64,000 nucleotides of DNA from a virus: positions 1-64,000 of IMG/VR virus record IMGVR_UViG_3300042558_005069. One strand, 5' to 3'. Under the pieces are notes generated by a model. That model saw only the letters and a program-made list of their open reading frames with translations, was not told where the DNA came from and searched no databases. The position numbers and the translations under genes were made by a program. Of this stretch, positions 1 to 64,000 are shown piece after piece. How positions within the stretch are numbered: position 1 is the first letter of the stretch; each line of letters begins with the position of its first letter.

Positions 1-1
1 A

Positions 2-29
2 CCCCCCCCCAACAACCCGGGGGGGGGGG
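2..29. repeat. poly-C / poly-G inverted homopolymers
   Basis: Nine C (2-10) and eleven G (19-29) face each other across an 8-nt spacer, so they could pair as a G:C stem. This may be part of the terminator cluster that follows, or the homopolymer lengths may be sequencing or assembly artefacts. Confidence 0.5.
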
Positions 30-60
30 ACTCTCAGTACTGGTGGGTACTGAGAGTCCC
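27..60. terminator. perfect 14-bp hairpin
   Basis: GGGACTCTCAGTAC and its exact reverse complement flank a 6-nt loop (TGGTGG). It lies beyond the 3' end of the leftward gene at 109-573 and directly precedes a second inverted repeat (63-100), the same two-part arrangement seen at 3508-3581. Confidence 0.7.
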
Positions 61-62
61 TA

Positions 63-100
63 ACTAAAGGATAATGCAGAGGGTTACATTATCCTTTAGT
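63..100. terminator. inverted ACTAAAGGATAATG / CATTATCCTTTAGT pair
   Basis: Two exact 14-bp arms (63-76 and 87-100) form a hairpin just past the stop of the leftward gene 109-573. The arms are members of the motif family found throughout the first 8.3 kb. There is no T-tract, so termination is inferred from position and from covariation at sister sites. Confidence 0.65.
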
Positions 101-108
101 AACAACCG

Positions 109-573
109 CTAACTAAATAGCGACTGAACTGCATCGGCTAGGGGACCACGACCTGAGTCGTCACCGCCCATAACCTCAACCTCGTTTAAGTCCTGAAATC
201 GGACAACGCTAGTTACTGAGTCGGCAGATGCACAGACAAGTAGGCGAACACGACGACGTGCTTCATGCTTGCTGGGTGCTGGCAAATCTTCATCGTTGCC
301 GTCGTAATTATCGGGCAATGGTGAAGCCCAACCAGTAGTTACCAATACGATACAGTCATACCATTTCGCTGCGAACCTCGCCCCATCGCTGGAGAGAAGA
401 TCGTAGATGTCCTCTGCTTCGGTCACTTGGTCAAATAGATGAACCTCATCGCCGTCTGTCTCTACACCAAAAAGCAACGGCTTCGCTAACTCAAAAGCCT
501 TATCTTCATTCTCACGAATGAGCAAATCGTGTATCTGTTGCTCAATGTTTTTGGAGATGTCTAGTGGTTTCAT
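109..573 (-). CDS. hypothetical acidic protein, 154 aa
   Basis: I do not recognise a named family. The protein is acidic, with a hydrophobic strand (IVLVTTGWASPLP, about residues 75-87) followed by an acidic loop and an Arg-rich strand (RRRVRLLV), a pattern that suggests a small mixed alpha/beta fold. The start is supported by AAAGGG 5-7 nt before the ATG. It is a single-gene unit with its own promoter (609-637) and a hairpin after the stop, like most genes of this region. Confidence 0.8.
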   Translation of the reverse strand: MKPLDISKNIEQQIHDLLIRENEDKAFELAKPLLFGVETDGDEVHLFDQVTEAEDIYDLLSSDGARFAAKWYDCIVLVTTGWASPLPDNYDGNDEDLPAPSKHEARRRVRLLVCASADSVTSVVRFQDLNEVEVMGGDDSGRGPLADAVQSLFS

Positions 574-608
574 ATTTCCCTTTCATATGTGTCGTTGGTG
601 ACATTCTT

Positions 609-637
609 ACTGTACCTCATAGGGGACAGATTAGCAA
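609..637 (-). promoter_or_regulatory. family promoter, TTGCTA-N17-TACAGT
   Basis: On the minus strand TTGCTA (-35) and TACAGT (-10) are 17 bp apart with the shared spacer start ATCTGT and end GG. It drives the gene at 109-573. A GATAATG box (642-648 on the plus map) ends 4 nt upstream of the -35. Confidence 0.75.
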
Positions 638-641
638 TTTG

Positions 642-655
642 CATTATCCTTTAGT
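642..655. repeat. CATTATCCTTTAGT motif
   Basis: Exact copy of the 14-bp motif, here upstream of the leftward promoter at 609-637 rather than at a gene end. Confidence 0.8.
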
Positions 656-752
656 AGTGGGGCTATCCGCCACCGTCAAAGATTAGGGGACAACGTGACT
701 CCGCTCAAAGTCACAGCCCTCTAGATGGTGAGAAACTTCTTTAATCGGATGA

Positions 753-844
753 CATTATCGCAACGCGCCCCCGACGATGAGTTGGCTGGAGTCTGGCTTG
801 GGGCGACGGACAGAGCCCCGCTGCTCACCGCTTCAGCCGGGGCT
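753..844. repeat. composite CATTATC/GCCCCCGAC + GCCCCG hairpin element
   Basis: CATTATCG-CAACGCGCCCCCGAC (753-775) is followed 38 nt later by an AGCCCCG...CGGGGCT hairpin (814-844). Related copies stand at 2673, 3374, 4059, 5851, 7051 and, degenerate, 8674. This one separates the divergent promoters at 609-637 and 868-896 and probably insulates them by termination. Confidence 0.7.
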
Positions 845-867
845 TCGTCCCGATAAAGGTCATTTAA

Positions 868-896
868 TCGCCAACCTGTCCCCGTAGTGGTACGTT
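868..896 (+). promoter_or_regulatory. family promoter, TCGCCA-N17-TACGTT
   Basis: TCGCCA and TACGTT at 17-bp spacing with the conserved spacer (CTGTCC...GG). Transcription should start near 903, which argues against the ATG at 901 and for the GTG at 940 as start of the next gene. Confidence 0.75.
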
Positions 897-939
897 GTGA
901 ATGTCGGCAGCGGGTCGGCACATACGGAGAGGGTACGAA

Positions 940-1161
940 GTGGAAAAATTGTCTTGCTTAGATTTTGGCAGTGGTGAGTGCGTAGGCGATGTGGAACTAT
1001 CCCTCGCACAGCCTGTGCGCTATCGCACGAACGGGGAATTCATCATGTTCCCTCGTTGCGAAAAGCACTGGGACGAATACGCAGATAGGGCTCAGGCTCG
1101 CCAGGAGCGCCAGTGGGCGGCAGAACGGGCAGAGCGTGACGAATGGGCGAACTTTGAGTGA
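940..1161 (+). CDS. small Cys-containing protein, 73 aa
   Basis: The protein has a CLDF-GSGEC pair near the N-terminus and PRCEKHWDEY followed by an Arg/Glu-rich helix (ARQERQWAAERAER). Small proteins of this shape, with PRCxKHWxxR, recur in actinobacteriophages; the three Cys plus His could bind a metal. I chose GTG 940 because GGAGAGGG lies 7 nt before it and because the upstream in-frame ATG at 901 falls at the predicted transcription start. Function unknown. Confidence 0.75.
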   Translation: MEKLSCLDFGSGECVGDVELSLAQPVRYRTNGEFIMFPRCEKHWDEYADRAQARQERQWAAERAERDEWANFE

Positions 1162-1176
1162 GTCGCGCCAAACTTT

Positions 1177-1211
1177 GCGAACGTGCCGAGAACGTCTCTC
1201 GGCACGTTCGC
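1177..1211 (+). terminator. perfect 15-bp terminator hairpin
   Basis: GCGAACGTGCCGAGA and its exact complement flank the loop ACGTC, 15 nt after the stop of 940-1161. TCTATTAG follows, so there is no true T-tract. Confidence 0.75.
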
Positions 1212-1227
1212 TCTATTAGTTTGATCA

Positions 1228-1260
1228 AAGCCCCGGCCGAGGGCGAGCTCAGCGGGGCTC
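1228..1260. terminator. GCCCCG/CGGGGC hairpin
   Basis: AAGCCCCG and CGGGGCT arms lie between the hairpin at 1177-1211 and the promoter at 1283. It is the same hairpin core as in the composite elements but lacks the CATTATC half. Confidence 0.6.
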
Positions 1261-1282
1261 CAACCGCATTCGCGTCATCTAA

Positions 1283-1311
1283 TCGCTAATCTGTCCCTGT
1301 CGTGGTATGTT
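1283..1311 (+). promoter_or_regulatory. family promoter, TCGCTA-N17-TATGTT
   Basis: TCGCTA and TATGTT are 17 bp apart; the spacer begins ATCTGTCCC and ends GG. It drives the gene starting at 1341 with a leader of about 25 nt. Confidence 0.8.
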
Positions 1312-1340
1312 GTGAATGTAGTCAAGCGAAAGGAAAAGTA

Positions 1341-1610
1341 ATGCAACAATCACATTCAAGAGTCACAGAGTTAGAGCTGGGGGCTCCCGTCGTAGTGGGG
1401 CATAGGCTCCTACTCTGGAAGCGTTCATTCTTCTACGCAAACCGTGTATCATACATTGTGTTCTGCAAAGCAGACCCCGATGAGGTTCACGGCTACGCTG
1501 TATGGCGAGTAGAGAAAAACGCTCACGGCGAATACTACGCCGAGACAGGCTACTACTTCGCCGAGTCCGATCTAGTCGAAGCCATACAGGCATACGACGC
1601 TAGAGATTAA
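1341..1610 (+). CDS. hypothetical protein, 89 aa, paralogue of 6663-6977
   Basis: The C-terminal half (YAVWRVEK...YYAETGYYF...AYDAR) matches the protein encoded at 6663-6977 (YVTWIISA...FLAEAGHYF...DYEAR) in order and spacing, so the two genes are paralogues. The fold looks like a small antiparallel beta-sheet followed by one helix. The ATG at 1341 is preceded by GAAAGGA at good spacing; an upstream GTG at 1302 lies inside the promoter and is rejected. Single-gene unit. Function unknown. Confidence 0.8.
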   Translation: MQQSHSRVTELELGAPVVVGHRLLLWKRSFFYANRVSYIVFCKADPDEVHGYAVWRVEKNAHGEYYAETGYYFAESDLVEAIQAYDARD

Positions 1611-1617
1611 CGAGTTA

Positions 1618-1673
1618 CATTATCCTTTAGTGTTAGCGGGGGGTTCGCCCCCCGCTTTACATTATCCTTTAGT
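1618..1673 (+). terminator. hairpin flanked by two CATTATCCTTTAGT copies
   Basis: GCGGGGGG-TTCG-CCCCCCGC (1636-1655) has an 8-bp G:C stem closed by a TTCG tetraloop and is bracketed by direct motif copies at 1618-1631 and 1660-1673. It follows the stop of 1341-1610. Confidence 0.75.
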
Positions 1674-1686
1674 GTTAAACCTCTTT

Positions 1687-1723
1687 CTAAAGGATAATGC
1701 AGGCGGTTACATTATCCTTTAGT
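1687..1723. terminator. inverted motif pair
   Basis: CTAAAGGATAATG (1687-1699) pairs with CATTATCCTTTAG (1710-1722). It lies at the 3' side of the leftward gene 1756-2259, so this convergent gene end carries separate structures for each direction. Confidence 0.65.
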
Positions 1724-1755
1724 AAGAAAAGCACTTTAGTCGTCGCCGTGTTTCG

Positions 1756-2259
1756 TTAAACTCGCTTTGCACATACTGGACCGATACCACGAGCGACACT
1801 TTTTGCATCGGTTAGGTCTGCTCCACAGACACAGCACATAGACATTTCTACGCCTAAGGCGGTGGCTCGCTCAACGGTCATTCTGTCGCTTGCGCTTAAT
1901 CTCTGAATACTTCCACGCTCGTACTCAAAGCGCTCACTTTTTGTTGATGCTGTCGGGATAAAACGCATAGCGTACAAGTTGCCCGTTTCACGGCTCTGCT
2001 TGACCCTGTAAATACCTTCGGGGGTCTCGTACATTCCCGTAACGGTCACGGGGTCGCTTGGTGCTGACACTCTTACTTGGTCATTTGCCATAGAGCGTTC
2101 TACTGCTTCTATTTGGCGAATTGTTAATGAACCATAACGCTCAAACTTAGAGAGTAGGTCTGCATAGAACGAACTACGCCCTGAGTTGATAACGCAAAAC
2201 TTTACTACTTTGAGAGTGCGTTCGTCGGGATTGTTATTCTCAATTTCTTTGATGTCCAT
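1756..2259 (-). CDS. DUF6011-type Cys-motif protein, 167 aa
   Basis: The C-terminus (CCVCGADLTDAKSVARGIGPVCAKR, here split: CCVCGADLTD, then a Ser/Ala turn, then GIGPVC) is the signature I associate with DUF6011, a short three-to-four Cys element often found at the end of phage proteins. The N-terminal part is helical and may bind DNA or protein. Start at 2259 because AAAGGGGC lies 4 nt before that ATG; the upstream ATG at 2274 overlaps this site. Own promoter at 2294-2322. Role unknown. Confidence 0.8.
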   Translation of the reverse strand: MDIKEIENNNPDERTLKVVKFCVINSGRSSFYADLLSKFERYGSLTIRQIEAVERSMANDQVRVSAPSDPVTVTGMYETPEGIYRVKQSRETGNLYAMRFIPTASTKSERFEYERGSIQRLSASDRMTVERATALGVEMSMCCVCGADLTDAKSVARGIGPVCAKRV

Positions 2260-2293
2260 TGTTGCCCCTTTCATGGGTGTAGTGGTTATTCAT

Positions 2294-2322
2294 ATTGTAC
2301 CTTATCGGGTACAGACTAGGGT
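2294..2322 (-). promoter_or_regulatory. family promoter with TGTACC-N6-GGTACA palindrome
   Basis: Minus-strand ACCCTA-N17-TACAAT. The spacer and -10 together form a perfect TGTACC-N6-GGTACA inverted repeat, the clearest example of the operator-like core shared by these promoters. GATAATG stands 7 nt upstream of the -35. Confidence 0.75.
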
Positions 2323-2329
2323 CGTTTTA

Positions 2330-2343
2330 CATTATCCTTTAGT
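2330..2343. repeat. CATTATCCTTTAGT motif
   Basis: Exact copy lying between the promoter at 2294-2322 and the end of the next leftward gene; the TAA of that gene falls inside the motif. Confidence 0.8.
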
Positions 2344-2536
2344 GTTCGGGGTCGTCTGTCTGATGTTCGGGATCGTCTGTCCCTGCTTCGTAGGCGTGCG
2401 AGAGCCAGCAAAATGATGCACAGACAGGGCATACGACTACCTGCGGATAGTTCACGAGAACTCCATGCTCGTCTAAAACCTGAGAGCGTGTGAGTGGGTG
2501 TAGGGAACGGCAGTGTGAAAAATAGTAAGTCTTCAT
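2339..2536 (-). CDS. small Cys/His protein, 65 aa
   Basis: The protein has an N-terminal FSHCRSLHPL and a later VCPVCASFCW, which together could bind zinc. The last residues TDDPEHQTDDPEH are a short duplication visible in the DNA (2340-2378). The ATG at 2536 has only a weak GAAGG 14 nt upstream and no family promoter is seen, so the gene is less certain than its neighbours. Its stop codon lies within a CATTATCCTTTAGT copy. Confidence 0.5.
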   Translation of the reverse strand: MKTYYFSHCRSLHPLTRSQVLDEHGVLVNYPQVVVCPVCASFCWLSHAYEAGTDDPEHQTDDPEH

Positions 2537-2672
2537 ATTACTTACGAGAAACCTTCGGTAAAAAGATGTCAAGGAAAAATGATTAAAACATTTCCTCAAG
2601 AACGTGACATCACGAAAGTTCCTTCCGCCACCGTCAATAATTTTGAGTCGTTCGGGGAACGCAGTAAATTTG

Positions 2673-2764
2673 CATTATCGCAACGCGCCCCCGACAGTGA
2701 TCCAGATTTTGCAAAAAACAGGAGCACGGACAAAGCCCCGCGTGAGACCGTTCCTGCCGGGGCT
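2673..2764. repeat. composite CATTATC/GCCCCCGAC + GCCCCG hairpin element
   Basis: CATTATCG-CAACGCGCCCCCGAC (2673-2695), then AGCCCCG...CGGGGCT (2734-2764). It precedes the rightward promoter at 2824-2852. Confidence 0.7.
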
Positions 2765-2823
2765 CTTTCGGATCATCCTCGAAAGCTGACTTTACGCGGC
2801 AATTCCGGGTTAGCGTCATTTAA

Positions 2824-2852
2824 TCGCCAATCTGTACCTAGCGAGGTATGCT
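2824..2852 (+). promoter_or_regulatory. family promoter, TCGCCA-N17-TATGCT
   Basis: TCGCCA and TATGCT are spaced by 17 bp with spacer ATCTGTACC...GG; it drives the gene at 2879. Confidence 0.8.
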
Positions 2853-2878
2853 GCAAGCAACCCAACGAAAGGAAAGTA

Positions 2879-3223
2879 ATGAGAAAAATCAACTATGACA
2901 CGATCACCGTTTTCGACGATTGCGCCGAAGCCGATGAGTGGGAAAAAGAAAACGACAGAGAATGGATCCCTGTCGGCTGCATTGACACCGAGATTCCCTA
3001 CCGCTGGGAAGGCTCACAAGCGAAGATAGAACTGCATGCTGACCTGAATCAGTACTGGTGCGATGGCACCGTTCCTGGGTCTACTCGTGACTGTCTCATC
3101 AAGGATTGGAAAGTGGTTGTTTGGAAAGACAAGAACAACGACAACGACTACGAACTCCACTACGCAGAAAACGAACAAGACGGCAATGAAATCCTAGAGA
3201 GTCTCGCTGTTACATTATCCTAG
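2879..3223 (+). CDS. hypothetical acidic protein, 114 aa
   Basis: An acidic single-domain protein rich in Asp, Glu, Trp and Asn (for example FDDCAEADEWEKEND and WKDKNNDNDYEL). No family recognised. The ATG at 2879 has GAAAGGAAAG just upstream, the same leader design as the gene at 1341; the frame is open for 100 more codons upstream but crosses the promoter and the composite element, so an earlier start is unlikely. The TAG stop lies inside a degenerate motif copy (3213-3226). Confidence 0.8.
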   Translation: MRKINYDTITVFDDCAEADEWEKENDREWIPVGCIDTEIPYRWEGSQAKIELHADLNQYWCDGTVPGSTRDCLIKDWKVVVWKDKNNDNDYELHYAENEQDGNEILESLAVTLS

Positions 3224-3235
3224 AGTATGTATTGA

Positions 3236-3280
3236 GGCTCGCTCCCGTGTGGGGGCGAGCCACTTACATTATCCTTTAGT
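3236..3280 (+). terminator. hairpin followed by CATTATCCTTTAGT
   Basis: GGCTCGCTCCC and GGGGGCGAGCC pair over 11 positions (one G-T) around GTGT (3236-3261), followed by a motif copy at 3267-3280. It follows the stop of 2879-3223. Confidence 0.7.
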
Positions 3281-3373
3281 GTTAGCGGCGAGCCTGACCC
3301 CGGGGGCTTTCCGCCACCGTCAAATAGTACAAGCAGGTATGACATCATTCTGAGCTCATGGCTGAAAGATGCA

Positions 3374-3464
3374 CATTATCTGAACACGCCCCCGATGACG
3401 CAAATAAAAAGTTTGACGCGAGAAGCCAGACAAAGCCCCGCGGCTCACCGCCTTCAGCGGGGCT
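3374..3464. repeat. composite CATTATC/GCCCCCGAT + GCCCCGC hairpin element
   Basis: CATTATCT-GAACACGCCCCCGAT, then AGCCCCGC...GCGGGGCT (3434-3464). This copy is between two convergent genes (ends 3223 and 3587), so it cannot serve as an adjacent promoter here. The 3224-3586 gap holds only these repeats. Confidence 0.7.
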
Positions 3465-3507
3465 TCGATGCTCGAGACTTTACATTATCCTTCAGTGAAA
3501 GAAGCTC

Positions 3508-3541
3508 GGGAATCCCAGCGCGGGGGCGCGCTGGGATTCCC
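3508..3541. terminator. perfect 15-bp hairpin
   Basis: GGGAATCCCAGCGCG with its exact complement around GGGG, preceded by a variant motif CATTATCCTTCAGT (3483-3496). Confidence 0.75.
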
Positions 3542-3544
3542 CTA

Positions 3545-3581
3545 ACCAAAGGATAATGTGGGGAGTACATTATCCTTTGGT
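3545..3581. terminator. inverted motif pair with compensatory change
   Basis: ACCAAAGGATAATG (3545-3558) pairs with CATTATCCTTTGGT (3568-3581). The usual ACT...AGT has become ACC...GGT in both arms, so pairing is kept. It ends 5 nt from the stop of the leftward gene 3587-4015. Confidence 0.75.
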
Positions 3582-3586
3582 GTTAA

Positions 3587-4015
3587 TCATTCAATCGGGA
3601 ACGACTGAGCCTTTTTGATTAGCACGAGTAGTAGCGATTCTCTAGTGGGGACTAGATCCCTAATGAGTTCTAACGTTTCCGTGTGAAACTGATTGAATGA
3701 CTTTTCACTGAAACGCGCAACGCCTACTTGGTTGTGAAACCTTGTAGACGGGAACTGCTGCACGTTGAATGGTTCCCAAATAGTGACGGTGAAACCGGCT
3801 GCGGGCTGCCACCAAAGCAAGCGCATAGTGGCGGTGTACTGTTTGCGCTTTGGGTCGTGGGTGAACTCTAGTTCTACTTGCTCGCCTGCCATTGAATTAG
3901 TGCCGCTGTATCGCTGATCTAGTACTGGCGATCGCCACACGTATTTAATGCTACGGTCACCAATGATCGGTTGTGGGAACTTCAGGGTAATTTCTGGGTT
4001 TTGGGTTGTAGTCAT
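3587..4015 (-). CDS. hypothetical protein, 142 aa
   Basis: I recognise no family. The protein alternates strands and aromatic turns (RLLWWQPAAGFTVTIWEPF) with a helical C-terminus ending in IKKAQSFPIE. The start at 4015 is the ATG 6 nt after the -10 box TACTCT, so the mRNA is probably leaderless; an in-frame TTG two codons earlier would fall upstream of the predicted transcript start. Own promoter and terminator. Confidence 0.75.
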   Translation of the reverse strand: MTTTQNPEITLKFPQPIIGDRSIKYVWRSPVLDQRYSGTNSMAGEQVELEFTHDPKRKQYTATMRLLWWQPAAGFTVTIWEPFNVQQFPSTRFHNQVGVARFSEKSFNQFHTETLELIRDLVPTRESLLLVLIKKAQSFPIE

Positions 4016-4021
4016 ACCCAA

Positions 4022-4050
4022 AGAGTACTAGCAAGGGTACAGATTAGTGA
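4022..4050 (-). promoter_or_regulatory. family promoter, leaderless
   Basis: Minus-strand TCACTA-N17-TACTCT with spacer ATCTGTACCC. The -10 ends 6 nt before the ATG of 3587-4015. GATAATG is 8 nt upstream of the -35. Confidence 0.75.
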
Positions 4051-4058
4051 ATGTTTGA

Positions 4059-4185
4059 CATTATCTCAGCACGCCCCCGACAGGTGAATGAGCAAGAGCA
4101 GGTTCAAGCCCCGCGGCCAGACGCTTGTAGCGGGGCTTCGATGTGAAACATTGTCAGTCTCGGTCGGGGGCGCATTTGGATAATG
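4059..4185. repeat. composite element flanked by an inverted copy
   Basis: The CATTATC...GCCCCCGAC box (4059-4081) and GCCCCGC hairpin (4107-4137) are followed by an inverted box reading GTCGGGGGCG...GATAATG (4163-4185). The outer boxes can pair, and each GATAATG points at a divergent promoter (4022-4050 and 4195-4223), 8 and 9 nt from the -35. Confidence 0.7.
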
Positions 4186-4194
4186 TTGCTTTAA

Positions 4195-4223
4195 TTAACA
4201 ATTTGATACTGACTAACTATAAT
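4195..4223 (+). promoter_or_regulatory. consensus promoter, TTAACA-N17-TATAAT
   Basis: Near-perfect sigma70-type boxes with 17-bp spacing; unlike its neighbours it lacks the CTGTACC spacer core. It drives the two-gene unit at 4258-4871. Confidence 0.85.
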
Positions 4224-4257
4224 GACAACGTAAGCAACTACTAGAAGGAGTACTACT

Positions 4258-4554
4258 GTGAACGATATTTATTGCCCAGTATGTGGCGAACCGTGGGACA
4301 ACGACACGCTACATGAATACGCCGAGGAATATGAAACAACCTATAGAGCGACCTACAAATTATTTTTTTCCGATGGTTGCGCTGTGGCGTTCAAAGAATG
4401 GGACATAGCGTGTGAACGCCCTGAGGGTGGTTCATCACGAGCCTTGTTTTCGTCATTGTTGGCAGAGATGCTAGGCGATGACGTGGACGGAATAATTAGC
4501 GAAATGCAGGACGCTGAGTTGCTTGGCTTACTGAACGACAATAGTAAAGGATAA
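4258..4554 (+). CDS. zinc-ribbon-like protein, 98 aa
   Basis: An N-terminal YCPVCGEPWD-NDTLHEY supplies a CxxC knuckle and His, and a later SDGCAVAF...C may complete the site; this is a small actinophage-type zinc protein of unknown role. GTG at 4258 is the start because AGAAGGAG lies 7 nt before it. It shares a transcript with the wHTH gene 5 nt downstream, whose ribosome site overlaps this gene's last codons. Confidence 0.8.
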   Translation: MNDIYCPVCGEPWDNDTLHEYAEEYETTYRATYKLFFSDGCAVAFKEWDIACERPEGGSSRALFSSLLAEMLGDDVDGIISEMQDAELLGLLNDNSKG

Positions 4555-4559
4555 TGTAA

Positions 4560-4871
4560 ATGCTAACAATAAACGAAAATAACCTATTATTGAACGGCGA
4601 TATTGTTGCCACGCTACCAAACACAAGCGCACGGCAAGTGCTATTACGCGCATTGCTTGAAAGCCTATCTAATCGCGATGGCGTATTTCTTGCGCTATCT
4701 CACTTAGGGGAAGCGCGTACTGCTGATATCGCTCATCTTGTTGGCATAGATAGGTCAAATGCTGGCAGGGTTCTAGACAGCCTATTGTTAGAGGGAATGG
4801 TAAAGGTAGTAAACGATTGCAATAAGGCTGGAACGGTAGGGCGACCATCTAGGGTTTGGGCGACCGTTTAA
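4560..4871 (+). CDS. winged-helix regulator, 103 aa
   Basis: Residues about 40-100 read LSHLGEARTADIAHLVGIDRSN...VLDSLLLEGMVKVV...VGRPSRVW, the layout of a MarR/ArsR-like winged helix (helix-turn-helix, then a wing with GRPS). It is probably a DNA-binding transcription factor acting on phage or host promoters; the conserved promoter family of this region is an obvious candidate target (inference). AAAGGA 9 nt upstream of ATG 4560. Second gene of an operon with 4258-4554. Confidence 0.75.
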   Translation: MLTINENNLLLNGDIVATLPNTSARQVLLRALLESLSNRDGVFLALSHLGEARTADIAHLVGIDRSNAGRVLDSLLLEGMVKVVNDCNKAGTVGRPSRVWATV

Positions 4872-4935
4872 CATTATCCTTTAGTGTGTGCGCGTCTATA
4901 TTGGCGCGCACACACTTGAACACTAAAGGATAATG
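4872..4935. terminator. nested bidirectional terminator
   Basis: CATTATCCTTTAGT (4872-4885) and its inverse (4922-4935) enclose an inner stem GTGTGTGCGCG / CGCGCACACAC (4884-4915). It sits between the convergent genes ending at 4871 and 4954 and can fold identically from either strand. Confidence 0.8.
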
Positions 4936-4953
4936 TAAAGAGTACGAAAACTA

Positions 4954-5424
4954 TTATTCGCTCATCGGGTTTGGGGCAATTTCTCCGAATACAGCCTCGT
5001 ACATTTCTCGCCCTGCTTTCCACTCGTCCCACGACCCGTCAGATGAGACACGGATACACGACCCGTAAATAACCTTTGCTCTTATTAGTGAGGCGGTTAC
5101 TACTGCGTCGTATGGCTTGTAAGCCGTTTTGCAAAATGAGAAATGGTCGGGCTCATCTTTGCGCCACTCGGGTTGAGTCGGGATAGCGTCCCACCAAAAC
5201 GACTCGTGCCCATTGTCGCCGTTTTCATCGCTCACGCCATTAAATGCGAAATAACCCTCAGTACACACGGGCTGAGTGTTGGGTGCACCAAACGCGTCAC
5301 CTAGTGCAATTCCGTTTTCTTGTGCATAATCGCAAATTGCTTTTACGTCTAGTCCCAATTTGCCAAACATATAAGCCGACCCTGCGTTATTCATTGGTCG
5401 CGAAACATAGTGCGTATAGCCCAT
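4954..5424 (-). CDS. MGYTHY-type conserved phage protein, 156 aa
   Basis: The N-terminus MGYTHYVSRP is a recognisable hallmark of a widespread but uncharacterised family in phages. The body is Trp-, Asp- and Asn-rich with SFWWDAIP and ends in a helix. AAGGAG stands 7 nt before ATG 5424. Own promoter at 5455-5483 and the shared bidirectional terminator at 4872-4935. Function unknown. Confidence 0.85.
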   Translation of the reverse strand: MGYTHYVSRPMNNAGSAYMFGKLGLDVKAICDYAQENGIALGDAFGAPNTQPVCTEGYFAFNGVSDENGDNGHESFWWDAIPTQPEWRKDEPDHFSFCKTAYKPYDAVVTASLIRAKVIYGSCIRVSSDGSWDEWKAGREMYEAVFGEIAPNPMSE

Positions 5425-5454
5425 TTCTTTTCTCCTTGTCTAGTAGTTATTATT

Positions 5455-5483
5455 AGATTACTTTACGATATTCAGACTAGCGA
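5455..5483 (-). promoter_or_regulatory. family promoter, TCGCTA-N17-TAATCT
   Basis: Minus-strand boxes at 17 bp; spacer GTCTGAATATCG differs from the CTGTACC type and is shared with 5814-5842. GATAATG lies 8 nt upstream of the -35, within an exact motif copy at 5492-5505. Confidence 0.75.
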
Positions 5484-5511
5484 TTAAATTACATTATCCT
5501 TTAGTGATAGT

Positions 5512-5784
5512 TCACAAGTCAGGGTTGAACCAACCCCAAGAACCATCAACGTTAATTACTACGTCCTCGGGCGCTAGGCAGTTGATTAGCGGAACAGCAG
5601 TACTATTCCAACTCCATGTAAAGTTTGGCTTTAGCGAAATATCGCAAATGGGTTTAGTTTCTCTATTGTCGCTTGTGATTAGTAACGTGGCAAGAACGAC
5701 GACAACGGAAGTCGCCAATCCCCATACTATTATTCTTACGAAAGTGCGTAGCGTGTAGTAAGCAGATGACTTTTCATTGTTCAT
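5512..5784 (-). CDS. single-pass membrane protein, 90 aa
   Basis: Residues about 13-37 (a stretch around IIVWGLATSVVVVLATLLIT) form one membrane helix preceded by Arg, so the short N-terminus is probably cytoplasmic and the C-terminal 50 residues, with two Cys, face outward. AAAGGGGAAAG precedes ATG 5784. Own promoter at 5814-5842. It may be a phage membrane or superinfection factor, but nothing proves that. Confidence 0.75.
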   Translation of the reverse strand: MNNEKSSAYYTLRTFVRIIVWGLATSVVVVLATLLITSDNRETKPICDISLKPNFTWSWNSTAVPLINCLAPEDVVINVDGSWGWFNPDL

Positions 5785-5813
5785 ACTTTCCCCTTTTTCT
5801 AGTAGTTGTTATT

Positions 5814-5842
5814 AGACTACTTGACGCTATTCAGACTAGCGA
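5814..5842 (-). promoter_or_regulatory. family promoter, TCGCTA-N17-TAGTCT
   Basis: Minus-strand boxes at 17 bp, nearly identical to 5455-5483 over 35 bp, followed by the same AT-rich leader. GATAATG is 8 nt upstream of the -35. Confidence 0.75.
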
Positions 5843-5850
5843 TTAAATGA

Positions 5851-5932
5851 CATTATCTCAACACGCCCCCGACAAGAACAAGCGTGAGAGGTTTCAGCTT
5901 AAGCCCCGCAGGCCAGCCTGTCCCCCGGGGCT
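5851..5932. repeat. composite CATTATC/GCCCCCGAC + GCCCCG hairpin element
   Basis: CATTATCT-CAACACGCCCCCGAC (5851-5873) and AGCCCCG...CGGGGCT (5902-5932), upstream of the leftward promoter at 5814 and downstream of the gene ending at 6033. Confidence 0.7.
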
Positions 5933-5978
5933 CCTACCGGATTCAGCCACAAGCGCATGACTCGAAATTGGCAAGCGC

Positions 5979-6022
5979 CGTTACTAAAGGATGATGCCGG
6001 ATTACATCATCCTTTAGTAACG
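5979..6022. terminator. 18-bp perfect hairpin, motif variant
   Basis: CGTTACTAAAGGATGATG and its exact complement around an 8-nt loop. The usual ATAATG/CATTAT is ATGATG/CATCAT here, changed in both arms, so pairing is preserved. It follows the stop of 6033-6452 on the minus strand. Confidence 0.8.
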
Positions 6023-6032
6023 ATTGCTCCTA

Positions 6033-6452
6033 CTAGAGTCCCCGTTCCCTGCGCTGTTGTTCTGTCACAGGGCGCAACGTTGTCTCGCTGCCGGTTGGGG
6101 CATCGTGGTGAGATAGTGAGTATTCAACTCGGTCGGAATAAACCTCATAGTGCATGCGCCATTCACTTCTGACTGTCATGGCTATAAGCATTTCTTCAAC
6201 TTTGTCTACCTTGAAATGTCCGGATATATCGCCGTTCCAAAGTCGCAAATTCTCAACGGACCACCAATCAGTTTCGTTGCTGTGGCGTAGTTCCATTGTT
6301 GCCTCTCCGAACTCGGCTACTGAGTCGCTCCAGCAATAACCAAAACACTCGGATGCTTCTTTATAGTCTCCGGTGTTTTCGTCATAGGCGGTGCAAGTGC
6401 ATAGGTTGGTTATTTCTCCGGCTGTGATGAGTGTTTTTTTGGTTGTTGTCAT
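6033..6452 (-). CDS. hypothetical protein, 139 aa
   Basis: No family recognised. The N-terminal half carries four Cys (NLCTCTAYD and ECFGYCW), followed by a Trp-rich section and a charged C-terminus (EQQRRERGL). ATG 6452 lies 6 nt after the -10 box TAAATT with no Shine-Dalgarno sequence, so it is probably translated from a leaderless mRNA. Own promoter and terminator. Confidence 0.75.
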   Translation of the reverse strand: MTTTKKTLITAGEITNLCTCTAYDENTGDYKEASECFGYCWSDSVAEFGEATMELRHSNETDWWSVENLRLWNGDISGHFKVDKVEEMLIAMTVRSEWRMHYEVYSDRVEYSLSHHDAPTGSETTLRPVTEQQRRERGL

Positions 6453-6458
6453 GTCTTC

Positions 6459-6487
6459 AATTTACCATTGAGGGTACAAACTAGCGT
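6459..6487 (-). promoter_or_regulatory. family promoter, leaderless
   Basis: Minus-strand ACGCTA-N17-TAAATT, spacer GTTTGTACCC. The -10 ends 6 nt before the ATG of 6033-6452. GATAATG (motif copy 6493-6506) is 5 nt upstream of the -35. Confidence 0.75.
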
Positions 6488-6501
6488 TTTTGCATTATCC
6501 T

Positions 6502-6657
6502 TTAGTAATGTTCTTTTCTCCAAATTTGCAAAACTTCTTTTTTCGTGTAATACAAGTAAAAGTGATAAGGGTAGTCATGAGTCCCATCACAGGGCAAGCG
6601 ATAAAACCCCGTTTTTGTTTTTTCTATACTTTTTAGTGTTGGTGTAATTTTTGGCAT
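6502..6657 (-). CDS. small basic protein, 51 aa
   Basis: Reads MPKITPTLKSIEKTKTGFYR...YHFYLYYTKKEVLQIW. It begins 5 nt after the stop of 6663-6977 with GGTGAG as ribosome site, and its TAA lies inside the CATTATCCTTTAGT copy at 6493-6506, like other genes here. The C-terminus YTKKEVLQIW resembles an amphipathic helix. Probably the second gene of a two-gene unit. Function unknown. Confidence 0.7.
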   Translation of the reverse strand: MPKITPTLKSIEKTKTGFYRLPCDGTHDYPYHFYLYYTKKEVLQIWRKEHY

Positions 6658-6662
6658 TGCGC

Positions 6663-6977
6663 TCACCAACCTCCCCGAGCCTCATAGTCTCCAACTGAAC
6701 GCTCAATTTCATTTGACAGAAAATAGTGTCCTGCCTCTGCAAGAAAACCCTCAGGGCGAGCGGAAATAATCCACGTCACGTACTTGTGATATGACCCCCT
6801 ATTGTTGGACTCACAGAGTGCAATCCAACTAGAGTAAGTATCCCCAATAACTCTCTCCGTGAGACGCTTGCAACGCAATACGGTGTGATCGGAAATGGAC
6901 ATACCTTTTGCAAGTAAGTTGAATTCTGCTTGTGTCTGCCCGTTGTGATCGTTAATTGTTTCTAATTCTGTTTGCAT
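6663..6977 (-). CDS. hypothetical protein, 104 aa, paralogue of 1341-1610
   Basis: C-terminal YVTWIISA...EAGHYFLSNEIERSVGDYEARGG aligns with the protein of 1341-1610 without gaps, showing an old duplication within the region. The start at 6977 is chosen because CTAGGAG lies 6 nt before it; an upstream codon at 6992 overlaps that site. It is first in a unit with 6502-6657. Function unknown. Confidence 0.8.
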   Translation of the reverse strand: MQTELETINDHNGQTQAEFNLLAKGMSISDHTVLRCKRLTERVIGDTYSSWIALCESNNRGSYHKYVTWIISARPEGFLAEAGHYFLSNEIERSVGDYEARGGW

Positions 6978-7013
6978 TTTTTCTCCTAGCAATTGGTAGT
7001 AGGTGTTGTTAGT

Positions 7014-7042
7014 AACGTACCTTGCAGGTAACAGGCTAACTA
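7014..7042 (-). promoter_or_regulatory. family promoter, TAGTTA-N17-TACGTT
   Basis: Minus-strand boxes at 17 bp with CCTGTTACC...GG spacer; drives 6977. GATAATG is 8 nt upstream of the -35. Confidence 0.7.
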
Positions 7043-7050
7043 TAAATAAA

Positions 7051-7132
7051 CATTATCGCAACACGCCCCCGATATGATCAGTCTGCGAGCCGGAGGGGAG
7101 AAGCCCCGCGTGGGGCGTGCGAAGCCGGGGCT
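7051..7132. repeat. composite CATTATC/GCCCCCGAT + GCCCCG hairpin element
   Basis: CATTATCG-CAACACGCCCCCGAT (7051-7073), then AGCCCCG...CGGGGCT (7102-7132). A variant motif CATTATCCTTGAGT follows at 7150-7163, close to the stop of the gene 7179-7511. Confidence 0.7.
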
Positions 7133-7178
7133 TTAATGCTCGACAACAGCATTATCCTTGAGTGTCGGCGAGCGGCGC

Positions 7179-7511
7179 TTACCCGTGCCAGTTTTCAGAC
7201 CGCTCTATGAAGTTGCGCAAACTTTCCTCGTCGGTCATTTTTTCTTTCTCGCCTTCTTCGATAATCCAACCGAAAACGTCCTGACGTATGGCGCATCGTT
7301 CTTCTACTGCTTTCACAGCTTGAGCGGGCGTGAGTGCCTTTTCGCCAAAACCACGCAACCCGGCGTCCCATTCCCAACCGAACGACTCAACAAGATCGGC
7401 ATCGTCGTAGCACTCGTAGAGCTCTGACTCAAAAAGGTTCTGGGGGTCGCTGTAGAGCGGCATTGCTTTAATTGCGGCGACTATTTCGTCGTGTTGTGGG
7501 TGAGTTTTCAT
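7179..7511 (-). CDS. hypothetical acidic protein, 110 aa
   Basis: A helical, acidic protein (YECYDDADLVESFGWEWD; GWIIEEGEKEKMTDEES) without recognisable motifs. AAAAGGAGAAAG precedes ATG 7511. It is the second gene of a unit with 7538-7834, 26 nt apart, under the promoter at 7876-7904. Confidence 0.75.
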   Translation of the reverse strand: MKTHPQHDEIVAAIKAMPLYSDPQNLFESELYECYDDADLVESFGWEWDAGLRGFGEKALTPAQAVKAVEERCAIRQDVFGWIIEEGEKEKMTDEESLRNFIERSENWHG

Positions 7512-7537
7512 TTCTTTCTCCTTTTGTTTGGGTTTGT

Positions 7538-7834
7538 TTAATAATTCATTTTGTCAAAAGCGGCGGCGGCGCCTTTAGCCATTGCGTCTTGACGAAAGGC
7601 ATAGGTCGTGTCAAACGCAACCCGCAGAACATTCCGGTGAAGTACTGAGATCTCCTCTTTTTCCAGAACGTCGTAATTTGCATTGTCGCCATACTCGCAC
7701 TCAAGCACGACTGCCACGCTGTGCTTTGTGAGCACGCTTTTAACCTTGACGAACTTAATTTCGCCATTCACTTTTGCGGCGAAAACTACTTTTTTGTTTT
7801 TGTCAATAGCGGCGCCGATGTCCCATACCTTCAT
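7538..7834 (-). CDS. hypothetical protein, 98 aa
   Basis: N-terminal two thirds are alternating hydrophobic strands with charged turns (KKVVFAAKVNGEIKFVKVKSV; SVAVVLECEY), suggesting a small beta-barrel; the C-terminus is an Ala-rich helix. AAGGAG 8 nt before ATG 7834. First gene of the unit with 7179-7511. Function unknown. Confidence 0.75.
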   Translation of the reverse strand: MKVWDIGAAIDKNKKVVFAAKVNGEIKFVKVKSVLTKHSVAVVLECEYGDNANYDVLEKEEISVLHRNVLRVAFDTTYAFRQDAMAKGAAAAFDKMNY

Positions 7835-7875
7835 GTTCTTGTCTCCTTGTGTGTGTTGTTCCTGCCGATGACTTA

Positions 7876-7904
7876 AAAATACCAGCAGGGGTACAGATTA
7901 GCGA
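7876..7904 (-). promoter_or_regulatory. family promoter, TCGCTA-N17-TATTTT
   Basis: Minus-strand boxes at 17 bp, spacer ATCTGTACC...GG. Drives 7834. Confidence 0.75.
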
Positions 7905-7933
7905 AAAAGCTACCCTAATCAGGTTGAGGCGAG

Positions 7934-7974
7934 GCGAACAAGCCCCGGCTTCGTCCGCGCTCAGCGGGGCTCGC
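7934..7974. terminator. GCCCCG hairpin between divergent promoters
   Basis: GCGA...AGCCCCG pairs with CGGGGCT...TCGC. It lies between the divergent promoters at 7876-7904 and 7995-8023. Confidence 0.6.
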
Positions 7975-7994
7975 ATGGGGTTGGTGTTCTTTTA

Positions 7995-8023
7995 TCGCTA
8001 ATCTGTACCTGTCATGACAGAAT
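7995..8023 (+). promoter_or_regulatory. family promoter, TCGCTA-N17-CAGAAT
   Basis: Boxes at 17 bp with spacer ATCTGTACCTGTCATGA; the -10 is the weakest of the family. Drives 8063. Confidence 0.65.
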
Positions 8024-8062
8024 AGGAACACGGGGGAAACGCCCTCGGGATTAGGGGAGATT

Positions 8063-8254
8063 ATGCCACTCTGGAAACAAAGAACAGAAGTAGACAAGGG
8101 CTACAAAGACATCGTGCTGAGGGAATTGGGAATAGAACAAGACCCCAAAGACTGGGAGCGCTCAAATTGGGTGATCTTTTTGTTGTGCGCTGGTTTTGAC
8201 ATAGAAACGATTACAAGGTTTCTAGCAGACGACGGTCGCTTCGTTTACGACTAA
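8063..8254 (+). CDS. small protein, 63 aa
   Basis: Contains a hydrophobic NWVIFLLCAGFDIETITRFL segment after a charged N-terminus; it looks like a helical pair more than a membrane anchor because of the internal Asp/Glu. AGGGGAG is 4-5 nt before ATG 8063. Single-gene unit ending in the terminator at 8278. Function unknown. Confidence 0.7.
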   Translation: MPLWKQRTEVDKGYKDIVLRELGIEQDPKDWERSNWVIFLLCAGFDIETITRFLADDGRFVYD

Positions 8255-8277
8255 AAAGATTATCCTAGATAGTTCGG

Positions 8278-8356
8278 GTGGCTTGCTCTCGTAGGGAGAG
8301 CAAGCCACTTTACATTATCCTTTAGTAATGGGTCGGGGTTTTCTCCCGACCCATTA
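8278..8356. terminator. hairpin - CATTATCCTTTAGT - hairpin
   Basis: GTGGCTTGCTCTC (13 bp perfect, loop GTAGG), then a motif copy at 8313-8326, then TAATGGGTCGGG / CCCGACCCATTA (8326-8356). Two terminators back to back serve the convergent genes ending at 8254 and 8379. Confidence 0.75.
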
Positions 8357-8378
8357 CGGTCTATTGTCGTAACGACCC

Positions 8379-8600
8379 CTAGTCGTACCACCTAGATGCT
8401 GGCAACTCGCACAGTAGGCAGATCGCGTTTCTTAGTTTTGCGAGAACTCGTGGGCTATGTCTTATTTTTGCAATGTCTGCACTAACTCCGTAAACTTCGC
8501 GGAGTTGGTGAACGGTGAAATCGTTACAGCAATACGAACAGATAAACCCTTCGCTGTCTTTGTCGTAAGCGACCGTCTCTAGATCTTTGTATTCATACAC
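8379..8600 (-). CDS. small zinc-finger-like protein, 73 aa
   Basis: Two CxxC pairs (CSYC-CNDF and CLLCELP) about 40 residues apart flank a helical section, consistent with one zinc site. The frame starts at GTG 8600, with AGAGGAAA about 9 nt upstream; the nearby ATG is out of frame. No clear family promoter is seen upstream. Function unknown. Confidence 0.65.
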   Translation of the reverse strand: MYEYKDLETVAYDKDSEGFICSYCCNDFTVHQLREVYGVSADIAKIRHSPRVLAKLRNAICLLCELPASRWYD

Positions 8601-8673
8601 AGTTAGTGTTTCCTCTCTTTATCCTTTAGAGGTTGCTTACCTCTGCTGATCGGACATTCAATAGAAAGAAAAA

Positions 8674-8760
8674 CATCATCGCAATGTTCCCCCGAGTGCG
8701 TGATGCATCCACTTCACGACAAAGCCCCGCTGTAAACCGGCCCTAACGGGTCTCCATGCT
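8674..8760. repeat. degenerate composite element
   Basis: CATCATCG-CAATGTTCCCCCGAG then AAGCCCCGC with a decayed right arm (AACGGGTCT). This is the last and most eroded copy of the family; the stop of 8743-9264 falls inside it. Confidence 0.5.
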
Positions 8761-9264
8761 TGGGAGAGTCTTCATCGAGCGCAGCTGATGCTTACCTAAG
8801 CGCCAAGACTCACGCCAGCCATTTGGATTGAAAAGGTTCTCGTCTTTTTTGACTTCGTACCCGTAGGCCCATCCGACAAAAAAGAAAACGTTCCCCATGA
8901 GTTGTGCAAATATATATCGCCTCTGAATGGGGTCGTTGTCTCGGATGATAAGGCCACCACGTGGGTGACTAGTTGCTCGAATCTCATTTTCTCCGTCATC
9001 GGGAATTTGGTGAAACTCATTTATGGGGTTGTGCCACAGTTTTTCATTGATGCGCGCCCAGGCTAGTTCTGCTCCAGCCCCAACTCTTTCCTGTTGGATT
9101 CTCTCGTCCATCGAGCGATCATATGTTGATGCATGGTTCAGTCCCTGTTTGCCAGACTCGGTTATGCGTAGCCTGACGGCTTTATCAACTTCTGCCCAGT
9201 CACTGTCTGTCATTGCGTATCTCATCCCGTAAAGATATAGCCATTGCTCAGGTATTACAACCAT
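8743..9264 (-). CDS. conserved phage protein with RATxxxxGxLIIR-like core, 173 aa
   Basis: The central part (ELAWARINEKLWHNP, ENEIRATSHPRGGLIIRDND, then YIFAQLMGN...FFVGWAYGYE) matches a pattern I have seen in phage hypothetical proteins: an E, then RAT...G.LIIR, a hydrophobic strand and GW..G.E. A nuclease-like fold is possible but not shown. The frame is open to 9342, but that part overlaps a long terminator hairpin (9308-9360), so an internal start (9264, or the later ATG before TDSDWAEVD) is likelier; the start is uncertain. Confidence 0.65.
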   Translation of the reverse strand: MVVIPEQWLYLYGMRYAMTDSDWAEVDKAVRLRITESGKQGLNHASTYDRSMDERIQQERVGAGAELAWARINEKLWHNPINEFHQIPDDGENEIRATSHPRGGLIIRDNDPIQRRYIFAQLMGNVFFFVGWAYGYEVKKDENLFNPNGWRESWRLGKHQLRSMKTLPSMETR

Positions 9265-9307
9265 TGAGGCTGTTCGTTTGAGGACTTTGTATTTAGCAGC
9301 TTCTATG

Positions 9308-9360
9308 CAGATACGCAAAAGCCCCCATGAGACTTTTCTCATAGGGGCTCTTGTATCTGC
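9308..9360 (-). terminator. long imperfect hairpin
   Basis: GCAGATAC...AGCCCCTATGAGA pairs with TCTCATGGGGGCT...GTATCTGC over about 20 bp, followed on the minus strand by a short leader. It sits 42 nt past the stop of 9402-10262 and is the probable terminator of that gene. Confidence 0.75.
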
Positions 9361-9401
9361 GATTGAACGTAGAACGTATCTATCGCAAAAACGTTTAATC
9401 C

Positions 9402-10262
9402 TTAAGCTCTTGCTCCTGGCTTGTTGGCGAGGAATTCAACCAAGCTCCTAATCCCTTGGTTGGGCAACCCACTGCATGTTACGTAGATATTGAACGTACC
9501 ATTTGGCTGCTTTTCTTGTTCGATCACCAACTGAGAAAGATCAAATCCGTAGTTCTGCCATTTCCAGCGGAATGTTTGCCAATAGCTCGACTTTGAAGTT
9601 CCTTCAGTTGCAAGCATTCTCGTATTGGGGCGTGAAACAACTTCAAGAAACTTTAGCTCTTGAGCGTTTATTGCGTATTTGCCCGCATGTGAAAGAGACG
9701 ATTGCGACACGCTAACTTTTTTACTGTTAGAGAATACGGGAGACCCGGAACGTACTGCATCCTCGATCTTTTTCAGCTTTTGCTGCAAAGCAGCGTATCG
9801 CGAATGACCCTGTGGGGACATTTTCCCACTATCCGTGTATCGAACATAATGAGAGATCATTCCGTTCTCATTGCGAGTGCGAAGCTCGAAACACGATCCG
9901 AACCCACCAAGGCCAACATTTGCTCGACGTGATTTAGATTTTGCAGCGATATGCCACTCTTCAGGAGAGGCCATGAGTGTGAGCATCAACATTTCTGTAT
10001 TTGTTAATTTTGGAACCCGTACCACAGCAGCGGCGCTGGAGTTGACACCAGTCAAGGATGGAGGAAGGTCCATCTTAATTGGAGCAGAGAGTCCCATGTT
10101 CTTAATAATTTTCGCCATTGACGTAAGTGTTGAAGGGTCAACAGGGGTGTCCGTAGGGTACATCGCTTTCTCGTTGATTGCTTCAACCAGCAATTTCTCA
10201 ATCTTGGAAGTTGATAAGGTTTTTCCTTTGACAACTTCATTTGACGTTTTTGTATCGACCAT
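9402..10262 (-). CDS. hypothetical protein, 286 aa
   Basis: No family recognised. A helical N-terminus (SKIEKLLVEAINEKAM) and a Thr/Ser-rich middle precede two similar-looking stretches: PEEWHIAAKSKSRRAN...FELRTRNENG and SSYWQTFRWKWQNYGFDLSQ, each followed by a strand-rich segment. It could bind nucleic acid. The start at 10262 has GGAGGA 4 nt upstream; earlier in-frame codons lie before that site. Single unit, terminated by 9308-9360. Confidence 0.75.
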   Translation of the reverse strand: MVDTKTSNEVVKGKTLSTSKIEKLLVEAINEKAMYPTDTPVDPSTLTSMAKIIKNMGLSAPIKMDLPPSLTGVNSSAAAVVRVPKLTNTEMLMLTLMASPEEWHIAAKSKSRRANVGLGGFGSCFELRTRNENGMISHYVRYTDSGKMSPQGHSRYAALQQKLKKIEDAVRSGSPVFSNSKKVSVSQSSLSHAGKYAINAQELKFLEVVSRPNTRMLATEGTSKSSYWQTFRWKWQNYGFDLSQLVIEQEKQPNGTFNIYVTCSGLPNQGIRSLVEFLANKPGARA

Positions 10263-10445
10263 ATGGTCCTCCATTCGGTTTTTTGTATCCCGCTTTTGCG
10301 GTAGTTGGAAAGTTAACACTTGTGATAACTAATGACAACCTGAATTCAAAACTTTTTATTAAAGGTTGATTGACCGTGTTGAGGATCGATTATATCCTTG
10401 TGCGGCAATAGCTATTACCCAAACCAAATCCCCGATAGGAACCAT

Positions 10446-10805
10446 GTGGCCTCGAAAAAGACAACCCCTTCAGTAAAAAAGTCAACGACTTCAAAGAATG
10501 ACGCAACGAGGAATTCAAAAGCAACACCAAATAAAACAACTGCAAAAAAAATAAACAAAACTATTGTTAAGAAAGCTGCTGCCAAGAAGGCTGCTCCAAA
10601 GAAAGCTGCTCCCAAGAAGAACCCATCCGTGAATTCGAAAGAACAGTCAAGCAGCGGTCTTGCCAATGGAACAAAAAAGGTTACGCCATTTCAAATGGCT
10701 AGTACTAAAACTACGACAACACCGGTAATGCAACTTATTGCAAATGTTACAAAGACTGCAACTTCTATCTCTGTACATAGAGATATTCGCTCAGACAAGA
10801 GATAA
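10446..10805 (+). CDS. Lys/Ala/Thr-rich histone-like protein, 119 aa
   Basis: Extremely basic and low in complexity, with a KKAAAKKAAPKKAAPKK stretch in the first half. This composition is typical of histone-H1-like tails and of the Lys-rich tails on actinobacterial HU, so DNA coating or nucleoid remodelling is the likely role (inference). GTG 10446 follows TAGGA by 5 nt; the ATG two bases earlier is in another frame. It heads a rightward unit with 10815 and 11076. Confidence 0.7.
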   Translation: MASKKTTPSVKKSTTSKNDATRNSKATPNKTTAKKINKTIVKKAAAKKAAPKKAAPKKNPSVNSKEQSSSGLANGTKKVTPFQMASTKTTTTPVMQLIANVTKTATSISVHRDIRSDKR

Positions 10806-10814
10806 GGTAAGGGC

Positions 10815-11072
10815 ATGATTACTAAAAACTTCACCGCAGCTGAAATTGAATTCAATGACTGGATCCGTATTGGTCTAGAGAAAGGCTGGTGCGGGCCCCC
10901 CGTTTGCTACACCCACGACGCCTTGCCTACTTCGCAAGAGGAAGATGACGCGTGGAGCGAGGGAGACGACCCATGCATGCATATTATCCGTCTTTACGAA
11001 AACGAAGAGCACATGGAGCAAGTTAAGGAAAATCATTCGCCGAGCGTATGGCGCGATCGTTTCAAGGGATAG
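10815..11072 (+). CDS. conserved actinophage protein, GWCGPPVCYTHD type, 85 aa
   Basis: Reads W.R.GLEKGWCGPPVCYTHDALPTS-EEDDAWSEGDDPCMHIIRLY and ends HSPSVWRDR. This motif string is widespread in actinobacterial phages and recognisable, but no function is known to me. Three Cys and two His could bind a metal. TAAGGTAAGGG precedes ATG 10815. Second gene of the unit. Confidence 0.85.
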   Translation: MITKNFTAAEIEFNDWIRIGLEKGWCGPPVCYTHDALPTSQEEDDAWSEGDDPCMHIIRLYENEEHMEQVKENHSPSVWRDRFKG

Positions 11073-11075
11073 TTA

Positions 11076-11333
11076 GTGCCGCATTACACCGTTACCTGGA
11101 CTCACAGTATTGAGTGCGAGAGTACCGAGCAAGCTGTGCACGCAGCGTTTAGAGAAATGCTGAAAGCAGGAGTGGGGAACGGCTTGAATAATAGTTTGAT
11201 TGTTTCTGATGATCAAACTGGCAACTCAGTTGAAATGACTATTCTTGATGGTGTTGTTAAAGTAGAGCCGATGTTGGTAGCGCAACTTCTTGGGTTCAGG
11301 CACATCATCTGGGCGGGTCAAGCAAGAAAGTAA
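11076..11333 (+). CDS. hypothetical protein, 85 aa
   Basis: A compact alpha/beta protein: HYTVTWTHSIECESTEQAVHAA, helix, then NSLIVSD...NSVEMTIL. This strand-helix-strand-strand pattern is ferredoxin-like in layout. GTG 11076 follows AAGGG by 7 nt, only 3 nt after the previous stop. It ends back to back with the leftward gene 11334-11579. Function unknown. Confidence 0.75.
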   Translation: MPHYTVTWTHSIECESTEQAVHAAFREMLKAGVGNGLNNSLIVSDDQTGNSVEMTILDGVVKVEPMLVAQLLGFRHIIWAGQARK

Positions 11334-11579
11334 CTACTTTTTCCTTGCTATCCATCTGTAGGGGGCAAGTACAACGCGTCCAATTTTCCATGTTCGCGAC
11401 GCCTTGACTGCTTGCAACTCTAGCCTTACTGCCCGCAGCTCTCGTTCGGCTTTTTCTTTTCTGTAGTTTGCTTCGTCGCGTTCTGCCCGCATCCCGATGA
11501 ATTGATCAGCGCGACGCATTGCCTGAAGTTCTTCCTCGATTGCTGCTTCTGTTTTTTTTGGTGCGTTTTTTTTGCTCAT
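11334..11579 (-). CDS. coiled-coil protein with basic tail, 81 aa
   Basis: A long Glu/Arg-rich coiled coil (about residues 15-60) is followed by ASRTWKIGRVVLAPYRWIARKK, a hydrophobic-basic tail resembling the membrane-proximal ends of some glycosyltransferases. ATG 11579 lies 6 nt after the -10 TATATT, so the mRNA is probably leaderless. The stop abuts the convergent gene ending at 11333. Confidence 0.7.
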   Translation of the reverse strand: MSKKNAPKKTEAAIEEELQAMRRADQFIGMRAERDEANYRKEKAERELRAVRLELQAVKASRTWKIGRVVLAPYRWIARKK

Positions 11580-11585
11580 TGCCAA

Positions 11586-11614
11586 AATATAGTACATGGC
11601 AAAGGTTAAAGCAA
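11586..11614 (-). promoter_or_regulatory. leaderless promoter, TTGCTT-N17-TATATT
   Basis: On the minus strand TTGCTT and TATATT are 17 bp apart and the -10 ends 6 nt before ATG 11579. Confidence 0.65.
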
Positions 11615-11636
11615 TGAGCTTAGATTTAGGGGTTGT

Positions 11637-11750
11637 CTATTCCCACATCTCGTAGTTGCTGATGTCAAATTCACGAAATCTTAAAGCTGCCAAGGTGACC
11701 GCGAAAGCAGCAAGTGGAGCGATGACAACGAACAATAAAACCTTTTTCAT
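11637..11750 (-). CDS. 37-aa membrane microprotein
   Basis: Starts MKKVLLFVVIAPLAAFAVTL, one hydrophobic helix after two Lys, with a short polar tail (FREFDISNYEMWE). Its ATG overlaps the stop of the upstream 46-aa gene as ATGA, the usual sign of translational coupling in phages, which makes a real gene likely despite its size. Function unknown; small membrane proteins of this kind can be lysis or exclusion factors. Confidence 0.65.
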   Translation of the reverse strand: MKKVLLFVVIAPLAAFAVTLAALRFREFDISNYEMWE

Positions 11751-11887
11751 CTTTTACCACTGCAGCATTTTATGATCGCATGGCGCGCTGGGCGGATTGT
11801 TTTCAACTCTGATGCAGGGATGAGGCGTTTGACAACTTCCTCTTGCTCTGGAGTCTCTGGGGCTTGGTTCTCTTCGGTGTCTTCCAT
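11747..11887 (-). CDS. 46-aa acidic/basic protein
   Basis: An acidic N-terminus (MEDTEENQAPETPEQEE) is followed by a basic half ending ARHAIIKCCSGKR. It is coupled by ATGA to the 37-aa membrane protein and lies 30 nt downstream of 11918-12124. No clear ribosome site; translation may depend on upstream genes. Function unknown. Confidence 0.6.
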   Translation of the reverse strand: MEDTEENQAPETPEQEEVVKRLIPASELKTIRPARHAIIKCCSGKR

Positions 11888-11917
11888 CTAACAATTGTGA
11901 CATAAAGATCGTTAATT

Positions 11918-12124
11918 TCAGAACAGCGGAGGCTGGTTCAGGTCTTCCCCGTTCAAGCCTTTACAGACGTCATGTCGGTAACGAAATTGCTCCTGCTCAA
12001 TGGACGCCACGGTCTTACCCTTCCCTCTAAGCCAAACAAGGGTCAATCGGCTGACCGTTGAATCAGAAGGCCGCACGGACAGGCCGCAAACATCACAGGA
12101 ATACATAGGGGTAATTTCATTCAT
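11918..12124 (-). CDS. small Cys-knuckle protein, 68 aa
   Basis: SCDVCGLSVRPSDS at the N-terminus and RYRHDVCKGLNG later give CxxC plus H...C, a probable zinc knuckle; the middle is a basic strand (LTLVWLRGKGK). Similar short proteins occur in actinophages. AAGGAG lies 7 nt before ATG 12124. Second in a unit after the 21-aa protein at 12142. Confidence 0.75.
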   Translation of the reverse strand: MNEITPMYSCDVCGLSVRPSDSTVSRLTLVWLRGKGKTVASIEQEQFRYRHDVCKGLNGEDLNQPPLF

Positions 12125-12141
12125 CAAACATCTCCTTGGAG

Positions 12142-12207
12142 CTATCTATCAATCGCCCGTAGGGCAATGTAGATGATACTCAGAACTATCACGATTATGT
12201 AGGTCAT
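12142..12207 (-). CDS. 21-aa membrane microprotein
   Basis: MTYIIVIVLSIIYIALRAID plus one Arg: a single hydrophobic helix with a basic end. AAAAGGA stands 9-10 nt before the ATG, and the next gene's ribosome site follows 2 nt after the stop, so it fits an operon. It is at the limit of what can be supported from sequence alone. Confidence 0.5.
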   Translation of the reverse strand: MTYIIVIVLSIIYIALRAIDR

Positions 12208-12401
12208 AATGAAATTATCCTTTTCTTGTCACGTAGACAAGAATACGTCACTGGACCGACTAATCAGGGGTCTCCGAAGAGAAGTATTGATTCTGCGAAA
12301 CTGCTAGGATTGGGTTCGAGGTCAGTTGGGCTGAAGTTTTTACTCTTTCAGCAGTTACTCATATTCTGTTGTTCGCTTTAAATAAAAGGTGGATATTTAA
12401 A

Positions 12402-14324
12402 ATGAAGTTATATTTTGAGAAGAATGAAGTCGTTTTTGATTTTCCATTTGAAAGATCCCAAGTCGACGAGCTCAAGTCCATTCCTGGAGCCAAATGGGAC
12501 AAGGGGAACAAGGTCTGGCGACTGCCCGTAACGTCAATTCAAGCCGGGCGCGATTTTGCAATTAAGCATGGGTTCGACGTAACAATTGATGTTCTCAAGT
12601 TTGACGCTCCAAAGTTAGGGAAGACGTCTTCGGCTCGGGTAGTAATAGAAGACGACACAATCTTTATGTACTTCTCGTACGAGCGCGTGATAATAAAAGC
12701 TGTCAAACAAATACCCGCTGTCTCATGGGACTCCAAACGACACGGGTGGCAAGCTCCCCTGTCTTCTGCATCTAATGTGATTGAGTGGGCCGAAGCTTTC
12801 AATGTACCCATTGACGACAAAGTCATCGCAGTCAGTGACGAGATACGTCAAAAAATGAATCAGTTAATCGAGGCCTCCAGATCAACGGACGCACTGATTG
12901 AGGTCGAAGCAATAAACGGGGAAATGCTCCCGTACCAAAGGGCTGGGGTTATGTATGCATCAAACGCCCGCCGCACATTCATCGCCGACGAAATGGGGTT
13001 GGGAAAATCTCTGCAGGCAATTGCAACCATTGAGTACGTTCAAGATAGTTACCCAGTCGTTGTCGTGTGTCCCCCGAGCCTTGTTCTCAACTGGCAAGCA
13101 GAGTACACAAAATGGCTTCCCAATAGAAAAGTCTCAGTAGTTACTAACCGTAAAGATTTTCCAGAGTCTGGCTCATACGACGTAGTCGTGGTTGGTTACA
13201 GCAATATCCAGACATGGGAAAAGAAACTATCGAATCATCGCTCGTATGTCTTTGACGAATCCCACTACTGCAAGACACCCACGGCAGCCCGCACCAGGTC
13301 GGCAGTAAAGATTGCAAAGTCGGCACCCAAGGAAGGTCTAGTTCTTTGCTTGACCGGCACGCCGGTAACGAATCGCCCCAATGAGTATGCTTCCCAGTTG
13401 GAGATTCTCGGAAGACTGAAAGAGTTCGGTGGGCTTTGGGGATTCTATCGTCGATACTGCGGCGCATTTCAAGACCAGTTCGGGCAATGGAACATAAGTG
13501 GGCACTCGCACCTTGATGAGTTGAACGAAAGACTACGCTCAGCCTGTTACATCAGACGAACCAAAGATCAAGTGCTTACCGAACTCCCGCCCGTGATACA
13601 TAGCAGGATAGTTGTCGCAGGAACATCAGCAGGCATGAAGGAGTACGCAAAGGCAGAGAAAGATATTCTGTTTTATATCGCTGAAAGAGCGCGAGAGCTT
13701 GCCATTAAAGAGGGAAAAGACTCTAGCTACAAGGCTGCGATGGCTGCGATGATTCGAGCGGAAGCAAATGAGCATTTAGTTCGACTTTCGGTTCTACGTC
13801 GTCTCGCAGCAAAGGCGAAGATGGAAGAAGTACTGGAGTGGGTGGCAACCCGTGTAGAAAATGGCAAGAAAGTCGTAGTCGCAGCGCACCACAGAGAGAT
13901 AGTTGATGAAGTTGCTCGCCGTTACGGAGGAATAAAGATTCAAGGCGGGATGGCGGTAGAGGACGTTGAAGAAAACAAGAGAAAGTTTCAGGAACTCCCC
14001 GTAGAGGAAGTTCCAGTCATAGTGCTTTCCATGCAGGCTGCTAAGACTGGTCATACACTCACAGCGTCAGAAGAATGCTTATTCGTTGAACTCCCGTGGA
14101 CGCCCGCTGACGTAGATCAAACTTTCAGTAGATTGCACAGGTTAGGGCAAAAAGGCAGTGTCACTGCTACCTACATGCTTGCTGCTGGGACTATCGATGA
14201 GGACATCTATGAGCTCATTGAACGTAAACGCACAATCGTTGATGCCGCAGTTGATGGCATAGAAGCCATAGACAACGAAGGCGCTGTTCAGCTTATTATG
14301 AACCTTCTCAGCAGAGCTAGCTGA
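12402..14324 (+). CDS. SNF2-family ATPase with two HARP-like N-terminal repeats, 640 aa
   Basis: A superfamily 2 translocase: Walker A DEMGLGKS (196-203), Walker B DESH (285-288), motif III LTGTP (317-321) and a C-terminal FSRLHRLGQKG block (about 572-584). Two tandem repeats at residues 1-42 and about 82-120 (strand, then P.A.WD...K.W..P) look like the HARP domains of SMARCAL1/HepA-type annealing helicases. Such enzymes remodel forked or branched DNA and would fit replication or repair. AGGTGG precedes ATG 12402. It overlaps the convergent gene 14317-14778 by 8 nt. Confidence 0.93.
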   Translation: MKLYFEKNEVVFDFPFERSQVDELKSIPGAKWDKGNKVWRLPVTSIQAGRDFAIKHGFDVTIDVLKFDAPKLGKTSSARVVIEDDTIFMYFSYERVIIKAVKQIPAVSWDSKRHGWQAPLSSASNVIEWAEAFNVPIDDKVIAVSDEIRQKMNQLIEASRSTDALIEVEAINGEMLPYQRAGVMYASNARRTFIADEMGLGKSLQAIATIEYVQDSYPVVVVCPPSLVLNWQAEYTKWLPNRKVSVVTNRKDFPESGSYDVVVVGYSNIQTWEKKLSNHRSYVFDESHYCKTPTAARTRSAVKIAKSAPKEGLVLCLTGTPVTNRPNEYASQLEILGRLKEFGGLWGFYRRYCGAFQDQFGQWNISGHSHLDELNERLRSACYIRRTKDQVLTELPPVIHSRIVVAGTSAGMKEYAKAEKDILFYIAERARELAIKEGKDSSYKAAMAAMIRAEANEHLVRLSVLRRLAAKAKMEEVLEWVATRVENGKKVVVAAHHREIVDEVARRYGGIKIQGGMAVEDVEENKRKFQELPVEEVPVIVLSMQAAKTGHTLTASEECLFVELPWTPADVDQTFSRLHRLGQKGSVTATYMLAAGTIDEDIYELIERKRTIVDAAVDGIEAIDNEGAVQLIMNLLSRAS

Positions 14325-14778
14325 CTTCCGGAATTTGAGACTCCGTACCGTTTTCAGTACCATTCCTGATTATCTCCTCAGCGATCAATCGTGCGTACTT
14401 GCGGCGTAGTCGCCAAATCTTCTTGTTTAACTCGATCATCTCATCGCTTACGCGTGCCTTGATGATTGCTTTATCATCGAAAACCCCGTGTGTGTTAAAC
14501 ATTGCGTCCTGTATGTCTGCGTCTTCTATGATTATGTCCGATATCCAGCCCGCACGCTTGTCTATCGCGAGCATTAAGTCGCAAAGTCCCTCAATGCCAA
14601 ATTCAGCATGGACTTTATTCACGGCAAGTGAGCAAAAGTTCGTCCGGTAGAGCAACTGTGCTCGTTGGGATTGAGACATGAACTCGGACAGCCATACAGC
14701 GAGTTCTTCTCTCGATGGGGTTGCATCCTCGTGCATGAACTCTTCTGAAAACTCGTCTTCGTTATCGGGTTGGTTCAT
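14317..14778 (-). CDS. hypothetical helical protein, 153 aa
   Basis: Acidic N-terminus (about 25 residues), then mostly helices, including a conspicuous C-terminal IWRLRRKYARLIAEEIIRNG. No family recognised. GAGGG is 4 nt before ATG 14778. The last 8 nt overlap the end of the SNF2 gene on the other strand. The DUF932 gene ends 53 nt away; the two may be co-transcribed. Confidence 0.7.
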   Translation of the reverse strand: MNQPDNEDEFSEEFMHEDATPSREELAVWLSEFMSQSQRAQLLYRTNFCSLAVNKVHAEFGIEGLCDLMLAIDKRAGWISDIIIEDADIQDAMFNTHGVFDDKAIIKARVSDEMIELNKKIWRLRRKYARLIAEEIIRNGTENGTESQIPEVS

Positions 14779-14831
14779 GTGCCCTCGATTTGCTAGTTGC
14801 TAATCAAAATAAATAATAACAGTAGTTGGAT

Positions 14832-15857
14832 CTAAGCCCGTGACAACAGATAATCCTGCGCACGCAGCTTCGAACGGGTCACCCATGAATTCGAGTCCAT
14901 AGACGCAATCGCACGTTCCTTCACTGTCGCATCACGATAATGATCTAGGTATTCTCCGATGGCATTTACCGTTGACCAAGCGTTGAACCCGTAGTTCTTG
15001 GCGTTGTTCTCGTTCATGTACACAGCTTTGACAAGCGCAATGATGTTGTCTCTGTTCTTCTGCTGCCTATCCGTCTGCTTGATAGATAAAGGAAACACTT
15101 GATTGAGAACATCGTCCATGATTTTCGATGAAGGAGGAACGCTTATGGATAGAAGCTTGTTGGCTGTAGCAGTAAACTCCGTAGCCCATGTGCGTGAAAT
15201 GCGCAAAACGTCATTCGCCTGCTCCATAGCCCGTTCTGCATTTCGTGTATGCCGCGCTGTGAACACGCGGTTAGCGGCAGAAACTCCAAGGACTACCGTG
15301 TTCTTACATACCGCCCGTATGCTCGTGTTGGCGAAGGTGATAGCGATCTTCCCGTCGTGCCCGTTACGGACGAGCAGGTATCTCGCAATCTCGTCGTTTA
15401 CGCCCATAGGGTCAATGACCAGCGGTCCTAGGTCGATGGATGAAAAGAACTCACGTCCTCCGTTGAGCACTCCACACGTGTCTACTACAGCATCGCCCGA
15501 TGAGGCTCCGACGATAGCAAGTGCGTAGTCAAGGCATTCACGGTTCTGCTGGACAACGTATCGAGTCCCCACGGTAGCCAATCCATTGAACGTTCCGTCC
15601 GGATTGACTCGTACGGTCGCTCTGCTGTCTGGAATCATTACGTATTGACCGTCTGGGTTCCTGATCGGCTGTCCTTGATCGTCACACACCGCAACGCGAG
15701 TGGTGACAACGTCGAAATCTGCCTGAGCTGCTGCGAGCATTGCTTCCGCTGTCTGCAAGCCCTCCATCGGCACCCCTAGGCGATGCCAAGGGATTTCCCT
15801 GTTGGAATAAGCCATTCTGGCTTGACCGTCTGATGCGAATTCTAACTGATGAGCCAT
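14832..15857 (-). CDS. DUF932 phage/plasmid-like protein, 341 aa
   Basis: The N-terminus (MAHQLEFASDGQARMAYSNR, then PWHRLG) and the central FSSIDLGPLV...YLLVRNGHDGKIAITFANTSIRAVCKNT are typical of DUF932, a family common on phages and plasmids whose biochemical role is not established. Full length for the family. ATG 15857 follows AGGAAGA and CAGGCA. An AT-rich palindrome TAGATAAATCTATC lies 35 nt upstream and could be an operator. Confidence 0.9.
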   Translation of the reverse strand: MAHQLEFASDGQARMAYSNREIPWHRLGVPMEGLQTAEAMLAAAQADFDVVTTRVAVCDDQGQPIRNPDGQYVMIPDSRATVRVNPDGTFNGLATVGTRYVVQQNRECLDYALAIVGASSGDAVVDTCGVLNGGREFFSSIDLGPLVIDPMGVNDEIARYLLVRNGHDGKIAITFANTSIRAVCKNTVVLGVSAANRVFTARHTRNAERAMEQANDVLRISRTWATEFTATANKLLSISVPPSSKIMDDVLNQVFPLSIKQTDRQQKNRDNIIALVKAVYMNENNAKNYGFNAWSTVNAIGEYLDHYRDATVKERAIASMDSNSWVTRSKLRAQDYLLSRA

Positions 15858-16052
15858 TGCCTGTGTGTCTTCCTATGTAGTTAGATAAATCTATCTGAAG
15901 GAAGTGTACAAGGTGCCTAGCGTCGGAGAACGAAACAAACATGATGAAAGAGGCGATTACTATGCAGCAACCCGTAGACGTTGCGGCACAACGATATAAA
16001 GCCTCGGGTCTAGAAAGACAAAGACCTCGAATTTAGAAAAACGGCTCTACGT
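15858..16052. other. intergenic, one doubtful 31-codon frame
   Basis: Holds the AT-rich palindrome at 15892-15905. A rightward frame 15941-16036 (MQQPVDVAAQRYKASGLERQ near its end) has a weak GAAAGAGG upstream; I do not call it. Confidence 0.4.
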
Positions 16053-16352
16053 TTATTCCTTGACAGAGACGAGCCTCAGGCGAGGCGTTTGACCACTAGG
16101 GGTATTTCGTGGCTTCTTTACGTAAGTTGGGTGATCATGACGTGACTTTATTCGCGCCTCACAACGAGCGTTATACCACGCAACACAGAAGAGGGTGGCG
16201 AATACAGTTGCGGCGAGCGTCATGACGATCCCTACGTACAAGAGCGGTAGCGATTGGCTGTCAAAGGCGACCTTGATGTACAGCGACGACACAGGGGGTA
16301 GTAGCAGCACTAGTGCAGCACGTATCTTGCCAAATTTGATGTATGAGTTCAT
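16053..16352 (-). CDS. two-helix membrane protein, 99 aa
   Basis: Two membrane segments (around RAALVLLLPPVSSLYI and LLYVGIVMTLAATVFATLF) are followed by a basic C-terminal tail of about 40 residues with many Arg, Lys and Pro, presumably cytoplasmic. ATG 16352 is preceded by AAGAGAT; the frame is open further upstream but without a ribosome site. Function unknown. Confidence 0.7.
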   Translation of the reverse strand: MNSYIKFGKIRAALVLLLPPVSSLYIKVAFDSQSLPLLYVGIVMTLAATVFATLFCVAWYNARCEARIKSRHDHPTYVKKPRNTPSGQTPRLRLVSVKE

Positions 16353-16482
16353 TATCTCTTCTTTCAGTAGGTTCCAGTATGTGGGCACATGATGTGCTCT
16401 TGTGCACAATACCCGTGGCACTTGGCAAAAGTCAAGCATTATTGAACAAGACACAAGAAAGAATCTAAGATATTGTCACGTT

Positions 16483-16758
16483 ATGGGAATAATCTACAAA
16501 CAAGCAGCCGCAACAGACGATAATACGAAAGCAGACATTAGTTCGCTTGGGCAGTATGCGAAGTGGTTTGTGCTACACAATCTTAGCTTTTCTCTCAGGA
16601 ACGATGGCGGGACCTGGGTGTGCGAGGCGCTAGGTAGGCATGGGGATTTGCCATTCTCTGCACGAAGCAACAGGTGCGGATCTTCAGAGCAAGCAGTCTA
16701 TGAGTGCTTCGTTTCTGCACGTAATACCTTACGTGGAGAGCCTTACATAATGGGTTGA
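16483..16758 (+). CDS. hypothetical protein, 91 aa
   Basis: A small alpha/beta protein: SLGQYAKWFVLHNLSFSLRNDGGTWVCEALGRHGD followed by a helix SSEQAVYECFVSARNTL. This resembles short substrate- or DNA-binding proteins that end with an amphipathic helix, but I cannot name a family. No ribosome site lies before ATG 16483, so leaderless translation is possible. Overlaps the convergent gene by 16 nt. Confidence 0.65.
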   Translation: MGIIYKQAAATDDNTKADISSLGQYAKWFVLHNLSFSLRNDGGTWVCEALGRHGDLPFSARSNRCGSSEQAVYECFVSARNTLRGEPYIMG

Positions 16759-17072
16759 TCTGATCCATGTTCGCAGTGAGCAAACTCACAGCACGGCACG
16801 TCACCAACGTATGAATGGTGTCCTTGACCAAAGTGCTCAGCAAGCATGGGGAAAGTGCGAAAGAACGTAACGATGCAGTCGTGGCACATGATCCATTCGG
16901 CGCTGATCCGCTTCTCGAACAGTATGTCGAGTTGATCGCTGAATCCTCCATAGTAGCCAAAGGACTCAAAGGGGAGTATCCAACCGTGGTCGGGGTAAAT
17001 GCGCTGGGCAGTGCATGGATGTGATTGACCACAAGCAGAGCATCTAGCGTATCTGTCTTGGTTGATTGCCAT
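16743..17072 (-). CDS. multi-Cys zinc-binding-like protein, 109 aa
   Basis: Three Cys clusters: RCSACGQSHPC near the start, IMCHDCIVTFFRTFP in the middle and PCCEFAHCEH at the end, enough for two zinc sites. Proteins with this IMCHDC...TFP arrangement recur in actinophages without known function. Start at 17072 (weak ACAGGC upstream). Confidence 0.75.
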   Translation of the reverse strand: MAINQDRYARCSACGQSHPCTAQRIYPDHGWILPFESFGYYGGFSDQLDILFEKRISAEWIMCHDCIVTFFRTFPMLAEHFGQGHHSYVGDVPCCEFAHCEHGSDQPIM

Positions 17073-17167
17073 GCCTGTAGTCTCTCATCAATACCCGTGG
17101 CGCCTGCGCAACTTGGGAGGGGAAATGCGAAGGGCGTATCACAGGTGATACAGGGGTAGGCAGGGGG

Positions 17168-17515
17168 CTAGAGCCTGACGCCTGCTGACGTGGATCGGAT
17201 GAACGATGAATATGCATACCGCCTACGTCGCCTACGTTCTTCGTCTGTCACGTTCGCAAAGACATAGCCAAGCATTGACTCAGCCTCTAGCATCAGTTCG
17301 TCGAGGCTGAACTCAGCACCCGTGGCGGTCTGCGGCGTTACGTTGTGCCGCTTGCAGGCGGCGATCACAAGATGCGAGAACAGTGCTGATATGTGCTGAT
17401 ACTCCATCGCCTCCTCTGGAACGAGGCGACGCTTCTGCGTGGTGCGTATACGTATGGACTTACGTATCAGTCGCGTGCATACATAGAAACCTCTGAAGCG
17501 GTTGAGGTTGCTCAT
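17168..17515 (-). CDS. conserved actinophage protein, 115 aa
   Basis: The C-terminal half (AACKRHNVTPQTATGAEFSL, then DELMLEAESMLGYVFANVTD) is a pattern I have met in many small actinophage proteins of unknown function. ATG 17515 has AGGCAGGC about 9 nt upstream; an internal ATG at 17407 has a stronger AGAGGAGG and could be the true or a second start. The microsatellite at 17603-17632 lies in its 5' region. Confidence 0.7.
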   Translation of the reverse strand: MSNLNRFRGFYVCTRLIRKSIRIRTTQKRRLVPEEAMEYQHISALFSHLVIAACKRHNVTPQTATGAEFSLDELMLEAESMLGYVFANVTDEERRRRRRYAYSSFIRSTSAGVRL

Positions 17516-17602
17516 ATATTCTTGCCTGCCTTTGCCTTGTGTCGTTTGTCTGTGTATACATAGTACGCACAGTGCGATTGCCCCTGCACTCACTGTGTCC
17601 GT

Positions 17603-17632
17603 ACCCGCACCCGCACCCGCACCCGCACCCGC
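17603..17632. repeat. five tandem ACCCGC hexamers
   Basis: Perfect 6-bp microsatellite 88 nt upstream of the gene at 17168-17515. Copy number could change by slippage and alter spacing in the leader or promoter. Confidence 0.9.
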
Positions 17633-17692
17633 GAGGGGTGAACGCTCCTGCTGTGGGCGATACTCTGTTGAGATGAGCAAGAACGGCTCCAA

Positions 17693-18243
17693 CCAATGCA
17701 GGTCTTCGCCTGAGCAGGTCGTAGGGCGATTCTAGGGGCGTATGGCGGAAGCCTTGCTCGCTCTCAAGAGGGGCGTGACGTGTGTAATCAAATGACTACG
17801 CACTAACTCAATCAGGCTGGTCAGGCATCGGCTCGGACTCTCGTCCTGAGCCTACGGCTTTTGCCTTTTGGCACTGCGTGACTTTCGCCGTGAAATCCTA
17901 GACTTTCACTCACTGCCCCACAGAGGGTGCCCCCCTCTGTATCTGCCGTAGTTTGTGGGTTTACGTGCAGGTCCCTGCATGGGGAGAGCCCCGCACGCTT
18001 TCTTGCGAACGCTCCAGCGCCGGGGGGTCAATGCAGCAGAAAATTGAGGTCGATTCATTTGTATAAATTTATCCAAACATGTTCTGATTTGCAACCCACA
18101 TGACGTGTTATTGTTCGTTTCTCAGCTATTTATTTCCTCCTAGTGGGTAGCTGACGCATGCATGCAAGGATAAGGCCCTGTAGTTGCTCTGGGGGCAGAG
18201 AACTATGGGGTCTTTCCTTTTGTTTTTGTGGTATAAATAATCT
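17693..18243. other. 550-bp stretch without a supported gene
   Basis: Higher in G+C than the DNA to its right. It contains a hairpin ACAGAGGG/CCCTCTGT (17920-17940) and an AT-rich GTATAAATTTATCC at 18061-18074. A leftward frame 17906-18094 exists but has no ribosome site and a composition like noncoding DNA. Confidence 0.5.
17920..17940. terminator. 8-bp hairpin ACAGAGGG/CCCTCTGT
   Basis: Perfect stem with loop TGCCC, no T-tract. Isolated from any certain gene end, so its role as a terminator is a guess. Confidence 0.35.
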
Positions 18244-18639
18244 ATGACTGATCCACAAATTGACAACGAATATGGGGATTACCCTATCTTTATCTCATCT
18301 CTTAACAGCCTATGGGCGCATAATACCGACCCAGATCTGAAGTATGGCGATTTTTATCTTGCTGAATTAGAAAGACAACATCCGGAAGCGGCGCAGCTAG
18401 TTAAAGACTCTCCATTTGAAGTAGTTGGAAAAAATAGCTTTCCCAAAAACGTTCATGATCTTGTTGGAGGTTATTTTGGACGCAAATATTATTTCGAAAG
18501 CGGAGAGTTTGCCACTCACGGATTGAAAACATCATGGCGGAAAAATCCTTATCAAGGGCTACCTAGCGAAAAAATAAGGATGGGCCCTTCAGGGTATGAT
18601 CCAGATCCATCTACTTTCAAAAATAGGAATACAAATTAA
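18244..18639 (+). CDS. hypothetical protein, 131 aa, possible paralogue of 18642-18968
   Basis: Acidic N-terminus, then KYGDFYLAELERQHPEAAQL and an aromatic, Gly-rich second half. The same order (FGDLWLEMMIKHCPSVGERM, then a helix and aromatic/Gly segment) occurs in the next gene, so the two may be diverged tandem duplicates. ATG 18244 lies 6 nt after TATAAA with no ribosome site, suggesting a leaderless mRNA. From here rightwards base composition becomes AT-richer. Confidence 0.7.
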   Translation: MTDPQIDNEYGDYPIFISSLNSLWAHNTDPDLKYGDFYLAELERQHPEAAQLVKDSPFEVVGKNSFPKNVHDLVGGYFGRKYYFESGEFATHGLKTSWRKNPYQGLPSEKIRMGPSGYDPDPSTFKNRNTN

Positions 18640-18641
18640 AG

Positions 18642-18968
18642 ATGCCTTTATTCAAAGATTGGGAGTATGCCAATTACGAGGATTTTATTGCCGATGTAAG
18701 AAAAGCATATGAAGAAGAAAAAACAAAGCCAATATTTGGTGATCTATGGCTAGAGATGATGATTAAACACTGCCCATCGGTCGGAGAACGCATGAGAGGG
18801 ACTGAATTAGACCCTTCAGGCATGGATGAAATTCCTGTTTACATTACTAGAGCAGCAAATACATATTTTAATATGTTCTATGGTCCAGGCTGGTACAACC
18901 AGGGAGATCCAAATATATATCCCGGTAGTGGATATCAGTATTTCCTAGATGAATTGAACTCTGACTAA
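18642..18968 (+). CDS. hypothetical protein, 108 aa
   Basis: Second gene of a two-gene unit, 2 nt after the previous stop. It has a helical first half (DWEYANYEDFIADVRKAYEEE) and an aromatic/Gly-rich C-terminus (YFNMFYGPGWYNQGDP). See the preceding gene for the suspected shared ancestry. Function unknown. Confidence 0.7.
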   Translation: MPLFKDWEYANYEDFIADVRKAYEEEKTKPIFGDLWLEMMIKHCPSVGERMRGTELDPSGMDEIPVYITRAANTYFNMFYGPGWYNQGDPNIYPGSGYQYFLDELNSD

Positions 18969-19139
18969 AATCAATGCAGGTATCCGTAACAGGACTTATT
19001 ATATTGCAGCCGTTTTGCCTTCAGTAATATATACATGAACTAGCTCTTGTTCGGATAAATTTATCTAAACCAAAAGAGTGAGTGAAAAAAAAATTGCGGA
19101 GGTTTTTAACTCTCCTTACAGGATACGGGCGGGCGGGCC

Positions 19140-19370
19140 CTACATATCTGCTTTGATATCGGGGTCGTACTTCCATGTGAAGATATACTCATTACTTTCC
19201 TGGACCGGCCATGGCAGGCTTTTGCGGGCGTGGAAGTTGATTCCTCGATCAATGAAGTTTGTAAAAGTGTACTTTTTTACATCCTCTGGCCAATCTCCGA
19301 AAAAAGTGACGGCGATTGTCCTTGTGTCTGGAGAGACATAAATTTCATAGTATCTGTCTGGTGTTATCAT
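19140..19370 (-). CDS. hypothetical protein, 76 aa
   Basis: Strand-rich small protein: YYEIYVSPDTRTIAVTFFGDW and NEYIFTWKYDPD. AGGAG 6 nt before ATG 19370; an ATG one codon earlier is too close to it. Second gene of a unit with 19383-19550, whose last codons contain part of this ribosome site. Function unknown. Confidence 0.75.
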   Translation of the reverse strand: MITPDRYYEIYVSPDTRTIAVTFFGDWPEDVKKYTFTNFIDRGINFHARKSLPWPVQESNEYIFTWKYDPDIKADM

Positions 19371-19382
19371 CATTTCTCCTGT

Positions 19383-19550
19383 TTAGTAGGTTTCGGTATC
19401 TGGGGCTAAAGGGTGAGGGAACTTCTTAGTAAGACCGTAAAGCAATTCGCCTTCCTCGGTCACTCCCTTAACTTCTATCAGACCTGCAAGAATGAGTGCT
19501 TCGAGGTCCCTGCTGAGGTCGGCTTTGGTGTATTCGTCGTTATGTTCCAT
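19383..19550 (-). CDS. small winged-helix-like protein, 55 aa
   Basis: MEHNDEYTKADLSRDLEALI, then LAGLIEVKGVTEEGELLYGL: helix, helix, then LIEV...G.LLYGLT, the recognition helix and wing of a tiny winged-helix domain. It could be a transcriptional modulator or remnant of a larger one. It is followed after 12 nt by 19140-19370 in the same unit. Short length keeps confidence moderate. Confidence 0.7.
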   Translation of the reverse strand: MEHNDEYTKADLSRDLEALILAGLIEVKGVTEEGELLYGLTKKFPHPLAPDTETY

Positions 19551-19612
19551 GGACTAATCATAAGCGGAAAGAAAACGATTGTCAACAGTTTATGTTCTTT
19601 TATTTAGATTTA

Positions 19613-21073
19613 TTAAGATCCAATGATTAGGGGAATGTTCGGATTGTTTGTTTTCCAGCATTCTGCATCTTCCATGTCATTCAAAAGAGGTTGATTTTTT
19701 ATATTTAAACTAGTGTTTATGAGCACGGGAATTCCGGTTAAATTTTTCCACTTAGTCAAAACGGCGTGAAGGCCGGGATGTTGATCCTTGGATACCGTTT
19801 GAACTCTGCTTGTGCCGTCTACGTGCACTGCACCGGGTATTAAATTTGGTTTCTTGGCGCGTACGGCAAGCTGCATATATGGACTCATGGCGGGAAGATC
19901 AAACCATTCATTTGCGTCTTCTTCGAGGACCACTGGAGCGAATGGCCTAAATTTCTCCCTCATTTTTATCAAATTAACATTGTCGCGTGACGCTACGGAA
20001 CGAGGGTCCGCAAGGAGGCTCCTATTTCCTAGCGCCCTGGGTCCAAATTCGGCTCTGCCGTTCATTACTCCTACGACGCCAGTGTTAATTAACTCTTTTA
20101 TTACTTTTTCTACAGGGTAATGCCCCCCAATATTTTTACCTAAATACGGACCGCGCCATTCCACATGTTTTGCGTAGACTGAAAGCGCAGCTCCCAGACT
20201 TGAACCTGAATCTCCAGGGTTGGGCATTATCCATACCTTTTCAAATATGTTGTAGAGAATCGGATTTGCTGCACAATTTAATGCACAGCCGCCCATGTAA
20301 ACAAGATTTTTAGATTTGGTTAACCTCTGAGCAAAATTCATAATTTCACCGAGACGTTTCTCGAATACAGCCTGAGCTGCTGCGGCGATATCAAAAATAT
20401 CGTTTTCGTCTCGTATTGATCGTTCGGATAAAAGCTTTTTATGAAAACTCATTGTCTGAACATTGTGGGCCGGAAAAAATGCATCAAGGTTACCCTCGTA
20501 TTTTGTTTTGTCCCCATAGGCGGCCATTGCCATGAGAATGTATTCGTCGCGCCCTGGTTCTAGTCCAACGTAGTCGGTTATGAAACTATAAAAAAGACCA
20601 AATGATGTCGGGTATCTGAGACTCCAGATTTTTTTTATTTTGCCGTTTTGGCACGACCATATGCTGGCAGTCTCGAATTCCCCAATCGCATCGATCACAA
20701 CCGTGACGGCTTCATTAAAAGGCGAAGTAAGGAACCCAGCGCTTGCGTGGCTCCTGTGGTGACTTACCTGAATCTCTTTTATGCCTTGAAGTTCTTTGCC
20801 AAAAATTTTGTTTTTATATAGATTCGCAGCGTACTTTCCATTTTTTCCACCATGAAGAAACATGCGTAGTCTTTTTTTATTACGCTTCTCAAAGTAAGCA
20901 ATTTTATCAGGAACTCCAAATTCCAAAGCTTCATCCAATATTTGTTTATTCAAAGAAAAATCATTTTTAATTTTACTGTAACGCTCGGCGTGCGCTGCAA
21001 ATAGAATTTTGCCATTTTTTATCACGGACACAGATGCATCATGCGATGAGTCGTTGATTCCGAGAATATGCAT
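19613..21073 (-). CDS. carbamoyltransferase (NodU/TobZ/CmcH family), 486 aa
   Basis: N-terminal ASKHA-like half starts ILGINDSSHDAS and has the metal-binding SHHRSHA (104-110) and D128; later come GGCALNC (about 261-267) and the C-terminal YrdC-like-to-Kae1-like signature RAEFGPRALGNRSLLADPR (about 343-361) with KFRPFAPVV. These proteins transfer carbamoyl from carbamoyl phosphate via carbamoyl-AMP to a sugar or other hydroxyl. The C-terminus is slightly short for the family. It lies 2 nt after the SGNH gene, in one operon, so the two may modify the same glycan or nucleoside. Confidence 0.93.
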   Translation of the reverse strand: MHILGINDSSHDASVSVIKNGKILFAAHAERYSKIKNDFSLNKQILDEALEFGVPDKIAYFEKRNKKRLRMFLHGGKNGKYAANLYKNKIFGKELQGIKEIQVSHHRSHASAGFLTSPFNEAVTVVIDAIGEFETASIWSCQNGKIKKIWSLRYPTSFGLFYSFITDYVGLEPGRDEYILMAMAAYGDKTKYEGNLDAFFPAHNVQTMSFHKKLLSERSIRDENDIFDIAAAAQAVFEKRLGEIMNFAQRLTKSKNLVYMGGCALNCAANPILYNIFEKVWIMPNPGDSGSSLGAALSVYAKHVEWRGPYLGKNIGGHYPVEKVIKELINTGVVGVMNGRAEFGPRALGNRSLLADPRSVASRDNVNLIKMREKFRPFAPVVLEEDANEWFDLPAMSPYMQLAVRAKKPNLIPGAVHVDGTSRVQTVSKDQHPGLHAVLTKWKNLTGIPVLINTSLNIKNQPLLNDMEDAECWKTNNPNIPLIIGS

Positions 21074-21075
21074 AG

Positions 21076-22131
21076 CTACTGAAGAAAGCCGCTTAAATCA
21101 TCATTTGTTATTTTCTGTTGTGTGAAGTGTTCAGCGAAATGGATGTGGTCATGTACTCCAGAGTGCCTTCCGTCTGACCCATACACCCAATAGTGCTCCT
21201 GCATCTCCGTCTGTGGTTCATGCTCACACTCGTTGCAGTCCGTTAGTCCAAGCACCTCCCATAACCTTGGTCCGGGATGGGGGGCAAAGCCTCTTGCCGC
21301 TTGCTCTGCTTCTATCTGCCGCCAGTAGGGGAGTTTTGGGCTGATACTTTTATTAATTTCAGGCATGTTCTTTACTGGAATATAAGAATCATATTTTACG
21401 TAGTTATTCAGAACTTTTTGTTCTTTTTGCGGCCATGTTGCAAATTTAAAATTAATATTTGCAGCTGCGCATAATGATTCAAAAATATCAATTATCAAGA
21501 ATGAATAAAAAACTATCAACTCTGGAGGAATTTGATAGTTCCTGTTGTCGCCAGCGTGAATCTCAAATTCCTTGGATGATCTCTCCCCCGGGTTTGCCTG
21601 ATTTCTGGTCTCTATGTAGGCTCCAACATTCTGATCCCAATCGATGTGCCTCATATCGATCAATCCATCAACCTCATTTAGGCGATGTGGCAACCACGCT
21701 CTGTCCAAGTTTGGGATTAAGTAATATATAGTATTTGGTGCGCCGAATGAACGTATTACGTCAGCGGCAAATCCAGATTGAAAAGCAACCCCACTTCCTG
21801 GATACCCACAATTATTTACTTTCAGTTTTGTTTTTTGCTCAATGATTTTTGACCAATTCAACATTGACGGGAGAGCGCCACCTTCAGTGAAAGAACAGCC
21901 CATTGTTAGTATTTCTGGGTTCTCGTAGAATCGAGACTTTTCTCCCATGGTCTTGTGTATAAAATTTCCGTTTTCGTCACGTTCTGAACTGCTTTTAATA
22001 AATGTTTTTGCATTTTCAAGAGTGTGCCTGTTGTACGCATCTCCATAAAAAACACCATTTCTTCCGTTTGCCGGTAGTTTGGAAGAAAGCAAACGCCTTG
22101 ATTCGACGCTCAATGATGGGTAATGCTGCAT
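21076..22131 (-). CDS. SGNH hydrolase-like protein, 351 aa
   Basis: Block I reads ILTMGCSFTEGGALP (Gly-x-Ser), followed by NNCGYPGSGVAFQ (oxyanion Gly/Asn region), and the C-terminus has SGVHDHIHFAEHF, the DxxH of block V. SGNH enzymes are esterases or O-acyl transferases acting on sugars or lipids. A GGAG precedes ATG 22131. Upstream of the carbamoyltransferase in the same operon; pairing of these two activities suggests decoration of a glycan (inference). Confidence 0.75.
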   Translation of the reverse strand: MQHYPSLSVESRRLLSSKLPANGRNGVFYGDAYNRHTLENAKTFIKSSSERDENGNFIHKTMGEKSRFYENPEILTMGCSFTEGGALPSMLNWSKIIEQKTKLKVNNCGYPGSGVAFQSGFAADVIRSFGAPNTIYYLIPNLDRAWLPHRLNEVDGLIDMRHIDWDQNVGAYIETRNQANPGERSSKEFEIHAGDNRNYQIPPELIVFYSFLIIDIFESLCAAANINFKFATWPQKEQKVLNNYVKYDSYIPVKNMPEINKSISPKLPYWRQIEAEQAARGFAPHPGPRLWEVLGLTDCNECEHEPQTEMQEHYWVYGSDGRHSGVHDHIHFAEHFTQQKITNDDLSGFLQ

Positions 22132-22336
22132 CTCTATAGCTCCAATACTCAGTAAATAAAATGGTCCGGGTCGTCTGTGTGATTTTTTTTCAAAGAAAAT
22201 TTTAATTTAAATATTCTTACCCAAAAAATTAGTCTTCTTTGAATACGTTTTATCCTGTAATTAATTCTATTAATTTTAATTTTCAAATTTTTATTCCATT
22301 CATAAGTTTCTTGCCGAACTTTGCAAACGATGCAAT
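22132..22336. other. AT-rich intergenic region
   Basis: About 200 bp, strongly AT-rich with T/A runs and no frame I can support. It should hold the promoter of the leftward SGNH-carbamoyltransferase operon, but no clear pair of boxes stands out. Confidence 0.5.
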
Positions 22337-22561
22337 TTAATCATCAAGGCGATGCTTGGTTTCTCGAGCTTCAATCCATACCCGTGCTCCACACGAATCA
22401 GGCGTATCTGACTGGACAACTGTTGCAGCAACAACCCCGCACCCGCAAGGGCATATAATATCAATTGTTCTGTGATGAGTAGACCCTTTATAGGTGCGAT
22501 CGATTATGGCATCTTGTTGCTTTTTGATGTTTTGTTGATGGACATGAATGATGTGTTTCAT
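22337..22561 (-). CDS. conserved actinophage protein, CGARVWIE type, 74 aa
   Basis: Starts KHIIHVHQQNIKKQQ and ends SCGARVWIEARETKHR with a CPCGCG in between. This HV.Q..I...(x)n..CGARVW.E pattern is one of the most common small actinophage proteins, function unknown to me. Four Cys suggest zinc. Overlaps the previous gene by ATGA. Confidence 0.85.
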   Translation of the reverse strand: MKHIIHVHQQNIKKQQDAIIDRTYKGSTHHRTIDIICPCGCGVVAATVVQSDTPDSCGARVWIEARETKHRLDD

Positions 22562-23202
22562 TTTCCGTCAGTTTTGTTCACATCGTAATGATATCTGCCG
22601 TCATCGGAGGTGAGCCATTTACTACCGTCCTCCACCCCCCAGATATCATCGCTCACTAAACGCTCAATGAGGTTTTGTCCTTTTTTTGTTGTGTGTGAAG
22701 GATCCCAGAGACGTATGCGGTTATTCGGTTGTATAGCAAAGTTCCCATCTTCTCTTTCGATGACATGACCACATTTGTGATTTGCTGCATTGATTGAGTA
22801 ATTTGAATCAGTTACGTTCATTTCTGGATGATGCCAATCAAGGGTAAACATGTACTTGCCGTCCACGTTCTCTTTGTGGCGGTCAACATAAGACATAGAC
22901 CTTCCGCGCATATGTTCAAAAGTCGTGACCGATATATAAGGAGAAAAACAATTCCACATTACTAAATCGTAGATTTCTACTTCAGGGCTATCTTCACGCA
23001 TACAAAAAGCATTTATTGGAGCTCTCCACCAAACTCCACCGTCCTCCATGAGAAAATGAAAAACAGGAGCCCTATCTGTAATGGAAGCTACGCCGAATAT
23101 AACTACGGGAAATTTTAGGTGATGACTATCGACCTGATTCCGTAAGAAATTTCCTCTTACTAAACAGTGAACAGGCGGAGTGTTTGCATTTAATTCTGGC
23201 AT
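22558..23202 (-). CDS. conserved phage protein, 214 aa
   Basis: Contains FPVVIFGVASITDRAPVFHF and EDGGVWWRAPINAFC, a pattern I associate with a conserved phage protein of unknown function. The remainder is aromatic and His-rich (DWHHPEMNV). It precedes and is coupled to 22337-22561. A virion or tail-related role is possible but not shown. Confidence 0.75.
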   Translation of the reverse strand: MPELNANTPPVHCLVRGNFLRNQVDSHHLKFPVVIFGVASITDRAPVFHFLMEDGGVWWRAPINAFCMREDSPEVEIYDLVMWNCFSPYISVTTFEHMRGRSMSYVDRHKENVDGKYMFTLDWHHPEMNVTDSNYSINAANHKCGHVIEREDGNFAIQPNNRIRLWDPSHTTKKGQNLIERLVSDDIWGVEDGSKWLTSDDGRYHYDVNKTDGK

Positions 23203-23250
23203 GCTAAAAACTTAGCATATGCAAACTTGACATGCACAATAGAATTATTA

Positions 23251-23574
23251 CTAAGAAATTTTTGATACGTATTTAGACATTGCATCCGATGCCCGTTCAA
23301 GTATGTCATCAAGCATCTCCGGGTCCATAGGGAGAGACATCATTGTTGGGTCTAATCTTAACCATTCGCAGTTTAGTACTTCCCGAAGGGCGCGATGGAG
23401 TCCATCAGCTACCACGGTCCACTCGTCGATTTCTCTGCGCATATCGCGCATGGACTGTCGTATAGCAACAAGGTCAGCTCTTTGGGTTGGCGTAAGTGGC
23501 GCTGAAATCTGAACGGATTCAGCGGATGTTGATATTTTTTTAGTAGTTAGATTCATGCTCTTTGTGTTATCCAT
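23251..23574 (-). CDS. hypothetical helical protein, 107 aa
   Basis: After a Ser/Thr-rich leader, residues 30-60 form a charged helix (RADLVAIRQSMRDMRREIDEW) with coiled-coil character, and the C-terminus has MMSLPMDPEMLDDILERA. Its composition suggests a protein-interaction adaptor. No family recognised. Confidence 0.65.
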   Translation of the reverse strand: MDNTKSMNLTTKKISTSAESVQISAPLTPTQRADLVAIRQSMRDMRREIDEWTVVADGLHRALREVLNCEWLRLDPTMMSLPMDPEMLDDILERASDAMSKYVSKIS

Positions 23575-23624
23575 ATCTTCATCTTATCCGTTTGTGGCTT
23601 TTTACGCCATCAGTTTACAATTTT

Positions 23625-23993
23625 TTACCAAACCTCAAAACCGCCACAGCTTTCTAAAAAAAACAAAAAAGATGAAGAAATTATTGATTGATAACCTGCC
23701 GGACTAAGTCTAAAGTTCTCATCAATTGAATATGGCCTAAAATCTTTATATTTATCAAAAGATTCTTCAATGCTTAAAAAATTTGCTTTCTCTCTCAACG
23801 TATCGCTTATTCGTGCGCAGTCCTGCGCAGATAATGAGAACCCATCGGAGAACATCATCTTTCGTGCTTCACTCTTGTCTATGGCCAGAAGATGATGCAT
23901 GATTATTAAGTAATCATGCCAAATCCACGTATTTAGGCGAAATGCTTTGCCATAAGAATTCAAAGGAGAAATTCCAATTAGATCATACGCCAT
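23625..23993 (-). CDS. hypothetical protein, 122 aa
   Basis: Overlaps the glycosyltransferase gene by 11 nt and so is probably translated from the same message. Helical first half with His/Trp (NTWIWHDYLIIMHHLLA), then a Ser-rich hydrophobic C-terminus (SIISSSFLFFLESCGGF). It may be a partner of the glycosyltransferase. Confidence 0.7.
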   Translation of the reverse strand: MAYDLIGISPLNSYGKAFRLNTWIWHDYLIIMHHLLAIDKSEARKMMFSDGFSLSAQDCARISDTLREKANFLSIEESFDKYKDFRPYSIDENFRLSPAGYQSIISSSFLFFLESCGGFEVW

Positions 23994-24942
23994 TTTGTGT
24001 ACTCTCTTCCGAGTGAATGCGCGGTCCCATGTGGGTGCTGCTTAAGGAAAATTTAACGTCCAACTGCTGATATGTTTTTATGCTTAGTTTAGGGTCTTTG
24101 GGATCTGTTCGATGTTCTGGCAAATCAACGTATCCACATCTGACCATTGATGATTGATCTTCTGGATCCATGAATTTGTCAAAAATATTAGAAATGTAAC
24201 TTAAATAATTTTTATTGAGAACATCCGACCAGCGCAAACTCCCGTTAAGTTGAATTAAAGCTTGATCAAAATTCCTAAGAACTAACCCTTCTTCTAGATG
24301 TCCGTCGCTTTGGGGGTCGTGATACATTGGAGAAAGCCTTATTTTTTCTTTTAATTCTGGATCTATCGACTTCCATAGTTTATTAAGTACAGCAGTTATC
24401 AGCCATGGTCCACAATCCGGCCCAATTGCATGATCTTTCTTTTCGATCAAAAGATGACACATTTCTTCAGCGGCGTCACAAATTGCATTTATGAAAATAT
24501 TGTTTGGAGTTGAGCCAATAAAGTCGTTGTTTAACGCCAGGACATGATCTCGCTTCCCGAGCATGGAGACAATCAAATCTGATGGTTCAAAGTATTCTGG
24601 CGGTACGCCTACCGCTACGAACTGCTTACTCAAATCAACAAATTTAGTAATCGGCATTTTGGCGGCAATGTCGCAGTCTACGTAAATGCCTCCTAGGCTC
24701 TGCAGAACGACTATCCTCCAGATATCGGACTTTCCATTCCCGGTAATGTATGGATACCGAATAATTTTTGAAAATCGTCCATTTTGGAGACTATCTATTT
24801 GATCGATTGCCTCTTCGTTAGAAACGTATCTGTATTCAAAATCTGGATTTATTTCGCGCCACGTACCGGTTGCGGCCTCTATATATGGAGGGAGCTTATC
24901 GCCGGGGAATCTGTGCGTTTGCCAAATTGTTTTGGGAATCAT
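23983..24942 (-). CDS. glycosyltransferase with DXD motif (Gly_transf_sug type), 319 aa
   Basis: IPKTIWQTHRFP at residues 2-13 and SDIWRIVVLQSLGGIYVDCD (72-91) are the hallmarks of the GT32/OCH1- and toxin-like family; D89-x-D91 binds the metal-nucleotide-sugar. The acceptor is unknown. It lies within a cluster of carbamoyl-, sulfo- and oxygenase genes, which makes modification of a host or virion glycan likely. Ends in a polar tail. Confidence 0.9.
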   Translation of the reverse strand: MIPKTIWQTHRFPGDKLPPYIEAATGTWREINPDFEYRYVSNEEAIDQIDSLQNGRFSKIIRYPYITGNGKSDIWRIVVLQSLGGIYVDCDIAAKMPITKFVDLSKQFVAVGVPPEYFEPSDLIVSMLGKRDHVLALNNDFIGSTPNNIFINAICDAAEEMCHLLIEKKDHAIGPDCGPWLITAVLNKLWKSIDPELKEKIRLSPMYHDPQSDGHLEEGLVLRNFDQALIQLNGSLRWSDVLNKNYLSYISNIFDKFMDPEDQSSMVRCGYVDLPEHRTDPKDPKLSIKTYQQLDVKFSLSSTHMGPRIHSEESTQNGV

Positions 24943-25006
24943 GCGCTAATGCTAGCACTTTTGGCAACTGCATGGAAGTTCGTAAATTACTACAGAACTT
25001 TGCCTC

Positions 25007-25052
25007 CCAAGTACTTAAGAATGGTGTAACCAAGTACTCAAGAATGGTGTAA
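25007..25052. repeat. two tandem 23-bp repeats
   Basis: CCAAGTACTTAAGAATGGTG-TAA (25007-25029) is repeated at 25030-25052 with one change. It stands just upstream of the rightward gene 25097 and could be a duplicated activator or promoter element. Confidence 0.85.
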
Positions 25053-25096
25053 TATTTGTATGTTCTGTTTTTTCTATATCACATAAAGGATTAAAA

Positions 25097-25447
25097 ATGT
25101 CAACAGCAGCACTCGCCCCATCAACCATCACATTGAACATTGCTGGCGGACTTGCCACAACTAGCATCGTAACCATGAGAATGCCTTTTGCTGGCAAAAT
25201 CACTGGCGCTACCGTCGCAGTAACCACAGCCCCAGTGGGCTCAGCACTTACCGCAGACCTTAAAGTCGGTTCTGATGTAGCAGCAGCGTTCTCAATTGCA
25301 GCCGCAGCAACTTCAGCCGCAGGAACACTTACTGCAGCCAACTGCGATTTCACAGAAGGCGCCCTTGTCAGCCTTGACGTTTCAGCTGTTGGTTCTAGTA
25401 CTGCCGGTTCAAACATAACTGTCGCATTCACGGTTGTTGAAGGCTAA
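25097..25447 (+). CDS. Ala/Thr/Val-rich beta protein, likely structural, 116 aa
   Basis: Low-charge, strand-forming sequence (TITLNIAGGLATTSIVTMRM; GKITGATVAVTTAPVGSALT) typical of small virion decoration or fibre domains. It is the only rightward gene in the island, has AAAGGA at good spacing and a textbook terminator, and therefore looks like an independently and strongly expressed product. Structural role is an inference. Confidence 0.75.
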   Translation: MSTAALAPSTITLNIAGGLATTSIVTMRMPFAGKITGATVAVTTAPVGSALTADLKVGSDVAAAFSIAAAATSAAGTLTAANCDFTEGALVSLDVSAVGSSTAGSNITVAFTVVEG

Positions 25448-25470
25448 GTAGTTCAACCTCCTACGATTAG

Positions 25471-25498
25471 GACGCCTCCTTCGGGGGGCGTCTTTTTT
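25471..25498 (+). terminator. intrinsic terminator
   Basis: GACGCCTCC / GGGGGCGTC stem with TTCG loop followed by TTTTTT. A classical rho-independent terminator, 24 nt after the stop of 25097-25447. Confidence 0.93.
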
Positions 25499-25502
25499 GT
25501 TT

Positions 25503-25586
25503 CTAGGGTTTTTTGCTTATCTTGTAAATGTATATTGTGACAATAAGATTTATTAGACCAATCGACCAACCGATGTAGTGCTTCAT
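25503..25586 (-). CDS. 27-aa membrane microprotein
   Basis: MKHYIGWSIGLINLIVTIYI followed by YKISKKP: a single membrane helix with a basic tail. Its ATG overlaps the thyX stop as ATGA, so it is probably made by translational coupling. The tail coincides with the far side of the convergent terminator. Function unknown. Confidence 0.6.
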   Translation of the reverse strand: MKHYIGWSIGLINLIVTIYIYKISKKP

Positions 25587-26263
25587 GGAGCGATTCTCCC
25601 ATTTTTGATCCAAGCCTCGTGCGTTATTGGCATTTGACTTTCAAATATTCGCTCTACTTCTTTTGCGCATTTACGTATGTCAACTTGCGCTGATTCGGCG
25701 GTTCTGAGTGAAAGAAAGTTCATTAGTGCTCGCGCGTTTACCGTCCAGTAGAACTGCGTGTACATAGAAACTGGGAGAACAGATCTGGCCAGCTCTTTCG
25801 CCACGCCCATTTCAAGTAGCTCCAGATATGAATTATATGCGGATATGTTGTTTTCTTCTATTATTTTTTTAGCCTTTTCTGCATCACTTAAGTCCATTTT
25901 TTCAAATGTATAAGAACCTGGTTTGCCTGTTTGCTTGCGGACGTCTTCCAGAAGTGGAGAAAAAAACTCGTTTGGGACCTCTGAGTAGCGGGCTGAGAAT
26001 TCATTAAAAGAACCTATCCTGTGGCGGAACCACTCTCTGGCTACGAAAATTGGGCATTTAATGTGGAATCTAAATGAGTTATGCTCAAACGGTGTGCCGT
26101 GACGCTCTCTCATTAAGAAATTTATTAACCCAACGGCTGAAGCATCCATATGCTCAGAACTCTTTGCAAAAGATACCCTTGCTGAATTTACTACCGAAAT
26201 ATCGTCTGCCATGAAGCCGTCTAGTCGCACGAAGCCGTATGTTTGATTTGATTTATTTTCCAT
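25583..26263 (-). CDS. thyX: flavin-dependent thymidylate synthase ThyX, 226 aa
   Basis: Carries the complete ThyX signature RHRxxSxNExSxRY at residues 80-93 (RHRIGSFNEFSARY) and the usual C-terminal helical half with Arg/Thr residues for dUMP binding. ThyX methylates dUMP to dTMP using FAD, NADPH and methylene-tetrahydrofolate. Full length. Its presence beside RNR and thioredoxin genes elsewhere in the window indicates phage control of dNTP supply. Coupled to the 27-aa protein downstream. Confidence 0.96.
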   Translation of the reverse strand: MENKSNQTYGFVRLDGFMADDISVVNSARVSFAKSSEHMDASAVGLINFLMRERHGTPFEHNSFRFHIKCPIFVAREWFRHRIGSFNEFSARYSEVPNEFFSPLLEDVRKQTGKPGSYTFEKMDLSDAEKAKKIIEENNISAYNSYLELLEMGVAKELARSVLPVSMYTQFYWTVNARALMNFLSLRTAESAQVDIRKCAKEVERIFESQMPITHEAWIKNGRIAP

Positions 26264-26317
26264 AGATCCCCTGATTAAAATACAAAATACAATTTAAAAG
26301 TTTGATAAAAAAATTTA

Positions 26318-26599
26318 CTAATGATGTCTGCTTCGCCACTCTATCAATCTGTCAATCTTTGCCCAAATGGTAGGAAGCTTATTTCTTTGTTTTTTTATTT
26401 TTCGAGAAATAGAATAAAATTTAATTGACTCGTTGTTTATTGAAAATTCAATATCGTCGATTAGGTATTTAATGTAGTTGTACTTGACGAGAATATGTTT
26501 TCTGCAAAGCTCATTTATCTCGGTGCATTCTTTACAGTCTCTCCGAGGCTTTAAGTCAGTGTCTTGATCATTGGTGAGAGTATTTTTTTTAATTTCCAT
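26318..26599 (-). CDS. hypothetical basic protein, 93 aa
   Basis: An N-terminal DCKECTEINELCRKH cluster (three Cys, one His) is followed by a basic helical region rich in Lys, Ile and Asn. A zinc-stabilised nucleic-acid-binding protein is plausible. No family recognised; lies between thyX and the sulfotransferase. Confidence 0.65.
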   Translation of the reverse strand: MEIKKNTLTNDQDTDLKPRRDCKECTEINELCRKHILVKYNYIKYLIDDIEFSINNESIKFYSISRKIKKQRNKLPTIWAKIDRLIEWRSRHH

Positions 26600-26622
26600 T
26601 TTTATCGAGACCTTTGCATTTT

Positions 26623-27324
26623 TTAAATATAGCTAAGATGAGTTAATCTTTCACTTAATATAAGTTTAGTTTGTTCTTCGTTAACTTTTACCCCAAATCC
26701 GTGCAGTGAATCAATTAGGTATTTGGGGTTGCCGCTCCAGATGTCGTGATCGACAACGAGTACCTTGTTGGGGCCGAGCAATTCGGACTCGGCAACATCT
26801 AGCAACCAATCGCGACATTGTGCGATTTCATTTATAGAATCGTCACTATATTTCCAAAAAGAAGAACGTGAAACGTCTAGCGGGTTCCTCACATTGAATA
26901 TGAACTTAGAATCTGGAAATATTCTTGCCATGAACAGCAGGACTTCTGTGCTGAATTCAGCACCGTCACGCGCAGGGTTAATCATCGTCTCTTTCCACCC
27001 AGAGACGATCGTGCCCTCCCCTGGCTGCAGGATGATGTCGTGGAAGAAATTAACAATGGAGTCTTCCATGTTTGGCAGATTAACTAGATCGATTCCCTGG
27101 ATAGGGCTCAGATCACTGCCTACGGGTACTTCGGGCATTAGCTTTGGCACCTCAGAGATGAGGTTGCTTATGTCGCGAAATATTCTGTAGAAATTGTTTA
27201 TGATCCCGATTGACTCGCCCCTGATCGTATGGTCACTAGCCGTATTGACAACTCTCAACAAAGTTGTGGACCCGGTCCTAGGGTAAGTAATTATAAAAAG
27301 GTGTCTAACTTTTGATTGATTCAT
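26623..27324 (-). CDS. PAPS-dependent sulfotransferase, 233 aa
   Basis: The 5'-phosphosulfate loop TYPRTGSTTLLR (13-24) and the 3'-phosphate motif FNVRNPLDVSRSSFW (about 141-155) define a P-loop sulfotransferase, which moves sulfate from PAPS to a hydroxyl on a sugar or small molecule. Somewhat short but with all core parts. It starts 2 nt after the stop of the first oxygenase gene, indicating an operon of oxidation and sulfation. Confidence 0.88.
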   Translation of the reverse strand: MNQSKVRHLFIITYPRTGSTTLLRVVNTASDHTIRGESIGIINNFYRIFRDISNLISEVPKLMPEVPVGSDLSPIQGIDLVNLPNMEDSIVNFFHDIILQPGEGTIVSGWKETMINPARDGAEFSTEVLLFMARIFPDSKFIFNVRNPLDVSRSSFWKYSDDSINEIAQCRDWLLDVAESELLGPNKVLVVDHDIWSGNPKYLIDSLHGFGVKVNEEQTKLILSERLTHLSYI

Positions 27325-27326
27325 AT

Positions 27327-27950
27327 CTATCGCTCGTTGTTTATGTTGGTGCCCAAAAATGCCTTATTCAAATACCCAGGCTGCGCAAAAGAGGACCAGT
27401 CGGAAACAACGGTCTTGTCTGGCTCTGCTGGTTTGTAATTTGCGCTAATGCATATTCTGGGGTCATCACTCCAATGGCGATCCGTGTAGTGATCTAGATA
27501 GGAATTGAATATGACTAGCTTCCCTACGCTCGACTTGACCACAATTCTTTTCTGCATAGTGTTGCAGTAAGAAGCGTAAAAGTGAATATTGGCTCCGCCC
27601 TCAGGAGCGGATGGGTAATAAGCGACCGAATAGTACTCCTCTGGGTGAAGCTGGTAATTGTTTTTGTGGTTGTGCTGAGGAACAGATCCACCGGAGCTCA
27701 TTGAGAGCATCCAGAACTGCTTGCAGATCATCTGCTTTTGCGCAACTGTGTTCACTCTAAGTGAAATCTCATTTTCTAATTTAAGTGTTTCTGGCCCAGC
27801 TTCCGGAAACCGAACGTCAGCTAAATTTTGACTGTTTTCAGGGTTTGAGTAAAATTTATTCAGTTCATTCACTAAAGCAAAATTGTCTATAGATGTGATC
27901 GTTGATTCAAAAACACTTTGCTGAATAAGGGGAATTTCTCTTATATCCAT
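27327..27950 (-). CDS. 2-oxoglutarate/Fe(II) oxygenase-like protein, 207 aa
   Basis: QHNHKNNYQLHPEEYYSVAYY (about 103-123) supplies the first iron ligands, and LVIFNSYLDHYTDRHW...RICISANY gives the distal His and the Arg that grips 2-oxoglutarate. This matches the phage 2OG-FeII_Oxy_5-type proteins, probably hydroxylases. Tandem paralogue of 27960-28592. The substrate could be a nucleobase, protein side chain or glycan. Confidence 0.82.
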   Translation of the reverse strand: MDIREIPLIQQSVFESTITSIDNFALVNELNKFYSNPENSQNLADVRFPEAGPETLKLENEISLRVNTVAQKQMICKQFWMLSMSSGGSVPQHNHKNNYQLHPEEYYSVAYYPSAPEGGANIHFYASYCNTMQKRIVVKSSVGKLVIFNSYLDHYTDRHWSDDPRICISANYKPAEPDKTVVSDWSSFAQPGYLNKAFLGTNINNER

Positions 27951-27959
27951 AGATGGATA

Positions 27960-28592
27960 CTACACCATTCTAGGGTTCTCAATTACCGGCCTGTCCCAGT
28001 AGATAGACCAGTCTGCGTTTGGGGTCTTATTTGGTTCAATGGGGGCGAGGTTCATACTTACAGATATTCTTGGTTCATCTATTCTGTGCCTAGTAGTCAT
28101 GTGCGTCATGTACGAGTTAAATATGACCAGCAGCCCAACTGACGGAACAATAGTTAATGTTCTCTGCATAACGCCGCACCATTCAGTTGCAAACATTAAT
28201 TCAGCAGAGCCCAATGATGCTTCTGGGTAGTAAACAATAGAAAAGTACTCTTCTGGGTGTGTGTGAAGATTTGAGTAGTGACTGTGAGAGATCACGCTTT
28301 GATTTTTAAGTAAATTTACAGCCAATATGTCTTCGACTTTATATTCTTTTCCAGTCAGCTCTTTGATCGTTTCCAAAACCCTATTCTCTAGTTTTGTGAT
28401 TTCTGGAGTAATCGGAACGATGATGTCGTCGAAGTGCACAAAGCCATTTTTTGTCCAGCCGATAGTTTTTTGATCCTTTGTTGTGCTAATCCCGTAATTG
28501 TTAAGGTCGAAAATAATTTGTTCGTTATTGATATCATCCAGGATCGCCGTATGTATGTTTTGAGATATTACTGGAACTGTTTTTATCGTCAC
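27960..28592 (-). CDS. 2-oxoglutarate/Fe(II) oxygenase-like protein, paralogue, 210 aa
   Basis: The same layout as the neighbour: SHSHYSNLHTHPEEYFSIVYY, then LLVIFNSYMTHMTTRHRID and RISVSMN. Residues expected for iron (His...His) and 2OG (Arg) are present in both copies, so both may be active, perhaps on different substrates. Overlaps the next gene upstream by 4 nt (ATGA). Confidence 0.82.
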   Translation of the reverse strand: MTIKTVPVISQNIHTAILDDINNEQIIFDLNNYGISTTKDQKTIGWTKNGFVHFDDIIVPITPEITKLENRVLETIKELTGKEYKVEDILAVNLLKNQSVISHSHYSNLHTHPEEYFSIVYYPEASLGSAELMFATEWCGVMQRTLTIVPSVGLLVIFNSYMTHMTTRHRIDEPRISVSMNLAPIEPNKTPNADWSIYWDRPVIENPRMV

Positions 28593-28786
28593 GGTAGGCC
28601 TTGAGTTTGCGGAATGTTTCTAAAATATTTTTCTTCGGGAAATATTTCTTCTACGACTACAGGGATTTCCTTGCATAGTCCACATCTTCCGGAATATGCG
28701 TAGGCGTGACTGATGTGACAAGGCCAATCTCTGCAGCAACGAAGTACTATAACTTCATTAAAAAAGTTTCCAGTAAACTCAGCCAT
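28589..28786 (-). CDS. small Cys-rich protein, 65 aa
   Basis: RCCRDWPCHISHAYAYSGRC followed by GLCKEIP contains five Cys and two His within 25 residues, a likely zinc or redox-active knuckle. GAGA lies 7 nt before ATG 28786; an ATG 6 nt earlier is too close to it. It precedes the oxygenases and overlaps both neighbours, so it could be an accessory factor for them. Confidence 0.7.
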   Translation of the reverse strand: MAEFTGNFFNEVIVLRCCRDWPCHISHAYAYSGRCGLCKEIPVVVEEIFPEEKYFRNIPQTQGLP

Positions 28787-29045
28787 TGGCATTTCTCGTG
28801 TTCTTTTTTGTGGTCACTATGTGCGCCGCAGCTTCATGTCGATCCGGCATTGCGCGAACCAGTATTGCTAGGTCCACAAGGATGTCCATCAATTCACTGT
28901 CCTTGAGTTCTTGCTCTTCTTCAAACCATGCAAGCAGCTTGCCATTGGCGTACTCGTCCCAGATTATGGCCATTGCTTGAACTGCTGTCGTGCCGAGGTT
29001 GTAGTAGTTCTCCCAGATCAGATCCCGTACCTCTAGGTTGCTCAT
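28779..29045 (-). CDS. hypothetical protein, 88 aa
   Basis: A short helical protein, MSNLEVRDLIWENYYNLGTT onward, with an acidic centre and basic C-terminus (TTKKNTRNANG). GAAGGGGAA before ATG 29045, which overlaps the previous stop as ATGA. Family unknown; part of a run of four coupled small genes (28589-29406). Confidence 0.7.
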   Translation of the reverse strand: MSNLEVRDLIWENYYNLGTTAVQAMAIIWDEYANGKLLAWFEEEQELKDSELMDILVDLAILVRAMPDRHEAAAHIVTTKKNTRNANG

Positions 29046-29263
29046 TTCCCCTTCTTCCATATGTGTGCATTTCTTGTGTAAACGAGAATATAGGAAATCG
29101 AACCAACTATAAACCCGTAAGTTTTTGTTTGCAACGCAAAAACAATCCAAAGACACTCCATGACTATGAGCCACAGAAATGCTTCCCAGCGTTTTTTCCC
29201 AATAAAGTACATCCCCAGTACTCCCATCCCGGCCAGCAGCCAAGACCACTGAAGTGGTGTCAT
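29042..29263 (-). CDS. small membrane protein, 73 aa
   Basis: Three hydrophobic segments (around WSWLLAGMGVLGMYFI, FLWLIVMECLWIVFAL and YGFIVGSISYILVY) with Lys/Arg between them. The ALQTKTYGF..G...Y..VY.RN arrangement recalls the PnuC-like half-transporters found in phages, but this protein is much shorter, so a transport role is unproven. Coupled by ATGA on both sides. Confidence 0.7.
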   Translation of the reverse strand: MTPLQWSWLLAGMGVLGMYFIGKKRWEAFLWLIVMECLWIVFALQTKTYGFIVGSISYILVYTRNAHIWKKGK

Positions 29264-29406
29264 TTTTTCTTTTTCTTTATCTTGTACCCATTGAGTTTAA
29301 GTTCTTCTACGATATGTTCAGCTATCCCTTTGTTCAGGCAGATTCCTTTATGAACAAGGGCCTGTGTAATAACGTCAAGTTTTTTGTTTTCATATATTGG
29401 TTGCAT
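29260..29406 (-). CDS. small basic protein, 48 aa
   Basis: MQPIYENKKLDVITQALVHK, then GICLNKGIAEHIVEELKLNG and a poly-Lys tail. CAGGAGG lies 6 nt before the ATG and its stop overlaps the next gene as ATGA, both strong signs of a real gene. Two short helices plus basic tail may bind nucleic acid. Confidence 0.75.
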   Translation of the reverse strand: MQPIYENKKLDVITQALVHKGICLNKGIAEHIVEELKLNGYKIKKKKK

Positions 29407-29421
29407 TTTGCCTCCTGGTAG

Positions 29422-29495
<74 letters not shown>

Positions 29496-29499
29496 GTAT

Positions 29500-29652
29500 T
29501 TATTTAATTTTGTACTCTTTGTAAAACAACTCAAGTGCTTGTCTAATAACGGAACTTTTAGCAAGTTTCATGTTTTGGGATGCTAGTTCCATCTTTCGAG
29601 CGCTTTCTCCAGAAAGGTAAACAACCAATCTCTCTGATTCTTTCTTACTCAT
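29500..29652 (-). CDS. ribbon-helix-helix (CopG-like) protein, 50 aa
   Basis: SKKESERLVVYLSGESARKM, then helix A and SSVIRQALELFYKEYK: strand, helix, helix, the layout of a dimeric RHH DNA-binding protein such as an antitoxin or repressor. GGAGGAGG precedes tandem ATGs at 29655 and 29652; the second has the better spacing. It overlaps 29645-29893 and ends 5 nt before the CAU tRNA. No toxin partner is apparent next to it. Confidence 0.8.
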   Translation of the reverse strand: MSKKESERLVVYLSGESARKMELASQNMKLAKSSVIRQALELFYKEYKIK

Positions 29653-29893
29653 CATTTACCTCCTCCGACCCGGTAGAACCCATAAATTTATTAGCAGCTG
29701 GAGTTCCAGGAGGGAAGCGCATCATTGATTTGCTCATGTCGGAGTAGGTAGGCAGGCGTGCTAATTCAAGCTCATGCTCTAGTTCGTGTATCTTCAGTTG
29801 AAGAGCAAGCACGTCTGGATAGTTGTCTATGGAACGTGGACATTCGTTGCACGTGTACTTTCCACCTGTGGTAAATGGTTTCCAATGTTTCAT
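29645..29893 (-). CDS. hypothetical protein, 82 aa
   Basis: An N-terminal YTCNECPRSID knuckle, then a helix with heptad-like leucines (LALQLKIHELEHELELARL) and a Gly/Pro-rich tail. Together these suggest a small zinc-plus-coiled-coil protein. Coupled by ATGA to 29890-30069 and overlapping the RHH gene by 8-11 nt. Confidence 0.7.
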   Translation of the reverse strand: MKHWKPFTTGGKYTCNECPRSIDNYPDVLALQLKIHELEHELELARLPTYSDMSKSMMRFPPGTPAANKFMGSTGSEEVNDE

Positions 29894-30069
29894 TTGTCAT
29901 ACTTTTCTATTATGTCTTGGATAATTGTATTTTCTTCATGCCTAGTCAATGGTATTCGTTCTGCATGATTGTGCAGTAAGCAGCTTTCGGATTCTCGATA
30001 CCAAGAAATGACATTGGGGATACTGACGTTAATGTTTTTCTTTTTTGATTTTACATTGCTGGTGTTCAT
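29890..30069 (-). CDS. hypothetical protein, 59 aa
   Basis: Starts MNTSNVKSKKKNINVSIPNV and continues with a Cys/His segment (SCLLHNHAERIPL) and a helix. ATG 30069 overlaps the previous stop as ATGA with GGGAAAAG ahead of it; a longer frame to 30126 is less likely because it would overlap its neighbour by 61 nt. Function unknown. Confidence 0.6.
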   Translation of the reverse strand: MNTSNVKSKKKNINVSIPNVISWYRESESCLLHNHAERIPLTRHEENTIIQDIIEKYDK

Positions 30070-30305
30070 CTTTTCCCATTCTTGCTTGTAGGAAGACCAT
30101 TGACGCATTTGTGGTTTTTGTACCACATTTCAACATGCCTCCAGTCTGGCCATCTGAAGGATGTTTTATTGCACGATGAGCATTGTCCTTTAAAGTTTCG
30201 ACCTTCGCTTAAATTTATTAAAATTGGTTTATCTACGGTAAAAATTTTAATCTCTGCATTTGTTTGTTTTTGAGAGAATAGTTTAACCATGTCTAGTTCA
30301 GGCAT
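30066..30305 (-). CDS. small zinc-finger-like protein, 79 aa
   Basis: Residues about 38-65 read NFKGQCSSCNKTSFRWPDWR then VEMWYKNHKC, a CxxC...H..C treble-clef-like site. AAAGGA stands about 9 nt before ATG 30305. It heads the coupled series of small genes down to 29500 and probably includes the CAU tRNA in its transcript. Confidence 0.7.
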   Translation of the reverse strand: MPELDMVKLFSQKQTNAEIKIFTVDKPILINLSEGRNFKGQCSSCNKTSFRWPDWRHVEMWYKNHKCVNGLPTSKNGKR

Positions 30306-30419
30306 TCATTCTTTCCTTTACGAATTGTTCTTATATCCGAACAAGCCTTTGTAGCAATTCATTATTCCGTTAACTTATAACTATTTGTGCGCTTTTTGAT
30401 GTTCGTTGAACCTTGGCAG

Positions 30420-30492
30420 TGGGCTAGACGGGAATTGAACCCGCGACCACCATTTTATAAGAATGGGGCTCTTACCACTGAGCTACTAGCCC
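30420..30492 (-). tRNA. tRNA-Ile (anticodon UAU)
   Basis: Acceptor GGGCTAG/CTAGCCC, D-arm AGCTCAGTGG, anticodon stem CCATT/AATGG with loop CTTATAA, T-loop GTTCAATTC, discriminator A, no CCA. The anticodon UAU reads AUA directly, without lysidine. This species is rare in bacteria. It begins 7 nt after the thioredoxin stop and is probably in the same transcript. Confidence 0.95.
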
Positions 30493-30499
30493 TAATGGA

Positions 30500-30889
30500 C
30501 TACAGCTCACGTATTCGTTGAATAGTAGACATGAGCTCCGACATATCTGCTTCGACATCTACTGGGATAGAGAGAGAGTTGGCGATCTTTATAAACATTT
30601 TTCTCTTGTTGAAACCGCCAGCTGTATCTATCTTGGAGGAAAACTCTCCATCCTTAAAGAGAAGAAGTGCAGGGATTGACCTAATGTCATATCGTTGTGC
30701 CAGTTCTGGGCTTTCGTCAACATTCAATTCGACAAATTTTAAAATACCAGAAAAATCAACGCTCAATTCGTCCAGTAGCGGTTTTATCATTTTACACGGG
30801 CCACACCAAGGAGCCCAAAAATCAACCAAAACTGGAAGTTCGGATGATTTAATGAATTCGTCAAAAATGTCTGTTGTTATGGATTGCAT
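30500..30889 (-). CDS. trxA: thioredoxin, 129 aa
   Basis: Classical fold order with VDFWAPWCGPCKM (active site C29-G-P-C32) and the cis-proline loop SIPALLLF. It reduces disulfides, and as a phage protein is the natural electron donor for the class II ribonucleotide reductase encoded at 53424. The C-terminal 20 residues (DMSELMSTIQRI) extend beyond the usual domain. Confidence 0.95.
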   Translation of the reverse strand: MQSITTDIFDEFIKSSELPVLVDFWAPWCGPCKMIKPLLDELSVDFSGILKFVELNVDESPELAQRYDIRSIPALLLFKDGEFSSKIDTAGGFNKRKMFIKIANSLSIPVDVEADMSELMSTIQRIREL

Positions 30890-30989
30890 TTAATCCTCTT
30901 TTGTCTGTTTTTTTATTTTGATAATATTAGCTTGATCTTAGCAATGGAAATGTTGTATTGCAACAGGATTACTAAATCATCTTCTGTAA

Positions 30990-31763
30990 TTATTTCCCGC
31001 CGTATATGGACCAGTTCCTAAGTCTTCCTGAGCTGTTTTCCATAATCCATTTGGCAACTTTTAGATTGCAGTCAACTTTAAGCAAAGCCTCAAGATCCCG
31101 ACGAAATGAACCCGTGTCAACTTTGCAGACTTCACGAACAATTCTAACCCATGACGAGTTTATTTGCACTAATCCGCTGTCCCATGTTCCGTTGTTATTA
31201 AGCGTGTAGGTCAGTTGACCTTTGCTGTTCCAACGAGCATTAACTGCTTTTGGGTTACATTTACTTTCTCTGTAGGCAATGTACGAGAACACCTCCACGG
31301 GGAGTCCGTATTCCTCGAACTTTGCTTCCCATTTTGGGCAGCGTAAAGTCTTATCGCTAGGGAAACGTGGACCCGTTGATGTTTTGTACACAACTGCTGG
31401 AACATGCTTGATAGACATGTCACGGGTAGACAAAGCATATATATGAGCATTTCGTGTCTTCGATCCGTAGTACCCGTCTACTTTCACGTTCCAAAGCAGA
31501 ATCTGAAGGTTTCTTACGGATTCGCTACGTTCGCCAAACCTGTACGTCTTCCTAAGCGCTGCCTGTATTTTCGCTTCTCTTGTTTGCGTTTCGAGGCTCG
31601 CAGGGGAAGCTGGTTTAGCTTTAAAGGAAACATCACTGGATGGTGTGAGCGCTGGTACGCTCATCACCGCCTTCCCGCTTTGAGTTGTTGCCGAAACGCT
31701 CGGCGTGGCAACTCCAAGTACTAGTGCGGATAATGCGGTGGCCCATACTGTGGTTTGTTTCAA
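30990..31763 (-). CDS. secreted lysozyme-like endolysin with PG-binding domain, 257 aa
   Basis: A signal peptide (TTVWATALSALVLGVATPSVSA at residues 4-25, written here in two parts: TTVWATALSALV and LGVATPSVSA) leads into a Pro/Ser linker, a PG_binding_1 repeat (FGERSESVRNLQILLW, about 76-110) and a C-terminal lytic domain with YRESKCNP (catalytic E166) and GLVQINSSW. The start at TTG 31763 is chosen because AGGA lies 6 nt before it and it gives a perfect signal peptide. It should cleave peptidoglycan glycan strands after Sec export, so a holin may be dispensable. Confidence 0.85.
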   Translation of the reverse strand: MKQTTVWATALSALVLGVATPSVSATTQSGKAVMSVPALTPSSDVSFKAKPASPASLETQTREAKIQAALRKTYRFGERSESVRNLQILLWNVKVDGYYGSKTRNAHIYALSTRDMSIKHVPAVVYKTSTGPRFPSDKTLRCPKWEAKFEEYGLPVEVFSYIAYRESKCNPKAVNARWNSKGQLTYTLNNNGTWDSGLVQINSSWVRIVREVCKVDTGSFRRDLEALLKVDCNLKVAKWIMENSSGRLRNWSIYGGK

Positions 31764-31944
31764 TGTTTTTCCTAACGTCGGCGGATATGACAATAAGCTT
31801 TTAGTAATAAGCTGATTTATTTATTGTGAGAACCCCCGCCAAGGGGTTGATCAATTATATCAAATATCAAGCGTTTGGCAACTTGAAGAACTTTTTTTGT
31901 GAAAAATCACAACATTCTCCTTATTTTAAGCCATTTCGTAAAAA

Positions 31945-32196
31945 TTATTTTTCAGGGTCAATCACCATTCCAGTAAAATATTCGGTTGGATCGTAGAGTT
32001 TGACAGAGGCCACAATTCGCTCAGGAGAGCTTTGCTCGATATCAAATTCTATTCCCATTGTCTCCATCATGTCGTCAACTATATCCTCAACGGCTCTTCT
32101 TGCATCGGGATTATCATATTCATTGAAAAAGGTAATCGCTTCTGTCATCTTGTCTGACAGTAGTAATCGTAAATCTGCTGATGATGTTTTGTCCAT
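31945..32196 (-). CDS. hypothetical acidic protein, 83 aa
   Basis: MDKTSSADLRLLLSDKMTEA and an acidic helix EDIVDDMMETMG followed by two strands. AGGATG is 6 nt before ATG 32196; an ATG three codons earlier is too close to that site. Divergent from ssb; its start overlaps the ssb promoter region, so the two genes may be reciprocally regulated. Function unknown. Confidence 0.7.
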   Translation of the reverse strand: MDKTSSADLRLLLSDKMTEAITFFNEYDNPDARRAVEDIVDDMMETMGIEFDIEQSSPERIVASVKLYDPTEYFTGMVIDPEK

Positions 32197-32198
32197 GG

Positions 32199-32227
32199 TT
32201 GACATCCTAGTACATCGTGTGTATGAT
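32199..32227 (+). promoter_or_regulatory. consensus promoter, TTGACA-N17-TATGAT
   Basis: The -35 is a perfect consensus hexamer and spacing is 17 bp; it drives ssb with a 30-nt leader. The strongest-looking promoter in the window. Confidence 0.9.
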
Positions 32228-32262
32228 TACTTCCTACGTAAACATTTAAGGAGATGGAAATA

Positions 32263-32763
32263 ATGAACTTAGCACCAATAACATTAATTGGGAACTTGAC
32301 TAGTGACCCAGAAATCACATTTACAAGCTCTGGGCAGGCACGTCTGGCTTTCTCGGTAGCAGTAAACCACATCTGGTACGACCAAAATCAGGAAAAGCAA
32401 GAGAAGCCTAGCTATTTTAACGTTGTTGCGTGGCGATACCTTGCAGACAACTCTGCTAGAACCTTGGAAAAAGGAATTGGAGTCGTAATTGTCGGCCGTT
32501 TGGAACAGCGTTCCTATGACGACAAAGAAGGCAATAAGCGCTCAGTTGTTGAGGTTATCGCAGAAGAAATAGGCATCGCAACAAAATCACTAGAGACCGT
32601 TACTCGGCGTACGGCAAAGGCTGGGGAAGGTGGTTCGCCACAAGGTGGTTCACCACGGTCAGCACAGCAGGGATCGGCGCAACGTCGTCAACGTCCAGCG
32701 ATGTCCGGGGTTGCTTCTCTCATAAAGACTGAAGAAGAAGTACCGAGCGGTGATCCGTTTTAG
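32263..32763 (+). CDS. ssb: single-stranded DNA-binding protein SSB, 166 aa
   Basis: An OB-fold (ITLIGNLTSDPEITFTSSGQ, FSVAVN, YFNVVAWR, GIGVVIVGRLEQRSY) with a Gly/Gln/Ser-rich linker and an acidic tail ending SGDPF that recruits partner proteins. AAGGAG is 9 nt before ATG 32263; an earlier ATG overlaps that site. Full length. Coats ssDNA during replication and repair. Confidence 0.96.
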   Translation: MNLAPITLIGNLTSDPEITFTSSGQARLAFSVAVNHIWYDQNQEKQEKPSYFNVVAWRYLADNSARTLEKGIGVVIVGRLEQRSYDDKEGNKRSVVEVIAEEIGIATKSLETVTRRTAKAGEGGSPQGGSPRSAQQGSAQRRQRPAMSGVASLIKTEEEVPSGDPF

Positions 32764-32785
32764 TAATAAATAAAATTTAAATATT

Positions 32786-32830
32786 AAAACGCTCGTCGTC
32801 TGTCCGAATCGTCAGATGACGAGCGTTTTT
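32786..32830 (+). terminator. intrinsic terminator after ssb
   Basis: AAAACGCTCGTC...TCTG pairs with CAGA...GACGAGCGTTTT (one bulged base per arm) and ends in a T-run. Confidence 0.92.
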
Positions 32831-32856
32831 TATTGTGTAAAAATATTTTTGAAAGG

Positions 32857-32886
32857 TTGTTATTTTAAAATCTGTGTTGGTAATAT
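32857..32886 (+). promoter_or_regulatory. promoter, TTGTTA-N18-TAATAT
   Basis: Boxes spaced 18 bp upstream of the gene at 32932, directly after the ssb terminator. Confidence 0.55.
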
Positions 32887-32931
32887 TCACTTGTACTTAC
32901 ACCTTCAATACTAAAATGCTAAGGAGAAAAA

Positions 32932-33207
32932 ATGACAGAGTACAGTAAACTCAAAGAAAAAGGAATGGGCAGGGGAAGGCCGAAACACACCGCAGAACAA
33001 AAGGCGGCTGCGGAAATAAAAAATCGCGCAAGAACCGAATCTCGCCGTCGTGCCGTTCTGGTGCTAGTGGATAGGCACAGGGAAGAATTTCAAGATATTT
33101 CAGATGTTGAATTCTTGGCTTGCGTTAAAGAAATCGAGGCCGCTATGAACAAAGGGCAGCAAGCGAGCGCTTCGCCAAAAAAGTCCAGCAAGAGTACGCG
33201 CAAATAA
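32932..33207 (+). CDS. basic AT-hook-like protein, 91 aa
   Basis: GMGRGRPKHTAEQKAAAEIK gives an AT-hook (GRGRPK) followed by a long Arg/Ala helix, with a Lys/Ser-rich tail. Likely a DNA-binding protein with minor-groove preference. AAGGAG lies 7 nt before ATG 32932. Monocistronic, between ssb and a leftward gene. Confidence 0.75.
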   Translation: MTEYSKLKEKGMGRGRPKHTAEQKAAAEIKNRARTESRRRAVLVLVDRHREEFQDISDVEFLACVKEIEAAMNKGQQASASPKKSSKSTRK

Positions 33208-33223
33208 CTAAAACAATCTAAAT

Positions 33224-33412
33224 CTATTCATTAATTGGCGGGGTCCCTATTTGGGTCTCGCCAATTTTTGCATCTAGTTGCCCTATGAGTTCATTCATGA
33301 CAAGTATTGCATCAAGTTGTTTTTCGAAGTCACGACGTTGCTTTGCATGAATTTTATTAATATCTTCAAGTTGATCTTCCATTGGCTTGCTGTCGTCCAT
33401 TGGCATAGGCAT
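33224..33412 (-). CDS. small helical protein, 62 aa
   Basis: MPMPMDDSKPMEDQLEDINK then a long acidic-basic helix ending in a Gly/Pro tail. ATG shares its first base with the previous stop (TAATG), implying translational coupling. Coiled-coil assembly or chaperone role is possible. Function unknown. Confidence 0.65.
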   Translation of the reverse strand: MPMPMDDSKPMEDQLEDINKIHAKQRRDFEKQLDAILVMNELIGQLDAKIGETQIGTPPINE

Positions 33413-33603
33413 TATATTTGGTCCCTTTGTTTAATTATTTTTTTACCGTTTTTTTTATGCGTTTTTGACTTTGATCTTCCGTACTCTATTTCTAGCCAAT
33501 CATCGAAATCTTCATATGCTCCAGGGGAGGTTTTAATGTATCGCTCATACTCTGCAAGAAGTTCGATATATTCTTCGTCTGTTTCGTCGAAATAGCTTCC
33601 CAC
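33412..33603 (-). CDS. hypothetical protein, 63 aa
   Basis: An acidic helical N-terminus (SYFDETDEEYIELLAEYERY) followed by a very basic C-terminus (KSKTHKKNGKKIIKQR). Lies 2 nt from the DUF5872 stop and overlaps the next gene by one base. Function unknown. Confidence 0.65.
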   Translation of the reverse strand: MGSYFDETDEEYIELLAEYERYIKTSPGAYEDFDDWLEIEYGRSKSKTHKKNGKKIIKQRDQI

Positions 33604-33605
33604 TT

Positions 33606-34100
33606 TTATTTCCTCACACTCCTTGAAGCCGACTCTGCAGCTCTTGTATTCTTTATGAATTGAGCTCCGGATCTACTCCCGAGAAGTTTTTTTCTATTTG
33701 TTGCTCGACGCTGAGCAGGAGTAAGGCGGCTCCAGGCTTTTGCTGGTAAATATCTTCTCGTTCCGCCCTTGCGAATAGCTGGCTTCCCGTCGCTTGTCGT
33801 CCATTTTTCTCGAGTCCATTTTTTCAATGATCGTTGAGTTTTCTTAACTCCACCCCTGTACCCGCCACCAGCTTTTCTGTACTCAATCGCTACAAGTTGA
33901 GCTTTTCTGGCTGACCACTGCCCAGGCTTCCCACCTTTAGACCCGGCCATAATGCGCTTCTTGATTCTTTCTCGCACTTCTGGTTTCGTATAAGACATTT
34001 TTGCAGACTTGACAATAAAATCCGGAGCATTATTTATAAAATCCGATGCTGACTGATCTACCCATGCTGGAGCATTCTCTGTCTGTGTTGTTTCACGCAC
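33606..34100 (-). CDS. DUF5872 protein, 164 aa
   Basis: The body reads KPEVRERIKKRIMAGSKGGK, PGQWSARKAQLVAIEYRKAG and, at the end, RYLPAKAWSRLTPAQRRATN: the DUF5872 signature, a strongly basic domain known from phages, giant viruses and some bacteria, of unknown function. GTG 34100 is chosen because AAAGGA is 8 nt upstream and because a longer frame would overlap the next gene by more than 130 nt. Confidence 0.8.
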   Translation of the reverse strand: MRETTQTENAPAWVDQSASDFINNAPDFIVKSAKMSYTKPEVRERIKKRIMAGSKGGKPGQWSARKAQLVAIEYRKAGGGYRGGVKKTQRSLKKWTREKWTTSDGKPAIRKGGTRRYLPAKAWSRLTPAQRRATNRKKLLGSRSGAQFIKNTRAAESASRSVRK

Positions 34101-34101
34101 T

Positions 34102-34350
34102 TTAGTTATCCTTTGATTTTTTTTCAAGTCGCTTAACTTCCGTATCCATAATGCTTCTGATGGATATAGGAAGAGCTTTGTACCAAACGTAATTTCGTTG
34201 TATCCTTTTAATTGACTCAAGCCTGGATTTTCCATTTTTAGGAATATTCATAATTTTTTGCAGAGAGTCCCAAGTCACGTCTCCTGGAATGTCAAGACCC
34301 CGATACTTGATCCAGTCTGAATTTTGTGGATTATTGTCTATGTTTATCAT
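34102..34350 (-). CDS. hypothetical protein, 82 aa
   Basis: An N-terminal WIKYRGLDIPGDVTWDSL and a basic C-terminal half (RIQRNYVWYKALP; VKRLEKKSKDN). One base separates its stop from the DUF5872 start. It may be a small DNA- or protein-binding factor. No family recognised. Confidence 0.65.
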   Translation of the reverse strand: MINIDNNPQNSDWIKYRGLDIPGDVTWDSLQKIMNIPKNGKSRLESIKRIQRNYVWYKALPISIRSIMDTEVKRLEKKSKDN

Positions 34351-34372
34351 ATAAATCTACAATCAGTTTACT

Positions 34373-34573
34373 CTAGTTTTTTACCGTGTTTTGCCAATCT
34401 GGTTCAATTAAGTCCCAGTTTGAGCGCATCAGTACATCGTCCATATCTACACTAATTTTTTTTCCATTCCCAAAGATTATGTGCCCAAATCTTTTCTTAC
34501 CAAAAACTGTATCGATTGTTTTATCGTAGTAAAGAGTATCTTTTCCTCTTTTGGCCACTAGGAGATTATTCAT
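34373..34573 (-). CDS. hypothetical protein, 66 aa
   Basis: Strand-rich basic protein (LLVAKRGKDTLYYDKTIDTV; GHIIFGNGKKISVDMDDVLM), possibly a small beta-barrel. AAAGGA about 7 nt before ATG 34573. First gene downstream of the giant 4564-residue reading frame, 19 nt away, and probably co-transcribed with it. Confidence 0.7.
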   Translation of the reverse strand: MNNLLVAKRGKDTLYYDKTIDTVFGKKRFGHIIFGNGKKISVDMDDVLMRSNWDLIEPDWQNTVKN

Positions 34574-34592
34574 TGTCGTCCTTTATTTGTTT

Positions 34593-37500
34593 TTACTCTA
34601 AAAAATTAGATTCGTCAATGTAGACGACTCCACTATTGTAATCTTGATCACTCAATGATATTTCCTCTTCAAATCTACGAACTGGCACCCCGAGTTTCTC
34701 TTGCATTTCAAGCTGTTGTTCTGCGGAAATCTCATCATCATCGCGCAGTAAGATGTAAGCAATGTCGTCTTTTGTAACCCCGCTTTTACCATTCCCTGGG
34801 TGAACTTGGGCCTCTATGTAGTCAACTGCTGTTTTAATTTCTCCACCAAATATGTCATCATCTAAGTCTATGTACTGATCAGACATTGCCCTCATTCCAA
34901 ATCCTGGAGCATTGAATGATGACGCAGATGCCATTGTCGAAAGTGAGTCAACCTCAGAAACGGTAGATCTAGAATTTACGCTCGGCTTAAGAACTACAAG
35001 GAACTGCCCATACCCTAAGCCTATGTCCTCCATCTCTTCACCTATTCCTCCGTAGGTTGCGAAACCGTATATCGGACGCAGGCGAGGCTCCATCGATGGA
35101 TGATAGCCGAACATCGATACTTCTTGAGCAGCCCTGTAGCCAGGGTCGTATGCACCATTTGATCTTCCTGCTTCAAATTGAGAAAGTATTCTTCGATCGT
35201 CTCCAGTGCCATCAAAAATTTCTTCTAGCGCGTCCATGTCAAGAGCAATGACCACTCTGTCCTCTTTGAATGGACCTCGGCGCATTGTTCCGAATGTTTT
35301 AGGAACAAAATCAGAATCTGTTAGCTGGAAGTAATAATCTGTAAGTCTTCTAGTCTGATTTATCATTTTTTCGATTAGTGACGATACTGTAACTCCCAAT
35401 TCTTTAGCTTCTCTTTCTGCCCATAGCGTGCGCGTTGCAATAGTTGTTGCACGCTGGAGTAGTCCATTGGCAATGATGTCAGCTTCAAATTCGCGCAAGT
35501 CTGAATACTTTCTTTGCAATATTTCAAGCATTTTAATTTTAGATATCAATAACTGGCGCCTGACTTCACCAGTTATATCTGGAGTCCGAACGGAGGCATA
35601 AGGGTGTATTTGATTGTATTTGAAGTAAAATTTAAAATCTTTATTATTCAACAGTTCATCGATTAGTTCACCCATGGATTCGCCTATCTCCGGGTCTATT
35701 GTCTCGTTGAGTAGCCAAGAAAGTGGTCTTCCTTCGTTTTTTGCCACCTCTAAAGAATTTGTTGGTTTTCTGAAATCAGCATCTACTGATTTCTTACCTT
35801 CTTCAAGACCTAATCCAGCAATCACTCTTGCATTTGTATTCTTTATATGACTGTATATTTCACCAGATTTAAATCGGTTACGCCCAGTGTTTTCTCGTTT
35901 CCCACTGCCTGAATACTCATCGCTACCGCTAGATAGTCTTGCTTCTGGAAGGTCGTATGTTCCCCAGTCAACGTCTCCTGATATGAATTTTCTTTCAATT
36001 TCGGCAAACTTGTCTGATAGCGCAGAGGGCCCATTGGGAAGTTCATGTATCTGAGTAACAATTGCTTTTCTTTTTTTGCCGAGGGTTACGATCTCGGACT
36101 CATTTAGGCACCCCATGCCGGTAAATGGGTTGGCTAGAATTTCCTCTATGGGAATATAGGTGAAATATATGTGTGGAACTTCTTCTTCTACTCCGGCCAT
36201 GCGTAAATCTGCAAAATCAAAAGCCGTATTTCGGTTAGTGGACCAAGATGAAATCGGTCTACTTTCAATCGAAGCCTCGAATAAGAGTGGTTCATTAGTT
36301 TCTGGAATTTTCGTTATTCTTCTAGAATCGTAACCGGATTGTTCTACTGTCATAAGTGATCCACGATAAGCCGGGACATGTGTGATGCCTTTTGACTTAT
36401 AGTATTCCTGCGTTGACTGATACATCGATGAAATAAACTCTTGCAATACTTGCGCTTGAGAAGGGGTCAACTCTGGCGCAGAATCATATTTTTGTGATCC
36501 GTTTGAGATGATGTCTTCTTCTGCCAAGGTACGAAGAAATCCAGGCTTACTTAACGATAAAGCAGAAGATTGAAAAAGATCGGCCGTGGTTGCTGAAGGC
36601 TTTACTTGCCATCCTACCGCTTCATCCAGAGAGAACATCCCCCTTGCTACATGCTGTATTGCTAAAGACACTGGGTTTTCGTCATTTGCTGATATTGACC
36701 ATGAACGAATTAGTTCGGAAACAATTTGTTCCTTTAGTATATTTTCAAAATCAGAACTATCTTTTGAAATAATGTCTTGACCGAAGTAGCTCTTTATGAA
36801 AGTTTCTTGGTCAATAAACCCCGACAAATAATACCTATTTTCAGAAAGCGGGAACGGGGTCCCCTTCAACGGCAGTTCCCCATCGACGAATGCTTCCCAG
36901 AATTGATCAGCTTTGATTTTTCCGGTTTTCACGTATTGGTAAAAACCTAAATTTAACGCACTTGTGAAGTTTGTATTGTACATGAGTGAACTAAGCTGCT
37001 CAAAAAACTTAGGAAATTTTTCGTAGTTTTCTACAATCGAATCCATTAACTTAACGTCAACTTCTTCAGGATTGCCAGAAATTGTAGAATAAATTTTTGT
37101 CATTGCTTCCGTTTGAAAGTCAAAATAAAACTTTTTATTTTCCCAGTAGTTTATTGTTTCTAGTTTAGACACAACACTGTAGATCTCTTCGTCTACCCTG
37201 TTTCTGTATTCGTCTTCGCCCATATCTATAATTGGCTGAACAAATATTTCATGCAGCTCTTTTCTTTTTTCTAGGGTCAGATCTGTTACTTCGTCTACTC
37301 TTGTTTTCTCATTAAATATTTGTCCATCGGTGATATTCAACAAGAATTTGCCTGTTCCGCCATCTTCTACGTCAACCAGTATCTCAACTACTCTCTGAAA
37401 AGAGTCACCGTCCGTGATGAAGGGGAGTCTATCAAAATCTCTTGGATCATCAGAAAGAAAGTTTTGAATTACTGGCTTAGCTCTTCCTTTTTCAACAAAA

Positions 37501-40500
37501 GCGTCCACAATTTCACGCAATGAAACGTTCATTTGTCGAGAAATGTTTTTAGCTATAAAAGATTTTGCTCGAGACGCTGGACTAACTGCCATATCCATGT
37601 CTTGTTGTCTTGTAATTTTATGGATGTCGTCTAGCAAGTCTGAGTTTATGTCCCAAGTCGAAGCAGTAACTTGCCCATTATTTGTTTTTTGTGCTTTTAG
37701 CTTAGGAGATGCTCCTGGCTTGAAGAAAATCTGCCCATTATCGTCTTCGACCATGTATTTTGATTTCTTAGCCTCTTCCCCTGAAGAGAAACTGTCGCTT
37801 ATTTTTTCGAGGACTACGACATCTCGATCCATCATTCTTTTGCTGTATGGATTTTTTATTTGTCGTTTTTCAATCCCTGATACCTTGAACTTCCCTGAAA
37901 CAATGCCTTCCACAATCCCGTAATTTCCACCTTCGGCGCTTGGCTTGCCTCTTGCTGACAATCCTTGCTCGTCGAAAAAAATTCCTCTTGTATCATCGGG
38001 GAATTCAAATATAAACTTTTCAGGAATTGAACGAATAGCTGACAATTCATCGTACTCATATTTGATGGCGTCATTTATCCCGGAAGCAACAGCTGCTGCT
38101 CTAAAATTCAGTTCTTCTCCAATATTTACTACTGACCCAACATCGGGAGTCAGTCTTGCCACCCTGTATGTCCTGTGGCCGATAGGAGGGGCAGACTCAA
38201 GACCATTCCTGATTATCTCAGCAGCTCGATAAAGGGCGGCGTCTTCGGGTACATTCTCTAGATTTTCGACCTCACCAGCTAGATGTCGACTAATCTTCCT
38301 ACTTTCAGCAAAGCTACTGCGCCACAAATTGAGAGTATCTCCCAATTCGGTATCACTCGGTACAATGCCAGGATGCCAGTGTGAGCGAATTAAGAAATTG
38401 CTCATCCTGTTTCTGTCGTTCAGCTTGTCAAGGGCATCTGAAGAACTGTCCAACTCTCCGCTTGTCGGCACGTATCTATACTGATTGCCATATCCAGACT
38501 CTTTTCTAAAATGCATATTTGGGAATCTTGCGATCATCACACTCATTGGGAATTCGTCTTTGAACCATGCTTCTGGAATAGAGATGCGTTCCGGGCCAGT
38601 TCCGGCAGATCTAATTTGGCTTCGGGCTGAGTCGGGATCTACAATTTCGTTTATGTTCGACAATATCTCGCCACCAGAAAAAAAAGCAGTTTGACCGGAC
38701 TCGTCAACTGGGGTTGAATAATCGTTTCTAGATGTTGAAAATCTGTCATTATTTGCAATTCTTAGAATTGCGTTTTCGCTCAATAGGTAAAGAAGCGTAT
38801 CTTGCTGTAATCGATCGTCTTCTCCGATTCTGAATATATCTTTTATTTTAGGGTCAGATGTGAAAGCCGTTATACTTTCTAACTTTAATTGCGTGCTTCC
38901 AGAGTGCGGTCTTGAATCAACTCTTAGATCAAAAGCAATGTCGCGCATTTTTAGATCTATATTTTCCTTTGATCCATCTTCCCCACCGGGGAGTATCGGC
39001 GTTACGTATTTTGAGTTACCGGTCGCTTGTACTCCTGCTTCCCCGAGAGCTTCGTTTACAAGTCTTTGTCGCTCTTTCATAGTTTCGGCAAAAGCTGATT
39101 CCCAAACTTGTTGCTGTTCTGGAGTCCACTCATATTGGAGACCTTCAGGTTTTTCAACCTTAGAGTAGTCGGCTACGGCTGGTAGCTCGATTACGCGATA
39201 GGTGCCTGCTGAAAATAAAATTCCATCTTCGGGTGGGGGCGTTAAGTAGCTGTCGACGACATACAGGTTCTCTAGAGACCCGGGATTATCCTCGTTTACT
39301 TTTTTCATCTGACTTACGATTGCATAACTTTTTCCCTGTGCGCTGGGCCTGTACAGATGACCTTGAACAAGGTGATTTAATGAAAAATGGACACTGTGCC
39401 TATTCGTCCTTAGTGGCTCCCCGGTATATGGGTTTATTACGACTTGTTGAGTATCTTGATTTACTACATCGTAATCGCCATTTGGGTAAATTCTTAAATT
39501 TCCATCTTTGTCAATTTGTGGCTTATGAACAGTTTCATGGACCAGGAATAAGTCATCAAATTTTAGTATCCGAGTTTTGGACTCATATTGATCTTTTTCA
39601 GTGGTAACCATGATATCGCCTGCGCGGTAGTTATTTACCCACCATGCATCGTCTCTATCTTCCGGTCTTACTCCTCCAAGGGAATACCTAGGGCTTGAAC
39701 TGAAGAAATTTTCTCTTCTGTCTGTGAATATTTTTTCAGCAACGGCACTCAGTCTTTCAAGTTCTGCTAAGGCATCCCTGTCTCCACGGGCCGCAGCATA
39801 CAGTAAGGCTGATGTTCTTGATTCCCGAGAACGGTCTTCATCTACTTGCGCAACTGTGGCCATAAACCAAAGACGAGCGAATTCTCGCCCCTCCTTTGAC
39901 TTTGGTGAGGTATTGGAAATGACATATGGGTTCACTGGGAGTCGAAGCACACCTGGGGCATCAATTGAATCTCTTGTGAATGCTATTTGTTTTCCATTTA
40001 TGTCGTGAACTGGAACAAGTGTATCTGTCGTTTCGTTTCTGTCAGGCCTTGCGTATATCTTTCCTTTTACTTCTGCCACTGGATCTTTGGATACAGTTCC
40101 TATTCTGTCGATATCGTTTGCCCCAGAGGAGAGCCGCATGCGTTGTTCTCTAAATGAATTGCGTTGTCTAGTTGAAACCCCAGACCTCTTTGAAGGTCTT
40201 CTTAGAACTATCCTATCCCGTGGGCCAAGATAAACCCCACCCACTGTTCTGCCGGTAATTTCATCTATTCTTCTATCCGATCCGCTTGCAAAATTTCTTC
40301 TTTCCGCGCTGCCTTCTTCGTATTCGTCATGGGTTATAAAGCGGTCGGATGTATTTGCAATTCTTGCTCGATGATTGTCCGACAATACTGCCCAACTAAT
40401 AGGGTCGACAATTAAATTCCTCAATTTGTCTTCGTCGTCTGTGACTTTCTCTATGTCATGGGAGTTTGAGTTGAAATGTCCCCTGGCAGTGACCATTAAT

Positions 40501-43500
40501 TCAGTTGCGATTTGTCCGACCTTGAGGTCCTGATGATCATTCGAGCTCGATCCTCCGGTCTCTCCACCATCAAACGAGTTAGTACCGAAAGATAAAAGCA
40601 ACTGTCTCAACTCTTCATCTACATTTTCAGATGACTCGTTATTTTCAAGTATTGTTGCTCCACGTAATACGAGTGGTTTTTCTGGTTCTGGGACAAACCA
40701 TGAATCAATAACGAACAAGTTTTCAAGAGCTCCTGGATTATCCTCTATAACACTTCTTAAAGGAGTTACGATAATATTGGATTTAGATTTTCTTTCCCTG
40801 AATGAATGTCCCCTGGCTAGGTGATTCAACGTAAAGTGAATGGTTTGTCTGTGATGCTTATATACACCACCATCTTCCGTTGGGATATAACCATAGTCTC
40901 CGGCTGGTCTAAGAAGTACGTTTCCAGCTTCATCTTTTACTATGTCGTATGTTGTTTCATGAACGACATAAAGATCATCTATTGAAAGATTTCCTATACC
41001 TTTTTCATCTGCGGTAGCTTGAAAATACTTTATTTGCGCTGGAGAAAGACGTCCTTCTGTTTGTATTCTTCTTTGTTCTTCTATTAGAAGCTCGCCCTTT
41101 TTCGCAAGATCTTCAAACTCCAACATCGAATCTGCGTCTCCACGCATTCCAGCATAAAGTAAAGCGTCTACATATGTTGATGCTTGGTCCCCGGAACTTT
41201 CGTAACGAGCAGCTCTTGCCGCTATCCAACGGATGGCCGTGTCGCGCCCCTCTGCCGAAGTTGGCGAAAGGCCACTTATGACGTACGGGTTTAATGGAAT
41301 AATCTTTATTTCTTTATCAGTAATTTGGCTCTTTATTTTTTCAGGAATATGACCAAAATAAATTTTATCGTTCCCTATGGCGTGAACTTCTCCACGCATG
41401 CGGACATCTTTACCATTTCTGTCCTGATAAACATTAGACAATAACGTTTTTTGAGTCTGTTTATTAAAAGCTCCAGCTGGGTATACTTGAGCTGGGCCTC
41501 CTGAAGAAAATCTTAAATCTTCGTTTTTGAGTATCTCTCTTCTGTTTGGTCCAAGCATCTCCATTGCAAGAGAGGAAGCTGGCCCGGATCGATCACGACC
41601 CTTTGGATTATTAACAAGCCTAAGTTTTGAAGAGGAGCTTTGATTTGTATTCTGTGGAATCCGACGTTGACGTTCAGCACCAGATGACAAACGCATATCT
41701 ATGACTTTTCTAATTTGACTTCTAGCTACGTCGATGCGGTCTCTGGCTGCGCTTCTTAAATTTGTACCAATAGAAGTTCTTTTGATTAACCTATCTCTCT
41801 CTTCTATTTCTTTCCACGGCGTCTCTCCGTCCCGCAATCCAAGAAATGCACGAGCATCATCTCGTAGTTTTTTTGTAATCCATCTTTCTTGAGCGGTTGG
41901 GTCTGGATGGAGAACCGCTACTGCTCCTTCTGCCAATGCCTCTATCAGGTTTGTGTTCCCGTAACTGTGCGCCGTGCTTGCAAAAGGAAGATTTAACCAT
42001 TGCTCGTCAAATCCTGCTCCGTTCGGGTCTTTGGCTAGCGTGCTCTTTTGAATACTCTGTTGATCTATTAATGGTTCGAAACTATAATATTCTTCCGCGA
42101 CACGTAGACCTCGGTAGCGTGCCGCTCTTCCCTCAGCGGTGCCGTAGTCTCGAATGTACTGACGACCCGTCGCTTTTAGGTCTCTGTAAGGAAGTGCGGC
42201 TGGGTTAGTAGCAAAAACCCCTCCCAGCTCAGCCTCAATCATTGCCCGCATATGTATGTAATGAACGAGTTCGTGTTTAAAAACAGCAGATATAGATCGA
42301 TCCATCACTGTTGTGCTGCCAATACTGAATTCCGAGGTAAGATCTATTTCTCCCTGAGATGTTCTTCCGGTTTCAATTGCTTCCCACGCAGCAACAATGT
42401 TCAGAGTTGGGACAAGTTGATCCAGCCAGGCTGCAGAAAGCGAATCATCTGTCTGAATGTTTTTTACTATAGGGGGAGACCCGAATGTCTCCATTAGCCA
42501 TTTAAGCTCAGGACTCGCATCGAGTGAAGCTTCAACAGCTTTTCTCAAAAGATTTACATTTTGCGGAGAAAAATCAATTTCTGTCTTGCGCGATTTTAGC
42601 AATTCAATTATTAGTTTTCTCATTAATGTTCGTATTTCTTCTGGTGAAGCCCAATTGCTCGGAGGAATTGGAAACAAATCAAAAATAATTTCCATGTATT
42701 CATCTTCACTAGAAGGCACCATTAAGTTTGCAATCTGACTTGATGATAGCCCCTGCAAGAAACCAGGAGTTGATATTCTTAGTTCAACACCCATCTCCGT
42801 TATCTGCCCATATCTATAATCCATAGATTGATGCCTCTTGAGCTGCTCTAACTCATCGCGACGCAGTGGCTTAAGGAGAGGATCAATCTTTATTATTGGC
42901 CTGTCTCTATCTGGTTTTGCAGGAGGTATTCCGACATCCAGTATTGGTCGGTCATCGTCCCCCGAGGAAAACCTTGCAGTTTCACTTTCAAAATTTATAA
43001 ATCTTCTCTTAGCTGCGTCAAATTCTTCACGTGCAGTTTGAAAATTCTTTGTTCTCTCGTCTAGGAAATCTTCTCTTTGGGCCCTGTCTAGAATTCTGTT
43101 ATCCCAACCGCGACTTTCTGCCTGATTAATCATCGCGTGCATGACCATTCCGGCAGCAGTTGCATCCTGTTCCGCTGAATGATGCCTATCGAGGCGCACT
43201 TCAAGATATTCGGCTAGAGCGCTTAGTGTAGTAGATGCGACTCTTGTGTCTCCGCGGATGACTGATGGACCATCTTTGTTTTCTTCAGAATATTTTGGAA
43301 GAACCATTTGAGCCATATCAAGAGAATCAATGTATCCAGATGGACGCCACATAATCCCGGCCTCCGCGAGAGCATCCTCAAGGACGTTTTTGTCAAATAT
43401 TGCGTTTTGTACGCCCATTATTGCGCCCGGGCCAGCGAACTCAGCGACCATGCGATGAGCGTCCTGAATACTCATCTGCTGTGCAAGCCACTCATCGGTA

Positions 43501-46500
43501 AGCGGCTCTCCGTCTGTTCTGTAAAGATTCAACCTTGACCACTCTCTCAATGGTTCGGTCGGATTCATAAACAAATTTAATTTGTCTATAACTTTTCCAC
43601 CTCTCATCTTCACAAGAGCTATTTCTACTGGCTTACCATTGCTCGCACGTTCCCTGAAGCGGTCAAAGTCAATACCTGTAGTTTCGTAATCAATAAAAAT
43701 TATGTCTCTATTGTTAAATATTTCTCTTAGCTCGCGCCAAGTTTTTGCTTCACCAAATATGAAGTCAGCCTCACCTATAAACGGTCCGTAACTTGGTTCG
43801 CGGGGAAATGACGGCATTTTTACTTCACCACTGCTAAGGCGTCGGGGGTTATCGTCTGGATCATAACCAAATTCGAGAAGAGAATTTCCTTCAGTGAAAA
43901 GGTGCTTTGCTTTTACTCGCTGACTTACTATTCTGTATTTTCCTTTTCCTCCCAGATTGGAGTCTCCGTGAAGTTTTGCGTATGACCGCAATGGGCTAAC
44001 CCAGTCGCCAGCGTTTATTTTTAGATTTTTGTCAATGTGCTTTGCATTCCTAAGCATTTCTATTTCTCGACTAATTTCGTCATAGTATTCGTTTATGTCT
44101 GATATATCTGCAGAAACATACTTTGGAACTCGGCCATATTGTAAAATATGTGATTTCTGTGTTTCTAGTTCTTTTATTCTCTCATTGGGGAGTAAAGGAA
44201 CAGCACGATAGACCGTAACTAGCGCTTCAGGCTTGCCCTTGATTTGCTTTATAATTCTAAGTGCTTCTGGAGCCAACGGGTCGGTACTGGCGTAGAGGGC
44301 AGCACCGTTTGGCCCATAGACTTCTTCTGGATACATTCCGTCAGCAATATTGTGCATCGGAGCGCCACTGTTCCTATCGGGAGCCTGGTGGAAACCTCTG
44401 TAGTCTTCGTCCTTACTAAATGGAACATCGGAAGTACCGCTTGAAAATCTGTCAGACCCAAGTTTGCTATCGAAACGCCTATCAGTCACATTAATTAACG
44501 CCGAGCGACGAGGCCCCTTTACGGGACCAGTCCCTCCAGTTGCGGCCTTCCACCATTTGTCGCCATCGTCTGTTGTCGCTCCCGCTGAAATCTCATAAGT
44601 TGGCATACTGATGCGTAATGCGTCAAGGAGGGCCGACCCAATCCCCATCCTTTTAAAATCTTCGCCTACTTCTATCATCGCCACAACAGCAGTACTGTCG
44701 ATACTTTCGGAATTGTAATCAATGTATCCTGCTAGCTTCCCACTTTCATCGAAAGCAGCTAAGTATCCGTTGTACTGATCACGACCGGGGGAGTCACCGC
44801 CATGAGACAAAGTAAACCTTTTGCCCCCAACATTGAATCCGACCGGGTCATCAAACGGTTTATCTTTTCCTAGCCGCTCAATTTCTATCGTTACTTTCTG
44901 GCCTGAGGAAAATTTATTATCGTGATCCTTAACTGCTGATGAAAGAAATTTTATTGGGCTTATTTCCCCCGATGCTAGCGGAAGTTTGTTTTTAGTTGCA
45001 GCGTTCCGTGAGTTCATTTCGCTTGTAGACCATTCGTCGACTACTGACGCAGGGAGCCGATCAAGCAATAGCTTTAAGCGGAGATCTTGATTTTTTTGAT
45101 ATCGCTCCTTATCTATTACTCTGCGATAGCCAACTTCTATGCCATTTCCGTTATTCAATTCCGAAAAGAAAGTAGATAAAGATTCTTTATTTGCTTTTGA
45201 CAGCATCTCTTCAGGATTCTTAAAGGATGAATAAGTCATTCCGTTTTCAGTGTAGTAACCGCTTAGGAGTTGTTCTCTTTCTGTTTTTGTAAAATATTTT
45301 TTTGTTGCGGTGTCGTTGTTTTCTGCCAAAAGCTGCCTATGCAGCGCCCCGACCATTTTTGATCTAGAGGCGGCCCCATTCCACTCAAAACCGTTCATGC
45401 CCCAATAGGTTGCTCCGTTTGAGGAATAGGCATCTCCAAATGGAGAGTCCTTCACTATGTCGGATCTGCCGGTGAGACTTATTGAATCAACTTCTAGAGC
45501 TTTCCATATATTTTCAGAGTAAGCCATGAAAGAAGTGCTAATCCCTGAATTCCTAAGCTCAGGCTTTACGAAAATTTGGTTTAAATCAACCGAGAGACCG
45601 GTATTTGTAATTGATAATTTAAAGCTAGCCGTACCAACGTCTGACAATTCTTGAACATTTGTTCCAGCTACATTTTCTTGAGGAAAACTTAATTTTACAT
45701 CAACATAAACGGGCAAAGATTCTCCCGATGCAACAACGCTCGCTCCGTAGTCCACGCTGCTTACTTGAGATGATAAAGGCAATTCTTCTTGTGCGAATAT
45801 GTTTGATCGAGAAACATCGATCAACAATTCTGATCCAAGATTGAACCTCTCTCCACTAGAGCTTTCTACTACAACATTATTTCTTAGAGGAATAGAAATA
45901 TTGTTAAATAATTTATTCAGTGATTGCAAAAAGTTGTCTTTTAGGCTGTCGTCATCGGCAAATTCTAAGTATGAAAATCTTTCTGGCTGCTCAATATTCT
46001 TGTTTTCTGGAGTAAATAATTTTCCAGAACGCCATTGAATCGATGGTAAAACAAAGTTGACAATCATGTCTCTTGTGTCGAAAGCGTTGGTAAGTTTTTC
46101 ACCATCTAGTTTTTGTCTTTCGACTTCTGTTTCATAATTGGCACCAGAAGAAAAGGTGTCCGAGCCACCATCGACGGAGCTAATTTCTCTATCTTCAAAG
46201 TCTATTGAAGTATTTTTATCTAAATTATAAAACTCGTGAAGGTTAGAAATTGTATTTAGCAAACCATTTAATGGTCGATTAGCAGGGGTTGCCTCTGCGA
46301 ATGCTCTACCGTCATCGCTAAGTGCGTTGCTGTGTTGAAGGTTGAATTCTGGAAAAGCTTCTCTTTGCGTGTAGAACATCTCTGCCGCAATACCGCGCCT
46401 GCGGTGACCGCGTCTTGTCTGGATTTCCAAAACTTCTAGCTGGCCATCATTTGGAGCCCAAACTGACATCCTTGCTATGACTGGTGCGGTTCCTTTTCCC

Positions 46501-48287
46501 GTAAGGCTCCGAAGTACGTCCTGGTCATCGACATCATTTGGACCAATTGGTGATTTCTTTTTATTAAAAGGGTTTTCGCCTTGTTCGTCAAATATTTTTG
46601 CAAGAGAATTGCGTTCTTTTTCAATGTCTGACTCCAAATAGGATACGACATCTCCATTTTGCGTGACGATTATTCTATATTCAGTATCTTTATTTTTAAC
46701 TTTTTTTGAAGCGAATATATCTCCATAGTCGTGAAGATTCAGTGGTGACAGTTGCTCCATACCGCTGGAAAACGCACCAACAAGCTCTCTGTCGTTACTT
46801 AATCTGCGCTCGTACCCAATTGTTACGTTTTTCTCCTGAAACAAACTAGTTGCCTGTTCAAAAGCAAGAAGTTCTTCCGCGCTTGAATCTGTTTCAAACA
46901 CAGAATTACCATCTACTCTTCTTTCTTCTATTAGGAGAGATATCCGTTTTCTCTCTTCTTCGCTAAACCAATTTTGCGTTTGGTCGTCAAGTCCATCTTT
47001 AATTACGCGAAGAAAATCTTGTTTTGCTTTTTCTCCAGACCACGTAAATCCATTTTTTGGCCAGTGCGTTGCCCCAATTCGATTTCCCTCTTTGTCGGAC
47101 AACCCGCCCGTATATATTCTTTTTGCGTCAATCGCATTATATATTTTTTCATTACTTGCATTAAATAAGCTACCTATGCCAAGACCCTGTGATGGCTCGT
47201 TTAGAAAGAAAGTATCGTGGATAACTGTTATTCCAGAGTCTTTTTCTCTAGTATTAAACATTATTGTCCTGGAAGATGAACCAAACTGGATTCGGTCAAG
47301 TTCCGGAGTTCCTTCTGGGAGTGCATAAGCGTTTTCGAGCATTTCTTCTGGCACTCCGGCTTTCGCCAACCGATCCATTGCTTCCTCTGACGGAGCCAAC
47401 CTCATGCGAAGCTTTATATTCATAAATGTTTGTTTTTCGGAATCTTCATCAAAAATTGTTGTATATAGCTGTTCTTCTGCCTGTTCATTAATATCATTTA
47501 AATTTATGTCCGCTAGCTCAATATCCCAGCCCTTATATTTATTACCTGGCCGGACAGAAATGCGAACCGTTTTTCCTAAATTTATTTTTTCACCGTTTTT
47601 GGCGGTAACTACAATGTCTTTTTCCAGTTCTATTTCGCTATTAAAAATTTCCGCGAGCAAATCATGTATTCTTTTTTTTGCTTCCAACCGCTCCGGTGAG
47701 TCGGCCAGTTCTTTCGTGTCTTCGTCAAAAATGTCTTTGATTGTCGTGAATTCATCTTGCTCAACAAGCAAATCACTTCTTAGTAGTTCTTTTAGTTCTT
47801 CTATTTTCTGTAATTTTTCTTGCGTTAATTCGGGCCGGGAATCAACAAGCTCTTGATATGTTGCTCCAGAAGAAAAAGTGGTTGACCTATCTGGAGATTC
47901 CTCACCGCCAAAAAGCTGACTTCCTGACGATGGTCTGGTTTTTTTGGGGGAAAGTTCCGAATCCCTAGTGCTCTGTTTTGGTTTTTTACCCTCGGATGCA
48001 GTGCCAACATATATTGGCTTTGTTGTTCCTTCGTCAGCCCAGCCGTCACCGTCTGGGTCTCTTCTTGAGCCAGTCGGCTTTCTTGTGCCGGGCTTACCTC
48101 CGGTGGGTAGGTCTATGTCTCCCTGGCTGCGCCCGCCGCGACGACGGCCAAGGCTAGGAATCCCGGAAAGCCTGTTTGAAGCATAGGAAGCAAGACGTCG
48201 ACCAAGAGCTTTTTCCTCAAGGTCTGGTTCGCGGCCTTTGCGTGATTCATCAAAGGGGATGAGAAATTCATTTTCTTCACTTGACAT
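34593..48287 (-). CDS. giant multi-effector polyprotein, 4564 aa
   Basis: One uninterrupted frame of 13.7 kb. Residues 1-137 are Arg/Pro-rich with a Ca-loop-like DPDGDGWADEGT (77-88). A [F/L]SSG motif recurs at 138, 506, 712, 1126, 1281, 1484, 1773, 2200, 2260, 2719, 3203 (FSGG), 3500 and 4118, mostly near domain edges. Between them: two related GNAT-like modules (about 142-500 and 716-1060), a GNAT with RRRGIA (628-634), a GNAT with RMGIGS (1213-1218), an ART-like domain (1285-1480), a DEDDh exonuclease (1528-1720), a zinc metalloprotease HELVH (2005-2009, E2116), a duplicated unknown module (2264-2660 and 2723-3190), a second ART-like part (3207-3495), a complete R-S-E ADP-ribosyltransferase (R3975, SWST 4014-4017, ESE 4063-4065) and a DUF3626-like C-terminus with YIEAQVH. 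No membrane segment. Probable leaderless start 8 nt after TATTAT. Effector delivery or intracellular cleavage is inferred. Confidence 0.9.
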   Translation of the reverse strand: MSSEENEFLIPFDESRKGREPDLEEKALGRRLASYASNRLSGIPSLGRRRGGRSQGDIDLPTGGKPGTRKPTGSRRDPDGDGWADEGTTKPIYVGTASEGKKPKQSTRDSELSPKKTRPSSGSQLFGGEESPDRSTTFSSGATYQELVDSRPELTQEKLQKIEELKELLRSDLLVEQDEFTTIKDIFDEDTKELADSPERLEAKKRIHDLLAEIFNSEIELEKDIVVTAKNGEKINLGKTVRISVRPGNKYKGWDIELADINLNDINEQAEEQLYTTIFDEDSEKQTFMNIKLRMRLAPSEEAMDRLAKAGVPEEMLENAYALPEGTPELDRIQFGSSSRTIMFNTREKDSGITVIHDTFFLNEPSQGLGIGSLFNASNEKIYNAIDAKRIYTGGLSDKEGNRIGATHWPKNGFTWSGEKAKQDFLRVIKDGLDDQTQNWFSEEERKRISLLIEERRVDGNSVFETDSSAEELLAFEQATSLFQEKNVTIGYERRLSNDRELVGAFSSGMEQLSPLNLHDYGDIFASKKVKNKDTEYRIIVTQNGDVVSYLESDIEKERNSLAKIFDEQGENPFNKKKSPIGPNDVDDQDVLRSLTGKGTAPVIARMSVWAPNDGQLEVLEIQTRRGHRRRGIAAEMFYTQREAFPEFNLQHSNALSDDGRAFAEATPANRPLNGLLNTISNLHEFYNLDKNTSIDFEDREISSVDGGSDTFSSGANYETEVERQKLDGEKLTNAFDTRDMIVNFVLPSIQWRSGKLFTPENKNIEQPERFSYLEFADDDSLKDNFLQSLNKLFNNISIPLRNNVVVESSSGERFNLGSELLIDVSRSNIFAQEELPLSSQVSSVDYGASVVASGESLPVYVDVKLSFPQENVAGTNVQELSDVGTASFKLSITNTGLSVDLNQIFVKPELRNSGISTSFMAYSENIWKALEVDSISLTGRSDIVKDSPFGDAYSSNGATYWGMNGFEWNGAASRSKMVGALHRQLLAENNDTATKKYFTKTEREQLLSGYYTENGMTYSSFKNPEEMLSKANKESLSTFFSELNNGNGIEVGYRRVIDKERYQKNQDLRLKLLLDRLPASVVDEWSTSEMNSRNAATKNKLPLASGEISPIKFLSSAVKDHDNKFSSGQKVTIEIERLGKDKPFDDPVGFNVGGKRFTLSHGGDSPGRDQYNGYLAAFDESGKLAGYIDYNSESIDSTAVVAMIEVGEDFKRMGIGSALLDALRISMPTYEISAGATTDDGDKWWKAATGGTGPVKGPRRSALINVTDRRFDSKLGSDRFSSGTSDVPFSKDEDYRGFHQAPDRNSGAPMHNIADGMYPEEVYGPNGAALYASTDPLAPEALRIIKQIKGKPEALVTVYRAVPLLPNERIKELETQKSHILQYGRVPKYVSADISDINEYYDEISREIEMLRNAKHIDKNLKINAGDWVSPLRSYAKLHGDSNLGGKGKYRIVSQRVKAKHLFTEGNSLLEFGYDPDDNPRRLSSGEVKMPSFPREPSYGPFIGEADFIFGEAKTWRELREIFNNRDIIFIDYETTGIDFDRFRERASNGKPVEIALVKMRGGKVIDKLNLFMNPTEPLREWSRLNLYRTDGEPLTDEWLAQQMSIQDAHRMVAEFAGPGAIMGVQNAIFDKNVLEDALAEAGIMWRPSGYIDSLDMAQMVLPKYSEENKDGPSVIRGDTRVASTTLSALAEYLEVRLDRHHSAEQDATAAGMVMHAMINQAESRGWDNRILDRAQREDFLDERTKNFQTAREEFDAAKRRFINFESETARFSSGDDDRPILDVGIPPAKPDRDRPIIKIDPLLKPLRRDELEQLKRHQSMDYRYGQITEMGVELRISTPGFLQGLSSSQIANLMVPSSEDEYMEIIFDLFPIPPSNWASPEEIRTLMRKLIIELLKSRKTEIDFSPQNVNLLRKAVEASLDASPELKWLMETFGSPPIVKNIQTDDSLSAAWLDQLVPTLNIVAAWEAIETGRTSQGEIDLTSEFSIGSTTVMDRSISAVFKHELVHYIHMRAMIEAELGGVFATNPAALPYRDLKATGRQYIRDYGTAEGRAARYRGLRVAEEYYSFEPLIDQQSIQKSTLAKDPNGAGFDEQWLNLPFASTAHSYGNTNLIEALAEGAVAVLHPDPTAQERWITKKLRDDARAFLGLRDGETPWKEIEERDRLIKRTSIGTNLRSAARDRIDVARSQIRKVIDMRLSSGAERQRRIPQNTNQSSSSKLRLVNNPKGRDRSGPASSLAMEMLGPNRREILKNEDLRFSSGGPAQVYPAGAFNKQTQKTLLSNVYQDRNGKDVRMRGEVHAIGNDKIYFGHIPEKIKSQITDKEIKIIPLNPYVISGLSPTSAEGRDTAIRWIAARAARYESSGDQASTYVDALLYAGMRGDADSMLEFEDLAKKGELLIEEQRRIQTEGRLSPAQIKYFQATADEKGIGNLSIDDLYVVHETTYDIVKDEAGNVLLRPAGDYGYIPTEDGGVYKHHRQTIHFTLNHLARGHSFRERKSKSNIIVTPLRSVIEDNPGALENLFVIDSWFVPEPEKPLVLRGATILENNESSENVDEELRQLLLSFGTNSFDGGETGGSSSNDHQDLKVGQIATELMVTARGHFNSNSHDIEKVTDDEDKLRNLIVDPISWAVLSDNHRARIANTSDRFITHDEYEEGSAERRNFASGSDRRIDEITGRTVGGVYLGPRDRIVLRRPSKRSGVSTRQRNSFREQRMRLSSGANDIDRIGTVSKDPVAEVKGKIYARPDRNETTDTLVPVHDINGKQIAFTRDSIDAPGVLRLPVNPYVISNTSPKSKEGREFARLWFMATVAQVDEDRSRESRTSALLYAAARGDRDALAELERLSAVAEKIFTDRRENFFSSSPRYSLGGVRPEDRDDAWWVNNYRAGDIMVTTEKDQYESKTRILKFDDLFLVHETVHKPQIDKDGNLRIYPNGDYDVVNQDTQQVVINPYTGEPLRTNRHSVHFSLNHLVQGHLYRPSAQGKSYAIVSQMKKVNEDNPGSLENLYVVDSYLTPPPEDGILFSAGTYRVIELPAVADYSKVEKPEGLQYEWTPEQQQVWESAFAETMKERQRLVNEALGEAGVQATGNSKYVTPILPGGEDGSKENIDLKMRDIAFDLRVDSRPHSGSTQLKLESITAFTSDPKIKDIFRIGEDDRLQQDTLLYLLSENAILRIANNDRFSTSRNDYSTPVDESGQTAFFSGGEILSNINEIVDPDSARSQIRSAGTGPERISIPEAWFKDEFPMSVMIARFPNMHFRKESGYGNQYRYVPTSGELDSSSDALDKLNDRNRMSNFLIRSHWHPGIVPSDTELGDTLNLWRSSFAESRKISRHLAGEVENLENVPEDAALYRAAEIIRNGLESAPPIGHRTYRVARLTPDVGSVVNIGEELNFRAAAVASGINDAIKYEYDELSAIRSIPEKFIFEFPDDTRGIFFDEQGLSARGKPSAEGGNYGIVEGIVSGKFKVSGIEKRQIKNPYSKRMMDRDVVVLEKISDSFSSGEEAKKSKYMVEDDNGQIFFKPGASPKLKAQKTNNGQVTASTWDINSDLLDDIHKITRQQDMDMAVSPASRAKSFIAKNISRQMNVSLREIVDAFVEKGRAKPVIQNFLSDDPRDFDRLPFITDGDSFQRVVEILVDVEDGGTGKFLLNITDGQIFNEKTRVDEVTDLTLEKRKELHEIFVQPIIDMGEDEYRNRVDEEIYSVVSKLETINYWENKKFYFDFQTEAMTKIYSTISGNPEEVDVKLMDSIVENYEKFPKFFEQLSSLMYNTNFTSALNLGFYQYVKTGKIKADQFWEAFVDGELPLKGTPFPLSENRYYLSGFIDQETFIKSYFGQDIISKDSSDFENILKEQIVSELIRSWSISANDENPVSLAIQHVARGMFSLDEAVGWQVKPSATTADLFQSSALSLSKPGFLRTLAEEDIISNGSQKYDSAPELTPSQAQVLQEFISSMYQSTQEYYKSKGITHVPAYRGSLMTVEQSGYDSRRITKIPETNEPLLFEASIESRPISSWSTNRNTAFDFADLRMAGVEEEVPHIYFTYIPIEEILANPFTGMGCLNESEIVTLGKKRKAIVTQIHELPNGPSALSDKFAEIERKFISGDVDWGTYDLPEARLSSGSDEYSGSGKRENTGRNRFKSGEIYSHIKNTNARVIAGLGLEEGKKSVDADFRKPTNSLEVAKNEGRPLSWLLNETIDPEIGESMGELIDELLNNKDFKFYFKYNQIHPYASVRTPDITGEVRRQLLISKIKMLEILQRKYSDLREFEADIIANGLLQRATTIATRTLWAEREAKELGVTVSSLIEKMINQTRRLTDYYFQLTDSDFVPKTFGTMRRGPFKEDRVVIALDMDALEEIFDGTGDDRRILSQFEAGRSNGAYDPGYRAAQEVSMFGYHPSMEPRLRPIYGFATYGGIGEEMEDIGLGYGQFLVVLKPSVNSRSTVSEVDSLSTMASASSFNAPGFGMRAMSDQYIDLDDDIFGGEIKTAVDYIEAQVHPGNGKSGVTKDDIAYILLRDDDEISAEQQLEMQEKLGVPVRRFEEEISLSDQDYNSGVVYIDESNFLE

Positions 48288-48330
48288 TTAGAGCAATAAT
48301 ACCATTTGTTGATGGCTTAAAATGCGGAAA

Positions 48331-48645
48331 CTAAAGCCTTTGGCCACACTTTGTGCATATTTTTGCCCAAGGGTAAAAACGCGTCATATTCATAGGGTGA
48401 TCACATTCTAAAATACGCTTAGCCTCTACGTTTAGCGCATTTCTTATCCACGCTGACAGCGATATCTGCTCATGTGTTGACGCTTCTTTCCATCTATTGC
48501 GTTCAGCATCCGTTGTTCGTATTAGGACCTGCTTGTCGGAAGGATTGCCATTCTCGTTTGGGTTCCCTCGGGCAATCGTCGGTTCAAGGTTTTCAGCAAC
48601 CTTGTTCATGGCTGCAACTATGTTGTTTTCTTCGTCGCTACTCAT
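48331..48645 (-). CDS. RHH-like protein with C-terminal Cys/His motif, 104 aa
   Basis: After an Asn/Glu-rich start, VLIRTTDAERNRWKEASTHE and SLSAWIRNALNVEA form a ribbon-helix-helix DNA-binding layout. The tail ECDHPMN...KICTKCGQ adds a C..H...CxxC zinc knuckle. GGAAGAGA precedes ATG 48645, which overlaps the upstream stop by 8 nt. Likely a regulator of this operon or of packaging genes. Confidence 0.75.
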   Translation of the reverse strand: MSSDEENNIVAAMNKVAENLEPTIARGNPNENGNPSDKQVLIRTTDAERNRWKEASTHEQISLSAWIRNALNVEAKRILECDHPMNMTRFYPWAKICTKCGQRL

Positions 48646-49270
48646 TCTCTTCCTCGGTCTCGTTGATATCTTCAACAATCTCAGCATCAATTATTTCCGA
48701 TTCGCTCTCTCCCATGAGGGCTTTTACAGTTCCTTCAGGCAAAACTCCTGCTATTGCCATTAGTTCTAGAAGTTTTCTTGCCTCTGATTCTGGATCAAAC
48801 CCGGTAGATGGCTTTATAACACCAGGCTGGCCAGCGATTGTCGCTCTAACTTGTTGATTATTATTGTCAACCTGAACATTTACATTTGTCTGCTCCATGC
48901 CCATTAGCTTACTTCTTCTGTCCATGATGGATAGGACTTGCTGAATGGCTTTCATGTCTGGTTCGACTTGAACTTCTGTCCCGTCATCCATGACCACTCG
49001 TCGATGCTGTGTCATCGGCCAAATTGCTTGTTGCAGGTTGTCAAGCCTTTCAAGCTCCAGCCTGAGAACCTCGGGGTAGGCAAGAATTGCCTCTCTGTTC
49101 ATTTTTTGGAGCTGTCGCTCAATGGACCTAGAGACGCTAGGGGCAGACATACCAAATCTTCTTGCTATCTCGGTTACAGAAGTTCCAGCTTGTCGCATCT
49201 TGAATATGCGAAGATCACGTTCGCTTAGGAATTCTTTTGTAGTTATTGGCTTAGCTTTATCGTCACTCAT
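48638..49270 (-). CDS. HTH protein, terminase small subunit-like, 210 aa
   Basis: Residues 15-50 (LRIFKMRQAGTSVTEIARRF, then GMSAPSVSRSIERQ) are a helix-turn-helix. The following helices (LRLELERLDNLQQAIWPM) and QQVLSIMDRRSKLMGMEQ resemble phage small terminases, in which the HTH binds packaging sites and MDRRxKLxG is common. It could instead be a transcription factor. Overlaps the primase gene by 8 nt; the large terminase is not in the window. Confidence 0.65.
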   Translation of the reverse strand: MSDDKAKPITTKEFLSERDLRIFKMRQAGTSVTEIARRFGMSAPSVSRSIERQLQKMNREAILAYPEVLRLELERLDNLQQAIWPMTQHRRVVMDDGTEVQVEPDMKAIQQVLSIMDRRSKLMGMEQTNVNVQVDNNNQQVRATIAGQPGVIKPSTGFDPESEARKLLELMAIAGVLPEGTVKALMGESESEIIDAEIVEDINETEEENE

Positions 49271-51107
49271 TGCTTATTTTGGCCCACTCCGTAACTTCGA
49301 AGGGGAACATCCCTCCACGTTTCATTTTAGTCGGCCAATTACGTTCGTCACGTGCACCACGAAAATGCTTAATATCGTAACCATACTCACCGACACACAT
49401 CGGATCAGGCTGAAGTGAAATTCCAAATTCAGGCCACCTAGACCAGACTGCAGACCCAAAAGGGCGCAGATCGCGAGAGCTCCCAGAGGCGCCGAGAGGG
49501 GCATGATGCTCAATCCAAAGAGCACAGCCATAAATCACCCGAATCTGATCTAAATACCTTGCCATCTCAATCGCCACCGCCTCGGAAGTCCGAGAACCAG
49601 GGTCGACAAAAGCTTTGTAAAGTGGACCAATAAGGAGCAATTCTGGCTGTATTTCCTCTAGTGCATTTTCGAGCAGGGCCCTGTCTGCCCCTCTGAGCAG
49701 ATCCATGCCGGACGGTTTTGTATAAAGATATGAATCAAGTCTTTTGCTGCCAGACCGAGTCATCGCTACGTTGGCGATCTTTCTACTTGTTCTTCTAATA
49801 ATTGTGTCTGGATTTTCCAAGTCAATAGTCAAAGTTCTTATTGGGCGCATCGGCTGGTAAGAGAATGGATGTATTCCTGCCCCTCCGAGTATGGCTACCT
49901 GCCTGGCTAACATTGTCTTGCCGACGCCCTCCGCTGCAACCACTATTACGCGTTCCCCACGCTCGATGATATGCGGAATGACCCATTCGTACGTGTCTCG
50001 ATCTGCTTCGGCAAGAAGATCATTCCACTGGATTAATCGACCTGCGTCAAGAACTGGACCCGATCCCGAAGACGAGATGATCAAACTTGATTTAGCCAAC
50101 TTGAGTTTTGAACTTAAATCTTCCCTAGATAAAAGATCCTGAAGCTTTTCGATGGCTTCATCTTCAAACGATATTTCGTGTTCAGGCTCTTCTGATTCAT
50201 TCAAAACAGCAGAATCTTGATTTTCATTGGACAGGGCTGTGTGGTCGACGAAGACGCCTTCGTCTTCGACGGGTTCCAACTCGTCTATTCCTTTCCCCGC
50301 TTCAATGTGATCTGTAATGTCTTTATGAGTGGGAGAAATCCAAACTTGAGCTTCACACCCAGCTGCTCGCAACCTACGACAAACATCAACCGCATGCTGT
50401 ATCCCAACGTCGTCGTGGTCAGCAATTATTTCTACTGTTTTAGCTCCACTGAGGGTTTCTGTATGAAGATCAAGCCAGCTTCCAGCACCATTAGGCATTG
50501 TCGTTGCAACTTGGCCTAGCGAAATGAGGGTATTTGCGTCTTTTTCTCCTTCGACTACCCATATTGTTTCGTCATTATTTTTAGCGCGAACAACTTCTGG
50601 CAAGTTATAAAGAACTTTTGGGATATCCGAAGCGCTATAAATCCAACCTCCGTTACCGTCTGGTTTCCTTTGTCTAAAAGTTTTCCGTCCAGCATCGTCG
50701 ACCAGTCGTATTTTCTGAAAGAGTAAATTGCCGTCTTCATCCGTATAGTCGTAAGACTCAACGAACTTTGTTTTAGGAGCCGCTTTCACGGCTTTTTGTT
50801 GCCTTGGAATGATGGGTGGCTTTTCCCCACTAAAACGAGAAATATCAAGAACGCTTGGCGGGTCAGATTGAGGCATCAGATCGGATACCTTGATCCCCAC
50901 TGAAGTACATATCTTTTCGACGTCGCAGGAAAGCCCCCGGTGGCACTTTATGAGTGTTCTACCATCATCCCCTTGCCCCACGGACAGCGACGGGTTGTCG
51001 TCGTCGTCTCTACAAGGGCAGCATGCCTGCCATCCCCCTGAAGTTTTTCTCACACCCTGCAATCTGTTAAGAAAGTTAAGAGTTTGCGTCGAAGGCGAGG
51101 TCGTCAT
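49263..51107 (-). CDS. TOPRIM primase-helicase (RepA/DnaB-like), 614 aa
   Basis: N-terminal zinc-binding cluster CCPC...KCHRGLSC (29-61), a TOPRIM domain with VEGEKD (185-190) and IADHDD (228-233), then a RecA-type ATPase with Walker A AAEGVGKT (about 394-401), ENPD and Walker B ELLLIG. This matches bifunctional phage primase-helicases that prime and unwind at the fork. Lacks the polymerase-type AEP domain. Central replication gene of the window; starts by ATGA overlap with whiB. Confidence 0.9.
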   Translation of the reverse strand: MTTSPSTQTLNFLNRLQGVRKTSGGWQACCPCRDDDDNPSLSVGQGDDGRTLIKCHRGLSCDVEKICTSVGIKVSDLMPQSDPPSVLDISRFSGEKPPIIPRQQKAVKAAPKTKFVESYDYTDEDGNLLFQKIRLVDDAGRKTFRQRKPDGNGGWIYSASDIPKVLYNLPEVVRAKNNDETIWVVEGEKDANTLISLGQVATTMPNGAGSWLDLHTETLSGAKTVEIIADHDDVGIQHAVDVCRRLRAAGCEAQVWISPTHKDITDHIEAGKGIDELEPVEDEGVFVDHTALSNENQDSAVLNESEEPEHEISFEDEAIEKLQDLLSREDLSSKLKLAKSSLIISSSGSGPVLDAGRLIQWNDLLAEADRDTYEWVIPHIIERGERVIVVAAEGVGKTMLARQVAILGGAGIHPFSYQPMRPIRTLTIDLENPDTIIRRTSRKIANVAMTRSGSKRLDSYLYTKPSGMDLLRGADRALLENALEEIQPELLLIGPLYKAFVDPGSRTSEAVAIEMARYLDQIRVIYGCALWIEHHAPLGASGSSRDLRPFGSAVWSRWPEFGISLQPDPMCVGEYGYDIKHFRGARDERNWPTKMKRGGMFPFEVTEWAKISNE

Positions 51108-51445
51108 CTCGCATCTCGCAATCTTGGAATCACTGGATCAAATGGCTCTCTTTGAACCATGAGAATATTGTGTCGTTTTCTTAATAGTTTGCGCTCACGC
51201 TCCGTGGTTCCGCCCCAGATGCCAAAAATTTCATGATACAGCGCATAATTTAAACACGGATCGATTTGCTTGCAGTCACTGCATATCGCTTTTGCTAAGT
51301 TCGTTTGCTCATTTGCTTTTCGATACTGGACAGAGAAATCTCTTCCCTTGCTTCTTTCCGCATGAGGAAACCACATTTTTACATCTTTACCGATGCAGTC
51401 GCCTCCAGTTGGGGGTGTATCGATCCGTTCGTGTGTTGGTCTCAT
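51104..51445 (-). CDS. whiB: WhiB-family iron-sulfur regulator, 113 aa
   Basis: C17, then C55-x2-C58-x5-C64 (ICSDCKQIDPC) bind a [4Fe-4S] cluster; GIWGGTTERER (75-85) is the WhiB turn that contacts sigma factor. WhiB proteins occur only in actinobacteria and their phages, so this fixes the host phylum. AGGAGGGG precedes ATG 51445. Position in the replication operon suggests that it retunes host sigma-A promoters during infection. Confidence 0.95.
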   Translation of the reverse strand: MRPTHERIDTPPTGGDCIGKDVKMWFPHAERSKGRDFSVQYRKANEQTNLAKAICSDCKQIDPCLNYALYHEIFGIWGGTTERERKLLRKRHNILMVQREPFDPVIPRLRDAR

Positions 51446-51474
51446 TTCCCCTCCTATGGATTTAATTTTGCATA

Positions 51475-51897
51475 CTACCTTGGCGTTACGATTCTTGTCA
51501 CATCTGCAGCAGATAAATATATAACACAATTTCTAACAACCAAAGATCCAGCAACATCTTCAACCGAAAGACCGATTGCGTCAATTGGGACATTGAACCT
51601 AGCGGCCAATGTGGCACGAATTTTTTCCACTCTTAGTTCTTCATCAACAAGACTTGGTCCATCATCGTACGAGGAGAGAGGAGTTGGTTGAGGAGAAAAA
51701 AGACCCCTTAATTCTTCTTCTCGCCCATCTGTGCGCAAACACAAGACACAAGTTATCTCCTCTGTCCTGGCTGCTCTTTTTCTACTTTCTGTATGTCCAC
51801 AGTCAAGCGTGTGTAGATACTGAAATTTACCCCAGGCACCAACGCGATCGACGCTGACAACACGGCGACGTGGGGCGCGCCTGTGTTCAGTTGTCAT
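51475..51897 (-). CDS. zinc-ribbon-like protein, 140 aa
   Basis: N-terminal basic stretch (HRRAPRRRVV) followed by LDCGHTE...CVLC, a C..H...CxxC ribbon seen in many small phage proteins. The C-terminal half (EKIRATLAARFNVPIDAIGL) looks like a helical domain followed by a strand pair. Family not identified. It lies upstream of whiB in the same operon. Confidence 0.7.
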   Translation of the reverse strand: MTTEHRRAPRRRVVSVDRVGAWGKFQYLHTLDCGHTESRKRAARTEEITCVLCLRTDGREEELRGLFSPQPTPLSSYDDGPSLVDEELRVEKIRATLAARFNVPIDAIGLSVEDVAGSLVVRNCVIYLSAADVTRIVTPR

Positions 51898-51906
51898 TTA
51901 AGGTCT

Positions 51907-52272
51907 TTATTTTTTTTTCGATTTAGTCAATCGAATTTTATTTAGGAATCTACGAATCCAGCTTTTTACGGCAACTACTTCAATATTCACTCCAGCTATT
52001 TCTTCAACATTCGACTCGACGCGGTTAATGACAGAATCAATAACTTCGACCATCTCTGTATGAAGTTTTTCGCTCTCTTTGTCAATTGCTAAAGCTGCCG
52101 AGGTGATTGTGTCATCGATAACTTCTTCGATGAACTTTGGGGCTTTGGGCTTGGCTGGTTTTTTGCTAGCTGTTGACTTGCTTGGCTGGCTCTTCTTTGT
52201 TTGTGCACTTGATTTTTTATGAGCACTTTTTTTAGAAGTTGTTTTTTTTGTTATTTTTTTATCTTCGGTCAT
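51907..52272 (-). CDS. Lys/Ser-rich protein, 121 aa
   Basis: The first 50 residues are almost only Lys, Ser, Thr, Ala and Pro (TSKKSAHKKSSAQTKKSQPS), like histone tails; then an acidic helix and a basic C-terminus (RLTKSKKK). Probably a DNA-associated protein. ATG 52272 lies 6 nt after TATTGT, so it is leaderless. It heads the leftward replication operon. Confidence 0.75.
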   Translation of the reverse strand: MTEDKKITKKTTSKKSAHKKSSAQTKKSQPSKSTASKKPAKPKAPKFIEEVIDDTITSAALAIDKESEKLHTEMVEVIDSVINRVESNVEEIAGVNIEVVAVKSWIRRFLNKIRLTKSKKK

Positions 52273-52278
52273 GCCACA

Positions 52279-52308
52279 ACAATAGCCGAAATTTTGCCTC
52301 CCGTGCAA
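52279..52308 (-). promoter_or_regulatory. leaderless promoter, TTGCAC-N18-TATTGT
   Basis: Minus-strand boxes 18 bp apart, the -10 ending 6 nt before ATG 52272. Probably the promoter of the operon that runs through whiB and primase. Confidence 0.75.
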
Positions 52309-52358
52309 CACATAAACTATTTACGATTTTTTTTAAAATCCATGTTTAGTATTTAGTC

Positions 52359-52994
52359 ATGGAGGAGTATGTCAACGATTTTGCCAAAATGGCGCTGGCC
52401 CTTGCCTCGGCGCAGCTTGCCAAAGAAACGGCAATCAAGGAGCAAGGAATTGGGGAAGACCTTAAAGCGCATTTTATGGGATGGAATGAAGAAGACTTAA
52501 CGATCGTCGCCCAGATGAAAGAAGATGTTTCCAGGTACTCCCAGGCAGACAGATTTGAAAGATGTGCAATACTCTGTAAAATCCTTAGAAAACATTGGTG
52601 GGTGTCTTCCCTGACGATGGTGAGTGAAGGCTATTGCTCCCTGGACTACCCAACGACGGAAAATTACGATTTAGCAGTTGCCTATGCCGACACGTCACTT
52701 CCTGTTTTTGAGTGCATTACTGTAATTCACGTCACCCTTGACGAGTCTGGAATAATTTCCCCTGTATCTATGGTGGCCGCCCCTTACGTGACGAAGATTG
52801 GGAGGGTTGTGGAGTGGCAGGACGTTCTAGTGTATCCGGAAATAACTGCCAAAAACCTTAGACAATACAAGTACCCATTAATGCTCACAAATTCTATGAT
52901 GGAGCGATTGTCGGAAGATTCAAACGAAGAAACAATAATGCAAGCAAGAGCAGAAGTCGAACAATGCGGTTTCTTATTGCAAGAATTATATTAA
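52359..52994 (+). CDS. hypothetical protein, 211 aa
   Basis: Mixed alpha/beta protein with a helical start (KMALALASAQLAKETAI), a central VFECITVIHVTLDESGIISP and a helical, Glu-rich end. No family recognised. ATG 52359 is 6 nt after TAGTAT without a ribosome site, so the mRNA is probably leaderless; divergent from the operon at 52272. Downstream gene starts 13 nt after its stop. Confidence 0.75.
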   Translation: MEEYVNDFAKMALALASAQLAKETAIKEQGIGEDLKAHFMGWNEEDLTIVAQMKEDVSRYSQADRFERCAILCKILRKHWWVSSLTMVSEGYCSLDYPTTENYDLAVAYADTSLPVFECITVIHVTLDESGIISPVSMVAAPYVTKIGRVVEWQDVLVYPEITAKNLRQYKYPLMLTNSMMERLSEDSNEETIMQARAEVEQCGFLLQELY

Positions 52995-53007
52995 GTACAA
53001 TAATTAA

Positions 53008-53334
53008 ATGAACGCGTTTTATGAAAGCCCTAGCTTCGGAGGAAGCGAAGATTACGAAATTCTTGACGGGGTTAAAGTATCGCGAGCCGATAGAGCCCCT
53101 TGCCCGGTCTGTGGTCACTCCACCGGCGATTGCGCACCGCCTGACGAAGTAGGCCCAGGCATCATTTTTGGGTACAACACAAATTCCACATTGGACGATA
53201 CTCAAACGTTCGTTGTCCCTGAAGACATCTATGATCAAAGAGAAATTGCGCCAGGCGTAACTATGCGGCTACTTCTTTACAAGCAAGGAAAAGTAATTCC
53301 GCTTATCAAGGCCAAGGAGTTGGGGCTTATTTAA
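53008..53334 (+). CDS. conserved actinophage protein, CPVCGH type, 108 aa
   Basis: APCPVCGHSTGDCAPP near residue 31, then FVVPEDIYDQREIAPG and a C-terminal LLYKQGKVIPLIKAKELGLI. The last part resembles the terminal 'KG..I....A..LGL' segment seen in many actinophage proteins. ATG 53008 lies 6 nt after TACAAT, which overlaps the previous gene's end: probably leaderless. Function unknown. Confidence 0.75.
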   Translation: MNAFYESPSFGGSEDYEILDGVKVSRADRAPCPVCGHSTGDCAPPDEVGPGIIFGYNTNSTLDDTQTFVVPEDIYDQREIAPGVTMRLLLYKQGKVIPLIKAKELGLI

Positions 53335-53423
53335 AAATTTTTATTTCGCTGGACTTTTTCACTATTCAATATTGGGCTACACTGAACAGTTCCAAATCAA
53401 AACAATATTAGCTAGGAAAAAAA

Positions 53424-55349
53424 ATGGCATTTATCGAAGATAGCTTTGTAAAAGATTACTTGACACAGAAATCTCCGTGGGGATTTAACGGAATGGGCGA
53501 AATAGTTTTTTTGCGAACATACAGCCGCAAGAAAAATGATGGAACAACAGAAGTCTGGCCAGAGACGATCCAGCGCGTTGTAAACGGAGCAATTGCTATC
53601 GGAGTTCCCTACACGCAGGATGAGGCTGAAAGGTTGTTTGATCACATGTTCAACCTTCGCTGCTCAATGAGTGGAAGAGCGCTATGGCAGCTAGGAACGC
53701 CAATGGTTGAAAAGTTTGGCGGAGCTTCTTTAAATAACTGTTATTTTACTAATATCGAAAAAGTGGAAGATTTTGAATTTTTGTTTGAGTATTTAATGCT
53801 GGGTGGCGGTGTCGGTTTTTCTGTAGAGCGCTCAAAAATACACGACTTGCCTAAAGTGAAAAATGCAGTAGTAATCACTCACGAGCGATCAAACGACGCT
53901 GACATAATTGTTCCCGATAGTCGAGGTGGATGGAAGAGACTCCTCCACAGCGTTTTAAAATCTTATTTTGAAACAGGAAAATCTTTTACATATTCGACAA
54001 TTCTGGTGCGCGAATACGGCGCTCCGCTTAAGGGATTTGGCGGCACAGCGTCTGGTCCGGGTGCTTTGATTGACGGAATTGCGGATATATGTAAAGTCCT
54101 AGATAATAGAGCTGGAAAAAAATTACGCTCTATTGATGTCCTCGACATCTGTAACATCATTGGGCGCATCGTTGTCTCGGGCTCATCAAGAAGATCAGCA
54201 CAAATCTCAATGGGTGATCCGGATGATGCTTTGTTCATTAGGGCAAAGAACTGGGCGTCGGGCTCGATCCCTGCATGGAGAGCAAATAGCAATAACTCGC
54301 TCTATGCTGATGGGTGGGACGAGATCCCCTCGGAGCTCTGGAAGGGCTATGACGGTACGGGGGAGCCATATGGCCTTGTGAACCGAAAGCTCGCACGTCG
54401 CTATGGGCGGTTAGGTGAAGTCAGGGTAGATAATAGTATTGAGGGCTTCAACCCATGCGCCGAGATAGGTCTAGCTGATGGAGAATCATGTAATTTGGCG
54501 ACTGTTTTCCTGCCGAATATCGAATCCATAGAGCAATTCAAGGAGATATCCCGTCTTCTTTATCTAACGCAGAAGCAGATTACTCGTTTGCCGTATCCGT
54601 ATGAAAAAACAACACAAATTGTCCGTCAGAATGCAAGACTTGGACAAAGCGTGACAGGGATTCTTCAATCAACAGCAGAACAGTTGTCTTGGCTGTCCGC
54701 TGGATACGTAGCCCTAAGAGAGCTAGACAAGAAGTATTCCGCCGAAAACGGGTTCCCGGAGTCTGTTCGTATGACGACCGTACAGCCCTCTGGGACGCTC
54801 TCTCTGCTTCCAGGGGTAACCCCCGGCATACATCCGGCCTATGCTCCGTATTATATCCGTCGCGTTCGTTTTGGCTCCAGTGACCCTCTAGTCGATGCCT
54901 GCCGCAAGCGTGGATACAAGGTGATTTGGGATATCGGAATCGATGGACGGGAAGACCATACTCGCTATGTGGTCGAGTTCCCTTGCCGGTCTCCAGAGGG
55001 TTCTGTTCTCGCAGTTGACATGACAGCGGTTGAGCAGCTCGAATGGGTGAGGAAGATGCAAACAGAGTGGGCCGATAATGCAGTTTCCGTGACTGTTTAC
55101 TACCGCAAGGAAGAGCTCCCGTTAATTAAAGAATGGCTTGAAAAGAACTACGACAAGAGCGTTAAATCCGTTTCTTTCCTGCTGCATAGCGATCATAATT
55201 TTTCCCTTCCTCCCTACGAGGAAATTACAAAAGAATCCTATGAAAAACTTTCAGCGCGGGTTGACATGTCCATTCCCCTTGTCCAGTCAGCATTTGACGG
55301 AGAAATAATGGTGGATGATTGCGCTACTGGAGCTTGCCCTGTAAAGTAA
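53424..55349 (+). CDS. nrdJ: class II (B12-dependent) ribonucleotide reductase, 641 aa
   Basis: Contains NNCYF (C106), the catalytic loop FNPCAEIGL with C near 344, and the redox tail CATGACPVK (C633, C638) re-reduced by thioredoxin; QPSGTLSLLPGVTPGIHPAY and the effector region are present. It is monomeric-RTPR in type, reducing ribonucleotides with adenosylcobalamin and no oxygen. TAGGA precedes ATG 53424. Followed by tRNA-Arg and P450 on the same strand with no terminator between them. Confidence 0.96.
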   Translation: MAFIEDSFVKDYLTQKSPWGFNGMGEIVFLRTYSRKKNDGTTEVWPETIQRVVNGAIAIGVPYTQDEAERLFDHMFNLRCSMSGRALWQLGTPMVEKFGGASLNNCYFTNIEKVEDFEFLFEYLMLGGGVGFSVERSKIHDLPKVKNAVVITHERSNDADIIVPDSRGGWKRLLHSVLKSYFETGKSFTYSTILVREYGAPLKGFGGTASGPGALIDGIADICKVLDNRAGKKLRSIDVLDICNIIGRIVVSGSSRRSAQISMGDPDDALFIRAKNWASGSIPAWRANSNNSLYADGWDEIPSELWKGYDGTGEPYGLVNRKLARRYGRLGEVRVDNSIEGFNPCAEIGLADGESCNLATVFLPNIESIEQFKEISRLLYLTQKQITRLPYPYEKTTQIVRQNARLGQSVTGILQSTAEQLSWLSAGYVALRELDKKYSAENGFPESVRMTTVQPSGTLSLLPGVTPGIHPAYAPYYIRRVRFGSSDPLVDACRKRGYKVIWDIGIDGREDHTRYVVEFPCRSPEGSVLAVDMTAVEQLEWVRKMQTEWADNAVSVTVYYRKEELPLIKEWLEKNYDKSVKSVSFLLHSDHNFSLPPYEEITKESYEKLSARVDMSIPLVQSAFDGEIMVDDCATGACPVK

Positions 55350-55417
55350 AGGCACGCTAGAAGTCATATCTCAATACGTGATCTTCTTGGCAATTAATGG
55401 TCAGATAAAAATCATTA

Positions 55418-55490
<73 letters not shown>

Positions 55491-55492
55491 CT

Positions 55493-56647
55493 ATGGAAAA
55501 TGACATTTTTAACAAAGAACTGTATCGTGACCCTTTTGCCATGTTCGCACAGTGGCGCGCAAGTCCTACTTTGCCGTACGACAAAAAAACAAATACCTAT
55601 GCATTGTCTCGGCACGCTGACGTAAATTTCGCATTGCGAAGTCCTGAAATATTTACCAGTTCGTTTGGGGGCAGGGCAAACTCAATAGCACAGCCTTTTA
55701 TGGTTGACGTAGACGACCCAGGGCACAGAGTGCAACGTTCAGTTATTGAAAAAATGCTCACTCCAAGTGCGGTTAGCAAGCATTCTGAATATGTTACCGC
55801 AGTGATCGACATAGCAGTAAAAGGGATAATCGGAGCTGGCAGCGTCGAGGTCGTAAATGCCATTGCTCAGACACTTCCCGTAACTTTTATCGGTTCCTTG
55901 CTGGGCGTAAGGGATTCTGACTTTCCTCTACTCAGGAAGTGGGGTGAAGCCATGGTGGAGGGAGCCGATGGATGGGAAAACGTCACAGAAGAAGTGGTTG
56001 AGGCTGTAATAAACTGGTTTGACTATTTTGACGATCTGTCGAAAACGGGATATTGGGACGACAAAGAAGGAATAATATCTCTGCTCTTGAATGCTTCAAA
56101 AGAAAATGGGAGCATAACCTACGAAGAGGCTAGAGGTAATTCGTTGGCGATTCTCATCGGTGGAAACGAAACAGCAAAATATCTACTTTCTGGGGCTATC
56201 GATCTTTATGTAGAAAATCCAGACATAGCCACAATCTACAAAGATGTAGGACCGGAAAAATTCATCAATGAGGTATTGCGATACCTGAGTCCTGTAGTTA
56301 GTTCAGCTAGAAGAACGACAACGGATGTTGCGGTTGGTGAGAATATCATCCCTGCTGGAGCTCAGGTGATGCTGTTCTTGACATCTGCAAACATGGACGA
56401 ATCTGTATTTGAGAATCCAGAACTATTTAACCCAGCGCGTAATAGTTCAGCGCATTTGTCTCTTGGCTTCGGGCCCCACTTCTGCATTGGAGCATCCTTG
56501 GCGAAGATACAGCTTCAAGCGTTGTTTGAATATTTTATAAATAACAAAATAAAAATAACAAAAGACGAAAGCGCTCCGATGAAGTTTAAGTACTCAACAT
56601 TCTTGCGTGGTATAAAAGAAATGCGTGCATTCGTTGAGAAAAATTAG
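55493..56647 (+). CDS. cytochrome P450, 384 aa
   Basis: I-helix IGGNETAK (about 222-229, the acid-threonine pair as ET), the ExxR EVLRY (259-263) and the heme ligand loop LGFGPHFCIGASLA with C331 are all intact; length is typical of soluble bacterial CYPs. It needs a ferredoxin/reductase from the host. No ribosome site is possible because ATG 55493 lies 2 nt after the tRNA 3' end. Phage P450s are uncommon; the substrate is unknown. Confidence 0.95.
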   Translation: MENDIFNKELYRDPFAMFAQWRASPTLPYDKKTNTYALSRHADVNFALRSPEIFTSSFGGRANSIAQPFMVDVDDPGHRVQRSVIEKMLTPSAVSKHSEYVTAVIDIAVKGIIGAGSVEVVNAIAQTLPVTFIGSLLGVRDSDFPLLRKWGEAMVEGADGWENVTEEVVEAVINWFDYFDDLSKTGYWDDKEGIISLLLNASKENGSITYEEARGNSLAILIGGNETAKYLLSGAIDLYVENPDIATIYKDVGPEKFINEVLRYLSPVVSSARRTTTDVAVGENIIPAGAQVMLFLTSANMDESVFENPELFNPARNSSAHLSLGFGPHFCIGASLAKIQLQALFEYFINNKIKITKDESAPMKFKYSTFLRGIKEMRAFVEKN

Positions 56648-56649
56648 AA

Positions 56650-57048
56650 TTATTTAAACTCGGACCAAGTTTTGTTTCCAACCCCAAAGTACTCTCGAGC
56701 GTAACCTGACTCTATGATATCCAAATTCAAGCAAGCAGTTTTTACATCATCAATGTCTTCTGAGGAAAATATCCTTGCGAGAACCCGTCCGTATTTGTCA
56801 TTTTTGTCTGGGATTGTATTCACGTAAACCCATTTATGCTTGGAAATCCAGTCTTCTGTGAATTTCTTTGCGCTCAGACCCATCTGCTTTTCGGCTAGGT
56901 CTTTTGTTCTTGTCTCGGGCGTGTTGACGCCATATAGGCGAACTCTAATTTTGTGGTGAATATTGAAACCAAGATCAATCATTAGATCGACAGTGTCTCC
57001 GTCTACAACCCTCAGTACGGTAGCTCCGTACCAAAAGCGAGCACTCAT
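56650..57048 (-). CDS. staphylococcal-nuclease-like thermonuclease, 132 aa
   Basis: VVDGDTVDLMIDLG with D16/D18/D21, then RVRLYGVNTPE (catalytic R37, E45) and DKYGRVLARI (R88): the three catalytic residues of the SNase fold are in place. Ca-dependent DNA/RNA hydrolysis; in a phage it may degrade host DNA or act in the virion. No signal peptide. Overlaps the dioxygenase gene by one base (TAATG). Confidence 0.93.
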   Translation of the reverse strand: MSARFWYGATVLRVVDGDTVDLMIDLGFNIHHKIRVRLYGVNTPETRTKDLAEKQMGLSAKKFTEDWISKHKWVYVNTIPDKNDKYGRVLARIFSSEDIDDVKTACLNLDIIESGYAREYFGVGNKTWSEFK

Positions 57049-58043
57049 TACGAGGCCTGTGCCGGAATTAGTTTTTCTCCAGTTAGTGTAACTCTGTTAA
57101 CCAAACGTGGGGAATGTCCAATATCTCCGACTACAGCGTGCTGTGTCGATATATTGTCAGAGAATATAACGTCTCCCTGAGTCCAGTGATGGCGGACAGT
57201 AAATTCGTAGCGAGTTGTATGTTTGAAAAGGAATTGAAGGATTGCGTCGCTTTCAGGTTTTGAAAAGTCCACAATTCTTCTTGTGAACCCCGGATTTATG
57301 AATAATGATTCTTCTCCAGTTTCCGGATGGACTATAACAACTGGATGACGAGCGGTAACTTGCGCAGCACGCTTCAGGTAATCCCAGTGGTCGACTAGTC
57401 CGTTTTCTTCTTTGCCGTTAATTCCTTCTATCTTTGCTCCAGTATTGGACATTCCACCTTTACCCATGCCCATGTCAGAAACTTCAGACGCATCGTGAAT
57501 AGCCATTGTGCCTCGTAGTGCATCTTTCATTCTCTTGCTTAGAGATCTGAATGCCGCTTCTTGGTCGCACCACATGGTGTCTCCGCCAGCGTAGGGGATG
57601 ATGACGCCATTCAGTATTGAACATTTTGGCGGATTTTCAATAAACGTTATGTCAGTATGCCAGGCAACGCCACGTTCCTGAAACTTTGTTTTATCACTGT
57701 TCTCATATTCTGGATACTGCACACCCGGAATGGTGTAATCAACTTCGAATATGTTTGGAAAATCTTTTTTACCAGGAAGAAGTGGATGAGCGCTTCTTGG
57801 TGTTCCAAAGAGCGCTGCAAAAGCTTCATGCTGTACAGGATTAAGATTTTGTTTTCTAAAAAAAACAACCTTATGACGCAACATCAGGTTATAAATTGTC
57901 TCAATAATTCCTGCATCTTTATGGTCAATCAAGTCAATTAAATTAACTCCCTCGATTTCTGCTCCAAGCTTTCCGGCTACTGGCTTTACCAACAAGCCAG
58001 CTTCGGTATATTCTACGTGATGCTCTTTAACCATTATTGACAT
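57048..58043 (-). CDS. TauD/TfdA-family 2OG/Fe(II) dioxygenase, 331 aa
   Basis: H129-T-D131 (AWHTDITF) and the distal SDNISTQHAVVGD (H302), with an Arg-rich RLVNRVTL that binds 2-oxoglutarate. The family hydroxylates sulfonates, phenoxyacids, carnitine-like amines or nucleosides, often cutting C-S or C-O bonds. Complete. It overlaps the DUF6321 gene by 17 nt, so it is expressed with the head genes and not with the host's own sulfur or nitrogen operons. Confidence 0.92.
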   Translation of the reverse strand: MSIMVKEHHVEYTEAGLLVKPVAGKLGAEIEGVNLIDLIDHKDAGIIETIYNLMLRHKVVFFRKQNLNPVQHEAFAALFGTPRSAHPLLPGKKDFPNIFEVDYTIPGVQYPEYENSDKTKFQERGVAWHTDITFIENPPKCSILNGVIIPYAGGDTMWCDQEAAFRSLSKRMKDALRGTMAIHDASEVSDMGMGKGGMSNTGAKIEGINGKEENGLVDHWDYLKRAAQVTARHPVVIVHPETGEESLFINPGFTRRIVDFSKPESDAILQFLFKHTTRYEFTVRHHWTQGDVIFSDNISTQHAVVGDIGHSPRLVNRVTLTGEKLIPAQAS

Positions 58044-58920
58044 TTTTTTTGGCCTTTGCTATCTTTGATTTTTTATTTTTTTTCTTTTTTCTTATTCGCA
58101 TCATATCAGTATGTGCTTGCCCCATGCGCTTAACGTCCCGAATGGATCCACCAACATATGATCCATACCCAGTCTTCGCTGCTATGACACTATTGGAAAG
58201 TTCTTCCAATACAAGCCTTCTTCTCCTGCTGTCGGTTATCTGATTCAAGTCCGAATCGTATACCGAATCGATCCCCTTCCCCGTCATGCCTTTCATATAT
58301 GAAGGAACCTCAACATTTATTAATGCTTTTGTTGATAAATGAGAAGTTACAACAACGTCTTCTGATAACGACTTCTTTTTTTTCTTAGCGTTTGCGTATC
58401 GCTCAAGGAGGCGTCGTCCCTTGGCAGCAAGAGCTGCCGCGTCGGAAGAGTTCTGGGGAACAGGCTCCCCCCACGCTGCAGCAGAAAGAGCCAATCTAGT
58501 AGAGCGCCCTTTGTCATCTTTCATCGGCCCAGATGGATTTGTAAAAAATCTTGTTAAGAAAGAACCTTTGCGACGCATCTTTTCAGGAGTGTTCGCTGGC
58601 CCCATTACACCAGGTTTCAGATTTGATCCTTCTTTTCTTTTGAAGTAAGCCCTGCCCGCTGCGGTAAGCCCCCCCTTCGGATCGCGAAGCACTGGACGTC
58701 TTTTTGCCGCTTTGGAGTTCAGTTCATCAGCAGATATTTTTATTTCTCCGACAACAGTAGATCCCCAATATTCATCATAAATAGGCATCATTGAAGAGGA
58801 CTTGAACTCCACAAAAGATTGCTCAATCAATTGATTAAATTCTTCTTCCTGGTCAAGTTTTTCTGAAAACTGCAAAAGCGAATCAAATAGTTCTTCATCT
58901 TTTTCATTTGTCATTTCCAT
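58027..58920 (-). CDS. DUF6321-containing virion-region protein, 297 aa
   Basis: The middle third (PKGGLTAAGRAYFKRKEGSN, LKPGVMGPANTPEKMRRKGS, FLTRFF...GPMKDDKGRSTR) is the DUF6321 signature, a basic phage domain of unknown function; the C-terminus is Lys-rich. It lies just downstream of the capsid gene and before TauD, so capsid-associated or DNA-binding roles are plausible. Confidence 0.8.
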   Translation of the reverse strand: MEMTNEKDEELFDSLLQFSEKLDQEEEFNQLIEQSFVEFKSSSMMPIYDEYWGSTVVGEIKISADELNSKAAKRRPVLRDPKGGLTAAGRAYFKRKEGSNLKPGVMGPANTPEKMRRKGSFLTRFFTNPSGPMKDDKGRSTRLALSAAAWGEPVPQNSSDAAALAAKGRRLLERYANAKKKKKSLSEDVVVTSHLSTKALINVEVPSYMKGMTGKGIDSVYDSDLNQITDSRRRRLVLEELSNSVIAAKTGYGSYVGGSIRDVKRMGQAHTDMMRIRKKKKNKKSKIAKAKKNVNNG

Positions 58921-58957
58921 TATCCAATTCTGGCACAGGTCAAGCCGTATAAGCGAA

Positions 58958-58998
58958 ACCCCCTGGTTTCACTGCCAAAGCAATTACTCCCAGGGGGT
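58958..58998 (-). terminator. hairpin after the capsid gene
   Basis: ACCCCCTGG / CCAGGGGGT, perfect 9 bp with a 23-nt loop, followed on the minus strand by TT. It could limit read-through from the capsid gene into the DUF6321-TauD-nuclease genes. Confidence 0.7.
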
Positions 58999-59021
58999 CC
59001 GTTAATTAAGGGTATTGTTAA

Positions 59022-60407
59022 TTACGCAGTAGGAGCGGCGTCGAATTCAACCTTGACGAATGCTTCTGGACGCTTTACCGCAAGGGCGAGGCGTTGTTCG
59101 GCGAGAATAACAATCGCGTTGCGGATGAAGAAATCGCTGTGCTGCTCACTGATGCGGATAGATGCCTGCTCGCGGTCATAAAGCTGAGCACCGGTGCCAA
59201 ACGCGCCGACCAAAGCCATACCTTCCTGCATTGCTGGAGTATCAACAAGTGGCATTCTCCATACTCTTGGCTCGCCACCCATCGCAACAGAAACTGCGAT
59301 GAGGTACTGGCCATTGACGTCTTTTGTCAATTCGATGTCTTCCCAATCATTTGGGTGAACAACGATACCGCTTGGCTCGTAGTAAGCCAAGAAGGAGAGT
59401 GTAGCCGCACGGCGAATTGCGTCAGCTTTGGTGTCACCAGCCGTAACGTTTGCAACTCCAGCAACACCGTCAGACCAAGCGTATTCCTGGACTCCTGGGG
59501 TGTTCATCACGCCGAGCAAGTTTTCGCCCAGTCCGTCACCGTTGAGGATTTGATTGTCCTCAAGGAGGCGCAAGCCGTACATAAGCTCGTTGTCGATGAT
59601 TGAGCGAAGCTGTGGTTCATCGGCAAGAACGTTGCGGTGTGCTGCTTCCCAGTGAGCGAGTGTTCTAATTGGGGCCTGTTCACCAACGAACTGGAATGAA
59701 GATTGTGGCTTCAACCCAAATACTCCGCCAACTCTTTCAGCGACAGTAGACGCTGCGTTGTTGGTTGAGTAGGTGCTTGCAGTTACGCCTGGAGCAGAAA
59801 TCGTCGTAAAACCGATTTGACGGAAGTACTCAATAACTGCTGCTGTTGTAGTCCGAACAGGGAACAAGTCACGAACGCGCTTTGTGCGTGTTGGTGGTGT
59901 TACCATCGGATCGCGCTGAACCGTACCGAAAGAGCCGAGACGGCTGTCAGCTACGGTTGTTGAAGGCAAGCCAGAGAAGACATCCTTCACATTGTAGCCA
60001 CTCAAAGAGATGTTTGCCATCCATGGAGCTGCCATGTTTGCGCCGTTACGGCCACCAGCAAGTGCCTTGAACTCTACTGAGTCAAGGAACATCTGACCGA
60101 TGCTCTTGATCTCGCTTGAGGTCAATTGGCTGATTTCTGATGCTGCAGCTGAATAGCTTGATGCGACCGACTCTGATGCTGGCTGCGAAGACCAGCTGTC
60201 AACGTCACCCATTGTCTGCAAGTCAGAAAGGAGTGATTTAATTTCCTTAATGTCACGCATGTTCTTGTCGAATGCTGTTTTTTGTTCTGAAGAAACAACA
60301 ACTGTTCCTTCTTCTACCTTGAATGAGTCAGCAATGGCCTTATTGTCAGCCATTTTAACTCTGAGAGCTGATTGCAGCTCATCAATTCTTCCATTGTCTT
60401 GCGACAT
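59022..60407 (-). CDS. HK97-fold major capsid protein, 461 aa
   Basis: An N-terminal coiled, scaffold-like arm (about 1-110: RIDELQSALRVKMADN and EIKSLLSDLQ) leads into the mature part with APWMANISLSGYNVKD, RVRDLFPVRTTTAAVIEYFR (E-loop/spine region) and a C-terminal FIRNAIVILAEQRLALAVKR. The layout is that of phage_capsid-type HK97 proteins. CAGGAG before ATG 60407; a TATAAT-like box lies at 60528-60533. Most abundant virion protein expected. Confidence 0.93.
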   Translation of the reverse strand: MSQDNGRIDELQSALRVKMADNKAIADSFKVEEGTVVVSSEQKTAFDKNMRDIKEIKSLLSDLQTMGDVDSWSSQPASESVASSYSAAASEISQLTSSEIKSIGQMFLDSVEFKALAGGRNGANMAAPWMANISLSGYNVKDVFSGLPSTTVADSRLGSFGTVQRDPMVTPPTRTKRVRDLFPVRTTTAAVIEYFRQIGFTTISAPGVTASTYSTNNAASTVAERVGGVFGLKPQSSFQFVGEQAPIRTLAHWEAAHRNVLADEPQLRSIIDNELMYGLRLLEDNQILNGDGLGENLLGVMNTPGVQEYAWSDGVAGVANVTAGDTKADAIRRAATLSFLAYYEPSGIVVHPNDWEDIELTKDVNGQYLIAVSVAMGGEPRVWRMPLVDTPAMQEGMALVGAFGTGAQLYDREQASIRISEQHSDFFIRNAIVILAEQRLALAVKRPEAFVKVEFDAAPTA

Positions 60408-60566
60408 ATTGACTCCTGTTTGTTGAAGGGTTGGTTTTATGATGCTTTTCTTTGCTCGGCTTAGGTAAGCACCCAGCCCTAGTAATAATCAAAAATAACA
60501 GATTATTCACTACCTCTATTGCAACTAATTATATTTTGCAATTAAAGTGTGTAAATAGTAAATGAA
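60408..60566. promoter_or_regulatory. capsid gene upstream region
   Basis: AT-rich 159 bp with TATAAT on the minus strand (60528-60533) and a TTGCAA nearby, but no convincing spacing of both boxes. It probably carries the major late promoter for the capsid gene. Confidence 0.4.
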
Positions 60567-61310
60567 TTACTTATTTTTGAGTTGTTCTATTAGGGCAACT
60601 TTCCTCTTCGGACGTCTTGAATCAAGGTCTGCAACAACTGTTCTAGTTGCTCTTTCCATTTCTCTTTTTTTATTTTTTTCAATATTTCTGCGGCCTAACG
60701 ATGTTGTCCCGACCCTATTTGCATAGTCCGTCATGTTTGTGCATGGCATCCAGACCGCTCTGCCATTTTTGCTTACTCGCCTACTAATTCCAATACAGCC
60801 AATTTGCCTTGACCGCGCACGAGCTGATTCCGGATCGAGGAAAACATCAGAATCTGATTCCCTAACAAATTCAGGGCCTACTGCAGATTTAGTTTTTATT
60901 GGAACACAATTGGGGACAAGTTTTCCCTTTTTGCCTTTTTTCATACCCTGCATGACATACCCATCCCAGCAGGGGTTCACTTCTTTTGCCCCAAAAAGAT
61001 TACCGGACACTAGACCACTATCTATAGAGACAATCCCCATGATTGGTTTTTCGGTAAGGTTCTCCCAATCTTTAGGTCTTTTTTTTCGCTTTCCTTTGCT
61101 TCTGCTTTTGTCTTCACTTTTTTTATAGCCAGGGACAACCGACCTCCATTTACCGGTTTCGGCTGTCTCGGAAATTCTATTTAGCTCATCCATTGACGAG
61201 CATGGCATCCATTCCCCATCTGAAGACTTGTGCGCCCCAGAGCACCCAATTTGCGCAGCAACTTTTAGAGCTTCAGCTTTTTTGGTTAATTCTGATTTTT
61301 CTTTTGCCAT
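60567..61310 (-). CDS. basic virion-region protein with two Cys repeats, 247 aa
   Basis: Two copies of IGCxGxHxxxxGxWMPCxSM (residues about 21-41 and 168-190: IGCSGAHKSSDGEWMPCSSM, IGCIGISRR...WMPCTNM) flank a central NPCWDGYVMQGMKKGKKGK-VPNC. Each repeat can form a disulfide or zinc loop. The Lys-rich rest suggests nucleic-acid or capsid contact. Gene lies directly before the capsid gene. Function unknown but the repeat pair is diagnostic. Confidence 0.8.
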   Translation of the reverse strand: MAKEKSELTKKAEALKVAAQIGCSGAHKSSDGEWMPCSSMDELNRISETAETGKWRSVVPGYKKSEDKSRSKGKRKKRPKDWENLTEKPIMGIVSIDSGLVSGNLFGAKEVNPCWDGYVMQGMKKGKKGKLVPNCVPIKTKSAVGPEFVRESDSDVFLDPESARARSRQIGCIGISRRVSKNGRAVWMPCTNMTDYANRVGTTSLGRRNIEKNKKREMERATRTVVADLDSRRPKRKVALIEQLKNK

Positions 61311-61319
61311 TGCCTATCC

Positions 61320-62060
61320 TTAATGAAGACGCGATTTTAATGATTCTTTAAACTTGTGAGAAAATTGTTTTGTTGATGAGCTTTCATCGTCAACTGCCGT
61401 AAGTGAGTTTGCTCTTCTATTTGCTCTTCTATTTACGTTTGAAGTGCTGTCTTGGACCGTAATTGACTTTCGTTGCATAAATCTTCTTACTGTCCCAGCC
61501 CCAGTCAGCCGTATGACGCGATCTATGATCGCATTTGACATTGGATCGTCTTTTTTGGCAACGAGGATGTTTTTATTTGAGTCAAAAGAGATCTTGTTGC
61601 TATTTAAAGTGGCAACTACGCTTCCGAGGCTGCTGGTTGTTACAAATTTTGACGCTTTGTAGTCAATCAGGTTCAATTTTGAATCAACGCTATTGGCAAG
61701 TCTGATGGGGACGGCAGACGAAGACATGCGCAACCTAGAACGCATAATAACGTTTCGCTCATTGTGTGATTTTGCAGTTTGTGAAGAACTTGCTTTATTT
61801 ATTAACTTAATTCTTTCAATTTCCGGGTCGACGTATGTTTCTAAAACCATATTTGCAATGTTGTCACTCACGTGCTTGAAGTCGGTTGCTCCAAACCCAT
61901 CAGGCAGGCCTTTATGGTTTATTTTGCCATTTGTTTGGATCGCCATAGCTATGCCTGCCCCAAACTCCGTTACTGACTTTGCAAGAATCGAGTCGCCTGT
62001 TCTTGCAACCACTACGTGAGGCGTTCCTCTTAGCAGATCTTTTATTATTGATATTTCCAT
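61320..62060 (-). CDS. hypothetical virion-region protein, 246 aa
   Basis: N-terminal strand-rich half (HVVVARTGDSILAKSVTEFG), a middle RSRLRMSSSAVPIRL, and Arg/Asn-rich linkers near the C-terminus (RRANRRANSL). The RMSSSA stretch is similar to the SSG motifs of the giant protein but not identical. Its stop overlaps nothing; its ATG shares a base with the preceding stop. Position suggests a head-assembly protein. Confidence 0.7.
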   Translation of the reverse strand: MEISIIKDLLRGTPHVVVARTGDSILAKSVTEFGAGIAMAIQTNGKINHKGLPDGFGATDFKHVSDNIANMVLETYVDPEIERIKLINKASSSQTAKSHNERNVIMRSRLRMSSSAVPIRLANSVDSKLNLIDYKASKFVTTSSLGSVVATLNSNKISFDSNKNILVAKKDDPMSNAIIDRVIRLTGAGTVRRFMQRKSITVQDSTSNVNRRANRRANSLTAVDDESSSTKQFSHKFKESLKSRLH

Positions 62061-64000
62061 TACCTACCACCCATCAATATTGTTCGAATATCATTTTTTT
62101 GCGAGCTCAAAGAGTCCAAACGGCTTTCAAACAACTTAGTAATGATATTTAGATGTATTTTTTCCCCAGTTGACATTCCGTAATTTTTAGAGCCAGAGAA
62201 CGAATTCCTTGGATTATAAGTTCTTGCTCTTCTTATTAATTGATTTATATACTTGATAAAAAGAACTCGTTGATCAGCTTTTAATTGCTGGTAATAATCA
62301 CTGTAAGCTGGGACTAGCTCAGCTTCGTAGAAATCTCTAAGACGTGCTTTCATCCTCTCTGTTATCTGCACTTTAGACAGATCGACTAATCCGGAAGATG
62401 TATTTTGTGCAAGTGCAGCCCTTAGTTCCTGTCCACTTGTTATTGGATAAATTGAAGTAGATGGACGAGATCTTTGATCAGTTAGATAATCAGAGATCAT
62501 TATTCTTGCTACGTCCTCTGGGCTTAGATCTGTAAATTTTTTAGATGAGTCAAACTTTGCATCGGGGAATGTCATTTCAACGTCTTGTCGAATATACTGT
62601 CTTACTTCCCCTGGCTTGCCAATAGGCAGAACTTCCGGAGCAGGCAACCCAAGATACCGCTGCAGGTCGGAAGCAAACATCTCTCCCATGTGCTGAAATT
62701 TGGCAGGATTTTCGTACACGAAATACTTGCCAGCCGAATCCTCTATTATCGATATGGTTTCATTTATTTTCTGTCGCTTCACAGCCTGCGTTTTGCTAAG
62801 GACATCGCCGATTATCTTCGGATCTAAGTCTGACAGCGTTCCGCCATTTTCTAGGTGCTGTATCGCGTTGTCGATATTGGATATTTTTTTCCTGGTACGA
62901 CCAATGTCAATATCTTCTTCTTCATCCTGGCTTGCCTTCGGAGTTTTAATTTTTTTACCTGAAAGCAAGGCGGAAGCCCATTTTGGTTTTCCCGACTTTC
63001 CGATACTATTAGGGTCGGAAACTCCAATAATATTCTCGGAAAAAGCAATCGCTCCTTCGAGTTCTTGTGAAACGTTCTTTAGTCGCGCAGAAGGGTCTTT
63101 TGAATTATCGACTTCCATTGAACTGTTCACAACTCTGCCGAGCTTTCTTCTTTCGCCAACTGAAAGTTTTCTTGCTTTTTCAAGAGTTAGGGTTGATCCT
63201 CCTGGAAGGACATAGAGCAGTTTCTGCACGCCGGTGTTAGAAAGCAAGCCGAGCTCTTCAGAACCTATTGAAGGAGAATCAAGTACGCCCATCATGAAGG
63301 TTGCTCCCTCCATGTCTCTATTGTCGGGGATTGCTCTTAGTACGTTATTGGCCACAACGGGCTCCAGAACAAAGCCATCGCGCCGTATCATTCTTCTTGT
63401 CGGCTCCGAGCTCTGAGAAAGGAAAGATCCTATTTCTTTTGTTAAAGTTTTGGCTTTTGCGGATGAAACTTGCCTGTTTTCATTTCCAACTCTTGGGATT
63501 TGAGCCTGTCTGGACTGAATTATGGAACTATCAGCCTGCTCTCCAGTTGCTATTCTCCCAGTAATTGTAGGGGTGGCTACACCTGAAACTGCTCTCCGTA
63601 CTGCCGAAATTGCAGCTCCCAAAATTGAAGGGATCGCAAAAAGTTGAGCTCCGCAAGTTGTAAACCTATTATCTGTAAATCTTCCGCCATACTGATAGCC
63701 CTCGGGGCATCGATGAGCTCTGTTCTCTCCAGGTCTTGACCCACCTCTTCTGCCTCCGCCAAATCCAGGCGTCAAAGTTCGGTAGATTGACGACCTCACG
63801 GGGGATCTAAGAGGGCTTGAGTCACCAGGGATAGCTGAGCTTAAGATGCTACTTCCAATTTGACGTAAAGCGTTTGCCTTAAATTTTATTTCTCCATATT
63901 TAGAAACGGAAGTTTTTTTTCTAGTGTTTCCGTTTAATCTGGAAAGAGCTTTATACGTAACTAATTGCTGCGTTTCTGCTGGAGCTCCACGAATGTAGTC
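62060..64000 (-). CDS. head-region protein with CPEGYQYGGRF motif, partial (cut at right edge)
   Basis: The frame is open to the right edge, so the 5' end is missing; the first in-window GTG (63799) is not the start. Two features stand out: RCPEGYQYGGRFTDNRF...CGAQL, a motif I associate with actinophage head proteins, and a distant kinase-like segment (KYFVYENPAKF...LGLPAPEVLPIG...ARIMISDYLTDQRSRPST) resembling HipA/phosphoinositide-kinase-type folds with a changed catalytic loop. It may be a MuF-like or maturation protein next to portal. Confidence 0.75.
   Translation of the reverse strand, partial: DYIRGAPAETQQLVTYKALSRLNGNTRKKTSVSKYGEIKFKANALRQIGSSILSSAIPGDSSPLRSPVRSSIYRTLTPGFGGGRRGGSRPGENRAHRCPEGYQYGGRFTDNRFTTCGAQLFAIPSILGAAISAVRRAVSGVATPTITGRIATGEQADSSIIQSRQAQIPRVGNENRQVSSAKAKTLTKEIGSFLSQSSEPTRRMIRRDGFVLEPVVANNVLRAIPDNRDMEGATFMMGVLDSPSIGSEELGLLSNTGVQKLLYVLPGGSTLTLEKARKLSVGERRKLGRVVNSSMEVDNSKDPSARLKNVSQELEGAIAFSENIIGVSDPNSIGKSGKPKWASALLSGKKIKTPKASQDEEEDIDIGRTRKKISNIDNAIQHLENGGTLSDLDPKIIGDVLSKTQAVKRQKINETISIIEDSAGKYFVYENPAKFQHMGEMFASDLQRYLGLPAPEVLPIGKPGEVRQYIRQDVEMTFPDAKFDSSKKFTDLSPEDVARIMISDYLTDQRSRPSTSIYPITSGQELRAALAQNTSSGLVDLSKVQITERMKARLRDFYEAELVPAYSDYYQQLKADQRVLFIKYINQLIRRARTYNPRNSFSGSKNYGMSTGEKIHLNIITKLFESRLDSLSSQKNDIRTILMGGR

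What the first reader, a model, noticed from the sequence alone, without database searches (positions are those of the whole stretch)
600..8030. Thirteen look-alike promoters with an operator-like spacer
At 609-637, 868-896, 1283-1311, 2294-2322, 2824-2852, 4022-4050, 4195-4223, 5455-5483, 5814-5842, 6459-6487, 7014-7042, 7876-7904 and 7995-8023 the two boxes are exactly 17 bp apart; the 4195 promoter matches only in spacing. In most others the spacer itself is conserved as CTGTACC-N6-GG and with TA of the -10 makes a GTACC/GGTAC inverted repeat (perfect at 2297-2310). A spacer normally varies, so this suggests one repressor or activator that controls the whole region as a regulon; the wHTH protein at 4560-4871 is a candidate.
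Basis: seen in the sequence. Interest (0 to 1): 0.72.

Follow-up and report, generated by a model that had tools for sequence, protein, structure and literature searches.

The report
Phage-wide promoters with a switchable word
A freshwater virus of actinobacteria starts about twenty small genes from near-identical promoters carrying one shared 15-base word, and closely related viruses use a completely different word in all of theirs at once, which points to a fast-changing, still unidentified protein that reads the word and controls the whole region.

Summary
Twelve of the 13 sites are one motif, oriented T(C/T)GCTARTCTGTACC-N8-TANNNT; the 4195 site is an ordinary sigma70 promoter. An overlapping contig adds 13 kb to the left. 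A matrix built on the 12 window sites finds seven more sites there, and no further site above chance level in the remaining 96 kb. All 19 lie just upstream of a start codon, three or four in leaderless geometry, so they are promoters. The palindrome is weak: one perfect site and no covariation. The proposed wHTH regulator is missing from five large relatives that carry the same promoters.

The larger finding: related WhiB-carrying freshwater phages have the same architecture with different words. Each lineage repeats its own 14-20 bp word across the -35 and spacer, at fixed distance from TANNNT, in 5 to about 50 promoters. Phages with 95-98% identical neighbouring proteins use unrelated words. 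Six DNA-binding proteins tested do not track the words.

Best reading: a region-wide regulon whose promoters are recognised by host sigma-A polymerase together with a lineage-specific phage DNA-binding protein, most likely an activator like T4 MotA, less likely a repressor.

The parts
609..637 (-). motif promoter TTGCTAATCTGTCCCCTATGAGGTACAGT, upstream of gene 109-573(-)
868..896 (+). motif promoter TCGCCAACCTGTCCCCGTAGTGGTACGTT, ORF 901-1161 or its internal GTG start; possibly leaderless (ATG 4 nt after the -10)
1283..1311 (+). motif promoter TCGCTAATCTGTCCCTGTCGTGGTATGTT, gene from ATG at about 1341
2294..2322 (-). motif promoter ACCCTAGTCTGTACCCGATAAGGTACAAT, the only perfect GTACC-N6-GGTAC dyad (2297-2312); gene 1756-2274(-)
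2824..2852 (+). motif promoter TCGCCAATCTGTACCTAGCGAGGTATGCT, gene from ATG at about 2879 to 3223
4022..4050 (-). motif promoter TCACTAATCTGTACCCTTGCTAGTACTCT; leaderless geometry, ATG 6 nt after the -10; gene 3587-4015(-)
4195..4223 (+). motif-free sigma70-like promoter TTAACA-17-TATAAT, upstream of ORFs 4258-4554 and 4560-4871; not a member of the motif family
5455..5483 (-). divergent motif promoter TCGCTAGTCTGAATATCGTAAAGTAATCT; gene 4954-5424(-)
5814..5842 (-). divergent motif promoter TCGCTAGTCTGAATAGCGTCAAGTAGTCT, sister of the 5455 site; gene 5512-5784(-)
6459..6487 (-). motif promoter ACGCTAGTTTGTACCCTCAATGGTAAATT; leaderless geometry, ATG 6 nt after the -10; gene 6033-6452(-)
7014..7042 (-). 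weakest motif promoter TAGTTAGCCTGTTACCTGCAAGGTACGTT; gene 6663-6992(-)
7876..7904 (-). motif promoter TCGCTAATCTGTACCCCTGCTGGTATTTT (best match); gene 7538-7834(-)
7995..8023 (+). motif promoter TCGCTAATCTGTACCTGTCATGACAGAAT; gene 8063-8254(+)
4560..4871 (+).

Best explanation
The 12 sites, with seven more in the adjoining 13 kb, are promoters of one regulon of small genes in a large WhiB-carrying freshwater actinophage. Host sigma-A RNA polymerase reads the (often extended) -10, TGNTANNNT. A phage-encoded DNA-binding protein reads the 15-bp word at -35 to -21 that replaces or embeds the -35 box, and bridges to polymerase, as MotA does at T4 middle promoters. Each lineage has its own matching pair of word and reader, and the pair can switch wholesale. 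Shown by sequence: the promoters, the shared word, its fixed distance to the -10, its confinement to one region, and its replacement by other words in sister phages. Inferred: the reader protein, its phage origin, its activating role and the timing.
For: All 19 sites have a start codon in the right orientation shortly after the -10, with a Shine-Dalgarno or at leaderless distance. The word predicts unseen sites and is confined to one region. It is far more conserved than sigma70 needs; in our phage it does not match TTGACA (TCGCTA, 3 of 6), and a TTG is also missing in L135, as if the word stands in for the -35. Ten lineages show a 14-20 bp word at one strict distance from TANNNT: 12/12, 49/52, 23/23, 37/37, 30/30, 33/37, 15/15, 5/5, 15/15 and 11/11, with near-random flanks and 0-4 hits in reversed controls. 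Strict distance to the -10 fits an element used together with polymerase. T4 middle promoters have a MotA box centred at -30 that replaces the -35, plus a -10, in about half extended (PMC6755090). No integrase or serine recombinase was found in 14 records, so lysogenic repression is not the obvious need.
Against: No reader gene was found. XRE, WhiB, the conserved winged-helix protein and two HTH proteins keep their DNA-binding segments between phages with different words. An activator offers no obvious reason for frequent wholesale switching, whereas repressor immunity does. Most other lineages keep a TTG at -35, so their promoters may work without an activator. Nearly all promoters of the region carry the word, so an activator would need another source for its first synthesis.
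Confidence: 0.47

Rival explanations
1. The word is the operator of a lineage-specific repressor (early-gene shut-off or superinfection immunity), bound across the -35 and spacer of every promoter of the region, in the manner of Cluster A mycobacteriophage repressors.
For: Cluster A repressors bind 20-30 asymmetric 13-14-bp sites as monomers, some inside promoters, and site sets differ between related phages (PMC6550527; PMC9283540). Immunity escape is a natural driver for the wholesale word switching seen among 95-98% relatives. The word covers spacer positions that sigma does not contact.
Against: Cluster A sites are mostly away from promoters; here the words sit at a fixed distance from a -10. 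No integrase or serine recombinase in 14 records. No cognate repressor was found.
Confidence: 0.33
2. The conserved XRE (Cro/CI-type) protein of the array (L092:8021-8305:-) represses the promoters through the GTACC-N6-GGTAC dyad, including its own promoter, which carries GAACC-TGTGTA-GGTAC.
For: Present in all six near-complete relatives with the CTGTACC word and not detected in four large contigs without it. Dyad-like consensus. The upstream sequence of XRE has TTGTGA-17-TACAGT with the dyad.
Against: Its recognition helix is nearly invariant while the words differ: G029 and G031 differ in word, but their XRE HTH is almost identical, and it is also present in G047 and G030, which lack the CTGTACC pattern. 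Lineages without XRE also have words (G055, G057). Dyad without covariation.
Confidence: 0.08
3. A phage-encoded or host alternative sigma factor reads word and -10 as one promoter.
For: Fixed register of word and TANNNT.
Against: The -10 is a normal, often extended sigma-A element. No Sigma70_r4 match over the cut-off in the 104-kb record; the HA/HTH protein with a weak r4-like tail keeps its HTH between lineages with different words.
Confidence: 0.06
4. A phage RNA polymerase (N4-, P23-45- or T7-type) reads the word.
For: Giant phage proteins of 2524-4564 aa exist and could hide domains; P23-45 hides a polymerase in its tape measure protein (PMC10770324).
Against: No catalytic DxDGD context in ORFs of 120 aa or more, no polymerase match, and a canonical bacterial -10 at the right distance from leaderless ATGs.
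Confidence: 0.02
5. The words are homogenised by recombination between repeated intergenic cassettes and carry no reader.
For: The region has high gene turnover between sisters.
Against: Conservation stops sharply at both ends of the word; the 6-9 bp to the -10 and the upstream DNA are free to vary, which conversion tracts would not spare.
Confidence: 0.04

Closest known systems
T4 middle promoters (MotA box, AsiA/MotA sigma appropriation)
   Same: Many promoters of non-structural genes with a shared box near -30 at near-fixed distance from a host sigma70 -10, extended in many
   Different: T4 uses one short box; here the word is 14-20 bp, extends to about -21, often still contains TTG, and differs completely between close relatives.
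Cluster A mycobacteriophage operators/stoperators (L5, Bxb1 repressors)
   Same: Actinophage; asymmetric lineage-specific words in tens of copies; related phages differ in word
   Different: There most sites are not at promoters, the phages are temperate and the repressor is known. Here the promoter words sit at fixed distance from the -10 and no integrase is seen. A second, A-type word in our phage group resembles stoperators more
Thermus phage P23-45 phage-polymerase promoters
   Same: A conserved phage promoter word shared by a group of early genes
   Different: P23-45 words are read by phage RNA polymerases; none was recognised here and the -10 is bacterial
Halovirus HF2 intergenic repeats carrying promoters
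   Same: Repeated intergenic units that are promoters (title and abstract only)
   Different: Archaeal virus with archaeal promoters; the paper was not read in detail

Membership tests
sigma-A (sigma70) dependent bacterial promoters | TANNNT -10 at proper distance upstream of start | tested here: met
   T, A and final T of TANNNT invariant in nearly all 19 sites; start codon after every site, 3-4 leaderless
sigma-A (sigma70) dependent bacterial promoters | TTGACA-like -35 at 16-18 bp | tested here: not met
   Ours TCGCTA (3 of 6); a TTG is present in most other lineage words
T4-type middle promoters (MotA/AsiA) | Activator box near -30 replacing the -35 at near-fixed distance from the -10 | tested here: met
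   Word at -35 to -21, fixed distance to the -10 in each lineage; similarity of layout only, activation not shown
T4-type middle promoters (MotA/AsiA) | MotA and AsiA homologues encoded | tested here: inconclusive
   No hit named MotA or AsiA among the proteins scanned, but not every ORF was scanned
Cluster A-type repressor operator system | Asymmetric sites, many copies, lineage-specific | tested here: met
Cluster A-type repressor operator system | Most sites not promoter-associated | tested here: not met
   All 19 sites of our phage precede genes at promoter distance; in other lineages words occur with a TANNNT at fixed distance
Cluster A-type repressor operator system | Temperate, integrase or par functions, known repressor gene | tested here: inconclusive
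   No PF00589 or PF00239 match in 14 records; a ParA-like gene is in the array and ParB-like genes elsewhere; records may be incomplete
   No covariation in 12, 19 or 53 sites
Regulon of the 4560-4871 wHTH protein | Regulator present wherever its sites are | tested here: not met
   Not detected in G007, G009, G016, G021, G035, which have the promoters
Phage-encoded RNA polymerase promoters | RNA polymerase gene in the phage | tested here: inconclusive
   No DxDGD context or family hit, but the two contigs do not cover the whole genome

The most novel reading that the evidence does not exclude
A promoter-recognition system in virulent actinophages in which a phage-encoded activator and its 14-20-bp word at 20-50 promoters are exchanged as a matched set between close relatives, so that whole regulons are rewired at once, a kind of transcriptional immunity group in lytic phages.
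Probability: 0.3. Interest if true: 0.85.

Novelty: new variant of a known kind. Interest (0 to 1): 0.66.

Why it matters
Here at least ten distinct words, each at 5 to about 50 promoters, occur in one phage group, including phages with 95-98% identical neighbouring proteins. This is a natural experiment on how a transcription factor and all its sites co-evolve. It would also lead to a transcription-control protein of the abundant, mostly uncultured freshwater actinophages, and could explain incompatibility between co-infecting phages.

Tried and rejected
wHTH 4560-4871 as reader. XRE as reader: co-occurs with the word but its helix does not change with it. Conserved winged-helix protein next to the MoxR-like ATPase (predicted H-E-H-H-E-E C-terminus; no confident PDB fold match): helix identical or nearly so in lineages with unrelated words. 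WhiB: C-terminus nearly invariant. HTH-210 and HA/HTH proteins: HTH identical between G029 and G031. G029-only HTH gene and three HTH-like genes of G055: not found in most other lineages. Phage polymerase: no signature. A-word as part of the promoter word: only L110 (three promoters) and, by eye, L097/L102 overlap. The L102 word could not be confirmed as repeated. Nucleotide search of known phages gave nothing; no Rfam hit.
Full report
WHAT WAS CHECKED. The window is bases 1-64000 of a 104,099-base virus record. Once oriented, 12 of 13 units form one family: TCGCTARTCTGTACC, about eight variable bases ending in (A/T)GG, then TANNNT. An overlapping contig (G045 = IMGVR_UViG_3300042402_005289) is 100% identical over 17,102 bases and carries the array 13 kb further left. 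The first 21 window bases (poly-C/poly-G) do not match it.

IS IT MORE THAN CHANCE? A matrix built from the 12 window sites, with variable columns switched off, was scanned over the merged 117 kb. It found the 12 and seven new sites at G045 6025, 7967, 9496, 11043, 11587, 11846 and 12884. Four score 19-31 bits; 6025 and 9496 score 13-14 and 12884 scores 9.9, within the range of the best random hits (8-18 bits), so those three rest on their position in front of a gene. Everything else in 117 kb scores below 9 bits. The pattern count in the window is 12 against 2.2 in shuffles.

ARE THEY PROMOTERS? At all 19 sites a start codon follows the -10 in the right orientation, most with a Shine-Dalgarno and 26-43 bp on (the 7967 site precedes a short ORF below the length cut-off of that script). 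Two window sites (4022, 6459) and G045:11846 have ATG 5-6 nt after the -10, the geometry of leaderless transcripts that start at the A of ATG (868 is a possible fourth). Leaderless mRNAs are common in Actinobacteria (own knowledge). The phage group encodes WhiB proteins (PF02467, E = 3.8e-15; a WhiB-like stretch lies at window 51164-51379 on the minus strand), so the host is probably an actinobacterium. Freshwater whiB actinophages are a known group (PMC10914622).

THE PALINDROME. Only the 2294 site is a perfect 5+5 dyad. In 12, 19 and 53 sites the observed complementarity equals what the column compositions give (p = 0.41, 0.59, 0.69), and changes in the left arm are did not complete in the right arm, whose TA is fixed by the -10. 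The consensus is dyad-like, which may be real or may be coincidence.

RELATED PHAGES. A MoxR-like ATPase of the array (L092:5259-5984:-) brought in 80 related loci, reduced to 39 lineages. About ten lineages share CTGTACC-N5-TGGTANNNT, with a different -35 box in each (TTGTAG, TGGCTA, TTGGAA, TGGGAA and others) and with TG of the extended -10 in 89-94% of 53 sites. Aligning the stretch upstream of the ATPase in the other lineages showed the same layout with different words.

THE WORDS. One search gives the numbers (word; sites; hits in the reversed sequence). Ours, CTGTMCC core: 12; 0. G055 TTGTCGGTTAGGGGTGGG: 52; 3. G057 TTGTAAGYCGTCCGTA: 23; 2. G056 TTGTTGGGTTGGGTAAG: 37; 0. G029 TTGTAAATCTGATAT: 30; 0. 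G031 TTGGAAATTTGGTAT: 37; 4. L142 TTGAGATAGGTTGCA: 15; 0. L153 CCTGTTGACCATAG: 5; 0. L161 TTGTTACTCGTCCGTA: 15; 0. L135 AGAATATTCTGTCTGTC: 11; 0. In each lineage the distance from word end to TA is constant in nearly all sites, the word columns are near-invariant, and the columns on both sides are near-random. These counts allowed several mismatches (none for ours) and required TANNNT 5-9 bp on; the reversed controls show the background.

WHOLESALE SWITCHING. The ATPases of L151 (G055), L153, L154 (G056), L161 and L164 (G057) are 95-98% identical, yet the words are different (those of L161 and L164 are similar but not the same). G029 and G031 are 96-99% identical in long proteins such as ribonucleotide reductase (98.8%) and the VWA protein (96.6%), and about 30 promoters differ between them in the same three word positions. 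Selection by a matching reader is the simplest cause. Recombination would drag flanks along, which is not seen.

WHO READS THE WORD? Not the 4560 wHTH. XRE occurs in all six large relatives with the CTGTACC word and was not detected in four without it, but it is nearly unchanged between G029 and G031 and is also present where the word differs. The conserved winged-helix protein next to the ATPase (L092:6384-6863:-, predicted C-terminal H-E-H-H-E-E), WhiB, HTH-210 and the HA/HTH protein keep their DNA-binding segments across words. G029 and G031 differ in only three word positions, so for that pair a few substitutions could be enough; the exclusion rests mainly on the L151/L153/L154/L161/L164 set, where XRE was not found at all in G055, G056 or G057.

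MECHANISM. Step 1, host sigma-A binds the -10: well supported by sequence. Step 2, a protein binds the word: strongly implied by 14-20 near-invariant bases. Step 3, it is phage-encoded: implied by switching between close relatives. Step 4, it activates: favoured by the fixed distance to the -10, by a non-sigma -35 in our phage and in L135, and by the T4 middle-promoter precedent, but not shown. The motif-free strong promoter at 4195 would fit a gene made before the regulator acts, but the gene behind it is not conserved. A repressor (Cluster A style) remains a close rival because immunity would explain the switching; the absence of integrase and serine recombinase in 14 records speaks mildly against it.

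LIMITS. All sequences are metagenomic contigs, some partial. There are no transcripts. Lineage counts reflect IMG/VR sampling. Host assignment rests on WhiB alone.

Noticed in passing
window 63-104, 642-655, 1618-1723, 2330, 3267, 4872-4935, 5492, 6493, 8313: A second lineage-specific word, ACTAAAGGATAATGTAA in ours (47 copies in 22 kb, 36:11 strand bias), often in hairpins between convergent genes or just upstream of the -35. Related lineages have their own version (CTAATAGATAACT, AGAGTAGATAACT, AGGTGTAGGTAAGTC). It looks like stoperators or terminator parts.
   Followed up: partly
window near 671, 2625, 3313; most relatives: Word CCGCCACCGTCAA (TTGACGGTGGTGGA) recurs with nearly unchanged sequence in most lineages of the group, unlike the other words.
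   Followed up: no
window about 755-830, 2681-2760, 3370-3470, 4062-4140, 5851-5930, 7060-7135, 8670-8750: Repeated element of about 100 bp, CATTATCNCAACACGCCCCCGAC...AAGCCCCGC-N-GCGGGGCT, mostly in one orientation; no Rfam match.
   Followed up: partly
window 34593-48287(-); L090:1210-8784(-); L090:10635-19979(-): Giant polyvalent proteins of 4564, 2524 and 3114 aa; domains found include exonuclease, ParB-like, GNAT, anti-restriction and prohead-protease-like.
   Followed up: partly
L092:5259-5984(-) and L092:3724-5259(-): MoxR-like ATPase and VWA-like protein pair, a conserved marker of the array in 30-34 lineages.
   Followed up: partly
L235:12746-13096(-): 116-aa HTH-like gene present only in the G029 word group, at a place where G031 has no gene.
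   Followed up: partly
window 57048-58043(-), 19613-21073(-), L091:9369-10499(+): Auxiliary genes: TauD-like dioxygenase, Nol-like carbamoyltransferase, PAPS reductase.
   Followed up: no
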